Below the pieces are notes generated by a model that did not search any database, had not been told where the DNA came from, and saw only the letters and a list, made by a program, of their open reading frames with translations. A stretch of DNA of 48,606 nt from a virus, in IMG/VR virus record IMGVR_UViG_3300037041_000905, positions 1 to 48,606 of that record; one strand, given 5' to 3'. The position numbers were made by a program, and so were the translations under genes. Of this stretch, positions 1-48,606 are shown one piece after another (positions within the stretch are counted from its first letter, which is position 1; each line of letters begins with the position of its first letter).

Positions 1-187
1 TATCGAAAACACCCTTGGTCTCGTCGGTGAACGGATAGGTTGTCCGCGTACCTTCGTTCATGAAGTTCGCCAACACATGACGAGGGCACTTGCCACTCAT
101 CGATGCGTGCAGGCCACCTTCACGGACCCGAGGCTTCCGATCGTGGTTGGTCAGGATGCTGACCAACAGGTTCTTGAAGCTGCTCAA
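1..187 (-). CDS. Junction-spanning hypothetical protein, N-terminal 62 residues (partial)
   Basis: An open frame starts at a TTG (187-185) that overlaps the stop of the M15 gene (TTGA) and has an AAGGAG sequence about 8 bases upstream. It runs off the left edge after 62 codons plus one base. That base plus the last two bases of the window make a sense codon, and the frame then continues into 48606-48398, so this is probably the N-terminal half of a 131-residue protein. A basic stretch and a short Cys-Pro-Arg segment are visible; I recognise no family from this half. The TTG start is inferred from the overlap and ribosome site. Confidence 0.6.
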   Translation of the reverse strand, partial: MSSFKNLLVSILTNHDRKPRVREGGLHASMSGKCPRHVLANFMNEGTRTTYPFTDETKGVFD

Positions 188-555
188 ACGTCATCTCCTT
201 CCTTGAACTGCCACATCCTGTACCCACGCACATCGACATGGAAGAACGTGTTGTACTCGATGATGCCGTCGAAGTGCTGGATCAGCACATTCTTCAGCTT
301 CGTCTTGACTGCGGGTGTCATCCCCCTGATGGTGATGTCTGCTGCCATGCCGTTGAGGTGGTAGCTGTGCTGCTTCCCACCAACCTCGGCGTTGTGTTTG
401 GTGCAACGACACCCGCAGTTCACATAGATCGGTACTCCCATAGCATCACGCACAGCGTCGAGTTCAAACACCAGCTTCTCGCTGATGCCATCGAACCCAC
501 ACCCGCACTTGCAGGTGAACTCCGCTGGCTTGAAGTGCCTCGGGATGTAGCTCAC
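184..555 (-). CDS. Peptidase M15-type endolysin (D-Ala-D-Ala carboxypeptidase-like)
   Basis: This 123-residue protein has the zinc peptidase M15 signature: KQHSYHLNGMAAD, with the HxxGxAxD zinc ligands at H66 and D73, and a downstream HVDVR segment with H106 and D108. Family members cleave peptide cross-links of peptidoglycan, and in phages of this size the enzyme is usually the endolysin. It has no signal peptide, so it would need a holin or similar membrane protein to reach the wall; small membrane proteins lie upstream in the same operon (2106-2195 and 3244-3462). Several cysteines near the N-terminus (CKCGCG) are typical of M15_3-like members. The start overlaps the preceding stop by ATGA. 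Confidence 0.88.
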   Translation of the reverse strand: MSYIPRHFKPAEFTCKCGCGFDGISEKLVFELDAVRDAMGVPIYVNCGCRCTKHNAEVGGKQHSYHLNGMAADITIRGMTPAVKTKLKNVLIQHFDGIIEYNTFFHVDVRGYRMWQFKEGDDV

Positions 556-890
556 TCGAACGTCCAGCCGTTCTGCTCCAGACGCCTGAGCAAGCGCTTG
601 AACCGAACCCGCTGCTGCTTCTTGGTGTAGCAGCAGGAGCCGCTCAACGGATCTCCGGGCTCCTCAGGGATGCACGACATCTGGCGACCCGTCTTCTCGT
701 CCTCGTAGAAGAACAGGCACCCGTTGCACCCGCTGCCTTCACGCCCATCTTCACAGATGTACGGTGCGTTGCTGCAGATGTCACAGCGATCCAGCTGCTC
801 GAAGCCCTTCTTGGTGAGGACTCTCTCGTAGTCACGCAGACGCTCGGTAACAGCGTCCACATGAATATTGGCGAACTCTCGCTCCTTCAT
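552..890 (-). CDS. Cysteine-rich hypothetical protein
   Basis: The 112-residue product has eight cysteines (C36, C39, C46, C55, C58, C73, C86, C87), including two CxxC pairs, which suggests metal binding. The ends are charged and helical, with a basic C-terminal helix (residues 90-105). The start has a good ribosome site (AAGGAGAGG), and the frame is linked by ATGA-type overlaps to both neighbours, so it is translationally coupled inside the leftward operon. I do not recognise a family; function unknown. Confidence 0.75.
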   Translation of the reverse strand: MKEREFANIHVDAVTERLRDYERVLTKKGFEQLDRCDICSNAPYICEDGREGSGCNGCLFFYEDEKTGRQMSCIPEEPGDPLSGSCCYTKKQQRVRFKRLLRRLEQNGWTFE

Positions 891-1087
891 GACCTCTCCT
901 TGTAGTCGCGGTTCTTTCTGGTGTCATGCAAAATGGCAACAGCGCTGCGGTGCTTGCCATTGTGAATGTGCTGGATAGCCTTCTCGATCTGCTCCCGAAG
1001 GAACTTCAACTCCACGGCCATGGCATGGCACGTTGAGCATGAAGCCTCAAGGTTACTTAGAACCTGATCATCGATGCGGCAGCGCAT
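887..1087 (-). CDS. Small hypothetical protein (66 aa) with one CxxC
   Basis: The frame is open further upstream, but the ATG at 1087 has the ribosome site (AAGGAGAG, seven bases upstream) and begins just after the stop of the coiled-coil gene, so I take 66 residues. A CSTC pair (C17, C20) is followed by a helix rich in charged residues and a basic C-terminus. The stop overlaps the next start by ATGA. No family recognised. Confidence 0.7.
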   Translation of the reverse strand: MRCRIDDQVLSNLEASCSTCHAMAVELKFLREQIEKAIQHIHNGKHRSAVAILHDTRKNRDYKERS

Positions 1088-1089
1088 GG

Positions 1090-2106
1090 TTAGCTCTCCT
1101 TCTTGATGCGACGTTTGATGCGGAACCCGCGGATGGCAGCGTCGATCCAGCGCAGATCGCCGATGAATCCCGGGTTGGTACTGATCAGGCACGACACTTC
1201 CTGATCGCTCAGGGCCGTCGTGTAACGGTCCTTCAGGTCGTCGATCTGCTCACGCAGCAGCCTGTTGGCGTTGCCGATGATGTTGAACCGCTTCTCCACA
1301 TCGTCGACATGCGCACGCAGGCTGGCGTTGGCACCGTTGGCGTCCCGCAGCTTCTCTTCAAGGTCACAAATGCGACCAATGCGACCAGCGTTGGCTCCAC
1401 GTTCGTTCTCGACAAGACCCGACAGGTACGCGACACGAGTCTTGTTATGCTCGAGTTCCTTGCGGGTCTCGCCCAACACCTTGCCATGCCGCTCGACTTC
1501 CTTGACCATATCGTTGCGGTTGTCACGCATGTTGATGTACCGAGCCTCGGAATCCTTCAGCTGCTGGTTCAGCTTGGCCACCTGCCTGTTCAGGTCGGTA
1601 GCCAACGTGTCGTTCGCCTTGGCATCACGCAGGGCATCGGTCAGCTTCTTGTTCAACTCGGAGATCTCCTTGTTCAGGAAGGGCTCGTTGTTGAACCGAA
1701 ACTGGGACGCGAACGTCGACGGCATGGCGGTCAGCTGCGAGTTCATGCGCTGAGCCTCAAGCAGTCGCTTGCTCGTCTCCTCCCAGCAGCGCCGAAGGTA
1801 GTTGGTTCGCTCCTGCAGCTCTTCGTAGAGCTTCTTGAGGCGGACGTTGTCCTCCTGCAGATCGAACTTCTCCTTGCGCAGCAACGTGACTTCCTTCTTG
1901 AAGTCTTCCTTGCTGGGCTCGTCATCGAACAGGAGCATGGTCTCCCGAATAACATGGCTGGAGATCGGCAGTGCCCACACGGTCTGCGCGAAGAACCGCA
2001 TGTCATCCTTCATCTTCTTGATACGGGCATCCTCCGTGTTCTTCCTCTGCCTGCGGATCTCGTCGCACAGCGGACACGGACCCGGGCAGAAATTGTACTC
2101 CTCCAT
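1090..2106 (-). CDS. Long coiled-coil protein with N-terminal cysteine cluster
   Basis: The 338-residue product starts with CPGPCPLC (C7, C11, C14), a possible metal site, and is then almost entirely heptad-like charged helix from about residue 60 to 300, ending in a strongly basic tail (RIKRRIKKES). The ATG at 2106 overlaps the stop of the 29-residue membrane peptide (TGATG), so the two are translationally coupled; the frame is open further upstream but without a ribosome site. The composition fits a structural or scaffolding role, but I recognise no family. It sits between a membrane peptide and the endolysin; a link to lysis is only positional. Confidence 0.78.
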   Translation of the reverse strand: MEEYNFCPGPCPLCDEIRRQRKNTEDARIKKMKDDMRFFAQTVWALPISSHVIRETMLLFDDEPSKEDFKKEVTLLRKEKFDLQEDNVRLKKLYEELQERTNYLRRCWEETSKRLLEAQRMNSQLTAMPSTFASQFRFNNEPFLNKEISELNKKLTDALRDAKANDTLATDLNRQVAKLNQQLKDSEARYINMRDNRNDMVKEVERHGKVLGETRKELEHNKTRVAYLSGLVENERGANAGRIGRICDLEEKLRDANGANASLRAHVDDVEKRFNIIGNANRLLREQIDDLKDRYTTALSDQEVSCLISTNPGFIGDLRWIDAAIRGFRIKRRIKKES

Positions 2107-2195
2107 CAGTCTTCCTTTCTTGTTACGGCCACCAGAAATGCCATCCACAGGGCGACGATAATACCACCCGCGATGGCCACAATCCAACGGAACAT
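2106..2195 (-). CDS. 29-residue single-span membrane peptide
   Basis: A short frame MFRWIVAIAGGI... has one hydrophobic span (about residues 4-24) and a charged C-terminus (TRKED). It has a GGAGG ribosome site six bases upstream of the ATG and its stop overlaps the next ATG (TGATG). Both features argue that it is translated. Its place in the operon that ends in the endolysin makes a holin accessory, pinholin-like or spanin-like role possible, but nothing in the sequence proves this. Confidence 0.6.
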   Translation of the reverse strand: MFRWIVAIAGGIIVALWMAFLVAVTRKED

Positions 2196-2259
2196 GCCTG
2201 CCTCCAACGAAACAGAGGAGCCGTAAGCCCCTCTGTTTCAACAGGTTAAGATGCAACCG

Positions 2260-2613
2260 CTACGGGGTACGAGCAGGCTTCCCGCAAGCCCCGGGAGGCC
2301 CGGGATCATTGGTGTACGCATCGCTGGAGAGCGACCACACACCAGTTCTGCCGAGCGAATCCTTGCCGCGGACACGGATGATCACGGTTGTCAAGTCCAT
2401 CACGATCACCGAACACTGGTTGGTGGTCGATGTCGCGTAGCTGGCCCACACAGTGCCGCCATCGAGTGAACGGTCGATGTCGAACGACACAGCGGGTGAG
2501 CCAGTCGTCGGGTACGACCAAGTGTAGGTCACGGTCACAGGCCCAGCATGAGCAGGCACTGCGAGGGCAACCAACAGGATGATCGACACCAGTGTCTGTC
2601 CGAATCTCTTCAT
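2260..2613 (-). CDS. Secreted fibronectin-III-like protein
   Basis: The 117-residue product begins with a clear Sec signal peptide (basic MKR, hydrophobic core, predicted cleavage after AHA near residue 23). The mature part has alternating beta-strand residues, including TYTWSYPTT, SFDIDRSLDGG and VIIRVRGKDSLGR, in the order expected for one fibronectin type III or similar Ig-like domain. The tail is proline-rich. The start at 2613 overlaps the stop of the zinc-ribbon gene (ATGA). A phage protein exported by the host could sit in the periplasm or on the surface, for example in superinfection exclusion, but no function is demonstrable. Confidence 0.72.
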   Translation of the reverse strand: MKRFGQTLVSIILLVALAVPAHAGPVTVTYTWSYPTTGSPAVSFDIDRSLDGGTVWASYATSTTNQCSVIVMDLTTVIIRVRGKDSLGRTGVWSLSSDAYTNDPGPPGACGKPARTP

Positions 2614-2834
2614 CGCTCTTCCTTCCATTTGTTGGTCTTCTTCCTGCGGTGGTTGGCCCTCTCCCTGCCAAAGTGCTTGGCCTCCATCGCCCTTGCGCAC
2701 AGGTCCTCGTCAACGCAGGCCCTGCATGTCCGGGGATAACCCGGGACAACACTGGTCTCGGTTACGTCTTCCATAACGGCACCACAGACCTCACAGAACA
2801 GACCGTCGAGGATGTCGTCGGCCATCTCTCCCAT
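2610..2834 (-). CDS. Zinc-ribbon protein (74 aa)
   Basis: Two CxxC knuckles (C14/C17 and C37/C40) separated by 19 residues, with CG and PGYP turns, form a typical four-cysteine zinc ribbon. The C-terminus is strongly basic (RRKKTNKWK) and could bind nucleic acid. There is a ribosome site (GGAGAG) a few bases upstream of the ATG at 2834, and a coupled stop-start overlap with the secreted protein that follows. Such small zinc proteins are common in phage early regions; the target is unknown. Confidence 0.75.
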   Translation of the reverse strand: MGEMADDILDGLFCEVCGAVMEDVTETSVVPGYPRTCRACVDEDLCARAMEAKHFGRERANHRRKKTNKWKEER

Positions 2835-2853
2835 GACTCTCTCCAGGGTTGGC

Positions 2854-2913
2854 GCGGGGGCTGTCCACCATCAGGACAGAAAGGGGAGACCCCAGTGGCT
2901 AACAAGCCCCCGC
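2854..2913. other. Intergenic multi-helix RNA/DNA structure
   Basis: A perfect 9-bp inverted repeat (GCGGGGGCT at 2854-2862 with AGCCCCCGC at 2905-2913) encloses two smaller hairpins: GTCC/GGAC at 2863-2877 and GGGG/CCCC at 2883-2893. Together they would form a three-way junction. It fills the gap between two leftward genes and no T-run follows, so it is not a classical terminator. It could be a processing site, a terminator that needs a factor, or an mRNA stabiliser. Confidence 0.55.
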
Positions 2914-2917
2914 TGGT

Positions 2918-3247
2918 TCACTCACAGAAGCTCACAGCTGCATCAGGGTTGTTGCAGCACTTGGTCAACAGGTGGTCAACCGAAGCGATGAGGCTCTCGT
3001 ATGAGCCCCAGCAATTCGTCGGGTTGAACAGCCTGTACTTCTCAGGGTCGCTTCGTAGCAGGTGAAGGGCCTCGTCGAGATCCTCCACCAGCTGCCAAGC
3101 GTGAGTAGCATCGTTGCGCCACAGGACATCATACAGCGTATGGTCCCCGAGTTTAACCTCAGCGGCCATCAAAGCGAGGTTGTGCGTGATGTTCTGTTCG
3201 GACACAACATCAGGACGCATCGCCTCAAGGTAGATGGACAGGCTCAT
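2918..3247 (-). CDS. Conserved hypothetical protein with NITHNL motif
   Basis: The 109-residue product (start MSLSIYLEAMRP, overlapping the previous stop by ATGA) contains the segments NITHNLALMA, YDVLWRNDATHAWQL and NCWGSYESL. I recognise this pattern from a widespread small family of bacteria and phages that has no assigned function. It is alpha-helical and ends with a cysteine cluster (KCCNNPDA). Its neighbours are small hypotheticals and give no further clue. Start choice follows the overlap, since the longer frame has no ribosome site. Confidence 0.72.
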   Translation of the reverse strand: MSLSIYLEAMRPDVVSEQNITHNLALMAAEVKLGDHTLYDVLWRNDATHAWQLVEDLDEALHLLRSDPEKYRLFNPTNCWGSYESLIASVDHLLTKCCNNPDAAVSFCE

Positions 3248-3462
3248 CGCTCGGGCCTGACGCCGTTGACGTCCTTCTTGTACACGGCCATGGTCGGCGT
3301 GCCGTACAGGCGGTCGAGGGCTTCCTTCCTGTACATGGTCTTCATCCAACGCTCCTTGCGCCGCTGGATGAAGCTGTCACGGATGTCCAAGGCCAGCACC
3401 CACAGCGCCACCAAGATCAGCAGCGCGAAAGGCATGGCGATGATCCATAGGGTCGTCGTCAT
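3244..3462 (-). CDS. Small membrane protein (72 aa), possible holin-type
   Basis: One hydrophobic span (LWIIAMPFALLILVALWVLA, about residues 4-25) is followed by a basic, helical cytoplasmic-type tail (RDSFIQRRKERW). The ATG at 3462 overlaps the upstream stop (ATGA); a GTG nine bases upstream would add three residues. One span, positive C-terminus and an operon shared with an endolysin are compatible with a holin or a regulator of lysis, but many phage early membrane proteins look the same. No family recognised. Confidence 0.7.
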   Translation of the reverse strand: MTTTLWIIAMPFALLILVALWVLALDIRDSFIQRRKERWMKTMYRKEALDRLYGTPTMAVYKKDVNGVRPER

Positions 3463-3722
3463 TTCCCACACTCCGTTGCGTCAACGACGCTGTTCATGGC
3501 CTTCTCGAGTATCGCCATCTGGCTCTGCAGGTAGTTGTACTCGCAGATCAGCGTGCCGTGGATGCGCTCCCGTTCGTGTCCGGGCATACCCTCGGCCTTG
3601 TCGATGGCGTGGTGCAGACAGTAGAACGCCATGGTGGCATGCTTGACTGTTGCAGCCACCGTGTCCAGAGAGTTCTGGGCAGTAGAGAACATGGTCTCCA
3701 CATTCTTGCGGTAGGTCGCCAT
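3459..3722 (-). CDS. Small helical hypothetical protein (87 aa)
   Basis: Start MATYRKNVETMF at 3722 is chosen because of a strong AGGAG ribosome site six bases upstream; the open frame extends further but lacks one. The product is almost all alpha-helix with two cysteines and an HH pair near the middle. Its stop is coupled to the membrane protein gene that follows. I recognise no homologous family. Confidence 0.7.
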   Translation of the reverse strand: MATYRKNVETMFSTAQNSLDTVAATVKHATMAFYCLHHAIDKAEGMPGHERERIHGTLICEYNYLQSQMAILEKAMNSVVDATECGK

Positions 3723-3739
3723 GGGGTCTCCTTGGAGTA

Positions 3740-3761
3740 GGGGGTAGTATGTCCTACCCCC
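3740..3761. other. Intergenic GC-rich hairpin
   Basis: GGGGGTAG (3740-3747) pairs with CTACCCCC (3754-3761) around a six-base loop. It lies between the stop of the RadC-like gene and the ribosome site of the next leftward gene. No T-run follows on the minus strand. Confidence 0.5.
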
Positions 3762-3771
3762 AGTCCAGTTG

Positions 3772-4242
3772 CTACAGCTGAGCCTTGGAGGGCCAGCCAT
3801 ACTCCCTGATGGACAGCGTTTCCATGGGCACCGTGCCATGGATGTCGCCCACATTGACGATCAGGTGATCCAGCAGGGCAATGCCCAGCAGCTCACCAGC
3901 CTGATCCAGCCGCTGCGTCAGCTCCAGGTCGTCACCCGAAGGTGTGAGATCACCAGAGGGGTGATTGTGAGCCACCACGATTGCCGCCGCGCGGATGGCA
4001 AGGGCAGGCCCGAACACCTCCCGGGGATGAACCAGAGAAGCGTTCAGGCTACCCACCGACACCACTTGGGGCTCAGCCATGGTCCGATGACGAGCGTCCA
4101 AGAACACCACCACGAACTGCTCCTTGGAGTCAGCCTTGAAGGTGCCCTTCAGGATCTCGGGCATGTCCTCGGGACGCCGTACAGGCAGTGTCCGTTCGCA
4201 GACCTTCCAGACCGTGCTGGGGAGAATGAGTTTACGCCTCAT
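3772..4242 (-). CDS. RadC-family JAMM/MPN domain protein
   Basis: The 156-residue protein is the RadC-type JAB/MPN domain alone. The zinc motif is AHNHPSGDLTPSGDD with H92, H94 and D105 in HxHx(10)D spacing; SLNASLVHPREVF and GIALLDHLIV flank it as in RadC. The N-terminal helix-hairpin-helix region of full RadC is missing. The family is annotated as DNA repair, but its biochemical role is unsettled; JAMM domains are metallopeptidases, and phage copies may act in repair, protein processing or anti-defence. The start overlaps the preceding stop by 11 bases and has a GGAG site eight bases upstream. Confidence 0.88.
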   Translation of the reverse strand: MRRKLILPSTVWKVCERTLPVRRPEDMPEILKGTFKADSKEQFVVVFLDARHRTMAEPQVVSVGSLNASLVHPREVFGPALAIRAAAIVVAHNHPSGDLTPSGDDLELTQRLDQAGELLGIALLDHLIVNVGDIHGTVPMETLSIREYGWPSKAQL

Positions 4243-4852
4243 CTTCGTACTCCAGTTCGTCCTTGGGCTCGCAGAAGGCGTCCTTCTCGGCCACGGTGAC
4301 GCCAGCCATCTTGGGAGCGTACTTCTCCATCTCCCAGATCAGCTGCTTGCACTGGTTCTCGACGAAGGCGTCGTTGCAGGTGTAGGGGTCATCACCCGCA
4401 TGGCCGCAGTCGAAGCCCAGCCACCAGAAGCCCTCGCCCCGCCACGAGCAGAACTCGGTGAAGGTCAGGGAGCCGTGGACGTTCAGCAGGGTGTCCAGAC
4501 GGGCTCCATCATCCACGCCCCCAGCGCAGAACATCGGGATGATGCCGCGGTCCCCGATCACCTCATCGTCGGGGATGAAGTCCTTCAGGGGCTTGGAGAG
4601 CGTGTCGCCGTACCTGATGCCGTAGTACGGGTTGCCCTCGGGGACACCGACGTAGCCGCACAGGTGGCCACGCATGCCGTTGCTCATGCCCATGCCCTCG
4701 AAGAGGCCGCGCATGGCATCGGTGCCCATGTCGAACACGACCTGCTGGATGACGCAGGGCATGCCGTTGAACTCGAAACGCTTGACCGTGTTCTTGCCGA
4801 ACTCGGCCTTCCGTGCAGCCAGCTTGGCCGCATCCTGCTCGTTCTTCATCAT
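4232..4852 (-). CDS. Conserved phage hypothetical protein (206 aa)
   Basis: Segments GHLCGYVGVPEGNPYYG, VHGSLTFTEFC and WWLGFDCGHAGDD are characteristic of a phage and actinobacterial family that I recognise only as a conserved hypothetical; histidines, cysteines and aspartates are the conserved positions. The first of two adjacent ATGs (4852) is preceded by the repeated AGAAAGGGG leader. It begins one of four units in this stretch that each have a hairpin plus the same leader. The N-terminal 25 residues are charged and helical. Function unknown. Confidence 0.75.
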   Translation of the reverse strand: MMKNEQDAAKLAARKAEFGKNTVKRFEFNGMPCVIQQVVFDMGTDAMRGLFEGMGMSNGMRGHLCGYVGVPEGNPYYGIRYGDTLSKPLKDFIPDDEVIGDRGIIPMFCAGGVDDGARLDTLLNVHGSLTFTEFCSWRGEGFWWLGFDCGHAGDDPYTCNDAFVENQCKQLIWEMEKYAPKMAGVTVAEKDAFCEPKDELEYEDEA

Positions 4853-4866
4853 ATGCCCCTTTCTGG
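4853..4866 (-). promoter_or_regulatory. Repeated translation leader, copy 1 (CCAGAAAGGGGCAT)
   Basis: The minus strand reads CCAGAAAGGGGCAT directly upstream of the 4852 start. The same box stands before the starts at 5331, 5739 and 6256. AAGGGG is the likely ribosome site, and the preserved flanking bases make this a repeated leader rather than a chance Shine-Dalgarno sequence. Confidence 0.65.
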
Positions 4867-4878
4867 ACATAGTGTGAG

Positions 4879-4986
4879 TGTGGGGTGGGATACCCTACAG
4901 CGGGGGTTCATATCCCCCACCCCACATTGGCCAGCCCTTACGCTGGACCGAGCTTGGGGCAGGGAGAGCCGCTACTAAGCTCTCCC
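4879..4986. other. Two adjacent intergenic hairpins
   Basis: Hairpin A pairs 4879-4892 (TGTGGGGTGGGATA) with 4911-4926, with two unpaired bases in the right arm. Hairpin B is a perfect 8-bp stem, GGGAGAGC (4962-4969) with GCTCTCCC (4979-4986), around a nine-base loop. They fill the 4853-5028 gap between two leftward genes. No T-run follows either stem on the minus strand, so termination, if any, would not be of the simple intrinsic type. Confidence 0.55.
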
Positions 4987-5028
4987 CACCCCGTTGAAGG
5001 CCAACACGCACTTAGCAAGCGTGCCAGC

Positions 5029-5331
5029 CTACTTCTTGTCCTCGTCGTCGGGGAAGCTCGTGGCAAACGAGGCATCAGCCAAGTTGCTATCGGCCTGCTC
5101 CACCCGATCTTCGAGGATCTTGGTGATCACGGGAACCAGAAGCATGGCTTCCTCTACGCTCAGGTAGGTCATCAGCTTGGCGCTGTTGGACCCACTGACG
5201 GAGATGTCGAGGCCACTGGGGCCCTTCTCGCTGGCCCCGGGAACCCAGATGCGTTCCCACAGGTCGAGGCTGTTGACGGCCTTGGTGAGGGCCATGCAGC
5301 AGTCCCGAACGCTCATTAATCCCTTCTTCAT
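5029..5331 (-). CDS. Hypothetical protein (100 aa)
   Basis: The product starts MKKGLMSVRDCC and is a mixed helical protein with a central GSNSAK segment and an acidic-basic tail (PDDEDKK). Its start is preceded by the repeated AGAAAGGGG leader, and it is flanked on both sides by GC-rich hairpins, so it looks like its own expression unit. I do not recognise the family. Confidence 0.72.
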   Translation of the reverse strand: MKKGLMSVRDCCMALTKAVNSLDLWERIWVPGASEKGPSGLDISVSGSNSAKLMTYLSVEEAMLLVPVITKILEDRVEQADSNLADASFATSFPDDEDKK

Positions 5332-5347
5332 GATGCCCCTTTCTGGG
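5332..5347 (-). promoter_or_regulatory. Repeated translation leader, copy 2
   Basis: CCCAGAAAGGGGCATC immediately precedes the start at 5331, nearly identical to copies 1, 3 and 4. Confidence 0.65.
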
Positions 5348-5359
5348 TTTGAAGGGAAT

Positions 5360-5380
5360 GGGGAGTTGGCAGTCCTCCCC
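5360..5380 (-). other. Intergenic hairpin with GACTGCCAA loop
   Basis: On the minus strand GGGGAG pairs with CTCCCC around the nine-base loop GACTGCCAA. The hairpin downstream of the capsid gene (17334-17363) has nearly the same loop (GACCGCCAA) and the same kind of G-rich/C-rich arms on its own sense strand, so it appears to be a recurring element. Confidence 0.55.
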
Positions 5381-5391
5381 CCGTTCCGACC

Positions 5392-5739
5392 TCAGTCGGA
5401 GGAGATGTCCCCGTTGAAGACCTCGGTGCCCAGCTGGCGCACCTGATCCCAGCACTCAGCCCAGATGCGCTGGTGGGCATGGGCCTCGTCGATGACCTGC
5501 CGCGGGGTCAGCAGGTGCCGCTCATGGACCCAGCTCCCGTAGTCAGTACCACTGATGGTGTACTCGACATGGGAGTATTCGCCCTGATTCGGGCCGTAGC
5601 ACTCGCCACTAGTACGGATACCAGTGACGTAGCCGAACAGGACACTGGGCTTAGTGGCCGTGTTCTCGAGCCTGCCAACGATGTCCCCAATGGCATGCTG
5701 GGGAGTGACCGTGGGCTTGGAACCGTAAACCTTTACCAT
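5392..5739 (-). CDS. Hypothetical protein (115 aa)
   Basis: The open frame extends far upstream, but MVKVYGSKPTV at 5739 follows the repeated AGAAAGGGG leader, and the upstream part is proline/arginine-rich low-quality sequence crossed by hairpins, so 115 residues is the supported length. The N-terminal half looks beta-rich (GDIVGRLEN, VLFGYVTGIR, HVEYTISGTDYGSWV), as in small SH3-like or KOW-like folds; the C-terminal third is helical. Function unknown. Confidence 0.74.
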   Translation of the reverse strand: MVKVYGSKPTVTPQHAIGDIVGRLENTATKPSVLFGYVTGIRTSGECYGPNQGEYSHVEYTISGTDYGSWVHERHLLTPRQVIDEAHAHQRIWAECWDQVRQLGTEVFNGDISSD

Positions 5740-5744
5740 TGCAG

Positions 5745-5757
5745 TCCCCTTTCTGGG
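5745..5757 (-). promoter_or_regulatory. Repeated translation leader, copy 3
   Basis: CCCAGAAAGGGGACT stands upstream of the 5739 start; it is the same box as in front of 4852, 5331 and 6256 with a small change after the G-run. Confidence 0.6.
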
Positions 5758-5779
5758 TGAATGGCTTGGGGAACTGGTA

Positions 5780-5803
5780 GGGAGAGGTCCGCTCGCCTCT
5801 CCC
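5780..5803. other. Intergenic hairpin, perfect 8-bp stem
   Basis: GGGAGAGG (5780-5787) pairs with CCTCTCCC (5796-5803) around an eight-base loop. It lies about 40 bases upstream of the leader of the 5739 gene, the same arrangement as for the other three leader units. Confidence 0.6.
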
Positions 5804-6169
5804 CCCAGCCTTTGGATGCCCCCATCGACAGTTCGCACTGTCTCCATTTGGAGGACTTTAGGCTCTGCAGAGCCCTTTCTCGTCGTCGTTTGGTTTAACG
5901 TCCCCCATCGGGCTGACGACCACCGACACAACTCCCCATTCCCATGGGGCGAGGCCGAACCCTCTGTGGCAAGAGGGAACGCCAGCAGTCGAGACATGGG
6001 GGGATCACGACCCCATGCTTCTGCCATCGGAAGGGATAGGACTCAAGAGCGGAATACATTCCACCGCTCAGGGGGAGTAGGATGAAGGGGTACTCCCGAA
6101 CCCCCAGTCTGGGCTCATGCCCTGCGAGGCCAAGGCGTGGAGTAGGGGGCCAGATTGCCCCCAGTCTCC
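5804..6169. other. Non-coding stretch with a series of hairpins
   Basis: About 370 bp without a convincing gene. Perfect or near-perfect short stems follow one another: 5827-5842 (GACAGT, loop TCGC), 5842-5853, 5861-5874 (palindrome GGCTCTGCAGAGCC), 5934-5949 (CCCCAT/ATGGGG), 5960-5977 (CCCTCT/AGAGGG), 5995-6017 (CATGGGG/CCCCATG), 6047-6069 (GAGCGG/CCGCTC), 6073-6097 (GGGAGTA/TACTCCC) and 6145-6162 (GGGGGC/GCCCCC). Open frames on the minus strand here have no ribosome site. It could be a structured untranslated leader, a small RNA or a replication/packaging element. Confidence 0.5.
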
Positions 6170-6256
6170 CTACCCTCCACAGCGATGGGACGCTACAGTG
6201 CCTGTGATAGCACCGCAGTACCCGCACCTGTAGAGGACCATGAACACGTTGCTCAT
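6170..6256 (-). CDS. 28-residue cysteine peptide (zinc-knuckle-like)
   Basis: The frame MSNVFMVLYRCGYCGAITG... ends in HRCGG and carries C11, C14 and C26 with an adjacent histidine, a possible CxxC...HxC knuckle. It is too short to stand on statistics, but it has the same AGAAAGGGG leader at the same distance as three larger genes nearby, which is the main evidence that it is translated. Function unknown. Confidence 0.55.
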   Translation of the reverse strand: MSNVFMVLYRCGYCGAITGTVASHRCGG

Positions 6257-6260
6257 GGTA

Positions 6261-6273
6261 TGCCCCTTTCTCG
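6261..6273 (-). promoter_or_regulatory. Repeated translation leader, copy 4
   Basis: GCGAGAAAGGGGCATA precedes the 6256 start and matches the AGAAAGGGGCAT box of copies 1 and 2. Confidence 0.6.
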
Positions 6274-6293
6274 CTGCTGTTACTGATGGTGTG

Positions 6294-6369
6294 ACAGAGT
6301 ACAGCGTAACTCTGTGTAAGAGAGAATAGAGAGGGGTCATCGCAGGGGACTCCCCCCGCTCACCCTCTC
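6294..6369. other. Two hairpins between leftward genes
   Basis: ACAGAGT (6294-6300) pairs perfectly with ACTCTGT (6309-6315). GAGAGGG (6329-6335) pairs with CCCTCTC (6363-6369) and encloses a smaller GGGG/CCCC hairpin. Both lie between the stop of the 131-residue gene and the leader of the 28-residue peptide. Confidence 0.55.
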
Positions 6370-6386
6370 CAAACTCCTACGGGTCA

Positions 6387-6782
6387 CTAGATCTTCGCCA
6401 AGATGGCGTCGATAGCGACCTGCTGCGCGGCCACCTGCTTCGACAGGACGGTGACAGCCTTGACCAGCGTGTCGACATCACTGTCGGGCGCTGCGGCCTT
6501 GACATCGTCGTCGTCGGTGTCGGTGTCGTCGTCATCCTCAGCCTCCATGAGGAGCTTCATGATGATCCCCGACACATCGGGCTGGCCCGTCAGGTAGCCC
6601 TTGCCCGAGCGCACTGCGAGCTTCCGACCCGACTGGATCAGGCCCGACAATGCCATCGACTCCATGGCCAGCTCGCCAACCTCACTGGCGGCGCTCCTCT
6701 TCGTGTAGACACCCATGTTGTCCCACGCGGACTGAGCCTCGGTGAGCTGAGCAAGCAGCAGCTTCTTCATCGACTTCTTCAT
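6387..6782 (-). CDS. Acidic helical hypothetical protein (131 aa), first gene of the leftward operon
   Basis: The ATG at 6782 has a GGTGGAGGA ribosome site; upstream in-frame codons do not. The product has a helical N-terminus (MKKSMKKLLLAQLTEA), a strongly acidic Asp-rich linker near residues 85-100 and a C-terminal helix with regular hydrophobic spacing (LVKAVTVLSKQVAAQQV), suggesting a multimer-forming coiled coil. It is the first gene after the divergent region and so probably the earliest and most strongly expressed. No family recognised. Confidence 0.75.
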   Translation of the reverse strand: MKKSMKKLLLAQLTEAQSAWDNMGVYTKRSAASEVGELAMESMALSGLIQSGRKLAVRSGKGYLTGQPDVSGIIMKLLMEAEDDDDTDTDDDDVKAAAPDSDVDTLVKAVTVLSKQVAAQQVAIDAILAKI

Positions 6783-6829
6783 GGTGTCCTCCACCAAGAA
6801 TTGGAACCCACCCTTTTGAGTCCCAAAAC

Positions 6830-6858
6830 TTAACAACTAAAAACATACTGAATGTCAA
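6830..6858 (-). promoter_or_regulatory. Candidate leftward promoter
   Basis: On the minus strand a perfect TTGACA (6858-6853) is followed after 17 bases by TGTTAA (6835-6830), a weak match to a sigma-70 -10 box. It is about 50 bases upstream of the first leftward gene, in a locally AT-rich segment. The -35 box lies inside an inverted repeat. Confidence 0.4.
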
Positions 6859-6870
6859 CTATCAGTTGAC
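6854..6870. promoter_or_regulatory. Inverted repeat GTCAACT-ATC-AGTTGAC, operator-like
   Basis: A perfect 7-bp dyad with a three-base centre overlaps the candidate -35 box of the leftward promoter, the position expected for a repressor or activator operator. No matching regulator gene is evident. Confidence 0.45.
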
Positions 6871-7182
6871 CATAGGAATGATGTCTGTCACACACAAATC
6901 GCAGCCCTACTTTTCAGAACCCATCACAAAATTAACAACCCTCTGGCAGGGCAAATCGGCATCGAGGCATGTATACCTCGATGAGAAACGACAACGACTT
7001 GAAAAATTATTGCAGCATTTTTCTGGCGGGTTGGCAATGGTTGGCGGTGTCTTAGGATCGGCTCCTTCGTCGCCTCTCCACTGCTCCTTCCAGTCGCAGT
7101 GCGACTCGGAGGTGCTGCCCCTTCGGGGGAGAGCATGAGCCGATACATAAGAAGCCACAGGTCTGCCTACTGGAGGTTTCAA

Positions 7183-7371
7183 ATGTCTCTGACGTCCAAC
7201 GAGTGGATCGCCGCGATCAAGGAACAGATGATCGATCTGAACATGCGGCTCACCTCGGGCCAGCTTGCTGGTGTGGCCCCCACCGAGGAAACCGTGGGTC
7301 TGGTGCAGGACATCGCCAAGAACTGCGACACCGCCCTCGAAGTGCTGGTGGCCGAACAGGAAGCGCCGTAG
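7183..7371 (+). CDS. Small hypothetical protein (62 aa), first rightward gene
   Basis: Start MSLTSNEWIAAIKEQ follows a GGAGG site seven bases upstream; an in-frame ATG at 7135 would add 16 residues. The protein is helical, with a middle segment (SGQLAGVAPTEETVG) and an acidic C-terminal helix. It begins the late operon. No family recognised. Confidence 0.65.
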   Translation: MSLTSNEWIAAIKEQMIDLNMRLTSGQLAGVAPTEETVGLVQDIAKNCDTALEVLVAEQEAP

Positions 7372-7412
7372 GCCGTGAGCAGTCGACCGCAACCCACCTG
7401 AGGAGGTGACAC

Positions 7413-7454
7413 ATGGCGACGAAGAAGAAGAAGGGCAAAGGCAAGGGCTGCTGA
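7413..7454 (+). CDS. 13-residue Lys/Gly peptide
   Basis: A tiny frame MATKKKKGKGKGC has one of the strongest ribosome sites in the window (GAGGAGGTGACAC before the ATG), and its TGA overlaps the next start (TGATG). It could be a real very basic peptide, for example DNA- or RNA-binding, or a leader peptide coupling translation to the terminase gene. The strong ribosome site and overlap are the only evidence. Confidence 0.5.
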   Translation: MATKKKKGKGKGC

Positions 7455-8266
7455 TGCGCAACGTCGAGTGGAAGTCCCGCCAAGGCCCCGTCTGCCACAC
7501 GATCTACGAGAGGCCGGAGGCGGACGAGCTTGGCATCAAGTACACCACCAACCTCCGCGCGGACCCTGAACCCGGGCGCTGGATCTTGACCGATGACGGC
7601 AAGGTGATCCAGATCCTGAACATGGGTCTTCTTCGTGATGGGGCAAGGTGGATCAGGACGGCCACGGGGACGTTCGCCATCGACGATAAGAACACCGTGG
7701 TCGACACCAAGGACCGCGGCTCCCGCTACACCCTCGGCGGCACTGCCCGCCCCATCAGCCACCAGAGACCCGCCCCTGAGTGGACCCAGTTCGGGGTCCT
7801 CGTCGCCTCTGGCATGCCCCCCGAGACTGCCTACAGGATGGTCTACCCCGAGGCCACCAAGCCTGCCTACATCAGGGAAAAGACCACCTTGTTGCTCCAG
7901 AAGAAAGAGGTCAGGCTCATCATGTCCCAGAAGGTCGAGGAAGTCCTCAAGGCGCTCAACATCGACGCTACGTTCCTGCTCCAGCGGTACAGGGAACTGG
8001 CCATCAACGCCGACTCGGATGCCGTGTGCATCCAGGCCCTCAACTCCCTGTCGCGCATCGCGGGCATCATCGAGCCTGCAGGTGGCAAACAGGTCCGTGG
8101 AGCCCCTGTGTTCGTCGGCCTGTCTCAGGAGCAGCTGCGCATGGTGGAGGACGCCTACACGCGGCCCATCGTCGGCGAGGTGGTCTCCGAACTTCCAGAG
8201 CTTCCAGGTCTTGACGACGAGTCTCTCGGCGATACCGAAGACGCGGACTGCATCGATGCAGGATAA
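7454..8266 (+). CDS. Putative terminase small subunit
   Basis: The 270-residue protein has a C-terminal half (about residues 105-200) with a helix-turn-helix-like segment (FGVLVASGMPPETAYRMVYP) and long helices (VEEVLKALNIDATFLLQRYR, then SLSRIAGII) in the pattern of phage small terminase subunits. Those proteins bind the packaging site and load the large subunit. The N-terminal 100 residues form an extra beta-rich domain (GRWILTDDGKVIQILNMG). It starts at the TGATG overlap with the 13-residue peptide. It is separated from the large terminase by seven genes, so the assignment rests on motif pattern and gene order. Confidence 0.6.
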   Translation: MRNVEWKSRQGPVCHTIYERPEADELGIKYTTNLRADPEPGRWILTDDGKVIQILNMGLLRDGARWIRTATGTFAIDDKNTVVDTKDRGSRYTLGGTARPISHQRPAPEWTQFGVLVASGMPPETAYRMVYPEATKPAYIREKTTLLLQKKEVRLIMSQKVEEVLKALNIDATFLLQRYRELAINADSDAVCIQALNSLSRIAGIIEPAGGKQVRGAPVFVGLSQEQLRMVEDAYTRPIVGEVVSELPELPGLDDESLGDTEDADCIDAG

Positions 8267-8465
8267 GCCGCGGCAGTATGTTATCCTATGGCACGACGAC
8301 AAAACAGGGCTCAAAGAGCCTTGGTACACGGACGGGCCTCACTTCTTCGGGTTCATGAAATCCATGAAGTGGCTCGATGAAATCTGGGACGCGATGATGC
8401 GCACCAGCCGAGAGAACGCCCTTCACTGGGTCGACAAGGGGAGTGAAAATGGACATCTCCGTTGA
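8256..8465 (+). CDS. Small hypothetical protein (69 aa)
   Basis: The frame overlaps the end of the putative small terminase by 11 bases and the next gene by 17. The product is rich in aromatic and charged residues (ILWHDDKTG, PWYTDGPHFFGF, KWLDEIWDAMM). The ribosome site is weak. Dense coupling with its neighbours supports it; function unknown. Confidence 0.55.
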   Translation: MQDKPRQYVILWHDDKTGLKEPWYTDGPHFFGFMKSMKWLDEIWDAMMRTSRENALHWVDKGSENGHLR

Positions 8466-8886
8466 CTACAAGCAGTTGGCGCGAGAGATCGCTGCTCAGC
8501 TGAATTTGGAGGAGACCAAGGCGTCCCTCACGGCGCTCAAGGGCATCGACTGGAACCCGTTCAACGATGACGGCGACGAGCATGTCGGGGCGTTCGGCGA
8601 GATGCAGCACAACTGGGATCTGCTGTTCGATGTCGCCGTCAAGGCCGCTCACCTGCTCCAGCGCACCGTCGTCGGCGTGGCCAGCCTCGACAACCCCCAG
8701 AAGCACAAGGTCGTCGTGCAGGTGCTGGACGATCTGGTCCGCGCCCCGTGGTACGTCGAGGCGTTCGACGGCCTGATCTTCGACGGGCTGGTCACGGCCG
8801 CGGTCAAGTTCTGCCGCGCGATCGAGTGGGGCATCGAGCTGCCCGCGCCGCCGCCCGCGGGCGATGGCTTCAAGGAAATCGGCTGA
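8449..8886 (+). CDS. Hypothetical protein (145 aa)
   Basis: The ATG at 8449 has AGGGGAG upstream; a GTG at 8443 would add two residues. The protein is largely helical (DYKQLAREIAAQLN, LFDVAVKAAHLLQR, VTAAVKFCRAIEWG) with a proline-rich C-terminus. Its stop overlaps the next start (TGATG). No family recognised. Confidence 0.72.
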   Translation: MDISVDYKQLAREIAAQLNLEETKASLTALKGIDWNPFNDDGDEHVGAFGEMQHNWDLLFDVAVKAAHLLQRTVVGVASLDNPQKHKVVVQVLDDLVRAPWYVEAFDGLIFDGLVTAAVKFCRAIEWGIELPAPPPAGDGFKEIG

Positions 8887-9317
8887 TGACCCGGACCCCC
8901 CTCAGCCGAAAGGTGGCAGGGGCCTTCGTGGCCCTTGCCGCCATCCTTGTATGCGCCACACAATCATTCGCTGCCCCACCCATCGAGCCCCGGGCGATCT
9001 ACAAGAGCATGGTGGCTGGCGAGGTCTTCATGGCCGACATCGCCCTCATGGACCCGTCGACGGGCAGGATCATCATGCCCACCGTCGTCACGACATGGAC
9101 GGCCAGTTCCCCGGGCGCTGTGAAGATCTTCAACACCTGTGCTGCTGATGGCTGGAACATCCTGTCGACCAACGTGGCGAACACCTCCGTTACGATGTAT
9201 CAGGCAATCCCGATCATGACCGCGCCAACATCGTTCACCCCGAAGTGCCGAACGCTGCTCGTCCAGAACACCTCTGCAGGGCAGATGTGGATCACGATCC
9301 TCGCGGAGTACGAATGA
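8886..9317 (+). CDS. Secreted protein, paralogue 1
   Basis: A Sec signal peptide (TPLSRK, hydrophobic core, cleavage near residue 29 after SFA) precedes a beta-rich mature part of about 114 residues with two cysteines (NTCAADG, PKCRTL). The pattern SMVAGEVFMADIALMDP and the ending TLLVQNTSAGQMWITILAEYE-like region match the next gene (SMVNGAPATIDMAVVD, and a TAEYEQ end), so the two are tandem duplicates. Exported proteins are unusual between packaging genes; possible roles are host-surface modification or exclusion of other phages. Function unknown. Confidence 0.72.
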   Translation: MTRTPLSRKVAGAFVALAAILVCATQSFAAPPIEPRAIYKSMVAGEVFMADIALMDPSTGRIIMPTVVTTWTASSPGAVKIFNTCAADGWNILSTNVANTSVTMYQAIPIMTAPTSFTPKCRTLLVQNTSAGQMWITILAEYE

Positions 9318-9751
9318 TGAAGAAGACAGCACTCCTGACGCTGCTCTGCGTCTTGGTCTTCCCAGTATGCGCGAGTGCCCAGTCCACCCGCATCTTCACG
9401 CAGTCGATGGTCAATGGCGCGCCAGCGACTATCGACATGGCCGTCGTGGACGTCTATGGGAATGTCCGCGTGCCGTCCCTTCTGACGATCAGCTGTGACA
9501 ACGCGATGAACACGACCATCACGCTCCCGGGCGCTGATGGGTATATCCCCGTTGTCACTGGAAGCGGCGTCAGGGATGTCGTGATCGACGGCGTAACCTA
9601 CAGCACGACTGGCGGCAATGTGTCCGTTGCGAGCGTCATCTGGTTGCCGATGGGCACGTTCACAATCTCCCCGAGATGCAAAACGGTGATTGCCACCTGC
9701 AAGAACGCGACACCGCACACCGTATGGCTCACGGCGGAGTACGAGCAGTGA
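9314..9751 (+). CDS. Secreted protein, paralogue 2
   Basis: The product begins MMKKTALLTLLCVLVF, a clear Sec signal peptide cut near residue 22 (CASAQ). The mature part is beta-rich with cysteines near ISCDN, SPRC and ATC. It shares its opening and ending patterns with the previous protein, which supports tandem duplication. The start is the first of two adjacent ATGs overlapping the previous stop. No family recognised beyond this pair. Confidence 0.72.
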   Translation: MMKKTALLTLLCVLVFPVCASAQSTRIFTQSMVNGAPATIDMAVVDVYGNVRVPSLLTISCDNAMNTTITLPGADGYIPVVTGSGVRDVVIDGVTYSTTGGNVSVASVIWLPMGTFTISPRCKTVIATCKNATPHTVWLTAEYEQ

Positions 9752-10485
9752 AGAAGGCTGTAGCCATCATCCTCATCGTTATGCTCTCCATCCCTGCCTA
9801 TGGAGCGTCAAGGACTCGTAGGACGTCGAAGAACAGCGCGGCCTCGTCCAAGAACATGTCATACCAGAACGAGGTCATCTTCGCCGTTGTGCCGACTGCT
9901 GACTTCACCATCAGCGGCAGTGTCAATGGCCGTGCGCCGCAGGCCATTACCTTCACTGATGCGTCTGCGGGCGGAGCAACGTCATGGTCGTGGGACTTTG
10001 GTGACGGTCAGTCCTCCACCGACCAGAGCCCTACCCATACGTTCACCACGGGCACTGCCGCTGACGTTTCCCTGACGGCCACCAATGACGCGGGGAGCAA
10101 CACCAAGACCACTGCTGGGGCCGTAGACCTGCTCGACCCGTACTGGTATCCGACGAGCCTCACCCTCAACGAGTCGTCTGGCAAGGTCACGATGAAGAAC
10201 TTCGTGTTCAGCCCGACTGGTGGAGGGACGGTCTACTGCAGGCTCTACAACGAGGCAAACAGTACCCAGCTTGGCGTCGACAAGAGCAGTTCTGCGACAC
10301 CGCCAACAACGACTGGCATCACCGTAGGCAATGGGCTCACGATCCGTGGTGAGTATTGGGTGACTGCGGCCCCAGCTGGATACGCCGCATGGGGCTCGTC
10401 GTCCAGCAGGCTGGTGTTGTTCAGTGGGTGGACTGTTGTCGACGGCCGCGGCGATAACTCAGTGAACGTCGAGGCCCATCCGTGA
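9748..10485 (+). CDS. Secreted PKD-domain protein
   Basis: The 245-residue product starts at a GTG overlapping the previous stop (GTGA) and carries a signal peptide (KKAVAIILIVMLSIPAYG). After a Ser/Thr/Arg/Asn linker, residues about 50-125 form a PKD domain with the hallmark SWSWDFGDGQSS and a final THTFTT...VSLTATN strand pattern. The C-terminal 120 residues are another beta-rich region (STPTWY-like, ending SGWTVVDGRGD). PKD domains mediate protein or polysaccharide contacts on cell surfaces. In a phage it may be a virion decoration or host-surface protein. Confidence 0.78.
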   Translation: MKKAVAIILIVMLSIPAYGASRTRRTSKNSAASSKNMSYQNEVIFAVVPTADFTISGSVNGRAPQAITFTDASAGGATSWSWDFGDGQSSTDQSPTHTFTTGTAADVSLTATNDAGSNTKTTAGAVDLLDPYWYPTSLTLNESSGKVTMKNFVFSPTGGGTVYCRLYNEANSTQLGVDKSSSATPPTTTGITVGNGLTIRGEYWVTAAPAGYAAWGSSSSRLVLFSGWTVVDGRGDNSVNVEAHP

Positions 10486-10952
10486 GAAGGCTCTTCCCAG
10501 AGCGTCTCCAGCTCCTTGGCCTTCGCAGGCCGCTGTCTCTTCTAAGGAAGATCCAGGCGGCTGATGCACAGGCTACCCAGTCCGTCATCGTAGTCCCGCC
10601 AACGGTCTCTGCGCAGATCGTGAGCAGCCGTGTGGTCATGGCTGACGGCAAGATGAACCTCGCGCACATCGCGTTCATCGACGACATCTCGGCCTCTGTC
10701 ACCGTCAAGATGGTGGACGCTGGGACGTCACTGCAGATCGGCTCGGACATGACCGATGGCCCGGGCACCGACCTGAACACGACCGCGGTTGATGTAGAGA
10801 TCGGCGTCATCGTCGAGTTCTACTATAAGACGGACGTTTCAACAAGCGGGTACTCGGACATCACGACTTGGAAGTACCTCACCCGCGTAGCGATGGTAGA
10901 CACTGGAAGCCCGCCGATTGAGGTGGACGACCTCCCGATGGTAACGCCCTAA
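10482..10952 (+). CDS. Hypothetical beta-rich protein (156 aa)
   Basis: A GTG start overlaps the PKD gene stop (GTGA). The first 25 residues are arginine- and leucine-rich and amphipathic; I see no clean signal peptide. The body is beta-rich with VVMADGKMNLAHIAFIDD, which resembles the MVxGxxxxADIAxxD pattern of the two secreted paralogues upstream, so it may be a more diverged copy. Function unknown. Confidence 0.65.
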   Translation: MRRLFPERLQLLGLRRPLSLLRKIQAADAQATQSVIVVPPTVSAQIVSSRVVMADGKMNLAHIAFIDDISASVTVKMVDAGTSLQIGSDMTDGPGTDLNTTAVDVEIGVIVEFYYKTDVSTSGYSDITTWKYLTRVAMVDTGSPPIEVDDLPMVTP

Positions 10953-10972
10953 CCCACTGAGGTCGCCCCGTA

Positions 10973-11308
10973 ATGACTGACATCCTCGTCGCCAACATCT
11001 TCCAGATCTGCACCCTGCTCATTGCCATGGGTGTGTTCATCAACCAGTCGAAGACGACGAAGGAGCTTGTCACTGAACAGGGAAAGAGACTCGAGCAGGT
11101 GGAGAAGCAGGCCGCGAGTAGCGCCCTTCTTCTTTCGAGGGTCGGCATAACCCTAGATCGCCTCGACCTGCGCTTTGAAGCCCACGAGAAGGATTCGCCT
11201 TGTGTGGTACACACCACGACCCTGAAGTTCATCCACGAAGACCAGAAGATTCAGCGTGAGGAGATTGGCAGGCTGCGCGAGCGGGTAGAGGAGGTCGAGC
11301 GGGGTTGA
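10973..11308 (+). CDS. Membrane-anchored coiled-coil protein (holin- or spanin-like)
   Basis: The 111-residue product has one N-terminal hydrophobic span (ILVANIFQICTLLIAMGVFI, residues 4-23) followed by charged coiled-coil segments (KELVTEQGKRLEQVEKQA and EEIGRLRERVEEVE). This architecture occurs in inner-membrane spanins and in some holins, but the gene lies directly before the large terminase rather than beside the endolysin. It overlaps the terminase start (TTGA). No family assigned. Confidence 0.65.
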   Translation: MTDILVANIFQICTLLIAMGVFINQSKTTKELVTEQGKRLEQVEKQAASSALLLSRVGITLDRLDLRFEAHEKDSPCVVHTTTLKFIHEDQKIQREEIGRLRERVEEVERG

Positions 11309-12807
11309 TCGCAACGGAGTCACGCGAAGAGGTCCAGCGCAGGTGCGCGGCCAGCATTGAGGTCTTTGGCAAGGTCTGTATGCCCAAGATCTTCTTTGCG
11401 CGTACTCCCGAGTTCCACAGACAGATCTACACCGACCTGCAGGACCAGTCGATCAAGAAGCTCGGCATCATCGCCCCGCGCGGCCACGCCAAGAGTACCG
11501 TGACCAGCATCCTGTACCCCATGTGGGAAGTACTGCGCAAGCCGCAGGGTGTTGACATGCTGATCATCATCATCAGCGAGTCGCAGGACCAGTCCAAGAA
11601 CTTCCTGTCGATCATCAAGCACAACCTCTCGAAGAACCCAGCCATCCTCCACTACTTCGGTAGTGTCGAAGGCTCCAAGTGGGCCGAGGAAGAGATCACC
11701 ACCTCCAATGGTGTGCGCATCGTGGCAAAGGGTACGGGTCAGAAGCTGCGTGGAATGGTCTCTGGCGAGGAGTCCGTCACCCGCCCGAACATCATCCTGC
11801 TGGATGACTTCGAGAGCGAGACGAACAGCGGGACGCCCGAGGCGATCGACAAGAACAAGAGCTGGATCACGAAGGCCGTGGAGCCTTCCTTGGCTGACGA
11901 TGGACGCCTGATCGCCATTGGCACGGTCATCGGCATGAGTTCGTACCTGTGTGACATCCGCAAGGACAAGGCGTGGAAGACCCACTTCTATCAGGCTGCG
12001 ATCGGCAACAACTTCGACACGCCCCTGTGGCCTGAGAGGTTCCCGACCAGTCGCCTTGTCGCCATCAAGGAGTCACTCGACGCCCGCGGCAAAGGGGAGT
12101 CCTTCTGGCAGGAGTACCAGAACGAACCCATCGACCTCACCAAGCAGACCTTCAAACGGGAGATGCTGCGCATCCACACTGGCGAGTACAGCGTTGTGCA
12201 GTACATCCAGCCCGTCCTGAAGTTCGCTGAAGGCCCTCGCCCCGAGTTGACCAACATGACGGTCCCCATCTCTGTCGGGATCGGCGTCGACTTGGCGATC
12301 AGTGAGGACCGACGCAGCGACTACACTGTGATCTTCCCGCTGGGGGTAGACTGCGACGGCTACAAGTACATCCTGCCCTACACGCGCATGCAAACTGGCG
12401 ACATCGATATCATCGTTGACGAGATGATCAACGCCTGTGTCAAGTACAAGGCGAATGTGATCAACATCGAAACGGTCCAGTTCCAGCAGGCGGTAGCGAA
12501 CGCCTTCCGAAAGGCCATGGAAGACCGCGGGGTGTACGTCAGCATCAAGGAAACGAAGCCGAGGACGTCGAAGGACTCTCGGATTCGCTCCCTTCAGCCT
12601 ATTTTCGCCAGCGGGAAGATCTTTCTTGGTCCGGGCATGCAGGAACTCGAGTCCGAACTGCTTAATTTCCCCAAGGGAGCGAATGACGACCTGCTCGATG
12701 GCCTCTATTTGGCCAACCAAGTCGTGTTCCCGCCCGAAATCAGGCCGTTCGCCGACAAGCTGCCCGTTTCTGTTCCTCGGAAGGAGCCCTCGTGGCTAGT
12801 CTTGTAG
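11305..12807 (+). CDS. terL: Terminase large subunit
   Basis: The 500-residue protein has an N-terminal packaging ATPase: Walker A APRGHAKST (residues 57-65) and Walker B NIILLDDFE (162-170, with D167, D168 and catalytic E170). The C-terminal RNase-H-like nuclease carries acidic residues at GVDLA (D329), NIET (E389) and a DDLLD segment (461-465). The motor translocates DNA into the prohead through the portal and cuts concatemers. It starts at a TTG that overlaps the previous stop (TTGA). Order terL, portal, scaffold, capsid is standard. Confidence 0.93.
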   Translation: MIATESREEVQRRCAASIEVFGKVCMPKIFFARTPEFHRQIYTDLQDQSIKKLGIIAPRGHAKSTVTSILYPMWEVLRKPQGVDMLIIIISESQDQSKNFLSIIKHNLSKNPAILHYFGSVEGSKWAEEEITTSNGVRIVAKGTGQKLRGMVSGEESVTRPNIILLDDFESETNSGTPEAIDKNKSWITKAVEPSLADDGRLIAIGTVIGMSSYLCDIRKDKAWKTHFYQAAIGNNFDTPLWPERFPTSRLVAIKESLDARGKGESFWQEYQNEPIDLTKQTFKREMLRIHTGEYSVVQYIQPVLKFAEGPRPELTNMTVPISVGIGVDLAISEDRRSDYTVIFPLGVDCDGYKYILPYTRMQTGDIDIIVDEMINACVKYKANVINIETVQFQQAVANAFRKAMEDRGVYVSIKETKPRTSKDSRIRSLQPIFASGKIFLGPGMQELESELLNFPKGANDDLLDGLYLANQVVFPPEIRPFADKLPVSVPRKEPSWLVL

Positions 12808-14897
12808 ACATTTCTGAGGATGCACGCCTCAGCTGGCAGGTTTTTCTCGACTACCAAGCCGCCCGTGAGGAATGGGCGAAGATGGCCGCGGTCCATGAGG
12901 ACTTTTTCTACGGCGTCCAGTGGCAGGCGAGCGAAATCACCGCCCTTCAAGAGCGCGGGATGGCTCCGCTCGTCGTGAACCGCACAATGCCTGTGATTCA
13001 GCAGGAAATGGCGATGTTCATGGCCAAGCGGCCCGCCTTCAAGTACTTCCCCGTGGACGATGTTGGCGATCCAGCCGTCGCGGCCGTCTTCAATGACGCC
13101 GCGCAGCATGTCTGGCACATCAGCAATGGCGACAGCGAGTATCAGCAGACGATGCAGGACTACTTCGTCATGGGTGCTGGCTACATCATCGCCTACATCG
13201 ACCCGCACGCTGACGATGGCCGTGGCGAGGTCATGATCAAGAGCCTGCCGCCTTGGGACGTCTATCCTGACCCCAACAGCCGCAACATCGACCTCTCGGA
13301 TGCTCGGTACATCATCGTGTCGAGGCTGATCGACATCGACCAGCTGATCTACATGTACCCCGACCACGCCGAGCAGATCAACGACGCGCCGACAGACAAT
13401 GGGACCGTCATCGACAAGCCTGTTGGCATGCCGAACACGGACATCTCCAGTGCGATCGCGGCGGTCAACTTCCAGGGGACGATCAGGCAGCAGAAGAAGG
13501 TCCGCTTCATCGAGCGTTACGAGAAGATCCGCGTCAAGCGTTGGAAGATCTTCGATGCCACCCGTGGCGTCACGTTCAAGATGAGCGAGCTTCCCAAGGC
13601 GTATCAGGCGGCTCTCCACAACGACCTGTCGAGCATCAGGGCCACCCCCGTCTGGGAAACGGCTGTTGAGGTCGTCTGCTCCCTCGGGGACACCATCGTC
13701 ATCGACAAGTACGTCCTCAAACTGGACACCTACCCAGTAGTCCCATTCTACCTGCACCACCGACGCAACCCGTACCCTGTCGGCGATGTGGCGATCATCA
13801 TGGGCATGCAGCAGGAGACCAACAAGCGTCGGTCGATCATGCTGCACAACGCCACCCTGAGCGGCAACTTCCGGATGATTGCCCCCAAGGGCTCCATCCA
13901 GAACAAGGAGGAGTTCGAGCGCAGGGGCACCACCCCCGGATTCCTCATCGAGTACCTTGAGATCGGCGGCGCTCCCCCGCGCGAACTTCTGCCTGCCCCC
14001 CTGTCGCCCGCATGGGTCCAGCTGGAGGGTGAGGCCAAGAGCGACATCGAGTACTCCCTGTCCGTGTTCGGCCACATGATGGGCTCTGGGCAGGACGCTC
14101 CAGAGACATACCGCTCCCTGCTCGCCCTTGAGGAGCGTGGCCAGCAGAAGATCCAGTACAAGGCCAAGCACGCCCGCCACGGCCTGCGGATGCTGGGCAT
14201 CGTCGTGATGCAGCTCATCCAGATGACCTACTCGCCCCAGAAGATCCTTCGCGTGGTTGGGGAGACCAACGAGGCCGCCAAGCGCGTTGTGGCAAACGGG
14301 CAGGAAGTCGACCAATTTACTGGCGAAATCAAGACGTTCAACGACCTCATGGTCGGCAAGTACGACTTGATCGTGGCAGACGGAACCTCCATGCCCACGA
14401 ACCGAATGGCGATGTCCAGCATGATGATGGACATGTTCCAGATGGGGCTCGTGGACAAGGAGGAGGTCTGGAGGAAGCTCGACGGCATTGACCTTGAAGC
14501 GATGAAGAAGCGCATGAGCGAAGCCTCCCAGTTGGCGGCACAGCTCCAGCAGCTTCAGGACGCTCTCAAGAACGTCGAGGGCCTCAACCAGACCCTTCGC
14601 CGCCAGCTCCAGCAGGCCGAGATCCATCTGGGAGCGCAGAAGGAAATCGGCAAGATGCGTGATGACAGCGCCCAGACCGTGGTCGACCAAGAAGTCACCC
14701 GGGCGCGGATCAACGACGAGCTTGGGCTGGTTCAGGAGCGGGTCGCCATGGTCGAGGATGACGCGAGAGCGAAGTCCAACCAGCTGGTGCAGAAGACGAG
14801 GGACGAAATGGCTCTCATGCGGATGAGGGCCGAAATGGAGGCCGAAGTTGAACGCGAACGATCCGTTCTGGAGCGACGAGGAAGCTCCTCAAAGTAG
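12792..14897 (+). CDS. Portal protein
   Basis: The 701-residue protein is podovirus-portal-sized. Early segments VVNRTMPVIQQEMAMFMAKR and YFVMGAGYIIAYIDPH, and PPWDVYPDPNSRNIDLSDA, follow the pattern of P22-like portals, where a channel protein is threaded by DNA at the unique vertex. Residues about 590-700 are a long charged coiled coil, matching the crown/barrel helices of such portals. The GTG start at 12792 has an AGGAG site and overlaps the terminase end. It is directly downstream of terL and overlaps the scaffold gene. Confidence 0.88.
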   Translation: MASLVDISEDARLSWQVFLDYQAAREEWAKMAAVHEDFFYGVQWQASEITALQERGMAPLVVNRTMPVIQQEMAMFMAKRPAFKYFPVDDVGDPAVAAVFNDAAQHVWHISNGDSEYQQTMQDYFVMGAGYIIAYIDPHADDGRGEVMIKSLPPWDVYPDPNSRNIDLSDARYIIVSRLIDIDQLIYMYPDHAEQINDAPTDNGTVIDKPVGMPNTDISSAIAAVNFQGTIRQQKKVRFIERYEKIRVKRWKIFDATRGVTFKMSELPKAYQAALHNDLSSIRATPVWETAVEVVCSLGDTIVIDKYVLKLDTYPVVPFYLHHRRNPYPVGDVAIIMGMQQETNKRRSIMLHNATLSGNFRMIAPKGSIQNKEEFERRGTTPGFLIEYLEIGGAPPRELLPAPLSPAWVQLEGEAKSDIEYSLSVFGHMMGSGQDAPETYRSLLALEERGQQKIQYKAKHARHGLRMLGIVVMQLIQMTYSPQKILRVVGETNEAAKRVVANGQEVDQFTGEIKTFNDLMVGKYDLIVADGTSMPTNRMAMSSMMMDMFQMGLVDKEEVWRKLDGIDLEAMKKRMSEASQLAAQLQQLQDALKNVEGLNQTLRRQLQQAEIHLGAQKEIGKMRDDSAQTVVDQEVTRARINDELGLVQERVAMVEDDARAKSNQLVQKTRDEMALMRMRAEMEAEVERERSVLERRGSSSK

Positions 14898-15651
14898 CGA
14901 CCTGCCCGAGGCCGTGAAGGCTGCGGCAGCTCCCGAGATCAAGCGTCTGGCCGATGGAAGCGTCGACCAGAACGCTGTGGTTGCTGCTACGATCGCCAAC
15001 CACGAAGAGCGAGGTGCGGAGTACTACCGCCTGCAGTACGAAGCTCTGCAGCAGCAGTTCAACTCCGTCAACAGATACACGGGGATCATCAACAGGCTCG
15101 AGTCCGACCCGAACCTCGTCGATGTTCTTGAGCGCTCCATCGCTGGCGAGGTCCTTGTGGCCCGCGGCGTGGACAACAAGAGCCTCTTCGACGACGACGA
15201 TGACGACGATGCCGATACCCCGCGTGCTTCGACCAAGCGTCAGGCCCCCCGCGACCCCGCACAGGATATGTCTCCTGAGCAGATTCGTGAGCAGGCTCGG
15301 CGTGAGGGAGAGATGCAGGCAGCGGCCCAGATGGAGCTGAAAGGCTTCTTGGGGCGGCTGGCCACTGAAGGTGTTCCCGCCTACCTACAGGACAAGTTTG
15401 TGAAGTTCACGAACAATCCTAACGGCTTGACCGTTGGCGATATGTACGCGGCCTTCCTGTCCATGGAGGAGCGCAGCACCCAAAATGCGCCGCCCGTTCC
15501 GCCCGTTGCCCCCAAAAGAGAAGGTCCCGCTGCCGTCACCGTGTCAGCCATCGGTGGAAGCACCGATCGCCCGGGGACTGAGCGGAACATCAGCCAGACC
15601 CAAAACGGGGTGCGGTTCATCAACAACCCGAATGACATCGTGCCCGCGTAA
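14848..15651 (+). CDS. Scaffold protein
   Basis: The 267-residue product is rich in Gln, Glu and Ala, has an acidic Asp run (about residue 113-121), a basic patch and a helical core (REQARREGEMQAAAQM). This composition and its position between portal and capsid are typical of phage scaffolding proteins, which are transient internal partners of the capsid. It begins at a TTG with a GGAGG site, overlapping the portal end by 50 bases. No protease gene is visible nearby. Confidence 0.7.
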   Translation: MNANDPFWSDEEAPQSSDLPEAVKAAAAPEIKRLADGSVDQNAVVAATIANHEERGAEYYRLQYEALQQQFNSVNRYTGIINRLESDPNLVDVLERSIAGEVLVARGVDNKSLFDDDDDDDADTPRASTKRQAPRDPAQDMSPEQIREQARREGEMQAAAQMELKGFLGRLATEGVPAYLQDKFVKFTNNPNGLTVGDMYAAFLSMEERSTQNAPPVPPVAPKREGPAAVTVSAIGGSTDRPGTERNISQTQNGVRFINNPNDIVPA

Positions 15652-15661
15652 GGAGTAGATC

Positions 15662-17314
15662 ATGAGTAATCCCGCGATTGGCCTTGGTGGCTCCACTGGA
15701 GTAGCGGCGTATGCCGCTGGCTACGGTGCGAACGTCCCCTCGGCGAACAACCCGAACGAGTTCTACGGCTACGGCACCGCCTTCATGAACCCGAACCAGT
15801 TCGTGCTGGACATCAGCGAGCGCATCCACCTGTTCGGTGCCGATGCCTCGCCGTTCTTCAGCTGGTCCTCGATGGTCCGCAAGTCCCCTGCGAAGGGCGT
15901 GGACTTCTCGTGGATGGAAGACGAACTGTTCACCCACCGCGACGTCAAGTGCCTCCTGGCTCGTTACTGCCCGACTGGGGCGACGAACGGCAACTGCGTC
16001 TACACCCTGAAGATCCAGCACGGCGGCGACTGGCAGGCGTTCGAGGCGGCTCCGCTGGCCGATGCGTACACGCAGTCGACCACGAACCTGTCGGCCAACC
16101 TGACGTCTCCGACGATCTGCCTGTCGATCAAGGCCAACAGCGCCGAGATCCTCGTCCTGCCTCTGGCCTACGGCTTGGCCGAGGGCCCGAAGACCCGGAC
16201 TTGGACGCCCAGCACTGGCACGGCCTTCACGATCAACAACGAGCTGATCCTCGCTGACAACTCGAACGGCACGATCACGGTCGGCACGAACGCGACCAAC
16301 GCCAGCAACCACTACCTGAAGCATGTCATGAGCCACCACGGCACGGGCTCGTACCCCGCGGCTGGCCTGACTCTGACGTCGACCATCCTCAACACGCTGT
16401 TCTCGGCTGGCGCTCCCGTGGCTGGTGCGTCTGACACCATCGTCTGCACGGTGCGCACCTACACCCCGAACGAAATCCATCAGGGCTTCGCTCAGGGCAG
16501 CGGCCTGCCGACCGAGAGCCGCAAGCGCTCGCGGACGTTCAAGAACTACGTCCAGATCTTCAAGACGCCGTACAGCATCGCCAACACCCTGCAGGCCGTG
16601 CAGATGTACGGCGGCAACGAGCTGGCGAAGCTGCGGTACAAGAAGGCGATCCAGCACAAGGTCGACATCGAGCGCGCGATCCTGTTCCAGGGTGGCGGGA
16701 ACATGGACAGTGCCACGGCTCCCAACTGGGGCTACGTCGGCGGCACGACCTCCGAGAACCCGATCACGCGGTTCAAGGGCCTCGGTGTCGGTGCGACGAG
16801 CATCGCCAACGCTGGCTTCATCTCGACCAAGAACGGTGGATGGGACAGCGGGTTCACGCTGGCGGCTGACGGTTCGGCCACGCAGGCGAACCTGAACGAC
16901 CTCGCTGGTCGCATCTTCGAGGACACCGTGGACACTCCCTCGTCGTCGAAGCTCGTCTTCGCGTCGAAGAAGTGGATGGGCATGCTCTCGCTGATGGCCC
17001 TGAAGCAGGACACCGCGAACTACCGCTGGGGCAACGTGGGCCAGAAGGACGGCCGTCTGGGCATGAAGATCCGCACGCTGGAGACTCCGTTCGGCGATCT
17101 CAACTTCGTGGACATGCCGCACTTCCGGGGCGAGTTCGAGAACTACGCTCTGGTCTGCGACATGAACAACATCGAGATCAAGCCGCTGCGTGACACCCAG
17201 CTGATCGCCAACTGCGGCGAGAAGACGGTCGACGGCCAGATCGACTACTACATCACGGAACTCGGGTTCGAGTGTCGCTTCGAGTCGACGCACGCGATCC
17301 TGAAGCTCACCTGA
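15662..17314 (+). CDS. Major capsid protein (HK97-type, DUF5309-like)
   Basis: The 550-residue product starts after an AAGGAG site. The N-terminus is glycine/alanine-rich. Segments NYVQIFKTPYSIANTLQAVQ, RYKKAIQHKVDIERAILFQ and TPFGDLNFVDMPHF follow the pattern of DUF5309-type capsid proteins, where a helix of the kind KKxxxxxxDIERA lies before the main beta-core. Its length and place right after the scaffold agree. A hairpin follows the gene, which may limit or balance downstream expression. Confidence 0.82.
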   Translation: MSNPAIGLGGSTGVAAYAAGYGANVPSANNPNEFYGYGTAFMNPNQFVLDISERIHLFGADASPFFSWSSMVRKSPAKGVDFSWMEDELFTHRDVKCLLARYCPTGATNGNCVYTLKIQHGGDWQAFEAAPLADAYTQSTTNLSANLTSPTICLSIKANSAEILVLPLAYGLAEGPKTRTWTPSTGTAFTINNELILADNSNGTITVGTNATNASNHYLKHVMSHHGTGSYPAAGLTLTSTILNTLFSAGAPVAGASDTIVCTVRTYTPNEIHQGFAQGSGLPTESRKRSRTFKNYVQIFKTPYSIANTLQAVQMYGGNELAKLRYKKAIQHKVDIERAILFQGGGNMDSATAPNWGYVGGTTSENPITRFKGLGVGATSIANAGFISTKNGGWDSGFTLAADGSATQANLNDLAGRIFEDTVDTPSSSKLVFASKKWMGMLSLMALKQDTANYRWGNVGQKDGRLGMKIRTLETPFGDLNFVDMPHFRGEFENYALVCDMNNIEIKPLRDTQLIANCGEKTVDGQIDYYITELGFECRFESTHAILKLT

Positions 17315-17333
17315 TCGTAGTCGGTTGACGGCA

Positions 17334-17363
17334 GTGGGGGAGGGACCGCCAACCTCCCCCCAC
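17334..17363 (+). other. Hairpin downstream of the capsid gene
   Basis: GTGGGGGAGG (17334-17343) pairs with the C-rich 17353-17363 around the loop GACCGCCAA. There is no T-run. The loop differs by one base from that of the leftward-operon hairpin at 5360-5380, so this is the same element used on the other strand. It may be an mRNA processing or partial termination signal that tunes capsid expression. Confidence 0.55.
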
Positions 17364-17376
17364 CAACAGGAGGGCC

Positions 17377-18012
17377 ATGTCCGTCTCTGTCGCAGCTCTC
17401 AAACTGGGCGTTGAAGCCCTTCTGGACACTGGCACACTCAGCACGACCACTACTCCAACCTCGGCTCAGGTCGAGGCTTGGTTGTATGAAGGGGCCATGC
17501 TGATGTGCGAGATCTTTCCTCCAGAGCAGCTCAGCTGGCTGGAGAAGATCATCACTGGCACCGCTGGTGAAACGGTCGACCTCTCCGCGCTCAACGCCAT
17601 GAAGGTCTCCAGCGTCATCAAAAACGGCTTCGAGTGTACCAAGCTCCACCGCGAGGAACTCCTTCGCATGAAGCGCATGGGGCCGCTGATGTTCTCGGCG
17701 TCTAACATCGCCTACTGCATCACGGGCGGTCATGCCAGCGGTGGCGTCACAAGCCTCCAGTTCTACCCGACGACGAGCCTGACATACGAGGTCAGGTACA
17801 TCGCCTACCCCCTTGCCGCGGCAAGCTGGGCGGCATCTGCGACCGCTCTCGCGCCCCCCACGAACTGGGCTGGTGCGCTGGTCGACTACGCCGTCCTTCG
17901 TGCCAAGGCACAGGACGAGGAGATGGAGCAGTCGGAGCAGTCGGTCAAGCGGTGGACTGAGAAGATCCAGCTGACCGTCAGCAACTCCACCATCGGCACG
18001 AAGGGCAGCTGA
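17377..18012 (+). CDS. Putative head-tail adaptor protein
   Basis: The 211-residue product starts after an AGGAGG site. Its sequence alternates helix and short strands (WLYEGAMLMCEIFPPEQLSW, then YAVLRAKAQDEEMEQSEQSV) in the way of podovirus adaptor/gp4-like proteins that dock on the portal. Position directly downstream of the capsid supports this. The stop overlaps the next start (TGATG). Family not certain. Confidence 0.6.
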   Translation: MSVSVAALKLGVEALLDTGTLSTTTTPTSAQVEAWLYEGAMLMCEIFPPEQLSWLEKIITGTAGETVDLSALNAMKVSSVIKNGFECTKLHREELLRMKRMGPLMFSASNIAYCITGGHASGGVTSLQFYPTTSLTYEVRYIAYPLAAASWAASATALAPPTNWAGALVDYAVLRAKAQDEEMEQSEQSVKRWTEKIQLTVSNSTIGTKGS

Positions 18013-19022
18013 TGTACACAACCCTCAAGACGGCTGTCTACGCCTCCCTCGACGCCAAAATGCGGGCAGAGGTCAGCGACTGGGAGATCAACTTCCACAT
18101 CAACGAGGCGCAGCGCATGCTGGCGCTCCTTCTGCCTGCTGACCTTGTTCCCGAGATCGTCAGGGTTGTCAGGACTGGAACCAGCTTCTCTGGCGTTGGG
18201 AACTATGGGTTCACCACACATCCCACTGCTTGGGCCTACACAGCCGCTGGCCTACAAGTGCTTTCGGTGATGGTCGACACCGTAAACATCGGGGACACGC
18301 ACACCAACCCAAGCCGCGAGTTCGCGCGAGAGGTCTCCGTCGAGGAGTACTTCAAGACCATCGCCGATATCGGAAACACGAGTGTCGACAAGATCTGGTG
18401 TGTTGTCGGCAGCTCCATCCTGACGAACTTCAGGGCTGGCGTCCAAGGCGGTAGCCCCGACAGCTTGCTTCTGGTGAAGTACAAGGACTCGCCTGCGTCC
18501 ATCCCAACAACTGGCGGGTACACTGCTAGGGTAGCAGTCGTGCTGACGTCCTACGACTCCGTGGGTGGCGACATGTCGCTTCTCAAGCTGACATCGGGGA
18601 CTTGGGCGGCTCTTTCCATCACCGATGGTCAGTTCGCTGACGGAACCGTCAGCCAGGCAATCCCTGCATCTGGCACTGTTGGCACGACTGTCCCTACGGC
18701 TCGGATCGTGCGGCTCTGGGATGACGCTGGCGTTGGCTGGCTGCAAGCCAGAGGCCCGGGCACTGTCAACTCTCCTGCTGTTGGCGGTGTCTTCGCGCAG
18801 TGGTCGTCGGTGACGACGCTTCTTGTGTCGCCGCCGTCCGCCTCTTACGACGATGCCATCGAGGACTCATACCTGTCCAGCAAGTGGAATCTCCCGATCA
18901 TCGATATGGCCCTCTCGGCTCTGTGGATGAAGATCGGCGACAAGGAGCGGTCTGCGCTCTACAACAAGAGCGGTATGGAGCGTCTGCAGCTCATGGGCGC
19001 ATCCGTTAAGGGGGCCAAATGA
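18012..19022 (+). CDS. Putative neck / head-completion protein (336 aa)
   Basis: An N-terminal helical segment (FHINEAQRMLALLLPADLV) is followed by a mixed alpha/beta body with a central beta-rich insertion rich in Gly, Ser and Thr (about residues 160-260). The C-terminus is helical (MALSALWMKIGDKERSALYN). The first part resembles the helical neck proteins next to adaptor genes. Overlapping stops and starts tie it to both neighbours. No confident family. Confidence 0.55.
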   Translation: MYTTLKTAVYASLDAKMRAEVSDWEINFHINEAQRMLALLLPADLVPEIVRVVRTGTSFSGVGNYGFTTHPTAWAYTAAGLQVLSVMVDTVNIGDTHTNPSREFAREVSVEEYFKTIADIGNTSVDKIWCVVGSSILTNFRAGVQGGSPDSLLLVKYKDSPASIPTTGGYTARVAVVLTSYDSVGGDMSLLKLTSGTWAALSITDGQFADGTVSQAIPASGTVGTTVPTARIVRLWDDAGVGWLQARGPGTVNSPAVGGVFAQWSSVTTLLVSPPSASYDDAIEDSYLSSKWNLPIIDMALSALWMKIGDKERSALYNKSGMERLQLMGASVKGAK

Positions 19023-19675
19023 CCATCGGCTCAATCCTTCGCCAGATCCAGACCATGGCTGGCGACACTGACGGGACCAAGACGTCCATGGAGTTCCTGC
19101 TCTCGGCCTTCTCGGACGAGATGCGCTTCTGCATGGTCATGTTCCCACAGCAGGTGTCCATCTCCAGTGTTCCCATGACGGGGAACTCGCCAACGACTGC
19201 GAGCATCCTCGACCATGTGAACCCGAAGTACGTCTGGAGCGGGGACGTCCAATGCCAGAAGGTCTACGCCAGCGACATGCTCTCCATGCTGTCGGCTGGC
19301 ACACCATCCATCAGTGGGTACTGGTGGTGCATGATGGAGGGCGTGCTGAATGTCATGCCCTCTGGCGCAGACGTTCGCGTGGTCGGCGACCTCTACCTGA
19401 AGAACGACTACACCACGAACCACCTCAGCCATTCGCTCGATGTCGTGGCCACCGCCTACGGCACCAGCCCCAACTTCGTCCGCCCGGGGCTCACTGGAGG
19501 CCCTCTGGCCATCGTCCGCTATCGCACGGCTCAGCGGGCGGCCGAGTTCATCGGTGACTTCAACCGCGCCCAGTACTTCCTGCAGGTCGCCGTCCGCAAG
19601 GAGGCCGAGACCCGGGCCACCTCCTTCGACCGCAGCACCACCTCTCTTGGGGCCGTGTTTGGGAGTGACCTGTAA
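19019..19675 (+). CDS. Putative tail connector protein (218 aa)
   Basis: The product resembles a second small connector: helix near residues 20-40 (FLLSAFSDEMRFCMVMF), beta-rich centre, C-terminal helix (RTAQRAAEFIGDFNRAQYFL). It is linked by ATGA-type overlap to the neck protein before it and by one base to the tail hub gene after it. Function inferred only from place. Confidence 0.55.
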   Translation: MTIGSILRQIQTMAGDTDGTKTSMEFLLSAFSDEMRFCMVMFPQQVSISSVPMTGNSPTTASILDHVNPKYVWSGDVQCQKVYASDMLSMLSAGTPSISGYWWCMMEGVLNVMPSGADVRVVGDLYLKNDYTTNHLSHSLDVVATAYGTSPNFVRPGLTGGPLAIVRYRTAQRAAEFIGDFNRAQYFLQVAVRKEAETRATSFDRSTTSLGAVFGSDL

Positions 19676-22485
19676 TGAGTGAAAAGAAGCTCTGGCAGGT
19701 TGGTTGGAAGGGCGGGCAGACCGAGGGCGATGTCGGCCCTGAGACCGTTCAGGAACTGCTCAACGTCGACCTCGATGTCGAGGGCCAGCTGCACCCGCGC
19801 GGCACGCTGACGGAGAATACGAGCCGTCTGTGGACGCATACGGGCGCTACCGACATCCCCATCGACATGAAGTACATGAACAAGCCCGACGATGCGGCTG
19901 TTGTCTACCGCGTCCAGCTCACCACCACGGGCATCACTGTCCTGCTGGATAGCGATGGTTCTACAGTCGTCACGTTGACATTCGCTGCGGCTGAGGGATG
20001 GGCTGGCAGTTCAACCATCGACATCACCTCGAAAATGGACATCGACAACAACAACATCTACGTCACGGCCCTCATCTCTGGCGTGCCTGTCGGTGTGTTC
20101 AAGGCGATGTACATTTCCGGGTCTACCAGATGGAGGATTCCACTCGGTACGTCCAACACTGGGCTCAGCGCCGAGGCCGCGTACTCTGCCAAGTGGGTGA
20201 TGATCGGTCCAGATGGCATTGTGCCCGCTTTGGACATCATCGAGATCACCGAGACATGGGGGCAAGCTCCGTCCAACACCAGAGATGCCTTTTACTCTTC
20301 TGCGAATACCCTGTGCGGGTTGATGAAGACGAAGGTGGTCATCGGCGCTCTCAAGATGCTCGACAGGGCACAAAGCACAGCAGCGGTCGCGGCCTTTATC
20401 CCCCAGATGTCGGCCAAACAGACGTTCACGGTCGAGTTCTCTGTGCAGTTCGTCTATGTGGATGGGACGCACAGCAGTATGTCCGATCCCGCATCGTTCA
20501 CCTCGCAGACGTCAGCTGCCGATCTTGCTGTCGGCATTGCCTCGACCATCGCCATGAATACCAGCCTCTCGCAGGCAGTGGCGGCGGTCAACGTATATCG
20601 GCGTATCATCCGCAAGAGCGAAGCGACCATCACCGACCCCGCCTACGAGCTGCTCTACACCGCAGACATCGGAAGTGATGTGCTTGCCGAGAAGGACTCC
20701 ATCTCAAGCGAGAACGTCATCCACAAGTACTGGGCCGAGTTCCACAACCTAGGGTCTGGCGTTGGCACTGATGATGAAGCTGCCATGGGCACGACGTCGA
20801 TGATGCGAGTCACAATTCCGTCGACCACCACCAACCTTATCGAGCCTGGGGCTGGCCACAGGCGCGAGTTCTCTGGTACAGCTACATACACCTCTGGTTG
20901 GTTCAAGGTTGCTGCCTATACACCAGACACGCCAGACAGCAACCTTGTCGTCTTTTGCCCTCGCGCCCTGATCGCCAGCGGCATACACACCTATTACGCT
21001 GGTAACATGATCGAGTCGCAGAACGAGGCGACACAGGGCCAGTACTACAAAATGGTCCTCGGCAGCGTCGGCAATGAGTGCGTGTCGGTGTACAACTTCG
21101 CGGCCAACCTCGGCTCCAATGTGTACGCCATTGGCGGGGACCAGTCCATCTTGAGCCCGAGGCTCGTCCTTGGGTCATATGCACAGGTGCCAGTCAGGTA
21201 CTACATGGGCGCTGCCTTCACGGACAATGGAGGCACATGGAGCGTAACCGAGAAGGTCCAGACGGCTTCTTTCGGTGACGACATCGGCGGCATTGTCATG
21301 TACCAGCCGACCAACAGTGTGACCAAGTGCAACTACAGCACTACCGCTGTCACTGGTGCTGGAACGCGGATGATCGACCCCAAGGTCCTCGTCATGTACG
21401 TCGACGACACTCAGGCTGGCTTCAGTGTGGAGAACGTGGCGGGCATCAATGACATCGAGAAGAGCGTTGTCCTCCCGAGGAAGATCTCCTTCGGGGCTGG
21501 CAGGATGCTGTGCCTCAACGTCCGTCAGGATGAGACCGAGAAGGCTGCTCGCCTTGTCTATAGCGAGTTCAGGCGCTACAACGCCTTCCGCAAGTCGAAC
21601 TACATCGACTACGGCCCGCGCGATGATGGCGTTGGAGTGTCCATCGCCTACTTCGCTGGGCGGCTCCTCGTCCTCCACAGCACCTCCTGCTACGTCATCG
21701 ACATCTCGGGCGGCTCCGACATGGCGTGGCGCGAGCTTGCGTCCTACAAGGATGTCGGGGCCATCAGCGACAAGGCTGTCGTCACCTCGTCTGTCGGTGT
21801 CTTCTTCGCCAGTCAGGCGGATGTTTACTTCTTCGACGGCAACAAGATCATCAAGATCAGCGACCTCGAAGGACGTCGCGTCACTGCCGCCTATCAGGCC
21901 ATGACGAAGGCCAACATCACGCTTCTGTGGCGGAGCGACCTTCACCAGCTCTGGGTGTGCGATCGTGGCACCACCGTCCTCGTCTTCGACATGGATCTTG
22001 GTGCGTGGCACAAGCACTCGCTGATCGAGTTCAGCACCGCTGGCCCGTACATGCTCCCGATCAGGTTCAACAACTTGGCCAACGCCGAGTTCTTGACAAC
22101 GGCCTACAAGAATGGCACAACGGACAAGGTGCAAGCCTACACGTTCGTCACCAACGGAACCACGACCCCGTTCCAGTGGGGCGTCACGACTGGCCCCATC
22201 AACATGGGCGTGTCCGAGGTCGTCAAGAAGGCGAAGAGCCTGTACGTCGACACCAGCGGCGTTGCGTCTACGTCTGGCGACATCGACGTCTGGTACACGG
22301 ACGTCACTGGGTCGGCCGACAAGTCGTTCACCCCGGGTACTTCCCGGGCCGTCAATCGCGTCAAGGTGTCCAGCCGCAACTATTGGCTGAACATGAAGCT
22401 CTTGACCAAGCTGAACGGGAGTACCTATTGGCGTGGGGCGATCGAAAGCCTCGGTCTGAGCTACAGACCGAAGCGCCTGAAGTAG
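19675..22485 (+). CDS. Tail hub/nozzle-type protein (936 aa), beta-propeller-like
   Basis: A very beta-rich protein without long helices. Around residues 625-740 it has FAGRLLVLHSTSCYVIDIS, VVTSSVGVFFASQADVYFF and similar repeats of strand-turn-strand, as in tail nozzle or hub proteins built from beta-propellers. Cys and Gly are frequent near turns. In short-tailed phages such a protein closes the tail and connects to fibres. The call rests on composition, size and order. Confidence 0.62.
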   Translation: MSEKKLWQVGWKGGQTEGDVGPETVQELLNVDLDVEGQLHPRGTLTENTSRLWTHTGATDIPIDMKYMNKPDDAAVVYRVQLTTTGITVLLDSDGSTVVTLTFAAAEGWAGSSTIDITSKMDIDNNNIYVTALISGVPVGVFKAMYISGSTRWRIPLGTSNTGLSAEAAYSAKWVMIGPDGIVPALDIIEITETWGQAPSNTRDAFYSSANTLCGLMKTKVVIGALKMLDRAQSTAAVAAFIPQMSAKQTFTVEFSVQFVYVDGTHSSMSDPASFTSQTSAADLAVGIASTIAMNTSLSQAVAAVNVYRRIIRKSEATITDPAYELLYTADIGSDVLAEKDSISSENVIHKYWAEFHNLGSGVGTDDEAAMGTTSMMRVTIPSTTTNLIEPGAGHRREFSGTATYTSGWFKVAAYTPDTPDSNLVVFCPRALIASGIHTYYAGNMIESQNEATQGQYYKMVLGSVGNECVSVYNFAANLGSNVYAIGGDQSILSPRLVLGSYAQVPVRYYMGAAFTDNGGTWSVTEKVQTASFGDDIGGIVMYQPTNSVTKCNYSTTAVTGAGTRMIDPKVLVMYVDDTQAGFSVENVAGINDIEKSVVLPRKISFGAGRMLCLNVRQDETEKAARLVYSEFRRYNAFRKSNYIDYGPRDDGVGVSIAYFAGRLLVLHSTSCYVIDISGGSDMAWRELASYKDVGAISDKAVVTSSVGVFFASQADVYFFDGNKIIKISDLEGRRVTAAYQAMTKANITLLWRSDLHQLWVCDRGTTVLVFDMDLGAWHKHSLIEFSTAGPYMLPIRFNNLANAEFLTTAYKNGTTDKVQAYTFVTNGTTTPFQWGVTTGPINMGVSEVVKKAKSLYVDTSGVASTSGDIDVWYTDVTGSADKSFTPGTSRAVNRVKVSSRNYWLNMKLLTKLNGSTYWRGAIESLGLSYRPKRLK

Positions 22486-22673
22486 CCAACCTCCAGCAAG
22501 AGGTTGAGCGAAACAGGTCCAATTCTGTAGAGCGGCCTCGGCTCACAACCGTTGTCCCGCCCAACAGCGAGGGACGCGACGGGGACCACAAGTTTGTCGT
22601 GGTCGACAACGTGACATGGGCCTACTGGCGCGTCAACGGCCGCTGGAAGAAAGTGAGGATGGAAGATGGCTAG
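22428..22673 (+). CDS. Small hypothetical protein (81 aa), TTG start
   Basis: The frame has no ATG or GTG near the start of its unique part; a TTG at 22428 follows GGGAG and lies inside the end of the tail protein gene, giving 81 residues. The product has a basic, charged N-terminus and a compact beta-like C-terminus (HKFVVVDNVTWAYWRVNGRW). It overlaps the next gene by eight bases. It may be a small tail or virion protein. Confidence 0.5.
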   Translation: MAWGDRKPRSELQTEAPEVANLQQEVERNRSNSVERPRLTTVVPPNSEGRDGDHKFVVVDNVTWAYWRVNGRWKKVRMEDG

Positions 22674-24834
22674 AAATAGCGGCAACGGGTCCGACGAGAG
22701 GACGCCAAGCAATGATGGCAGCGGGCAGGTTCCCCGCGCCATGAACGCCGTGACGGCCCGTAGAGACAACTTCTCCAACGCCCTCACTCAGTACGGCAAT
22801 GGTGCCCGCGATTTGCTTGGTAACATTACTGGCCCCACCACTGCCAACAGCGGCGTGATGGAGTACTTCGGGAATGTCATGGCCAACAAGCAGCGCGTTG
22901 CCGCCCTGAGCGACAGCTTGCTGCAGAAGCCACGCGAGCAGGGCAGGTCTCTGGCCGAGATTGATGCTGCCATGCGTGCTGACGAACTCGCGCTGCAAGG
23001 TGACATCCAGAAGAAAGAACTCCAGCAGAAGAGCGACATCGCAGAGAAGGACATCTTCGAGGTTGCATCCGAGGCGGCTTCGACACTCGTTGCCCTCGAC
23101 AAGGGCCTCCGCGCCTTCACCAAGGCGTCTGGCGACGAGGAGATGGCTTACGATCCCAAGAAGTGGGAAGAGACCTACAAGAACTACATCGAGCAGGCCA
23201 AGGCTCAGGGCATCGACCTTGAGAGTATGCCGCCCGAGGAGGCCGCTCAGTACTACGAGTTTTTCAACAGCAGGTCTCTGGACATCGCCAAGGGTGAACA
23301 CAAGTCGTTCAGCCAGAATCCTGCTGCGTGGGTGGCCGACCAGATCGCAAGCGGCCTTGAGGTGCTTCCGGGGCTCAAGAAGATGCGGCGCAAGGCTGTC
23401 GCCACAGCAGAAGCCGAGCGTGTCGCAGAGAAGTCACGGGCCACGCCCGAGATGACCGACGCAATGCGCAGGCTGGTGCAGAACCACTTCGAGGCTGAGG
23501 GCAAGACCCGTGAAGAGGCGACCGCCTACTTCAACCTTTTGGGCCGCGCGGCGCTCACGGCCGCTGCTGCCAATGGCCTCAGCGTGAGCGAGACGTTCTT
23601 CGATACGTTCTTCGCCACTGATGGGGCTGGTCAGCCTGTCCCGGGAATCACCAGCTTCACGCCCGGGCTGGTCGCCGTGACGCCTACGCCTCGCGGACCC
23701 AATGCCCCCGATCCGAATGACCCGGGGGCCCCTGCTTCGAGCGCAGTCGTGAACTTCGGCACCTCGCACTTCGCCCCCCTGTTCGGCCTCATCGTGCAGA
23801 AGGAGGCGGGAATGTTCAAAGATCCCTACAACGCCTTCAACCGCGGTGCCGCTGCCGACTCGATGACGGTGATGAAGGACGCCAATGGCAACGTCATGTA
23901 TCGGTCCAACGGAATCTCACCAAAGATGCGCGTCATCGAGGCCGACGAGATCTGGGGCAAGAAGATCACCGACATGTCCGTGAGCGAGCTTCAGGGCTAC
24001 ATGGTGACGAAGGAGCCCGGGAAGGAAATCAAGGCCGCTGGCGCCATCCAGATGACCGAGATCTTCCTTAAGGACGCCGTTGCGAAGGGTATCGTGAAGC
24101 CCGACGATGTGGTGGACAGGGACACCCAGATGAAGCTGGGCGTCTGGTCGCTCACCGACAAGCACCCCGAGATCGGCAGCTACCTCGACAAGGAGCAGCC
24201 GACCAGTGCTGACCTTGTTGAGGCCGCAAGGGGCTTGTCCCGTGAGTACGAGACCTTCGCCGACCCGACCACTGGGTACTCGTTCTACGATACGAACGGC
24301 AACCCGTACAACCCGAACGACCCCAACAGCCATCCGAAGGTCGCGTCTGTCTCGCATACCACGTCCATGCAGACACTCGAGGAAGTTCGTGGGCTGAAGC
24401 GTGCTGGGGCCAAGCAGGGCGAAAGCACAACCGCGTCCGAGAGCAGGCAGGACCAGATCGTGATGGACATCCTGCAGGCCAACAAGGACAAGGATTTAGT
24501 GCGGCGCATCCTACAGCCTGACGCCGAGCGTGAGCATGTTGTCCACGACAATGGCGACGGCACCACAGAAACGCGATCGCACTACATGACCTACTCCAGC
24601 GTCACCGACAAGGATGGCAAGGAGAAGTGGGCCGTGTACGCCAATGTCATGCCTGAGCTGAACATGGAGACCACCGCGGTTGGCCAGACACTCAACACTC
24701 GTCTGAAGGACTTCAGCTTGGATGGAACCGCCTGGGAAACGGCCAAGGCTCGCAAGGAGTACATCCTTTTCGACACGCAGGCCGAGGCTGATTGGTGGTC
24801 GAAGAACTACAGGCGCTTCTGGGGGAGAAAATGA
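22666..24834 (+). CDS. Internal virion protein with lysozyme-like domain (722 aa)
   Basis: The first 310 residues are mostly helical. About residues 370-540 look like a lysozyme or transglycosylase fold: LIVQKEAG (candidate catalytic E380), then YNAFNRGAA, then AAGAIQMT (457-464), the G-x-Q-x-T pattern seen in phage muramidase-like domains, followed by a helix with Trp (LGVWSL). Such domains locally open peptidoglycan during DNA entry. The N-terminal third may assemble with the other internal proteins. Overlaps its neighbours on both sides. Confidence 0.68.
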   Translation: MARNSGNGSDERTPSNDGSGQVPRAMNAVTARRDNFSNALTQYGNGARDLLGNITGPTTANSGVMEYFGNVMANKQRVAALSDSLLQKPREQGRSLAEIDAAMRADELALQGDIQKKELQQKSDIAEKDIFEVASEAASTLVALDKGLRAFTKASGDEEMAYDPKKWEETYKNYIEQAKAQGIDLESMPPEEAAQYYEFFNSRSLDIAKGEHKSFSQNPAAWVADQIASGLEVLPGLKKMRRKAVATAEAERVAEKSRATPEMTDAMRRLVQNHFEAEGKTREEATAYFNLLGRAALTAAAANGLSVSETFFDTFFATDGAGQPVPGITSFTPGLVAVTPTPRGPNAPDPNDPGAPASSAVVNFGTSHFAPLFGLIVQKEAGMFKDPYNAFNRGAAADSMTVMKDANGNVMYRSNGISPKMRVIEADEIWGKKITDMSVSELQGYMVTKEPGKEIKAAGAIQMTEIFLKDAVAKGIVKPDDVVDRDTQMKLGVWSLTDKHPEIGSYLDKEQPTSADLVEAARGLSREYETFADPTTGYSFYDTNGNPYNPNDPNSHPKVASVSHTTSMQTLEEVRGLKRAGAKQGESTTASESRQDQIVMDILQANKDKDLVRRILQPDAEREHVVHDNGDGTTETRSHYMTYSSVTDKDGKEKWAVYANVMPELNMETTAVGQTLNTRLKDFSLDGTAWETAKARKEYILFDTQAEADWWSKNYRRFWGRK

Positions 24835-25319
24835 AACGCGAAGACTACCAGCTTAACCCAGTCCCCGACAGCGCAGGTCGGCTTGCCAGCGAACGCGGCC
24901 TGACCGACATGGAGCGCAATGGCCTCGGTGTGGAGTGGCAGCATGACTTCGTGAGAAGGGCCCTGCTTTCCAACTACGACCCGAACGCCATGATGGAGCA
25001 GGCTGGCTCCCAGTTGATCGCTGGAGGCATGGAGAACTCCGGGGTCTACCAAGCCAAGCTCCCTGCCCAGATCGCAGCCGCAGGATACGGCGTTCAGATG
25101 GACTCCCTCGTTAAGGCCAAGGAGACCAGTGATCAGTACTCGGATCGCGCCTTCGGCCAGCTTCTCCAGCTGAAGGGCCAGCAGGACTCCATGGCGATGC
25201 AGCACGACATGGCCCAGAAGAACCTGAATCTCACCTACGACGCCAGCAGAAAAACATGGTGGGATTACGCCATGCAGGGGTCGCAGTTCGCTGCAAACAT
25301 CGCGTCGATTGCTGGGTAG
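24831..25319 (+). CDS. Small internal/virion protein (162 aa)
   Basis: The ATG at 24831 overlaps the previous stop (ATGA) and has a GGGGGAG site. The protein is helical and Gln/Met-rich (FGQLLQLKGQQDSMAMQHDM) with a weakly hydrophobic C-terminal segment (GSQFAANIASIAG). Its size and place match the small internal core proteins of short-tailed phages, but I cannot identify the family. Confidence 0.62.
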   Translation: MKREDYQLNPVPDSAGRLASERGLTDMERNGLGVEWQHDFVRRALLSNYDPNAMMEQAGSQLIAGGMENSGVYQAKLPAQIAAAGYGVQMDSLVKAKETSDQYSDRAFGQLLQLKGQQDSMAMQHDMAQKNLNLTYDASRKTWWDYAMQGSQFAANIASIAG

Positions 25320-25340
25320 CCAGCAAGGAAGGGATCACGG

Positions 25341-26921
25341 ATGAAGGGGATGTACAACACCAATGCTCTCGAAGGCTTTACCAACGCCGTAGAGGGCATT
25401 AGAGCTGACCAGCGCGCGCAGGACGAGAACCGTATGCGCATGCGTGCCCTTGACAGCCAGCTCGCCACCGAGAAGGCCGAGCGCGATCTGCTGCCCGCTC
25501 GTCTGGCCCTCGACTCGAAGAAGCTCGAGTATGAGATGACCATCGGGAAGATGGACATGCTCCTGAAGACCGCCAGCACGGTCGACGTCCTGCAGACCAA
25601 CTCCCTTGATCGCACGATCAAGACCGACCAGCATGGCGAGTGGAAGGACGTCACGCCGCTGCGCAAGGGCATGATGAACCTTGAATACCAGATGGCGTCA
25701 ATGAACGCCTTCGCTCGCACCGTGGAGATCGGCCACCAGTTCCGTCAGTGGGCGCAGCAGGACCTCTATGGCCCGCTGTACGCCATGGCCACCTTCCTGA
25801 CGTCCATCGCCCCGAACCTCGTCCAAGCGGCCAACGTCATCGAGAAGGGTGACAAGGAAGTCAAGTCGCGGATGGGCTTCGTCACCGAGCGTCTCGTCGA
25901 CAAGTCCAAGAAGGACAAGAACGGCGACTACCTTGAGTTCAATGGCGACAACCGCGGCGTCATCGAGTGGTCGAACATGGCCACTGGTCGCTCTGGCATG
26001 CGCAACCCTGACGATGCTGTCAGCGGACTCGCCTACTCCATCGCTCAGGATTACGGCGACCGATACAGGGTCGTGGACAAGAACGGCAAGGCCCAGTACC
26101 AGCCTCCTACGGATGGCGTCGACGCTGGTCAAGGGCTTCAGGGCGCTCGTGACAATCTGTACGCTCGGCACCTCATCGAATCCGTTCGCGGCCTCGACAA
26201 CGCCCTCCCTGGCGTTCAGGAGACCCAGCGGGCATACACTGAAACTGCTGCTGGCGTCGAGGCGACCATCGACGAGCTTGCCGCCACGGCCAAGGACCCG
26301 AAGCTGAAGCGGGAGATCATGAGCAAGATCGACCTGCTGCTCTACAACTCGCAGGAGAGCGCACAGGAAGAGCTGAAAAGTTACCTGATGGAGAAGGGCG
26401 GGACTGGGCTTGTCATCCAAGTGATGGGCAATGATTCCGTTGAGGGTCTTCGCCATCACGGGTATACTCTTTCTGGATTTGCGAGGATTCAGGACGGGAT
26501 TCCTGTCTTTGACAACGAGCAGTCCGACTGGAGAACTGGCAAGACGTTCGTCACCGCGCGGGCCAGCAAGATCTGGCCCAACGAGATGCTGTCGCCCGAC
26601 GACTTCAACTCCGTCCTCGCCGCCAAGGCCAATCGTGACGGCACGATGAAGCTGCTCGGCGAGACCGAGGACATGCTCGGGCTGGGAGCCAATGCCGCTG
26701 GGGATGTCTTCAGGCGCGCCATGACGACCGACCTGCTCAAGGGCATCGTCGAGTCTGGTGGCGGAACCGAAGACGGGACCATGCCACGCAACTCTTGGTC
26801 GATGATTAGGGAGCTTGGCGAGGAAACCAACAAGAGACTCGAGAACTACGGGCTCTCGATTGGTGCGATCGATTCCGTTACTGCCGCCGCTGGTTATGGC
26901 AGTGCGTACAGAGGCCAGTAG
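25341..26921 (+). CDS. Internal virion/ejection protein (526 aa)
   Basis: An N-terminal coiled coil (about residues 20-75, RMRMRALDSQLATEKAERD) is followed by a mixed, mostly helical body. It follows the pattern of ejection proteins grouped after the tail genes. RBS GGAAGGGATCACGG precedes the ATG. No catalytic motif is evident. It lies immediately upstream of the giant protein and is probably co-packaged with it; this is inferred from position. Confidence 0.62.
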   Translation: MKGMYNTNALEGFTNAVEGIRADQRAQDENRMRMRALDSQLATEKAERDLLPARLALDSKKLEYEMTIGKMDMLLKTASTVDVLQTNSLDRTIKTDQHGEWKDVTPLRKGMMNLEYQMASMNAFARTVEIGHQFRQWAQQDLYGPLYAMATFLTSIAPNLVQAANVIEKGDKEVKSRMGFVTERLVDKSKKDKNGDYLEFNGDNRGVIEWSNMATGRSGMRNPDDAVSGLAYSIAQDYGDRYRVVDKNGKAQYQPPTDGVDAGQGLQGARDNLYARHLIESVRGLDNALPGVQETQRAYTETAAGVEATIDELAATAKDPKLKREIMSKIDLLLYNSQESAQEELKSYLMEKGGTGLVIQVMGNDSVEGLRHHGYTLSGFARIQDGIPVFDNEQSDWRTGKTFVTARASKIWPNEMLSPDDFNSVLAAKANRDGTMKLLGETEDMLGLGANAAGDVFRRAMTTDLLKGIVESGGGTEDGTMPRNSWSMIRELGEETNKRLENYGLSIGAIDSVTAAAGYGSAYRGQ

Positions 26922-26936
26922 ACGAAGGGGAGAAGA

Positions 26937-29900
26937 TTGAGCGACAAGAAAAACGAAAGCCCCACGGAGACGATCGATGCTGGCCTTCTGGCCCATCTCG
27001 TAAATAACAAGGGCTTTCGGTCTGAGACCTCGGCGGTCAACGTCTGGAACGGCTACAAGAAGAAGTACGGACCCGAGGCTTTCGCCTACATCGCGCGCGA
27101 CTTCGGGTACAGCCCGCAACAGACCATCGCCCCGCAGGCGGATGCTCAGGCCGCCTCCACGGGTCAGGAGGCAGCGGGTACTCCCTCCGCCCCTGCCTCC
27201 GCGCCCGTGACTCTGCCGCCATCCCTGCAGGCCGCTACTGGCCAGCCCGTCGAGGGGCCTCCGGGCGCTCCGGGCACGCAGGGAACTGTGCCACCCTTCG
27301 CAGCACCGCAGACCGACACCCAGCAGTTCTACGCCGCCAAGGCGCAGGCTGAGGCTGTCGCTAGTGCCGCCATCGGCAACACCACTGGGACGATCATCCC
27401 CGGGCAGTCTGGCGCTGTCAGCATCGTCCACCCGTCGACGGACGTTCCGTTCGGCAACCCGCTCAAGCGTGTCGCTGGCCTGTCTGGCCCCCGCAAGACG
27501 ATGATCGAGTCTGGTGTGCCGACGAGCATGGGCAACCCTGCTCCCGTCAAGATCAGTCCGCAGTTCGGTCTGCCGCCCAGCACCAGCACCGCGGCCAAGA
27601 CGCTTACCAACGATGAGTGGAAGAAGCTCCCGTTCAAGGAGCGGTGGAAGCACGCTGGCGACAACATGGCTGACATCCAGAACAGCGGTGTCGTCAGCAA
27701 CGCCGATGCTGTCGATGAGGCCACGCCTCAGATCGGCCGCGTCAGTGGGACCAACGTCGGCCTCGATGCTGCCCACTGGCGGCTGTTCAGGAAGCACGCG
27801 AAGAACGTGTGGGAGACGCATCCCACCACCGCTGCTGGCTGGGCTGACTCTGGCCAGACCTATGCGTGGCACGCCTTCAACACATGGTCCTTCGGCGCTC
27901 CTGAAGGTCTCCGCGGCCTCTACATGGCCCTCGGCGGGGACCCGTTCTGGACCCAGTCCGACAACCTGTTCTACACCGACTCGACTGCTTTCGGCGAAGC
28001 CATGGGCGCTCTGGGTGACGTCACTGGTATGCTGATGAGCCCGGGCAAGCAGGCGGCGAAGCTCGGTGGCGGCGTCCTCAAGGGCGCTGGTCGGGTCGTC
28101 GGCAAGGACATCGCTGGTGGCGTCGAGGCCGTCCTCTACTCGAAGGGCATCGGTAAGGTTACGCGGGGCGTCAACGCCGTCAACAACTGGAACCCTGTCG
28201 GCCAGATGATGCAGAGCGGTGAGGCTGCTGTCGGCAAGTTCCTCGTGTCCAAGGCGGTCGCCCCCTTCGGGGCTCACCTGATGACGACCGAGGCTGGCAA
28301 GTCGCTCGTCGCTGGTGTCGCCGAGATCATCGGCAAGAATCGCATGAGGAGCCTGCTTGGGAGCAGGTCCGCAGAGCAGGCCGTCGAGCAGGCCGCGTCG
28401 AAAGCCGCCAAGAATACCCTCGCATCCGAGTGGAGGGCCGTCCGCCACGATCCGCTGCGCAACAAGATCGAGAACGAACTGGTCAGCGATGCCGAACTCA
28501 CGGCCTTGACCACCTTCTCGGCCAACGCCCGCAAGGAACTGGGCAAGGTCCTCGGCAACGCCGATGATGCCACGATGCAGAAGCTGCTCGACAGCATGAC
28601 TGACGAGTTCGCCATCTACCTGAAGACCAACCCGACTGCGACTGGGCTGCTGAAGCACCCGTTCGGGTCTGGCCGTCTGGCGTCCAAGCTGCAGGCCAAC
28701 AAGTTCGTCGACATCACCAGCAGGGTGTTCGTCGATGGCGCACTCGAAGCTGTCGGATTCGGTGTCCAGCACCTCACTGCCAGTATCGGCCCGTACTTCG
28801 AGATCGTCGCCCAAGAGGCTTACGAGAAGGGTGACAAGCTCACGTTCATGGACTACGCCAAGAAGACTGGCGACCTGTGGGCCGACAAGAACGGCGTCAA
28901 GTTCGGCAAGGACTGGAACCCGAACAATCAGGGCAACGTCTACGACTCGATGACGATGGGCTTCGTGTTCGGCACCAAGGGCCTCGGCGCTGGGCACATC
29001 GGCAAGTTGCCGTGGGTCAGCGAGCGTGTGCCTTGGTTGAACACTGCCGATCGCAACTTCAGCGACCTCAAGCGCGGGCTGAACTCTGTCCGCGGCGTCG
29101 GGAAGATGGAGTTCAGGGACTACATCATGCAGCTTGGGTCTGACGGACACGCCGAGGTCCTGAACCGCATGGTCGGCGTCTTCAGGCGCGCGGGCATCAC
29201 TGTGAACCCCAACGCTGTCATGGCCGACGAGCTGGCTCGCCTGTTCAAGGTCGCTGAGGATACGCCCACTGGCCGTAAGGCGATCGAGAAGGCGATCAAG
29301 CTCATGCGTGGTGATGTCAAGAACATGACCGACAAGCAGCTCGCCATGTTCGCGGCCATCAGCAGGGCCAACGCAGAGCGGTTCCCAATCATCATGCGTG
29401 ATGGGCGGATGTACGACAACCGCATCGCCAAGCTCAACGAGCAGGACATTGGCAAGCTCTACGATGACGTCTGGGCTGACGATCTGGCCAACGAAGGTCG
29501 GCTGCTGGCTCGCAAGAACATCGAGGACACGATCGCCCACGAGAACAGCATCATCGAGCAGATGTACAAGAGCGAGTCGAGGGTCATGTTCCTCTCGGAT
29601 CTCGCCAAGTCGTCTGTCGTCGCTGGGGCCATCTTCCTTGAGACTGGCGGCGGCGAGATGCTCCGGGCCATGAACGACGAGAACTCTGGTCCCGTCGAGG
29701 TCGCCAACGTCATGAGTCACGCCATGTTCTCGTTCATGGCTGGCAGTCATCAGCGGTACAGGTCCTCGACGCCTGACATGCTGAAGTCCACCCTCGATGC
29801 CACGAAGATCGGCAAGGACCAGCCCGGGTGGCTGCAGAACCGCATGCGCCTGTCCGCCCTTCAGGCCCAGATGCACTACGGCGGGCAGGAAGTTCACCCG

Positions 29901-32900
29901 TTCATCGCCTACGTCCCGCCTCCGATGGACTACAAGAGCATCCACCTGATCGCCGCAACGGGATCGGTGAATGACTTCGTGGTGGACATCGCCAAGCGCG
30001 TTGCCGACTCCGTGAAGAATGGCAAGGGCTACCATGCCGTCAACAAGCTCGGGGACATCAGCGATCCTGCGAACATCTCGCCTGCTGGGCGCACGCCGCT
30101 GACGCATGACGAGCTGGATCAGGGCCTCGCTGTCCTCAAGGCGCTCACTGCCTCTGGCGTTCCACTGCCCGAAGCCTTCAACATGGCTGGCTACAAGCCG
30201 ACCGATGGTCAGGACTACATCGACGCCATCAACCATTCCGAGAACCGCGCGGAGTACCTTGGGCACATCACCCATGCCTTGCGCAACATGGCCATCGAGG
30301 GCAAGTACCTGAGCGACGGCGGGACGTTCAAGGCCGAACACTTCTACCGAATGACCCGCCTGTCTGCTCAGAAGAAGATCGGCGAGATCGCAAGCGCTGT
30401 CGACTACACGGCTACCCAGCTGGCCCGCCTGCAGTCTGGTGTCGTTGCTGGCCGCGACAACGTCTTGAGCCCCGTCACCTTCGAGAACAATCCCGAGTTG
30501 ACGGCCCAGATTCAGGACTTCGTGGACATGGCTGCGACCCTGCAGTCCCGCTACGAGATCTTCAAGGAGGTCAAGCCCGGGTCTGGCACCGTCAGCGTCA
30601 AGTCCCTCGGCGACAGCGTTGCCGCTGCCCACCAGATGGGCCGCAAGGCGCTCGAACTCCACCAGAAGCCGATCTCCACTGACGGCGGGGAGCTTCTCTC
30701 TGCCGCTGAGATGGCCGCTCTCAACATCATCGACGAGTTCCACAGGTCGCTTTCCGCGATCGGCGTGGACCCCAAGCTGAAGCTGGGAACCCCGGGCGGG
30801 GAACTGAAGAACTCCCTGTACGAGGCCGTTGAGATGACTGGCCGCTTCATCGCTGGCGAGCTGTTCCACTTCCGCACCCCGGGTGGCGTGGTCATCTCGG
30901 GCACCAACGGCAAGCGGTTGACTGTCGAGGGCCTCATCGCCGCGGCCGAAGCTGCTGGCCTGTTCTCCAACGAGCGGATGGAGGGCGTCAAGGGCAAGCG
31001 TATCCTGCGCCCCATCAGCAGGGACCTGCTCAAGGAACTGGCGAAGGAAGACCCCCAGAAAGCCGTTCGGTTGCTCTGGCTGCACGACACGCTCAAGAGC
31101 ATGACCGATCTCGTCTACACCCCGACCGACGAGGCCGCTGCCAGTCTCACTGGCATGGTCATCAACGTCGAGGGCAACATGGGCGCTGGTGCGTTGCTGG
31201 AGACCAGCGACCTGTCCAAGCTGTTCCGTGCGCAGAAGGGTGGAGCCAACCGCCCGGGTGACGCCTACAACCCGATCTACCATCGCCGTGGATTCTGGGG
31301 CGCGCTTGAAGACGCTGGCATCGTGATCAACTCTCGGGAGCATGCGTTCAACACGCTGGCTGACCTTGAGGGTCTCAAGAACATGACCCTCTCCGAGTCC
31401 CAGCGCATGACCGCTGCCGCCATCAAGATCCACAAGCTCTACATCAAGGATGCTGGTGGCAACCGCGTCATCGCTCCCGACGTCCTGCTTGGGAAGCTCC
31501 TCGGCATCGAGGACATCAATGGCCCCGAGGGTGTGTCCATCGCCGCACAGGCACTGCGCAACGCCAACGGCGACCTGATGTCCGCTGCGCCCAGCCCAGA
31601 CCTCGACACCCCAGTCTTTGGGCCTGCAGAGAAGTCGTGGGAGTTCAGGATGCAGCTCCTCATGCGCGAGAAACTGGCGGCTCGCCTTGGTGGCAGCATC
31701 AAGAACCTCGACGGGACCGAGATGACGTTCGAGCAGCAGAAGGCCCTGCTGTTCAAGACCACCTTCGGCGTTGACCTCGACGCCTACATCAAGATGGTCG
31801 ACGGGTTGAACGACGCTGGCGTCTACGACGGCTGGACGACCGACACTGGCAAGGTGGACGGCGTGCCCCGCGTCATCGACACCAAGCTGTACAGCGACAT
31901 GGGCCATATGCCCCTGCTGCAGGAGGCACTCGCTCCTCTGGTTGGCATCAGTGGTCAGCGCCGCGCGGAGATGGTCGACAACATGACCAAGGTCCTGCGT
32001 GGGTACAGCGTCGATCAGGGCCGCACCAGCCACCAAACTGTCGAGCAGCTGGTCAGGTACATCTCGTCCCTCGGCAATGCTGGCGACCGAACCTCGATGA
32101 TGCGGCTGCGCTACCTCACTGAGGGCGTGGCCAAGATCGTTGTCGAGAAGGATGGCCAGTCGATCTTCACGATCGACACCAAGGACATGAGCCAGGAAGC
32201 CATGAGCAAGATGCTCGACCGCTACGAAGCGCTCGAACTCGGCCGTGGCACCAGCGTCGACATCATCACCGACTACCAGCGCATGCTCACCAAGCAGAGC
32301 GAGGACATCGTCGGCGTGTCGTTCTTGGCCAAGCCCGAGAAGAGCAAGGGCGCTACGATCACGCACCTCTTCAAGGAGATGCGTCTGGGCTCCACCTTCA
32401 ATGACGCCCATACTGAACGATTCCGTGAAGTGGCGGCGCAGCTCGTCGAGGAGTTCAAGGCCAACCCGCCCGAGTCCTCTGGGGACACGGAGCCGTTCGT
32501 CGATGAACTGATGCGTAGGTTCAAGGCGACGTTCCGCCAGATCGGCCAAGAGTCGATGGGCAACTCGGTTGTTCAAGGACCTGTGACGAAGGAAGAATCC
32601 GAAAGGGGGATGACGCATCCAGCCAGTATTGGTGTTGCCCCCCATGCTGTCGAGGTCGAGCTGGGCAAGCTGAGCAGGGCCGACATGATCGGGATCTTCG
32701 ATCAGGTTGCTGACGCCGAGGTTGTCCTGCACCTGACGGCGAGCGATGCCGCAGCCTTCGACATGGCTGGCGTCACCCTTCCCGAGAAGGGCGCTCCTGC
32801 GGCTGGTGACAGCCCGGGCGAGACCAACGCTGGCATGATGAAGGCCCCCGCTCCCGTTGGTGCCAGCCGCGGCCAGTTCTCCGTGACGAGGAAGCTGCGC

Positions 32901-35900
32901 AAGGCTGACATCGTTCGCCAGATCCTCGACCAGCTCGGCAGTGACCGATCGATCGAGCTGGACATGCACGACGACAAGACCAACACCAGCCTCGCCTTCA
33001 ACAGGGGCCGTCTTGGTCGGCTGAACGACATCCTGTTCCTGCATGGTCTGGCCAAGCCGAGTGAGGTCTCGAAGCCCAACGCCATCGATGAGACGCCCGA
33101 CAAGAACACGAAGGCACTCAAGCTGGCTGGGCGCTACGGCCACGAGGGGGACAACACCCCGATCGTTCTGGTCCCGTTCGGCGACAGGAAGCTGCTGGCG
33201 ATTCAGGTCCCCAAGGATCGGGCCGCCATGCTGACGATGCTCAAGACCACGAAGGCCGCCTTCGACGGCACCAGCATCGCCTTCTCAAGGGCCAAGGGCG
33301 ACTTCACCAAGCTCTACAAGATGCTCGTCGACGAAGCGACTGGCGAGCTGCGCACCGAGATCACCACCAAGAATGGCAAGGTCGTCCAGTTCGAGAGCAT
33401 GGGCGATCTCATCAAGGCTGGAGTGGTCAGCCACAAGGACCTCTACAACGCCTTCGCCACCGTCATCCGCGCCAACGTGCATGGCACTGGCATCAGGGAG
33501 GACTCGAACAAGTCCAAAACCCACGCCATGGACGAGGCTCTGGATGTCGGCTCCAACAAGCGGTACACCCAGCTGGGTAGCGACTCCTACCGCAAGATCA
33601 GCGACCTGACGTTCTCCATGGCTGTGAACGAGGCCGTCCGTGCTGGCCACACCAGCGAGGCAGAACTCGTCTCCCGTGGGTTCGTCAAGCAGGCTGACGG
33701 CACTTGGAAAATCCGCGTCCAGCTGGTCGCCGAGAACAAGAACAGGGAGCGAGGCGGCGTCAAGGAGATGGACGGCAACATCCCTGTGGCCCGTGGCGCA
33801 ATGGATGTCCTCGCCATCACTGGCGGCTTTGACCCCCAGACCACCCGCGATTTCCGCAAGAATATGCAGTGGGCTGGCTGGAAGGGCTTCATCTTCGGCT
33901 CTCAGGGTGACGGGTTTAACTTCCTGACCAAGTCCTTCATGACCTCGATGGACAACTCGCAGGAGATGCTGGCCCTCCATGCGAACGTGGCCATGTTCGT
34001 GCCCATGTCGTCGATCAAGCTGGGCAAGCCCGCGCGGGGAGCCATGTACTCCCACGCTGACGGCCCGATCGACTTCACCGAGGCTGGACACAGGCTTGCT
34101 CGAGGGCAGAAGGTCGAGCTGATCGCTGGAGAAGAGAACATCATCGAGATCAGCCCGAGTGATCTCAAGTTCCAGGCCATGCATGACCCCACAAAGCTGA
34201 CCGCTACGATCACGGCTCAGCTGACTCAGGGCATGTCCCATGAAGCCATCAAGGCGTTCCTTGATGACGAGGCCATGTTCCCTGCAGCCGACATCGAGGG
34301 CTTCACCTCGCAGGTCTTCGACCACTCGACGATGGGGCAGGCTGCGGCCCGCGCCTTCTACGAGAAGGAAGACAGCGTTGACAACAGCTACTCGCCGAAC
34401 GACTACGGCATGGGTGCGATGTCACTTCTGGACGTCACCCTCATGGGTAGCCGCGGCGGTACTGCGACCCCGATGTTCCAAGGGCAGATCCGTCAGCGCG
34501 TGATGAAGATGGCCAAGGAGCGGCTGTTCAAGGGCATGAGCATGCACGGTGGCTCCGCTGCCATGTCGCCCGATGCCTCCGGGTCGCTGAAGGCCACCGA
34601 GATCATCCTCGGACCGCAGGCTCGCAACGCCCTGCTCAACCTGAAGCACACCTACCTTGGCGTCGAGCGCACCAGACATCTCAACATGGTGCTGGTCAAC
34701 GGCAAGTGGGTTGTCGATGGCGACGGCGTCGAGTACACCACTGCCCATGCCGACCAGTACCAGCAGGGCACGTTCAGTCACCGTCTGCGCGCAGAGGTCA
34801 AGGACAAGGCTGGCAAGGTCATCGGGAAGATCGGCAAGGCGTGGAACTTCAACCAGCCTTCCGAGGGACTGCCTTCTGACTCCGTGGCCGAGGACCGCAA
34901 GACCACTTGGGTTGACACCAACCTCAACGAACGTGCGTCCATCGATGGCAACGGACACATCCGCGGCTTCCTCGCCCAGATCGTGTCCGAGATCTACGCT
35001 GGCGGAGTCAAGAAGGGCGCACACACAAGGCACCTTGCCCCCATCTACCAGTTGTTCGATCGCTCGAAGGGGCACATCGCTGACGATACCTTCTTCCCCG
35101 CTGCCAAGATCGTCAACGACATGTTCGTCGACGTCATCACGGCCAAGAGCCCCGACGAGGCCAAGAAGGCTGTTCAGAAGGCTGTCGACAGCCTCAGGAA
35201 GGGTGACGAGAACGGCCCGATTGTGATCCACCCCGAAGGCGATGCCATCGTCAGCATGATGCAGGCCGACATGGGTGACGCCATCGACCGCCTGTTCCTG
35301 AACGTCGAGGCCCGGGCCAACGGTCTGGATATCGACTTCGGTCTCGGCACCAACGCTGGCAAGGGGAACTCCGTTGGCGAGATGACCAACGGCGACATGT
35401 TCAACCTGCTCAACAGGGTTCTCGGACGCAGGGAAGCTGCCGACGACCACTGGGGAACTGGCTACGACCACACCAAGCGGTACGTCACCGACGCTGGCGA
35501 GGACCTCTACAAGGGCGCTGGCCTGACTCCTGTGAAGTACGCCATCGCTGGGGCGCTGCAGCGCAGCCCCTCGGCGAAGGTCAACGACACGGTGCTGTTC
35601 CACCAGCTGGGCTTCATGGAGGACGCCCAAGGCGGACTGGCCATCGTCAACCGCCCCGACGCCGTCGACGCGATGGAAGCTGACTACGACTACGACACCT
35701 TCAAGTTTATGTTCGCCTTGCCGAAGGAGACCATCGGCGACGTTGCCCGACTGCGCAACATCATCGGTCCTCTGGGTAGCCAGAAGGAGGACACGTCGAA
35801 GGAGCCGTACACCTACCTCGTGGATGGCCCGACGATGGGTGAGAGCAACCAGTACCTAGACTACATCAAGGGACAGCATGTTGCTGCCGCCCTCAAGGGA

Positions 35901-38201
35901 CAGATCATCAGCGGCAAGGCTGTCGCTGAGAAGATGATCGCCGATGGCCGCGGCTTCACTTACACGGTGGGCAAGAAGACGTACCGCATCAGCCCCAAGT
36001 GGGATCTCGACACGATGCAGGCTGAAGGCATGGCCCCCATGCTGGAGATCTACTCGATCGTGCAGAAGGTCCTCGACACTCCGGGCGCGATGCTGCCGAG
36101 CAACTACGAGCTGAAGGACGCCAAGGGCAAGGGCACTGGCAAGAAGGTCGACCTCAACAACTTCGATGTTGACAAGGAGATCTTCAATAGGCTCTACAAG
36201 AAGGAACTCATCCTCGTCAACGGAACCGTGCCGAAGGGCGTCAAGGATGTCCAGCCCGAGGACATCATGCTCAGCGACGATGTTGACATGCGCATCCTCA
36301 GGTCCGTGAGGACGCTGATCAGCAGGGCTGGATCGGTCATGCGTGACGAGCAGGACGGCGACACCGCCCTGTCCCGCAACGTGGACGACATGGTGACGAT
36401 CGCCCGGGAGTACAGCGAGATCTTCGGGGACCGCCTCGAAGGAAATCCCGTTGACGACTCGGCGTCGAAGCTCAGGAGCTACGTCCTGCGCACCAACCGT
36501 GACATGCCCGACAACATCAGGCAGATCATCGAGGGCAACAAGGAAGAGCCCGGGAGCGGGCTGCAGTTCCACACCACGAACAAGGAGACGCCGAACGGGT
36601 ACATCGAGCGCGTCAACGCTTGGGTTGCCCGCATCGGTGACGCCATGAACGGCGAGTACAAGGGCGATCCCAACACCACTGGCGACGGCAAGATGATCCG
36701 CGAGCTTGCCACCAAGGCGTCTGGTGACAGGGCGCTCATCAGCGCTCTCGAAACCATGGAGCGCATCCCTGCCATCCGCGCGGAGATCCACCGCATCGAG
36801 ACCGAGATGAAGAACCTCGGCGGCATTGGGGTGCATCTCTCTGGGCAGCTGGACGACCTCAAGACGCAGCTGGATGACGCCCTCATGGCCCGCACCCATC
36901 TGGGTACTGGCGTTGTGACCACCAACCTCAAGACGGCAGAAGGGCGCACGCTCAACCGCCGCCTTGTCGATGGCACGATCATGGGCTACTCCATCAAGCT
37001 GACCGCTCTGGGGATCGACGACACGCTTGACCCGCGGCTCAGTGCCATGGCGGACATGAGCGCCCGTGACATCATCAAGGCCCGCAACCAGATGTGGGGC
37101 ATCGCCTCTGGCGAGGTCGCTGCCTCCAACAAGCGCGTGAAGCCGACGATGATTCAGGACGCACTGAACGCCATCGTCGAGAACTACATGCACCAGTTCA
37201 CCAGCGGCCAGGAAAAGGTCGACATGTTCGACGAGCTGGCCATTCGGTTGCTGACGCCCAAGGCGCAGGCCCTGTACGTCACTGGTGGCCAGAAGTTCTT
37301 CTCCTACGACAAGATGAATCAGGACATCGTGCAGGCGCTGATGAAGTACGACACCGTCAGGACGCAGGCGTTGCTGCAGAAGATCAACCGCAACAGCCTC
37401 CTGATGTCGGACGTCTTCAGCGGCGACCCCGTTGTTGGCTCGCTGGCCATGCGCGACCAGATCGCAGCCATCAGCAGCTTCGACGGCCGTATGGGTGAGC
37501 GCAAGACGATGCTCAGGAACATCTTCAAGGACCTTGATGTGGACAACCCCATCGAGGAGATGATGAAGGAGAACCTCGTCACGCGGACGGACTTCGAGTT
37601 CGGGTACAATCCGCTGTTCGATGGCATCATGCCCTCGGGCACGAAGATCAAGGGTGTGGACCGCATGCTGCTCGGCTCCATCCGCAACCAAGGGGCCCTT
37701 GAGAACTACCGCGGCAGGATCGTGGACATCACCGCATCGGTGGACAGGGCATCGGTCCTCGACGTCCCGGGCATCCGAACCATGCTCGGCCAGAACTGGG
37801 ACTCAGCCATCCTCAAGGCCAGTGGCGCTCGGCTTGCCAAGGCGCAGCGGCCCTTCTACCAGAAGCTCTACGCGGACGCTGTTGAAGATGTCCAGACTCA
37901 GGTGTACAATGAGCGTGTCGGACGCCAGAACGCCACGGGCGGCACTGGCTACATCACGCCGCCCAACATGATCTTCCTGCAGGGTGCCGACCTGACCAAG
38001 GCCATCAATCAGGCGAACACCAACTTCGGGACGGTTATGAACAAGGTTATGACTGCGTCGAGGGACATGACCTCGGAGAGCGCATCCAAGGCCATCTTCC
38101 GTGACTCGAGACTGGACGTTCGCGGACTGTCCAACAACGGCATCGAATCGGCTCAGGCCGAACGCGAGCGCAACTGCATCCCAGCGTCTGGAGGAAACTA
38201 A
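26937..38201 (+). CDS. Giant virion protein (3,754 aa) with candidate two-barrel RNA polymerase signature
   Basis: One uninterrupted frame of 3,754 codons, about 23 percent of the window, starts at a TTG with AGGGGAGAAGA upstream. The N-terminus is followed by a Pro/Ala/Gln-rich linker (about residues 60-120); most of the rest is helical. Near residues 2875-2925 VLFHQLGF, GGLAIVNRP and MEADYDYDTFKFMFALP resemble, in order, the beta-prime catalytic region (LHRLGI, GKAI, NADFDGD, HLP); D2916, D2918 and D2920 would be the metal-binding triad. Upstream, GDGFNFLT (D2325), SSIKLGK (K2361, K2364) and LKFQ (Q2413) could belong to a first barrel. The rest fits an ejected internal protein. Polymerase identity is a hypothesis. 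Confidence 0.7.
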   Translation: MSDKKNESPTETIDAGLLAHLVNNKGFRSETSAVNVWNGYKKKYGPEAFAYIARDFGYSPQQTIAPQADAQAASTGQEAAGTPSAPASAPVTLPPSLQAATGQPVEGPPGAPGTQGTVPPFAAPQTDTQQFYAAKAQAEAVASAAIGNTTGTIIPGQSGAVSIVHPSTDVPFGNPLKRVAGLSGPRKTMIESGVPTSMGNPAPVKISPQFGLPPSTSTAAKTLTNDEWKKLPFKERWKHAGDNMADIQNSGVVSNADAVDEATPQIGRVSGTNVGLDAAHWRLFRKHAKNVWETHPTTAAGWADSGQTYAWHAFNTWSFGAPEGLRGLYMALGGDPFWTQSDNLFYTDSTAFGEAMGALGDVTGMLMSPGKQAAKLGGGVLKGAGRVVGKDIAGGVEAVLYSKGIGKVTRGVNAVNNWNPVGQMMQSGEAAVGKFLVSKAVAPFGAHLMTTEAGKSLVAGVAEIIGKNRMRSLLGSRSAEQAVEQAASKAAKNTLASEWRAVRHDPLRNKIENELVSDAELTALTTFSANARKELGKVLGNADDATMQKLLDSMTDEFAIYLKTNPTATGLLKHPFGSGRLASKLQANKFVDITSRVFVDGALEAVGFGVQHLTASIGPYFEIVAQEAYEKGDKLTFMDYAKKTGDLWADKNGVKFGKDWNPNNQGNVYDSMTMGFVFGTKGLGAGHIGKLPWVSERVPWLNTADRNFSDLKRGLNSVRGVGKMEFRDYIMQLGSDGHAEVLNRMVGVFRRAGITVNPNAVMADELARLFKVAEDTPTGRKAIEKAIKLMRGDVKNMTDKQLAMFAAISRANAERFPIIMRDGRMYDNRIAKLNEQDIGKLYDDVWADDLANEGRLLARKNIEDTIAHENSIIEQMYKSESRVMFLSDLAKSSVVAGAIFLETGGGEMLRAMNDENSGPVEVANVMSHAMFSFMAGSHQRYRSSTPDMLKSTLDATKIGKDQPGWLQNRMRLSALQAQMHYGGQEVHPFIAYVPPPMDYKSIHLIAATGSVNDFVVDIAKRVADSVKNGKGYHAVNKLGDISDPANISPAGRTPLTHDELDQGLAVLKALTASGVPLPEAFNMAGYKPTDGQDYIDAINHSENRAEYLGHITHALRNMAIEGKYLSDGGTFKAEHFYRMTRLSAQKKIGEIASAVDYTATQLARLQSGVVAGRDNVLSPVTFENNPELTAQIQDFVDMAATLQSRYEIFKEVKPGSGTVSVKSLGDSVAAAHQMGRKALELHQKPISTDGGELLSAAEMAALNIIDEFHRSLSAIGVDPKLKLGTPGGELKNSLYEAVEMTGRFIAGELFHFRTPGGVVISGTNGKRLTVEGLIAAAEAAGLFSNERMEGVKGKRILRPISRDLLKELAKEDPQKAVRLLWLHDTLKSMTDLVYTPTDEAAASLTGMVINVEGNMGAGALLETSDLSKLFRAQKGGANRPGDAYNPIYHRRGFWGALEDAGIVINSREHAFNTLADLEGLKNMTLSESQRMTAAAIKIHKLYIKDAGGNRVIAPDVLLGKLLGIEDINGPEGVSIAAQALRNANGDLMSAAPSPDLDTPVFGPAEKSWEFRMQLLMREKLAARLGGSIKNLDGTEMTFEQQKALLFKTTFGVDLDAYIKMVDGLNDAGVYDGWTTDTGKVDGVPRVIDTKLYSDMGHMPLLQEALAPLVGISGQRRAEMVDNMTKVLRGYSVDQGRTSHQTVEQLVRYISSLGNAGDRTSMMRLRYLTEGVAKIVVEKDGQSIFTIDTKDMSQEAMSKMLDRYEALELGRGTSVDIITDYQRMLTKQSEDIVGVSFLAKPEKSKGATITHLFKEMRLGSTFNDAHTERFREVAAQLVEEFKANPPESSGDTEPFVDELMRRFKATFRQIGQESMGNSVVQGPVTKEESERGMTHPASIGVAPHAVEVELGKLSRADMIGIFDQVADAEVVLHLTASDAAAFDMAGVTLPEKGAPAAGDSPGETNAGMMKAPAPVGASRGQFSVTRKLRKADIVRQILDQLGSDRSIELDMHDDKTNTSLAFNRGRLGRLNDILFLHGLAKPSEVSKPNAIDETPDKNTKALKLAGRYGHEGDNTPIVLVPFGDRKLLAIQVPKDRAAMLTMLKTTKAAFDGTSIAFSRAKGDFTKLYKMLVDEATGELRTEITTKNGKVVQFESMGDLIKAGVVSHKDLYNAFATVIRANVHGTGIREDSNKSKTHAMDEALDVGSNKRYTQLGSDSYRKISDLTFSMAVNEAVRAGHTSEAELVSRGFVKQADGTWKIRVQLVAENKNRERGGVKEMDGNIPVARGAMDVLAITGGFDPQTTRDFRKNMQWAGWKGFIFGSQGDGFNFLTKSFMTSMDNSQEMLALHANVAMFVPMSSIKLGKPARGAMYSHADGPIDFTEAGHRLARGQKVELIAGEENIIEISPSDLKFQAMHDPTKLTATITAQLTQGMSHEAIKAFLDDEAMFPAADIEGFTSQVFDHSTMGQAAARAFYEKEDSVDNSYSPNDYGMGAMSLLDVTLMGSRGGTATPMFQGQIRQRVMKMAKERLFKGMSMHGGSAAMSPDASGSLKATEIILGPQARNALLNLKHTYLGVERTRHLNMVLVNGKWVVDGDGVEYTTAHADQYQQGTFSHRLRAEVKDKAGKVIGKIGKAWNFNQPSEGLPSDSVAEDRKTTWVDTNLNERASIDGNGHIRGFLAQIVSEIYAGGVKKGAHTRHLAPIYQLFDRSKGHIADDTFFPAAKIVNDMFVDVITAKSPDEAKKAVQKAVDSLRKGDENGPIVIHPEGDAIVSMMQADMGDAIDRLFLNVEARANGLDIDFGLGTNAGKGNSVGEMTNGDMFNLLNRVLGRREAADDHWGTGYDHTKRYVTDAGEDLYKGAGLTPVKYAIAGALQRSPSAKVNDTVLFHQLGFMEDAQGGLAIVNRPDAVDAMEADYDYDTFKFMFALPKETIGDVARLRNIIGPLGSQKEDTSKEPYTYLVDGPTMGESNQYLDYIKGQHVAAALKGQIISGKAVAEKMIADGRGFTYTVGKKTYRISPKWDLDTMQAEGMAPMLEIYSIVQKVLDTPGAMLPSNYELKDAKGKGTGKKVDLNNFDVDKEIFNRLYKKELILVNGTVPKGVKDVQPEDIMLSDDVDMRILRSVRTLISRAGSVMRDEQDGDTALSRNVDDMVTIAREYSEIFGDRLEGNPVDDSASKLRSYVLRTNRDMPDNIRQIIEGNKEEPGSGLQFHTTNKETPNGYIERVNAWVARIGDAMNGEYKGDPNTTGDGKMIRELATKASGDRALISALETMERIPAIRAEIHRIETEMKNLGGIGVHLSGQLDDLKTQLDDALMARTHLGTGVVTTNLKTAEGRTLNRRLVDGTIMGYSIKLTALGIDDTLDPRLSAMADMSARDIIKARNQMWGIASGEVAASNKRVKPTMIQDALNAIVENYMHQFTSGQEKVDMFDELAIRLLTPKAQALYVTGGQKFFSYDKMNQDIVQALMKYDTVRTQALLQKINRNSLLMSDVFSGDPVVGSLAMRDQIAAISSFDGRMGERKTMLRNIFKDLDVDNPIEEMMKENLVTRTDFEFGYNPLFDGIMPSGTKIKGVDRMLLGSIRNQGALENYRGRIVDITASVDRASVLDVPGIRTMLGQNWDSAILKASGARLAKAQRPFYQKLYADAVEDVQTQVYNERVGRQNATGGTGYITPPNMIFLQGADLTKAINQANTNFGTVMNKVMTASRDMTSESASKAIFRDSRLDVRGLSNNGIESAQAERERNCIPASGGN

Positions 38202-41200
38202 TGCCGATCTGTGGAACCAGCAGACTGCCGAAGATCGGCGCACTGGACAGAGACCTCGCGCTGAAGAAGGCTCGGATGGATCGCCTCTTCGACTCCATCG
38301 AGGAAGAGGGCGCGAAGGGCGAGATGAAGCGGCTGGCCCTCGGGCTGATGAGCGGGGAATCCACGGACAACCCTGCCGCCCTGAGCAAGGCCGTCGAGTA
38401 CTTCATCTACGGAGCCATCGGCCGCAAGCCGCCCGAGAACAGGTTCATCCTAGATGACGTCGAGATCGCCCGACTCGAAGCCATCCTGCACACTGCCAGC
38501 AGCGATGCCAGTAGGGCCATGAAGATGGGCAACAAGCTCGTCAAGGAGTACGGGTCGGTCGAGGCCATCCCCCGCGAGAAGCTCAAGACCTTGAGCAAGT
38601 TCTGGACAGCTCGTGGTCCCTTCACGATGGAGCTGGCCCACACGAGACTGCTCCCGGGCGGCAGCAACCTCTTCGGCGATCTGGTTATGATGGAATCGGA
38701 ACACAAGGCCCGCGTCAAAAGCTCGGAGACCTCCATCAGCCACATCGTTGACGGGATCAAGGACATCACCTCGGAGCATTTCGGGCGGAACGTGAAGCGC
38801 ATGGCGGTCATCGACCAGGAGCTTCGGCTGCTGGGTGATCAGTACCGCATGACGCAAGAGGCCGTCGACGCTGGTGATCCGATCGACCCGGGCAAGCTGT
38901 CGAAGATCCAGAACAAGATCGACATCGCAAGGCAGAAGCGTGCCCGCATGCTGTCGGACGACGACAACACCAACTCCGTCGCTCTGGTCAACCGAGCCAT
39001 CATCGACATCATCGAGGCCAAGACCCCCGAGGAGCGCAACAAAAAGGCCGAGGAGTACAACCGCCTCCATGGTCTGGACGAGAACAAGCTCAAGGGCATG
39101 ATCCTGCCTGTCGAAACCATGCTGCACGACTACGTCGCTGTCGGCGAACAGTCCGTGCGCTACCTGCGTCGGTTGATAGAGACGGAGATGAACCGTGTTG
39201 GCGGATCTCCCGCCGAACTGGAGCAGGCGCTGGCCCTCATCAAGCCCATGGGCGTGATCGAGAAGGGCTACTTCCCCGTGCAGTCACTGCTTGATGCGCG
39301 GCCGATCGAGAAGGTCTCGCTGCTCAAGAACATGATCGACTCCATCCAATTCCACGGCGCGACCAAGCCGCAGGATGTCCTGTCCATCATCAGTTCGATG
39401 AGCGGACACATGGAGACCCGCACTGGTTCCGTGGACAAGGAGAACCGAGACCTCAACGTGGCCTCCGTGCTACAGCACTACACCAGCACCATGCTCCACA
39501 CCAACTACGTCATCAAGTCGCAGCACGCCTTCGGCGGCTACGTCAGTAGCCTGTACAAGATCGGCATGGAGTCTGGAGAGGTGGACGCCCAAGCATACGC
39601 CATCGCCGCGGATCGCATGCTGGACTTCACCCGTCGTCGGATGGTCGGCACGCAGAGCCATGGCGTGATGCACGAACTCAGCACGCACATGCTGTCCTAC
39701 ACCGTCCTGACGAAGCTGGGCATCTTCCGTCCCGCTGGCATGGTGAGAAACCTTGCCGAAGGCGGGACGATGATCCTGACCAAGGTCGGGATGGCCAACA
39801 TGCGCAGGGCGAGCAAGCTGTGGAAGGAGGCCCAGACCACGCCTGTCTCCATGGGAGAAGAGGGCAACTCTGGGATCTCCTACCGATCCATCGTCGGCGA
39901 CATCATGGCCGAACACAAGCTGGACCTCGGCCACGACAGCCATGTCGGCGAAGGCCCGCTGGGCACGCTGCTGACTCCCAAGATCAAGGCACTCATCGGA
40001 GACCCCGAACTGGCCGAGACCTACCTGACCGTCGAGCGCATCCGCTCCGAGACCCATGTCCATGTCCTCAAGGCCATCGACAGGTACATCCAAGAGCAGG
40101 CTGGCAAGGTCAAGCTGAGCCGCGACCAGATGATGTCGGCATGGTCCTCGGTGGAAACCCTGCTTCGACAGAAGGCGTTCCGCACTGGGGCCATCCTCGC
40201 CATGGACAGGACGGCCAAGATCTACGGCGACATGTTCAACAACCCAGCCTATCCCATCCCGAAGCGGCTGATCGACAAGTTCGATCTGGATGGCAGTGTT
40301 CTGGACGGCAAGGCTGAGAACTCAAGCAAGCGCTCGGAGCAGTTGCTCAAGCTGATGCGCGCGGAAGGAACCCGTGGTGGACTGAGCCTGCTCTACCGTT
40401 CGCAGGGCCAGTACAGCGTCCTTGCCCGTCACCCGATCGAGGACTTCTCTCCGTTCGGCCTGCACATGGGCAAGATGATGCACCTGTTCCGCCAGTACCC
40501 TGACAGCTGGAACACCCAGTTCGCTCTCGGTGCCCGGGACATGTACCATGCGGCCCACGCCTCGGGAGCCGTCGAGGGCTGGATGAAGACCACCCGCACG
40601 GAGAAGAGCGAGGGCTACCAGTGGTGGATGGGAGGCCAGCCGATCATGGCGGCAATGATTGCCATGATGGCCCAGCTGGGAGTCGGGGCGTACCTGCAGA
40701 ACAACAAGTTCGGTGGGATCTTCGGCCAGGGTGTGCGCATCGCTGGCATGTACCGCGGTGACATACCCGCCGTGGCCTCCTTCTTTGACGGCATCACCAG
40801 CAGGGACGAGAAGACCAAGAAGTGGACGAACGGTGGCAGGTCGCTGCAGTCCATCTTCACTGGCCCCATGGCCGCTCCCGTGGAGTGGGTCGTGAACATG
40901 GCAGCGATCTCGGCTGGGTTCGAGCGGGGGGACCTGCCACTCGGGACTAACACCGCGGCTCAGGTGCTGGGCTGGAACCCCGACAAGGAAGTCCAGCGGT
41001 TGCCCGAGAACTACAACCCGACCGATTTCGGTGACATTGCCAAGGCCACTGGCCAGCACTGGCTCAATGGCGTCTCGGTGGGGTCGGACATCAACGCCCT
41101 CAGGGATGAGTACAACAAGGCTGCGAGCAGAAAGGGCATGGCCGTCCTCAAGGCGTTCCTGCTCAGGTCGGTCGGGGCGCAGCCCACTTACAGCCCGCAG

Positions 41201-41224
41201 GCGGCGAGCGAGAACAAGCCGTAG
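38201..41224 (+). CDS. Large internal/ejection protein (1,007 aa)
   Basis: The ATG overlaps the giant gene stop (TAATG) and has a GGAGG site. The product begins MPICGTSRLPK and is helical and charged through most of its length. Near residues 812-832 (QPIMAAMIAMMAQLGVGAYL) it has one strongly hydrophobic segment that could insert in a membrane during DNA entry. It is the last late gene, before the convergent terminators. No enzymatic motif recognised. Confidence 0.65.
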   Translation: MPICGTSRLPKIGALDRDLALKKARMDRLFDSIEEEGAKGEMKRLALGLMSGESTDNPAALSKAVEYFIYGAIGRKPPENRFILDDVEIARLEAILHTASSDASRAMKMGNKLVKEYGSVEAIPREKLKTLSKFWTARGPFTMELAHTRLLPGGSNLFGDLVMMESEHKARVKSSETSISHIVDGIKDITSEHFGRNVKRMAVIDQELRLLGDQYRMTQEAVDAGDPIDPGKLSKIQNKIDIARQKRARMLSDDDNTNSVALVNRAIIDIIEAKTPEERNKKAEEYNRLHGLDENKLKGMILPVETMLHDYVAVGEQSVRYLRRLIETEMNRVGGSPAELEQALALIKPMGVIEKGYFPVQSLLDARPIEKVSLLKNMIDSIQFHGATKPQDVLSIISSMSGHMETRTGSVDKENRDLNVASVLQHYTSTMLHTNYVIKSQHAFGGYVSSLYKIGMESGEVDAQAYAIAADRMLDFTRRRMVGTQSHGVMHELSTHMLSYTVLTKLGIFRPAGMVRNLAEGGTMILTKVGMANMRRASKLWKEAQTTPVSMGEEGNSGISYRSIVGDIMAEHKLDLGHDSHVGEGPLGTLLTPKIKALIGDPELAETYLTVERIRSETHVHVLKAIDRYIQEQAGKVKLSRDQMMSAWSSVETLLRQKAFRTGAILAMDRTAKIYGDMFNNPAYPIPKRLIDKFDLDGSVLDGKAENSSKRSEQLLKLMRAEGTRGGLSLLYRSQGQYSVLARHPIEDFSPFGLHMGKMMHLFRQYPDSWNTQFALGARDMYHAAHASGAVEGWMKTTRTEKSEGYQWWMGGQPIMAAMIAMMAQLGVGAYLQNNKFGGIFGQGVRIAGMYRGDIPAVASFFDGITSRDEKTKKWTNGGRSLQSIFTGPMAAPVEWVVNMAAISAGFERGDLPLGTNTAAQVLGWNPDKEVQRLPENYNPTDFGDIAKATGQHWLNGVSVGSDINALRDEYNKAASRKGMAVLKAFLLRSVGAQPTYSPQAASENKP

Positions 41225-41229
41225 GTGGC

Positions 41230-41259
41230 AAGAAAATAACCACCCAGAGCAACGCTCTG
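41230..41259 (-). terminator. Candidate terminator of the leftward operon
   Basis: CAGAGC (41245-41250) pairs with GCTCTG (41254-41259) around a three-base loop. On the minus strand a T-rich run (TTATTTTCTT) follows about five bases later. It lies beyond the last leftward stop at 41361. Confidence 0.42.
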
Positions 41260-41322
41260 AGAGGCTTTCTGCGGGGCGCTACGGCCAGACGTCCAAGGAC
41301 ACGGACAAAGGTCCGATCGTAG

Positions 41323-41357
41323 CAGGGAGGGCAGCCCAGCGGCCACCCTCCCTGTTT
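41323..41357 (+). terminator. Candidate terminator of the late operon
   Basis: CAGGGAGGG (41323-41331) pairs perfectly with CCCTCCCTG (41346-41354), followed by TTT. It lies about 100 bases beyond the last rightward stop. The T-run is short, so efficiency is uncertain. Confidence 0.5.
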
Positions 41358-41360
41358 CCG

Positions 41361-41738
41361 TCAGTTCGGCGTGGGGAAGTCGATCACGTTGGCCGCGATG
41401 TCCTCGATCCCGCCACCGCCGCCACCTGTGTCCTGCTTTTCCACCATCTCGGCGTGCTTCGCCTCCAGCTCCTCGGTGAACTGCTGCCTGACCGCCTCCA
41501 TGGTAGCGGCCCACATGTTCTCAGCCTCGGCCATGAAGGCGTTGGAGATCTGCAGGGCCTTGCGGGCATGGCCAGCATCGAGGTTGGCCCACGATGCCCC
41601 GCCAGAGCTGACGTAGGCGCACAGCAAACGGCTGGCCAGATCACTGACCGAGGCCATCCCCTTCGCTGCCCGATTGATCGCCTTCACCACAGGGGGGTGA
41701 TCCCCCTCTGCCTGTTCCTGATTCAGCACCTCGTCCAT
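41361..41738 (-). CDS. Hypothetical protein (125 aa), last gene of the leftward operon
   Basis: The start MDEVLNQEQAEG at 41738 has AGGAG eight bases upstream; an ATG 15 bases before lacks a site. The product is helical with an Ala/Glu-rich middle (AFMAEAENMWAATMEAVRQQ), a Gly run (six Gly) and the tail ANVIDFPTPN. Its first 98 bases overlap the zinc-ribbon gene in another frame; a later ATG (41657) would remove most of that overlap. Function unknown. Confidence 0.62.
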   Translation of the reverse strand: MDEVLNQEQAEGDHPPVVKAINRAAKGMASVSDLASRLLCAYVSSGGASWANLDAGHARKALQISNAFMAEAENMWAATMEAVRQQFTEELEAKHAEMVEKQDTGGGGGGIEDIAANVIDFPTPN

Positions 41739-41928
41739 CGGCTTTCTCCTCATGGTAGAAGACGTCCCAGCACCCCCTGCAGGACCACAATCCACCCTCT
41801 TCGGGGATCAGGTCCTCAGGGGAGAACGCCTTGTCGCAGAAGTCGCATTTGGTTGGGTCCCCACGAAGGTCCGCGAGCAGGTCACGAACATCATCGGGGG
41901 ACCACTTGTCGTCAGGGTCCCAAGTCAT
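41641..41928 (-). CDS. Zinc-ribbon protein (95 aa)
   Basis: Start MTWDPDDKWSPDD overlaps the previous stop (TGATG). Two CxxC pairs (C28/C31 and C50/C53) 18 residues apart form a zinc ribbon, in the segments TKCDFCDKAF and LWSCRGCWDVFY. The last 30 residues are low-complexity Gly/Ser/Asp-rich and coincide with the overlap into the next gene, so the true C-terminus might be shorter. Function unknown. Confidence 0.62.
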   Translation of the reverse strand: MTWDPDDKWSPDDVRDLLADLRGDPTKCDFCDKAFSPEDLIPEEGGLWSCRGCWDVFYHEEKADGRGAESGTGRGGSPPCGEGDQSGSEGDGLGQ

Positions 41929-42239
41929 CAGACTGCCGCGCGCTGGGCCAGCTCCCCAAGAGCCCTGTTCAGTGAACGGATGCGGCACTTGAAGCCGTAG
42001 ATCCGTCCACCGACCAGTGTGCTAACCTGCAGCTCGGGCTCGCCAAGGTAGCAACCTTCCTCCTCGGGATACAGCACAGGCTCCAGTTTGTCGGCCAGCG
42101 CCTTGTAGCAGGACTCGGCATCGCAGATCATCTGTTCCAGTTCATCCAGCATGCGGGGAACCTCAGGGGAGGTCTTGACATGCAGCTCGATGTTCCCGGG
42201 CTGGGGCGAGCTGCAACCGATCCTATTCTTCGGCGGCAT
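41928..42239 (-). CDS. Hypothetical protein (103 aa)
   Basis: The ATG at 42239 has AGGAGA upstream and overlaps the preceding stop. The product has a proline-rich start, a helix (MLDELEQMICDAESCYKALA), then an acidic PEEEGCYLGEPELQVSTLVGG stretch and a basic C-terminus. No family recognised. Confidence 0.7.
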   Translation of the reverse strand: MPPKNRIGCSSPQPGNIELHVKTSPEVPRMLDELEQMICDAESCYKALADKLEPVLYPEEEGCYLGEPELQVSTLVGGRIYGFKCRIRSLNRALGELAQRAAV

Positions 42240-42441
42240 TGTCTCTCCTGTCGAAGATGCGGGTGATCATCTTGTTCGACAGCCTGAAGATGCAATCAGC
42301 CAACAGCACCTCAGGCCGCAGAACGGACGCAGCAATGGTCTGTTCGGAAATGGTGTGGGTCATCTTGTGGACGTTGCCTCTGGTCCTGACCACGATCTCG
42401 ACGATCATGTCATCGCCAAGGGGCGCGAACTCCATAGGCAT
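42223..42441 (-). CDS. Small hypothetical protein (72 aa)
   Basis: The start overlaps the previous stop (TAATG). The product looks alpha/beta (DDMIVEIVVRTRG, then ISEQTIAASVLR) with a short charged tail. Coupling at both ends supports it. No family recognised. Confidence 0.68.
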   Translation of the reverse strand: MPMEFAPLGDDMIVEIVVRTRGNVHKMTHTISEQTIAASVLRPEVLLADCIFRLSNKMITRIFDRRDNAAEE

Positions 42442-42641
42442 TACTCGGTCCTCTCGAGATCGTCCTTGAACGTCTCGCGGATCAGCTTGTCACGCAGGTC
42501 GTCCATGGTCTCGGCCAGCTTGCCGCGGTGATGAACGTCGAGGAAGTCATCGATCTCCATCTCGGCATACACGCTGTTGTAATAGCTCAAGTCCACCCCG
42601 TCGATCACGATCTTGACGTAGTACTTGCCCTTGTCCAACAT
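42441..42641 (-). CDS. Small hypothetical protein (66 aa)
   Basis: MLDKGKYYVKIVIDGVDLSY begins a compact beta-beta-alpha product with a charged C-terminal helix (LRDKLIRETFKDD). A GAGG site lies eight bases upstream of the ATG. Stop and start overlap the neighbour. Function unknown. Confidence 0.68.
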   Translation of the reverse strand: MLDKGKYYVKIVIDGVDLSYYNSVYAEMEIDDFLDVHHRGKLAETMDDLRDKLIRETFKDDLERTE

Positions 42642-42643
42642 GA

Positions 42644-42847
42644 TCAGTCCTCGATCACGAAGCTGGTGACGGTGCGGGTCCTGCTGGTGATGATGACGGG
42701 TTTGCTGCTGACCCGATAGATGGTGCGGTAAGTCATCTTGTCGTCGGCGTAAAGTTCAGCGAACTTGGCCTCAGCCGCGGCCTTGTTGCCGCAGAAGAGA
42801 TACCCCTGTTCGCCTCCCTCTGTCCTCCAGATCACGATGTACTGCAA
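42644..42847 (-). CDS. Small hypothetical protein (67 aa)
   Basis: A TTG at 42847 follows GGAGG by seven bases and lies two bases after the stop of the nuclease-like gene; the open frame upstream has no ribosome site. The product is MQYIVIWRTEGGEQGYLFCG..., beta-rich with a helix (AAAEAKFAELYAD). Function unknown. Confidence 0.62.
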   Translation of the reverse strand: MQYIVIWRTEGGEQGYLFCGNKAAAEAKFAELYADDKMTYRTIYRVSSKPVIITSRTRTVTSFVIED

Positions 42848-42848
42848 C

Positions 42849-43283
42849 TCAGACCTCCCAGTGCGAGTAGTCCTCGAACTCTCCTTCGCCGACATCAGCG
42901 CCGACGTTATCCAAGCTCGAGTAGTCGACCGTCTTGACCCCGTGCATGGGGTCCATCATACGCTGGTTCTTGATGATGTCCGTCACCCGATCGAAGTCCC
43001 TGCTGTCGATGACGATCAGGAAGCCCTGCCTGTGCTTCTCCTTGAGGCAGACCACTGGCAAGAGCTTCTCCTTCAGAGCCTTCGTTCTGGTGTCGTCGAA
43101 GAGCGTGTAGACCGTGTGCTTCAGCCTGTACTTCACCTCGGCGTAGACGCCCACGTTGAGGCAGTCACTGGAGGTGTTGTGCCCGGAGTTGGCACCAGAC
43201 AACGGTGTCCGCCTACCAACTCCGGGGGCCAAGAACTCGGCTACAGCACGCTCAATTGTTTTCCAGGTCTGAGAATTGGTCAT
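42849..43283 (-). CDS. PD-(D/E)XK nuclease-like protein (144 aa)
   Basis: Segments RRTPLSGANSGHNTSSD (D40) and YAEVKYR (E49, K51) give the D...ExK core of PD-(D/E)XK enzymes, preceded by the GR-x-P-L-S-G-x-N pattern seen in small phage nucleases and Holliday junction resolvase-like proteins; a later segment (LLPVVCLKEKHRQGFLIVID) follows the same pattern. It probably cuts or resolves phage DNA during replication. The start at 43283 has a GGAAG site; an earlier in-frame codon has none. Substrate not predictable. Confidence 0.65.
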   Translation of the reverse strand: MTNSQTWKTIERAVAEFLAPGVGRRTPLSGANSGHNTSSDCLNVGVYAEVKYRLKHTVYTLFDDTRTKALKEKLLPVVCLKEKHRQGFLIVIDSRDFDRVTDIIKNQRMMDPMHGVKTVDYSSLDNVGADVGEGEFEDYSHWEV

Positions 43284-43554
43284 TGAAGGCTTCCTTTTCG
43301 ATCTCTTCCCGGGGCTTCCCGAGCATAACACAGGTGCTGTCGACGAAGCTGTTGTAGGTGGAGTCTATGCTTCCGACGTTCAACTCTTCAAGTGCTTTGT
43401 TCACGGCACCAGCGGTTCCATCCGAGCTGGTCTGCTTGATGATGGCGCGCAGTTGTGTTGCCAGCTTCATTGCATGGACATAAGCCGAGCTGCGATCACC
43501 GAGGCTGCCGATGATCACGTTGATGACCTTGATGCGGAACTGCGCATCGTTCAC
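43252..43554 (-). CDS. Helical hypothetical protein (100 aa)
   Basis: The GTG start lies two bases after the helicase stop. The product is helical (VHAMKLATQLRAIIKQ, then AVNKALEELN) with an acidic end. It overlaps the nuclease-like gene by 32 bases. It could be a helicase partner, but only position suggests this. Confidence 0.65.
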   Translation of the reverse strand: MNDAQFRIKVINVIIGSLGDRSSAYVHAMKLATQLRAIIKQTSSDGTAGAVNKALEELNVGSIDSTYNSFVDSTCVMLGKPREEIEKEAFNDQFSDLENN

Positions 43555-43556
43555 GA

Positions 43557-44819
43557 CTAACCCCTACCAGCGATTGCGGTGTACTTCATATGCGAGCCGT
43601 CGAAGTTCAGCATGACACGGCACAGTTCACCATACCGAACCTTGGGGACGATGATCTCCACCATGTTGGAAGGATAGGCTTGAGGGTCGAACACATATCC
43701 GTAGAAGACGAAGAGAACGGTAGCTGCCAGCTGCTCAAGCGAGCCAGACTCGGCGAGGTCCGACAGCAACGGCCGCGGATCTTCTCGCTTCTCAATGGCC
43801 CTGCTCAGCTGCGACAACACAACCAGTGACAGGTTGTAGGTCTTGGCGATCTCCTTGTAGTGCTTCATGATCCGCTGCAGTTCGAGGCGGGTGTTCATGT
43901 CGTTGAACTTGGAAAGCTGAATGAAGTCGTCCAACACAAGGTCGGGCTTGTGCTTGGCGCACAGGGTCTCGATCTTGTGGCTGTCATACACATCGTCGAA
44001 GATGAGCAGCCTGCCCTCGTATTTGCTGACCAGTTCCTCAGCAGCCCGCTGAAGCTCTTTCTTCTGCACAGGCGTAAGGGCACCCATCTTGATGTCGGTA
44101 CTCGTGAGCATAGGCGACACGTTGGCGAGCAGCTTGTGGATCAGCCTGCTGGTACTCATCTCCTTCGACACGATCATCACCCTGTAGCCTTGATCAAGGA
44201 CGTTGGTCGCCAGCTGGCAGGCAAAGGAGGTCTTACCATGCCCCGGGCGTCCAGCGATGATCTCCACCTCCTTGCGGTTCAACCCGCCGAGGTGCCTGTC
44301 GAGGCTCTTGATGCCATACGGGATCAGGGACTCAGGTCCCTTCTCAACATCGTCGACTGCGTTCTGGATCTGTTCCTTCAGGTCCACGATGGGTGACGGC
44401 TGGAGCGCCTTCAACTCCCTGATCCTGTCGAGTGCCTCGTCGATGGCGGAGGGGCTGTCCCCGGAGGCCATCAGCTTGGCAAGGATCGCGTTGAAGTCGG
44501 CCTTGATGTAGTGCAGCATCAGGGCATCATGGAGTTCCTTGGTCTCCGCAGGCAGGACCATGGACTCAATCGCACCAGCCACCAGCGCATATACCTTGTT
44601 CTCGGACTCTCCACGCAGCTTGGCCGCTCTGACCAGATGCTCGGTGATAAGCTCAGGTGTCATGGACGAACGGTTCGTCCACATGAGGTGAAGCTCATCG
44701 ACAACCATACGAGCGAACGGTTCTTCGATACAGAAGGGCTTGATCCAGAAGCGGGAATCAGTTCCCTTGTTTCGGATCAGCCCCTGAATGTACAGAAGGA
44801 GCAGCTTGTTGTAGTTCAA
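43557..44819 (-). CDS. dnaB-like: Replicative DNA helicase, DnaB-type
   Basis: The 420-residue protein has the RecA-like helicase motifs: Walker A IAGRPGHGKTSF (188-199), the conserved E220 in VSKEMS, Walker B PDLVLDDFIQLSK (292-304) and motif H3 around VVLSQLSRAIEKRED (333-347) followed by LLSDLAESGSLEQLA. The N-terminal 140 residues form the helical interaction domain. It unwinds DNA at the fork as a hexamer. The TTG start has GGAGG upstream. Without a phage polymerase in the window it presumably works with the host replisome. Confidence 0.93.
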   Translation of the reverse strand: MNYNKLLLLYIQGLIRNKGTDSRFWIKPFCIEEPFARMVVDELHLMWTNRSSMTPELITEHLVRAAKLRGESENKVYALVAGAIESMVLPAETKELHDALMLHYIKADFNAILAKLMASGDSPSAIDEALDRIRELKALQPSPIVDLKEQIQNAVDDVEKGPESLIPYGIKSLDRHLGGLNRKEVEIIAGRPGHGKTSFACQLATNVLDQGYRVMIVSKEMSTSRLIHKLLANVSPMLTSTDIKMGALTPVQKKELQRAAEELVSKYEGRLLIFDDVYDSHKIETLCAKHKPDLVLDDFIQLSKFNDMNTRLELQRIMKHYKEIAKTYNLSLVVLSQLSRAIEKREDPRPLLSDLAESGSLEQLAATVLFVFYGYVFDPQAYPSNMVEIIVPKVRYGELCRVMLNFDGSHMKYTAIAGRG

Positions 44820-45078
44820 GAATCCTCCGTGATTGCTCGATCTCGTTTCGCCGTTTGTTGGCGGCGTTGACCTTTGCCATGAACTCCTCGTTCACCCTAT
44901 CGAGGAGCGCAATCTCCGTCATCGTGATCTCTTCAGGGTGTACTCCTATGAGATCACACGGGGGCGGACTTACCCCATCACCCCACTGCAGGTAGTTCCA
45001 ATAAGCAATCGCTTCGGAGAAGACTCCGAAGTAGTTGAGAGGACCAGTTGCGGTGCCAATCGCATAGATCCTGTCCAT
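44758..45078 (-). CDS. Hypothetical protein (106 aa) upstream of the helicase
   Basis: Start MDRIYAIGTATG at 45078 has AGGGTGATC upstream. The product has a hydrophobic-aromatic segment (YFGVFSEAIAYWNYLQWGDG) and a long helix near the end (FMAKVNAANKRRNEIEQSRR). It overlaps the helicase start by 62 bases. A helicase-loading role would fit its place but has no motif support. Confidence 0.65.
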   Translation of the reverse strand: MDRIYAIGTATGPLNYFGVFSEAIAYWNYLQWGDGVSPPPCDLIGVHPEEITMTEIALLDRVNEEFMAKVNAANKRRNEIEQSRRILELQQAAPSVHSGADPKQGN

Positions 45079-45080
45079 GA

Positions 45081-45290
45081 TCACCCTTTGTATTGGATCG
45101 GTGGCTTTACTCGGTGCAGGAGGGAGATCAGTTCGCCGAATACTGGAGAGGGAATCAAACGCTCGTTTCCATAGAGGGTCTGCATAATCTGGGAATGAAT
45201 CTCGGAGTTGTTCTTTTCGTTGGTCTCGAGTCCGCGGATCTTCTCCATCGCCTTCTCGAGGGCCTTCGTTGTGCGAGCGATGTCGCTCAT
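45081..45290 (-). CDS. Small helical hypothetical protein (69 aa)
   Basis: The start overlaps the previous stop (ATGA). The product has a charged helix (TTKALEKAMEKIRGLETNEK) and a second helix (GELISLLHRVKPP). No family recognised. Confidence 0.65.
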   Translation of the reverse strand: MSDIARTTKALEKAMEKIRGLETNEKNNSEIHSQIMQTLYGNERLIPSPVFGELISLLHRVKPPIQYKG

Positions 45291-45772
45291 GGCTTGATCT
45301 TTTCAGCATAGTTCTTGTGGAAGGTGTCACGATCGATGTTGAACTGCCACTCCCATCGAGGCATCCGAATCTGGTAGCTCCCATGCCCTTGCTGGAAGAT
45401 GTACCGCTCCTCGAACTCCTCGGGGTAGGCCCACTCCGCAGTGCCATGCCCGAAGTAGACGCCGATGTTGGCCAGCAGCCAAGCGAACGCCCGGGTATGG
45501 TCGATCCAGTCGAGGCCGTAGTTGGCGATCATGATGGAGTCGGGGTACATATGCACGACAAGGCCCCAGCGGCCAAGAGCCGCCTGCAGCGTGTCGTCCT
45601 TGCCATTGTCCAAGATCAAGCCGTCGTAACGCCACTGCTCGTCACGCCCGTCATACTCGGCATACAGGCGGTTGATGTCGTTGTCCACGCGCATCTCGTT
45701 GAGCGTTGCAAGCAGCTCCTCTGCCTTGCGCTGCCCGATGACGATGGCGCTAAATCGAAACGACTTCCTCAA
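45287..45772 (-). CDS. Hypothetical protein (161 aa), Trp-rich
   Basis: The frame opens at a TTG (45772) inside the end of the sigma gene without a well-spaced ribosome site, so the start is uncertain; downstream ATG near residue 27 is the alternative. The protein is rich in Trp, Tyr and His (WGLVVHMYPDSIMIANYGLD, then HGSYQIRMPRWEWQFNID). No family recognised. Confidence 0.62.
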   Translation of the reverse strand: MRKSFRFSAIVIGQRKAEELLATLNEMRVDNDINRLYAEYDGRDEQWRYDGLILDNGKDDTLQAALGRWGLVVHMYPDSIMIANYGLDWIDHTRAFAWLLANIGVYFGHGTAEWAYPEEFEERYIFQQGHGSYQIRMPRWEWQFNIDRDTFHKNYAEKIKP

Positions 45773-46655
45773 ACTCCACCCCCTTGAAGCGTCTGCGTGT
45801 GCGGATGATCACCCTGTCGATGACCTTCCTGATCAGGTATGGCGAGGTGCCTCGCTCATCGCTGATCTCCTTCGAGTTCTTGTCCTTGTAGTACATCTCC
45901 ATGATGATGTCGCGCTCCTCGTCACTGCAGCTGTCGAGGATGGCCTTCACGACGTTCTTGTTGTTGTAGTGCTTGGCCTCGACCTCTTGCTCAGGGTGAG
46001 TGACAAGACACGGGTTGAGGTCACGCTCCATCTTGTTCAACAGCGTGGACTCCTTGCCAGACAGGCCGATGCTCGGACCATCGAGACTAACGGGAGGGCA
46101 GACATGGTTGTACGAAGCCTGCACCACGGCCTTCGATACGCCAGTGCCCTCCCTGATCTCCTGCTGGGAAGGGAATCTATGATGCTTGTCTTGGAATCCT
46201 TCAGTAAACCTGCTGATCTTCAGGAATCCAGAGGTCGAGTACTTCGGACTGGCCACGATATCATAGCCCAGGGACGCACGTTGCAGTGCTGACAGGATAT
46301 AGAAGACCCCATAGGTAATGAATCTGTACCCATACTCCTTGTCGTAGTTCCGAGCTGCCGTGATTGCCCCGATGTAGGCATCGTTCACCAAGTCGGTGAC
46401 TGGCACGTTCCGCCACACGGCGAACTTCTTGGCCATGGCAATGATGAACCTGATGTTATGAAGCACCAGCTCGTGAACAGCATCCTCGTCCCCACCTTGG
46501 ATGCGATCCGCCAACGCGAACTCTTCCTGCAGTGTCAGAGGTGCATACTCAGCAGCGCTCTTGGTGTCGTTGATGAAGTCATCATACGCACGGCCCTTCA
46601 GGTCCCGATGCACTTCAATGTCGGACACCATACGGAGGGTTCTTGGCCTTCCCAT
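45750..46655 (-). CDS. Sigma-70-family RNA polymerase sigma factor
   Basis: The 301-residue protein has region 1.2 (TLQEEFALADRIQGGDEDAV, residues 41-60), region 2.1/2.2 (VLHNIRFIIAMAKKFA... then DLVNDAYIGAITAARNYD), region 2.3/2.4 (RFITYGVFYILSALQRA, 111-127), region 3 and region 4 with a helix-turn-helix (KEISDERGTSPYLIRKVIDR). It should bind host core RNA polymerase and redirect it to phage promoters. Region 2.4 lacks the W-W pair usual in this family, so promoter recognition is probably altered. The start overlaps the previous stop (TGATG). Confidence 0.9.
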   Translation of the reverse strand: MGRPRTLRMVSDIEVHRDLKGRAYDDFINDTKSAAEYAPLTLQEEFALADRIQGGDEDAVHELVLHNIRFIIAMAKKFAVWRNVPVTDLVNDAYIGAITAARNYDKEYGYRFITYGVFYILSALQRASLGYDIVASPKYSTSGFLKISRFTEGFQDKHHRFPSQQEIREGTGVSKAVVQASYNHVCPPVSLDGPSIGLSGKESTLLNKMERDLNPCLVTHPEQEVEAKHYNNKNVVKAILDSCSDEERDIIMEMYYKDKNSKEISDERGTSPYLIRKVIDRVIIRTRRRFKGVEFEEVVSI

Positions 46656-46975
46656 CAGTCGTCATCACGATCGTTATCCGACGGGCACCTGCTCTCCCAG
46701 TACTCCAGCTCGGCACGATCCACCAGCAACGAACGCCAGTCATCATCAATGCCAGCGAACTCGAGCAGGTACTTCATCACGGACTTGCTGATGATCAAGA
46801 TGGATTCTCCGAACTTCGCCTCAGGGAAGTTCTTGGAAGCTGAATCTTGAATCCATTCAGCAAACACCTCAAGGTCCCCAAAGTGGCTGTCCACATAGTC
46901 GTCAACATATGCGTTGATCTCGCTGTTTCCGGGCAGGTCGTAAACGCTGCATCCGGGGGGAAGATTGTCGTTCAT
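46655..46975 (-). CDS. Acidic hypothetical protein (106 aa)
   Basis: Start MNDNLPPGCSVYDLPG follows AAGGAG. The product is acidic (ending DNDRDDD) with helices and a strand region (ILIISKSVMKYLLEFAG). It is immediately upstream of the sigma gene; a regulator or anti-sigma role would be speculation. No family recognised. Confidence 0.68.
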   Translation of the reverse strand: MNDNLPPGCSVYDLPGNSEINAYVDDYVDSHFGDLEVFAEWIQDSASKNFPEAKFGESILIISKSVMKYLLEFAGIDDDWRSLLVDRAELEYWESRCPSDNDRDDD

Positions 46976-46976
46976 G

Positions 46977-47348
46977 CTACTCCTTCATCGGGGGAAGGCC
47001 CCCGCTCTTCTTCGTGTTGGCCGTCATCGTCTTGGACTCACCGCGGACGATGCCGAGGAAGTAACGGTACGTCTTGCCAGAGGCAGCGCATTGCTTCACA
47101 TGCCATGTTTCCAGCGCATACAGAATAGCGGCCTTGGGGTACGGTTTCAACTCATTCGCAAGGTCCCGCTTCTCGACCTTGGTCAGACTCAATTGTGTAC
47201 AGAATCTTTCCAGTTTAACTCGGACAGCTTCGTCCTCAGACAGGGGCGGAACAACCACATCGTCGATGTCAGGAGGGGCCACCTCCGTAGGCAGCCCCTC
47301 CGTCTCGAGCAATCGGTTGCAGTGAGGACACCGCACCAATCGGATCAT
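46977..47348 (-). CDS. Hypothetical protein (123 aa) with N-terminal CxxC
   Basis: MIRLVRCPHCNRLLETEG places a single zinc knuckle (C7/C10) at the N-terminus, followed by a Pro/Asp linker and a helical domain (EAVRVKLERFC, PKAAILYALETWHVKQC, YRYFLGIVRGES). This layout, metal finger plus helical module, occurs in primosome or replication-initiation proteins, but no specific family is certain. The start overlaps the previous stop. Confidence 0.65.
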   Translation of the reverse strand: MIRLVRCPHCNRLLETEGLPTEVAPPDIDDVVVPPLSEDEAVRVKLERFCTQLSLTKVEKRDLANELKPYPKAAILYALETWHVKQCAASGKTYRYFLGIVRGESKTMTANTKKSGGLPPMKE

Positions 47349-48331
47349 CAGGCTTCCACGGTCTCGCCGACGCCGACGATCTCACGGAACTTGGTGGTGA
47401 TCACGTTGGTCGACTCGATGACACCCAGCGGGGAGCAGTTGCTCTTCACTCCCCAAGTGGCCGCGTTGTAGACGCCCCACAAGGAGCTGTCGTTGGCGAA
47501 CACCCCGTACTGGGGCCAGCGGTACTGCTTCACGGCGTTGTTGAACTGCTTCATGTTGTCGAAGGCGTCCAGTGCAGCCAGCTCGGCCAGGATGCGGAAC
47601 CCCTCGTCCAGCCCGACCTCGTGCTTCTTGAGCAGGTCCCGCAGCTCGACGTCCTTGCGGAATCGATCGATGGTATCACGGATGATGCCATGGACAGCAC
47701 CATACATCGTCTTGGCGATGTTCTTGCTGTGCCGATGGGAGATCGTCAGGTCGCCGCTGAAGGCCATGTTGTCGCAGACGAAGACGCGGTTGCCCACGCA
47801 GACCTGCGCCCGTCCTGAGCCATCCAGAGCGTTCTGGATGCCCACCACGCACTGCACGGCGTCATCCGCACCCTCGTCATGCCGCAGGGACAGGCCCAAC
47901 AGCCCGAACAGCTTGGCCCCCAGCTTCGGGGGACCGTCGACCGTCTTGCCCTTACCCAGCACGCAGACCTGATCGGTGATGTTGATCCCGTTCGGGGTCA
48001 GGTAGCGATCGATCGCGTACATGACCTCGCCAACCAGCTCGGCATGGGTCAGCACGGTGTAGGTCTCGCTCTTGGGCTTGAACTCCCGGGCATCGATGGA
48101 CTCGATGCACTTGAAGTCCTCGAACATCTTGGACCCGGGCATGTGCATGAAGATCCTGCCCTGCCCGATCTTCGCCTCCTGCGACTTCCGCTCGTCGTCC
48201 AGCATGTCCTGCTCCAAGCCCGGGCCATCGGGGGCGATCCCGTTGTCGGCCACGCCGAACTCGTTGAAGATGTGCTGATCGATCTCCATGCCCGGAATAG
48301 GCAGGGTGTCGTCCTGAAACTCGTTGTCCAT
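47348..48331 (-). CDS. DUF932-like phage protein (327 aa)
   Basis: The central segment GNRVFVCDNMAFSGDLTIS followed by RHSKNIAKT resembles the CxN...H pattern of DUF932/TIGR03299 phage-plasmid proteins. The N-terminus is acidic and the C-terminus alpha/beta. The start has a strong AGGAGG site. Members are found next to ssDNA-binding or replication genes in mobile elements, which fits the neighbour at the end of the window. Function unproven. Confidence 0.6.
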   Translation of the reverse strand: MDNEFQDDTLPIPGMEIDQHIFNEFGVADNGIAPDGPGLEQDMLDDERKSQEAKIGQGRIFMHMPGSKMFEDFKCIESIDAREFKPKSETYTVLTHAELVGEVMYAIDRYLTPNGINITDQVCVLGKGKTVDGPPKLGAKLFGLLGLSLRHDEGADDAVQCVVGIQNALDGSGRAQVCVGNRVFVCDNMAFSGDLTISHRHSKNIAKTMYGAVHGIIRDTIDRFRKDVELRDLLKKHEVGLDEGFRILAELAALDAFDNMKQFNNAVKQYRWPQYGVFANDSSLWGVYNAATWGVKSNCSPLGVIESTNVITTKFREIVGVGETVEA

Positions 48332-48353
48332 GTCTTCCTCCTGAAAGTGAGAG

Positions 48354-48374
48354 GGTGGTCAAGAGCTGACCACC
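48354..48374. other. Intergenic hairpin between the junction gene and the DUF932-like gene
   Basis: GGTGGTC (48354-48360) pairs perfectly with GACCACC (48368-48374) around a seven-base loop. On the minus strand it is followed by AGGAGG of the next gene and no T-run. Confidence 0.5.
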
Positions 48375-48397
48375 CCAATGAAAGCCTCGGTCGTGGA

Positions 48398-48606
48398 CTA
48401 GAACGGCATGTCGTCGGGCAGGCCACCGCTGGTAGCCGCGACGATCTTCGCATCCTCGTCGGCCATCTTGGCCAGAGCAGCGTTGATCTCGGGCTGCAGC
48501 AGGGCACGGACGTTGGTGTCCATCGGGTTGAACCACCCGAACTTGGTGTACGGACCCTTCTTCTCGCCCGCCTGATTCAGGTAGACGGGACGCATGTCGC
48601 CGCAGG
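48398..48606 (-). CDS. Junction-spanning hypothetical protein, C-terminal part, with SSB-like tail
   Basis: The frame is open to the right edge and, across the ends, continues in phase from the partial gene at 187-1 (total 131 residues). An ATG at 48595 could start a separate 65-residue protein but has no ribosome site in the available 11 bases. The C-terminus is GLPDDMPF, much like the DDDIPF tail of bacterial single-strand DNA-binding proteins, which contacts replication partners. The rest does not show a recognisable OB-fold, so an SSB identity is only suggested. Confidence 0.6.
   Translation of the reverse strand, partial: CGDMRPVYLNQAGEKKGPYTKFGWFNPMDTNVRALLQPEINAALAKMADEDAKIVAATSGGLPDDMPF

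Follow-up and report, generated by a model that had tools for sequence, protein, structure and literature searches.

Two-barrel RNA polymerases (RNAPs) packaged in the virion have been demonstrated for crAss-like phages, Thermus phage P23-45 and phiKZ-like jumbo phages. In crAss-like phages, the packaged RNAP transcribes the early genes (PMC7886860), and gp96 of P23-45 was discovered through a search for the DxDxD motif in virion proteins (PMC10770324). Here we describe an environmental phage contig of 48,606 bases (the window, that is, the whole stretch of DNA analysed; it may be incomplete), in which a giant late protein bears a faint but specific two-barrel active-site signature, so that the phage, although smaller than and unrelated to crAss-like phages and P23-45, probably delivers a transcription enzyme of its own to the host cell, as they do. 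Judging by sequence, this protein likely holds a two-barrel RNAP core within a single chain, albeit a very divergent one.

The rightward late operon of the window includes the genes for terminase (phrog_38 match, 4e-86), P22-type portal protein (12792..14897, + strand; Pfam P22_portal, 2.3e-73; phrog_156), SU10-type major capsid protein (15662..17314, +; Pfam SU10_MCP, 6.5e-35) and SU10-type adaptor, followed by the giant gene. The latter (26937..38201, +) encodes 3,754 amino acids, with the candidate RNAP core in the C-terminal half, and is supported by its translation, by its start site, a TTG codon with the SD-like sequence AAGGGGAG just ahead, and by a 3,771-aa homologue. Its upstream neighbour in the operon (25341..26921, +; 526 aa) shows partial similarity to its counterpart in the homologous contig. 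The downstream neighbour (38201..41224, +; 1,007 aa), the ATG of which overlaps the stop codon of the giant gene, is 27% identical to its counterpart, with the gene order kept, and probably is a virion or ejection protein. A PKD-domain protein is encoded upstream of the terminase gene (9676-10485, +).

The leftward genes include those for a DnaB helicase and a phage sigma-70-like factor of 301 aa (45750..46655, −; Pfam Sigma70_r2; phrog_351, 5e-27; NCBIfam sigma models), in agreement with the preliminary description, according to which a sigma factor is encoded together with the giant protein. Sigma region 2 found no match in the homologous contig, which is possibly incomplete. A Peptidase M15 domain protein (184-555, −; 9e-21), a probable endolysin, also belongs to the leftward block, away from the late operon. 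Between this block and the rightward structural operon, positions 6801-7000 are AT-rich (43% GC versus 60% GC in the genome), contain the inverted repeat GTCAACTGATAGTTGAC and represent a candidate control region; upstream of the leftward genes, no convincing shared early-promoter motif was found.

None of the library and tblastn searches names the giant protein an RNAP: there was no match to the whole protein in Pfam or PHROGs, to positions 33684-36443 of its gene in NCBIfam, to the protein among PDB sequences or, by tblastn, in INPHARED. The sole homologue found, of 3,771 aa, is encoded at the equivalent place in contig IMGVR_UViG_3300025115_000022 (43.9 kb), to which a terminase scan of viral contigs led and where the late genes follow the same order as in the window; the two giants are 29-33% identical (E 2.5e-285). 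Scans of viral contigs with the terminase, portal, capsid and giant proteins and with DNA patterns for DYDxDTFK and [AG]D[YF]DxDTFK, as well as scans of genome contigs, detected no other copies of the giant protein, and also yielded a close 10.9-kb fragment without the giant gene. Another contig with a terminase match (48.1 kb) is from a phage that encodes a tape-measure-like protein and no related giant, and its D.D.D matches lie outside an RNAP-like context.

The DYDYD motif lies where the preliminary description placed it (D2916/D2918/D2920 in the 26937-38201 reading frame), and residues 2874-2931 read LQRSPSAKVNDTVLFHQLGFMEDAQGGLAIVNRPDAVDAMEADYDYDTFKFMFALPKE. We delineate a candidate DPBB-A catalytic block, residues 2875-2931 (35559..35729, +; QRSPSAKVND...GGLAIVN...EADYDYDTFKFMFALP), from the profile match, a regular expression and conservation, with the three aspartates as the putative metal-binding triad. 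Conservation of these aspartates in the homologue was a check set beforehand, and all three are identical, the motif being DYDFD in that protein. The absence of the central glycine, which had been considered not disqualifying, is indeed normal, given that the triads of crAss RNAPs (DFDID, DFDVD or DYDID) lack it as well. The proposed match to the beta-prime segments is corrected in one respect: the shared anchor is R-x-P (RSPSAKVND versus RAPTLHR), whereas HQLGF is not equivalent to LHRLGI, being about 10 residues off. The distance from this arginine to the first aspartate is 40 in the giant (R2876-S-P2878), 39 in gp66 of the crAss-like phage phi14:2 and 38 in gp96, a better fit than to E. coli beta-prime, where the spacing is 35 in the segment that is also included in the multi-family sets below.

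For the other barrel, SSIKLGK (residues 2358-2364, with K2361 and K2364) and DLKFQ (2409-2413, with K2411 and Q2413) are present as described previously, and both fall into a candidate DPBB-B (beta-like) block, residues 2348-2424 (33978..34208, +; PMSSIKLG...SDLKFQ..HDP), which is the second local match in the profile comparison below and is kept in the homologue. K2361 and Q2413 from the earlier proposal are retained in the homologue and aligned with the crAss lysine and glutamine, but K2364 is replaced by threonine and was discarded as a second catalytic lysine. A GG[ST] motif at residues 2538-2540 (34548..34556, +), with the GG kept in both giants, was matched by eye to GGS in gp66 and SGRS in beta-prime and tentatively marks the first strand region of DPBB-A; from there to R-x-P, the giant has about 340 residues compared to about 86 in gp66. 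A candidate bridge helix (residues 2972-3002, QYLDYIKGQHVAAALKGQIISGKAVAEKMIA; 35850..35942, +) is placed only by analogy; it lies within the conserved segment 2941-3000 and is a long helix in both low-confidence AlphaFold models. Where crAss RNAPs have VDxAKDP, downstream of their bridge helix, the giant has LDTPG (3046-3050), with the aspartate retained and the lysine absent.

Conservation and profile queries on the giant protein are based on two sequences, which share a mean identity of 0.29 across all 3,754 residues. Among 60-residue segments of the entire protein, 2864-2923 is conserved best (0.567 identity); 2941-3000, with the candidate bridge helix, ranks third, and 2356-2415, with the K...Q block, ranks fifth. 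Identical in both giants are R2876, P2878, N2883, D2884, D2916/D2918/D2920, K2923, P2929, K2361, K2411 and Q2413. Two further stretches, residues 1441-1500 and 1609-1668 (31257-31940 of the window), come close to the catalytic block in conservation, with identities of 0.48 and 0.55.

The two-row alignment of the giants (residues 2250-3169) was compared with a profile of crAss RNAPs (phi14:2 gp66 and ten related RNAPs, n=11), with P23-45 gp96, P23-45 gp64 and YonO as further references. The invariant residues of the crAss family are K1065, Q1100, R1322-x-P1324 and D1361/1363/1365 (gp66 numbering), of which K1065 and Q1100 appear to sit in DPBB-B, given their invariance and position. With hhalign, exactly two local matches to the crAss profile were obtained, collinear with each other: R-x-P...DxDxD (score 26.6) and SxxKxG...Q (19.6), with K2361 and Q2413 aligned to K1065 and Q1100. 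The two-barrel polymerase-like context suggested previously is supported by this unguided profile comparison, which singles out the blocks with DYDYD and SSIKLG...KFQ and orders them correctly. The pairwise P values of 0.042 and 0.28 are weak single-profile scores. Among 312 column shuffles of the query, two reach 26.6, and none covers DPBB-B, so that none covers both blocks; ten control alignments, made for the same phage pair from their remaining proteins or from different regions of the giants, scored at most 19.7, off target. For comparison, the proven virion RNAP P23-45 gp96 scores 30.7 against the crAss profile, at the same template place as the DPBB-A match of the giant.

A multi-family DPBB-A profile of 15 sequences scores 27.6, whereas none of 180 shuffles exceeds 20.4. 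Four non-crAss families alone, with a Lactococcus protein also left out, give a marginal 18.9, reached by 5 of 180 shuffles; with the Lactococcus protein, the score is 26.9 against a shuffle maximum of 19.5 (n=300), a value that is biased because this protein was fetched by the DTFK pattern. In the ranking among background ORFs, the homologue comes first and the window giant fifth, those between being loci fetched for DYDxDTFK. In about 345,000 background residues, crAss loci excluded, the expression R.P.{30,46}D[FYLN]D.D, derived from known RNAPs, hits P23-45 gp96, the two giants and nothing else; shuffling the window giant produces it in 21 of 3,000 cases. The match to the gp66 family is at the level of motifs, with no significant hit to the giant by tblastn, HMMER or pairwise hhalign; the best hmmsearch match of the crAss profile (residues 2083-2178, E 0.013) is off the motif and, the method being insensitive, was dismissed as noise. 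The Lactococcus protein, by-catch of the DTFK pattern, is itself a two-barrel RNAP-like single polypeptide (NZ_BLLH01000011.1 of Lactococcus insecticola, an 89-kb contig; encoded on the − strand, at least 2,162 aa long), with the beta-type GDK..DYHGNKG and NRAPDLQ...NADFDGDTFKVIYP.

In both phages, the giant protein carries these motifs in the same conserved order and specifically matches two-barrel RNAPs, from which we infer that the motif regions fold as double-psi barrels. AlphaFold predictions of the core region, from the 920-aa and 291-aa two-row alignments, reached a mean pLDDT of about 35 in both runs. This lack of a confident fold and the lack of a family match would also suit a large protein without enzymatic activity that is ejected or lies inside the virion, with a role like that of T7 gp16 or DarB, in which DYDYD would be an unrelated conserved acidic loop, perhaps a metal site of structural role. 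Other phages with a P22-type portal have giants at this place, namely, a DarB-like protein of 4,914 aa in PEp14 and a protein of 2,706 aa in Vibrio phage 1.183.O, and the motif is absent from both, as it is from the giant of ctwe8250, also a P22-portal phage. Such a protein, however, leaves unexplained the R-x-P at RNAP spacing, the K...Q block at crAss-invariant positions and in the right order, and the specificity compared to the shuffles and the ten control pairs, and we consider this explanation unlikely.

The reading that we prefer, and hold to be probable, is that residues from about 2300 to about 3100 form a divergent two-barrel RNAP core, with virion delivery and early transcription as its inferred parts, the latter two suggested by the place of the gene in the late operon, by synteny with the homologous contig and by precedent. 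A beta-like barrel (K2361, Q2413) would precede a beta-prime-like barrel (R2876-x-P2878, D2916/D2918/D2920), in which the three aspartates would bind Mg, followed by the candidate bridge helix. Packaged as an ejection protein, the giant would enter the cell together with the DNA and make early RNA from phage promoters without the host RNAP, which the phage sigma factor may later redirect to later promoters.

A different assignment, which we find quite improbable, is that the giant is a two-barrel homologue other than a virion-delivered RNAP, that is, a later-acting, non-virion RNAP or a PolD-like or primase-like barrel polymerase. The two-barrel core is common to PolD (PMC4996933) as well, the scan of window proteins recognised a DnaB helicase but no DNA polymerase, and P23-45 also owns a non-virion two-barrel RNAP. 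Against this assignment, the giant gene sits in the late structural operon, in the place of giant ejection proteins, its sequence, among the two-barrel RNAPs compared, has its affinities with the crAss-type virion enzymes, and DxDxD with R-x-P is the RNAP form. Least probable is a decayed, catalytically dead RNAP relic retained for DNA ejection: the second lysine, K2364, differs in the homologue, and a bulky residue (Y/F) occupies the fourth position of the triad motif, but no part of the giant is better conserved than the catalytic segment, and crAss RNAPs have no glycine either.

We do not file the pair of giants in the gp66 family, since VDxAKDP and a significant sequence match are both absent; they would instead represent a lineage of their own among small phages with a P22-type portal. 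We lean towards an additional lineage of giant virion RNAPs, two-barrel and single-chain, with DYDYD or DYDFD, in phages with genomes below 50 kb, P22-type portal and SU10-type capsid, outside Crassvirales and Oshimavirus, that would combine packaged early transcription with later sigma-driven takeover of the host RNAP. To our knowledge, no smaller genome has been seen to do so, if this holds. A separate occurrence in an ejection-type giant of a phage of about 49 kb would suggest repeated origin or spread of such enzymes by fusion to cell-entering proteins; many unannotated giant late proteins might then conceal polymerases, and a very divergent family would be added for tracing the minimal two-barrel core. 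D2916/D2918/D2920 offer a specific triad for mutation.

Among named systems, crAss gp66 (phi14:2 and homologues, Crassvirales) is likewise a single chain with the K...Q block preceding R-x-P(38-40)DxDxD and a glycine-less triad, and its large gene also lies among the virion-protein genes of a short-tailed phage. Unlike gp66, with which it has no significant pairwise similarity, the giant differs from crAss residues within the R-x-P...DxDxD block, where it reads NDTV, GGLA and DTFK, replaces VDxAKDP by LDTPG and, by implication, has a large insertion before R-x-P; in contrast to crAss phages, the window phage has a capsid of the SU10 type, and its genome is about half as large. Like the candidate core of the giant, the RNAP core of P23-45 gp96 lies within a giant late protein, with recognisable similarity confined to the DxDxD region, but it is N-terminal in the tape measure protein of a long-tailed phage with an 84-kb genome, and its motif is R-x-P(38)DFDGD. 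The virion RNAP of Schitoviridae (N4; about 3,500 aa) would be analogous as a giant podophage virion protein able to start early transcription; it is a T7-type enzyme, and no T7-type RNAP family match was detected in the giant in Pfam or PHROGs. SP-beta YonO, which also has RSP ahead of the triad, P23-45 gp64 nvRNAP, QDE-1 and the cellular RdRPs share the two-barrel active-site logic, but are not encoded as late virion genes in giants and have DNDGD, DYDGD or DxDGD triads. Giant virion two-barrel RNAPs are an already known kind, and what would be new here is an isolated lineage in a small P22-portal, SU10-capsid phage with a sigma factor.
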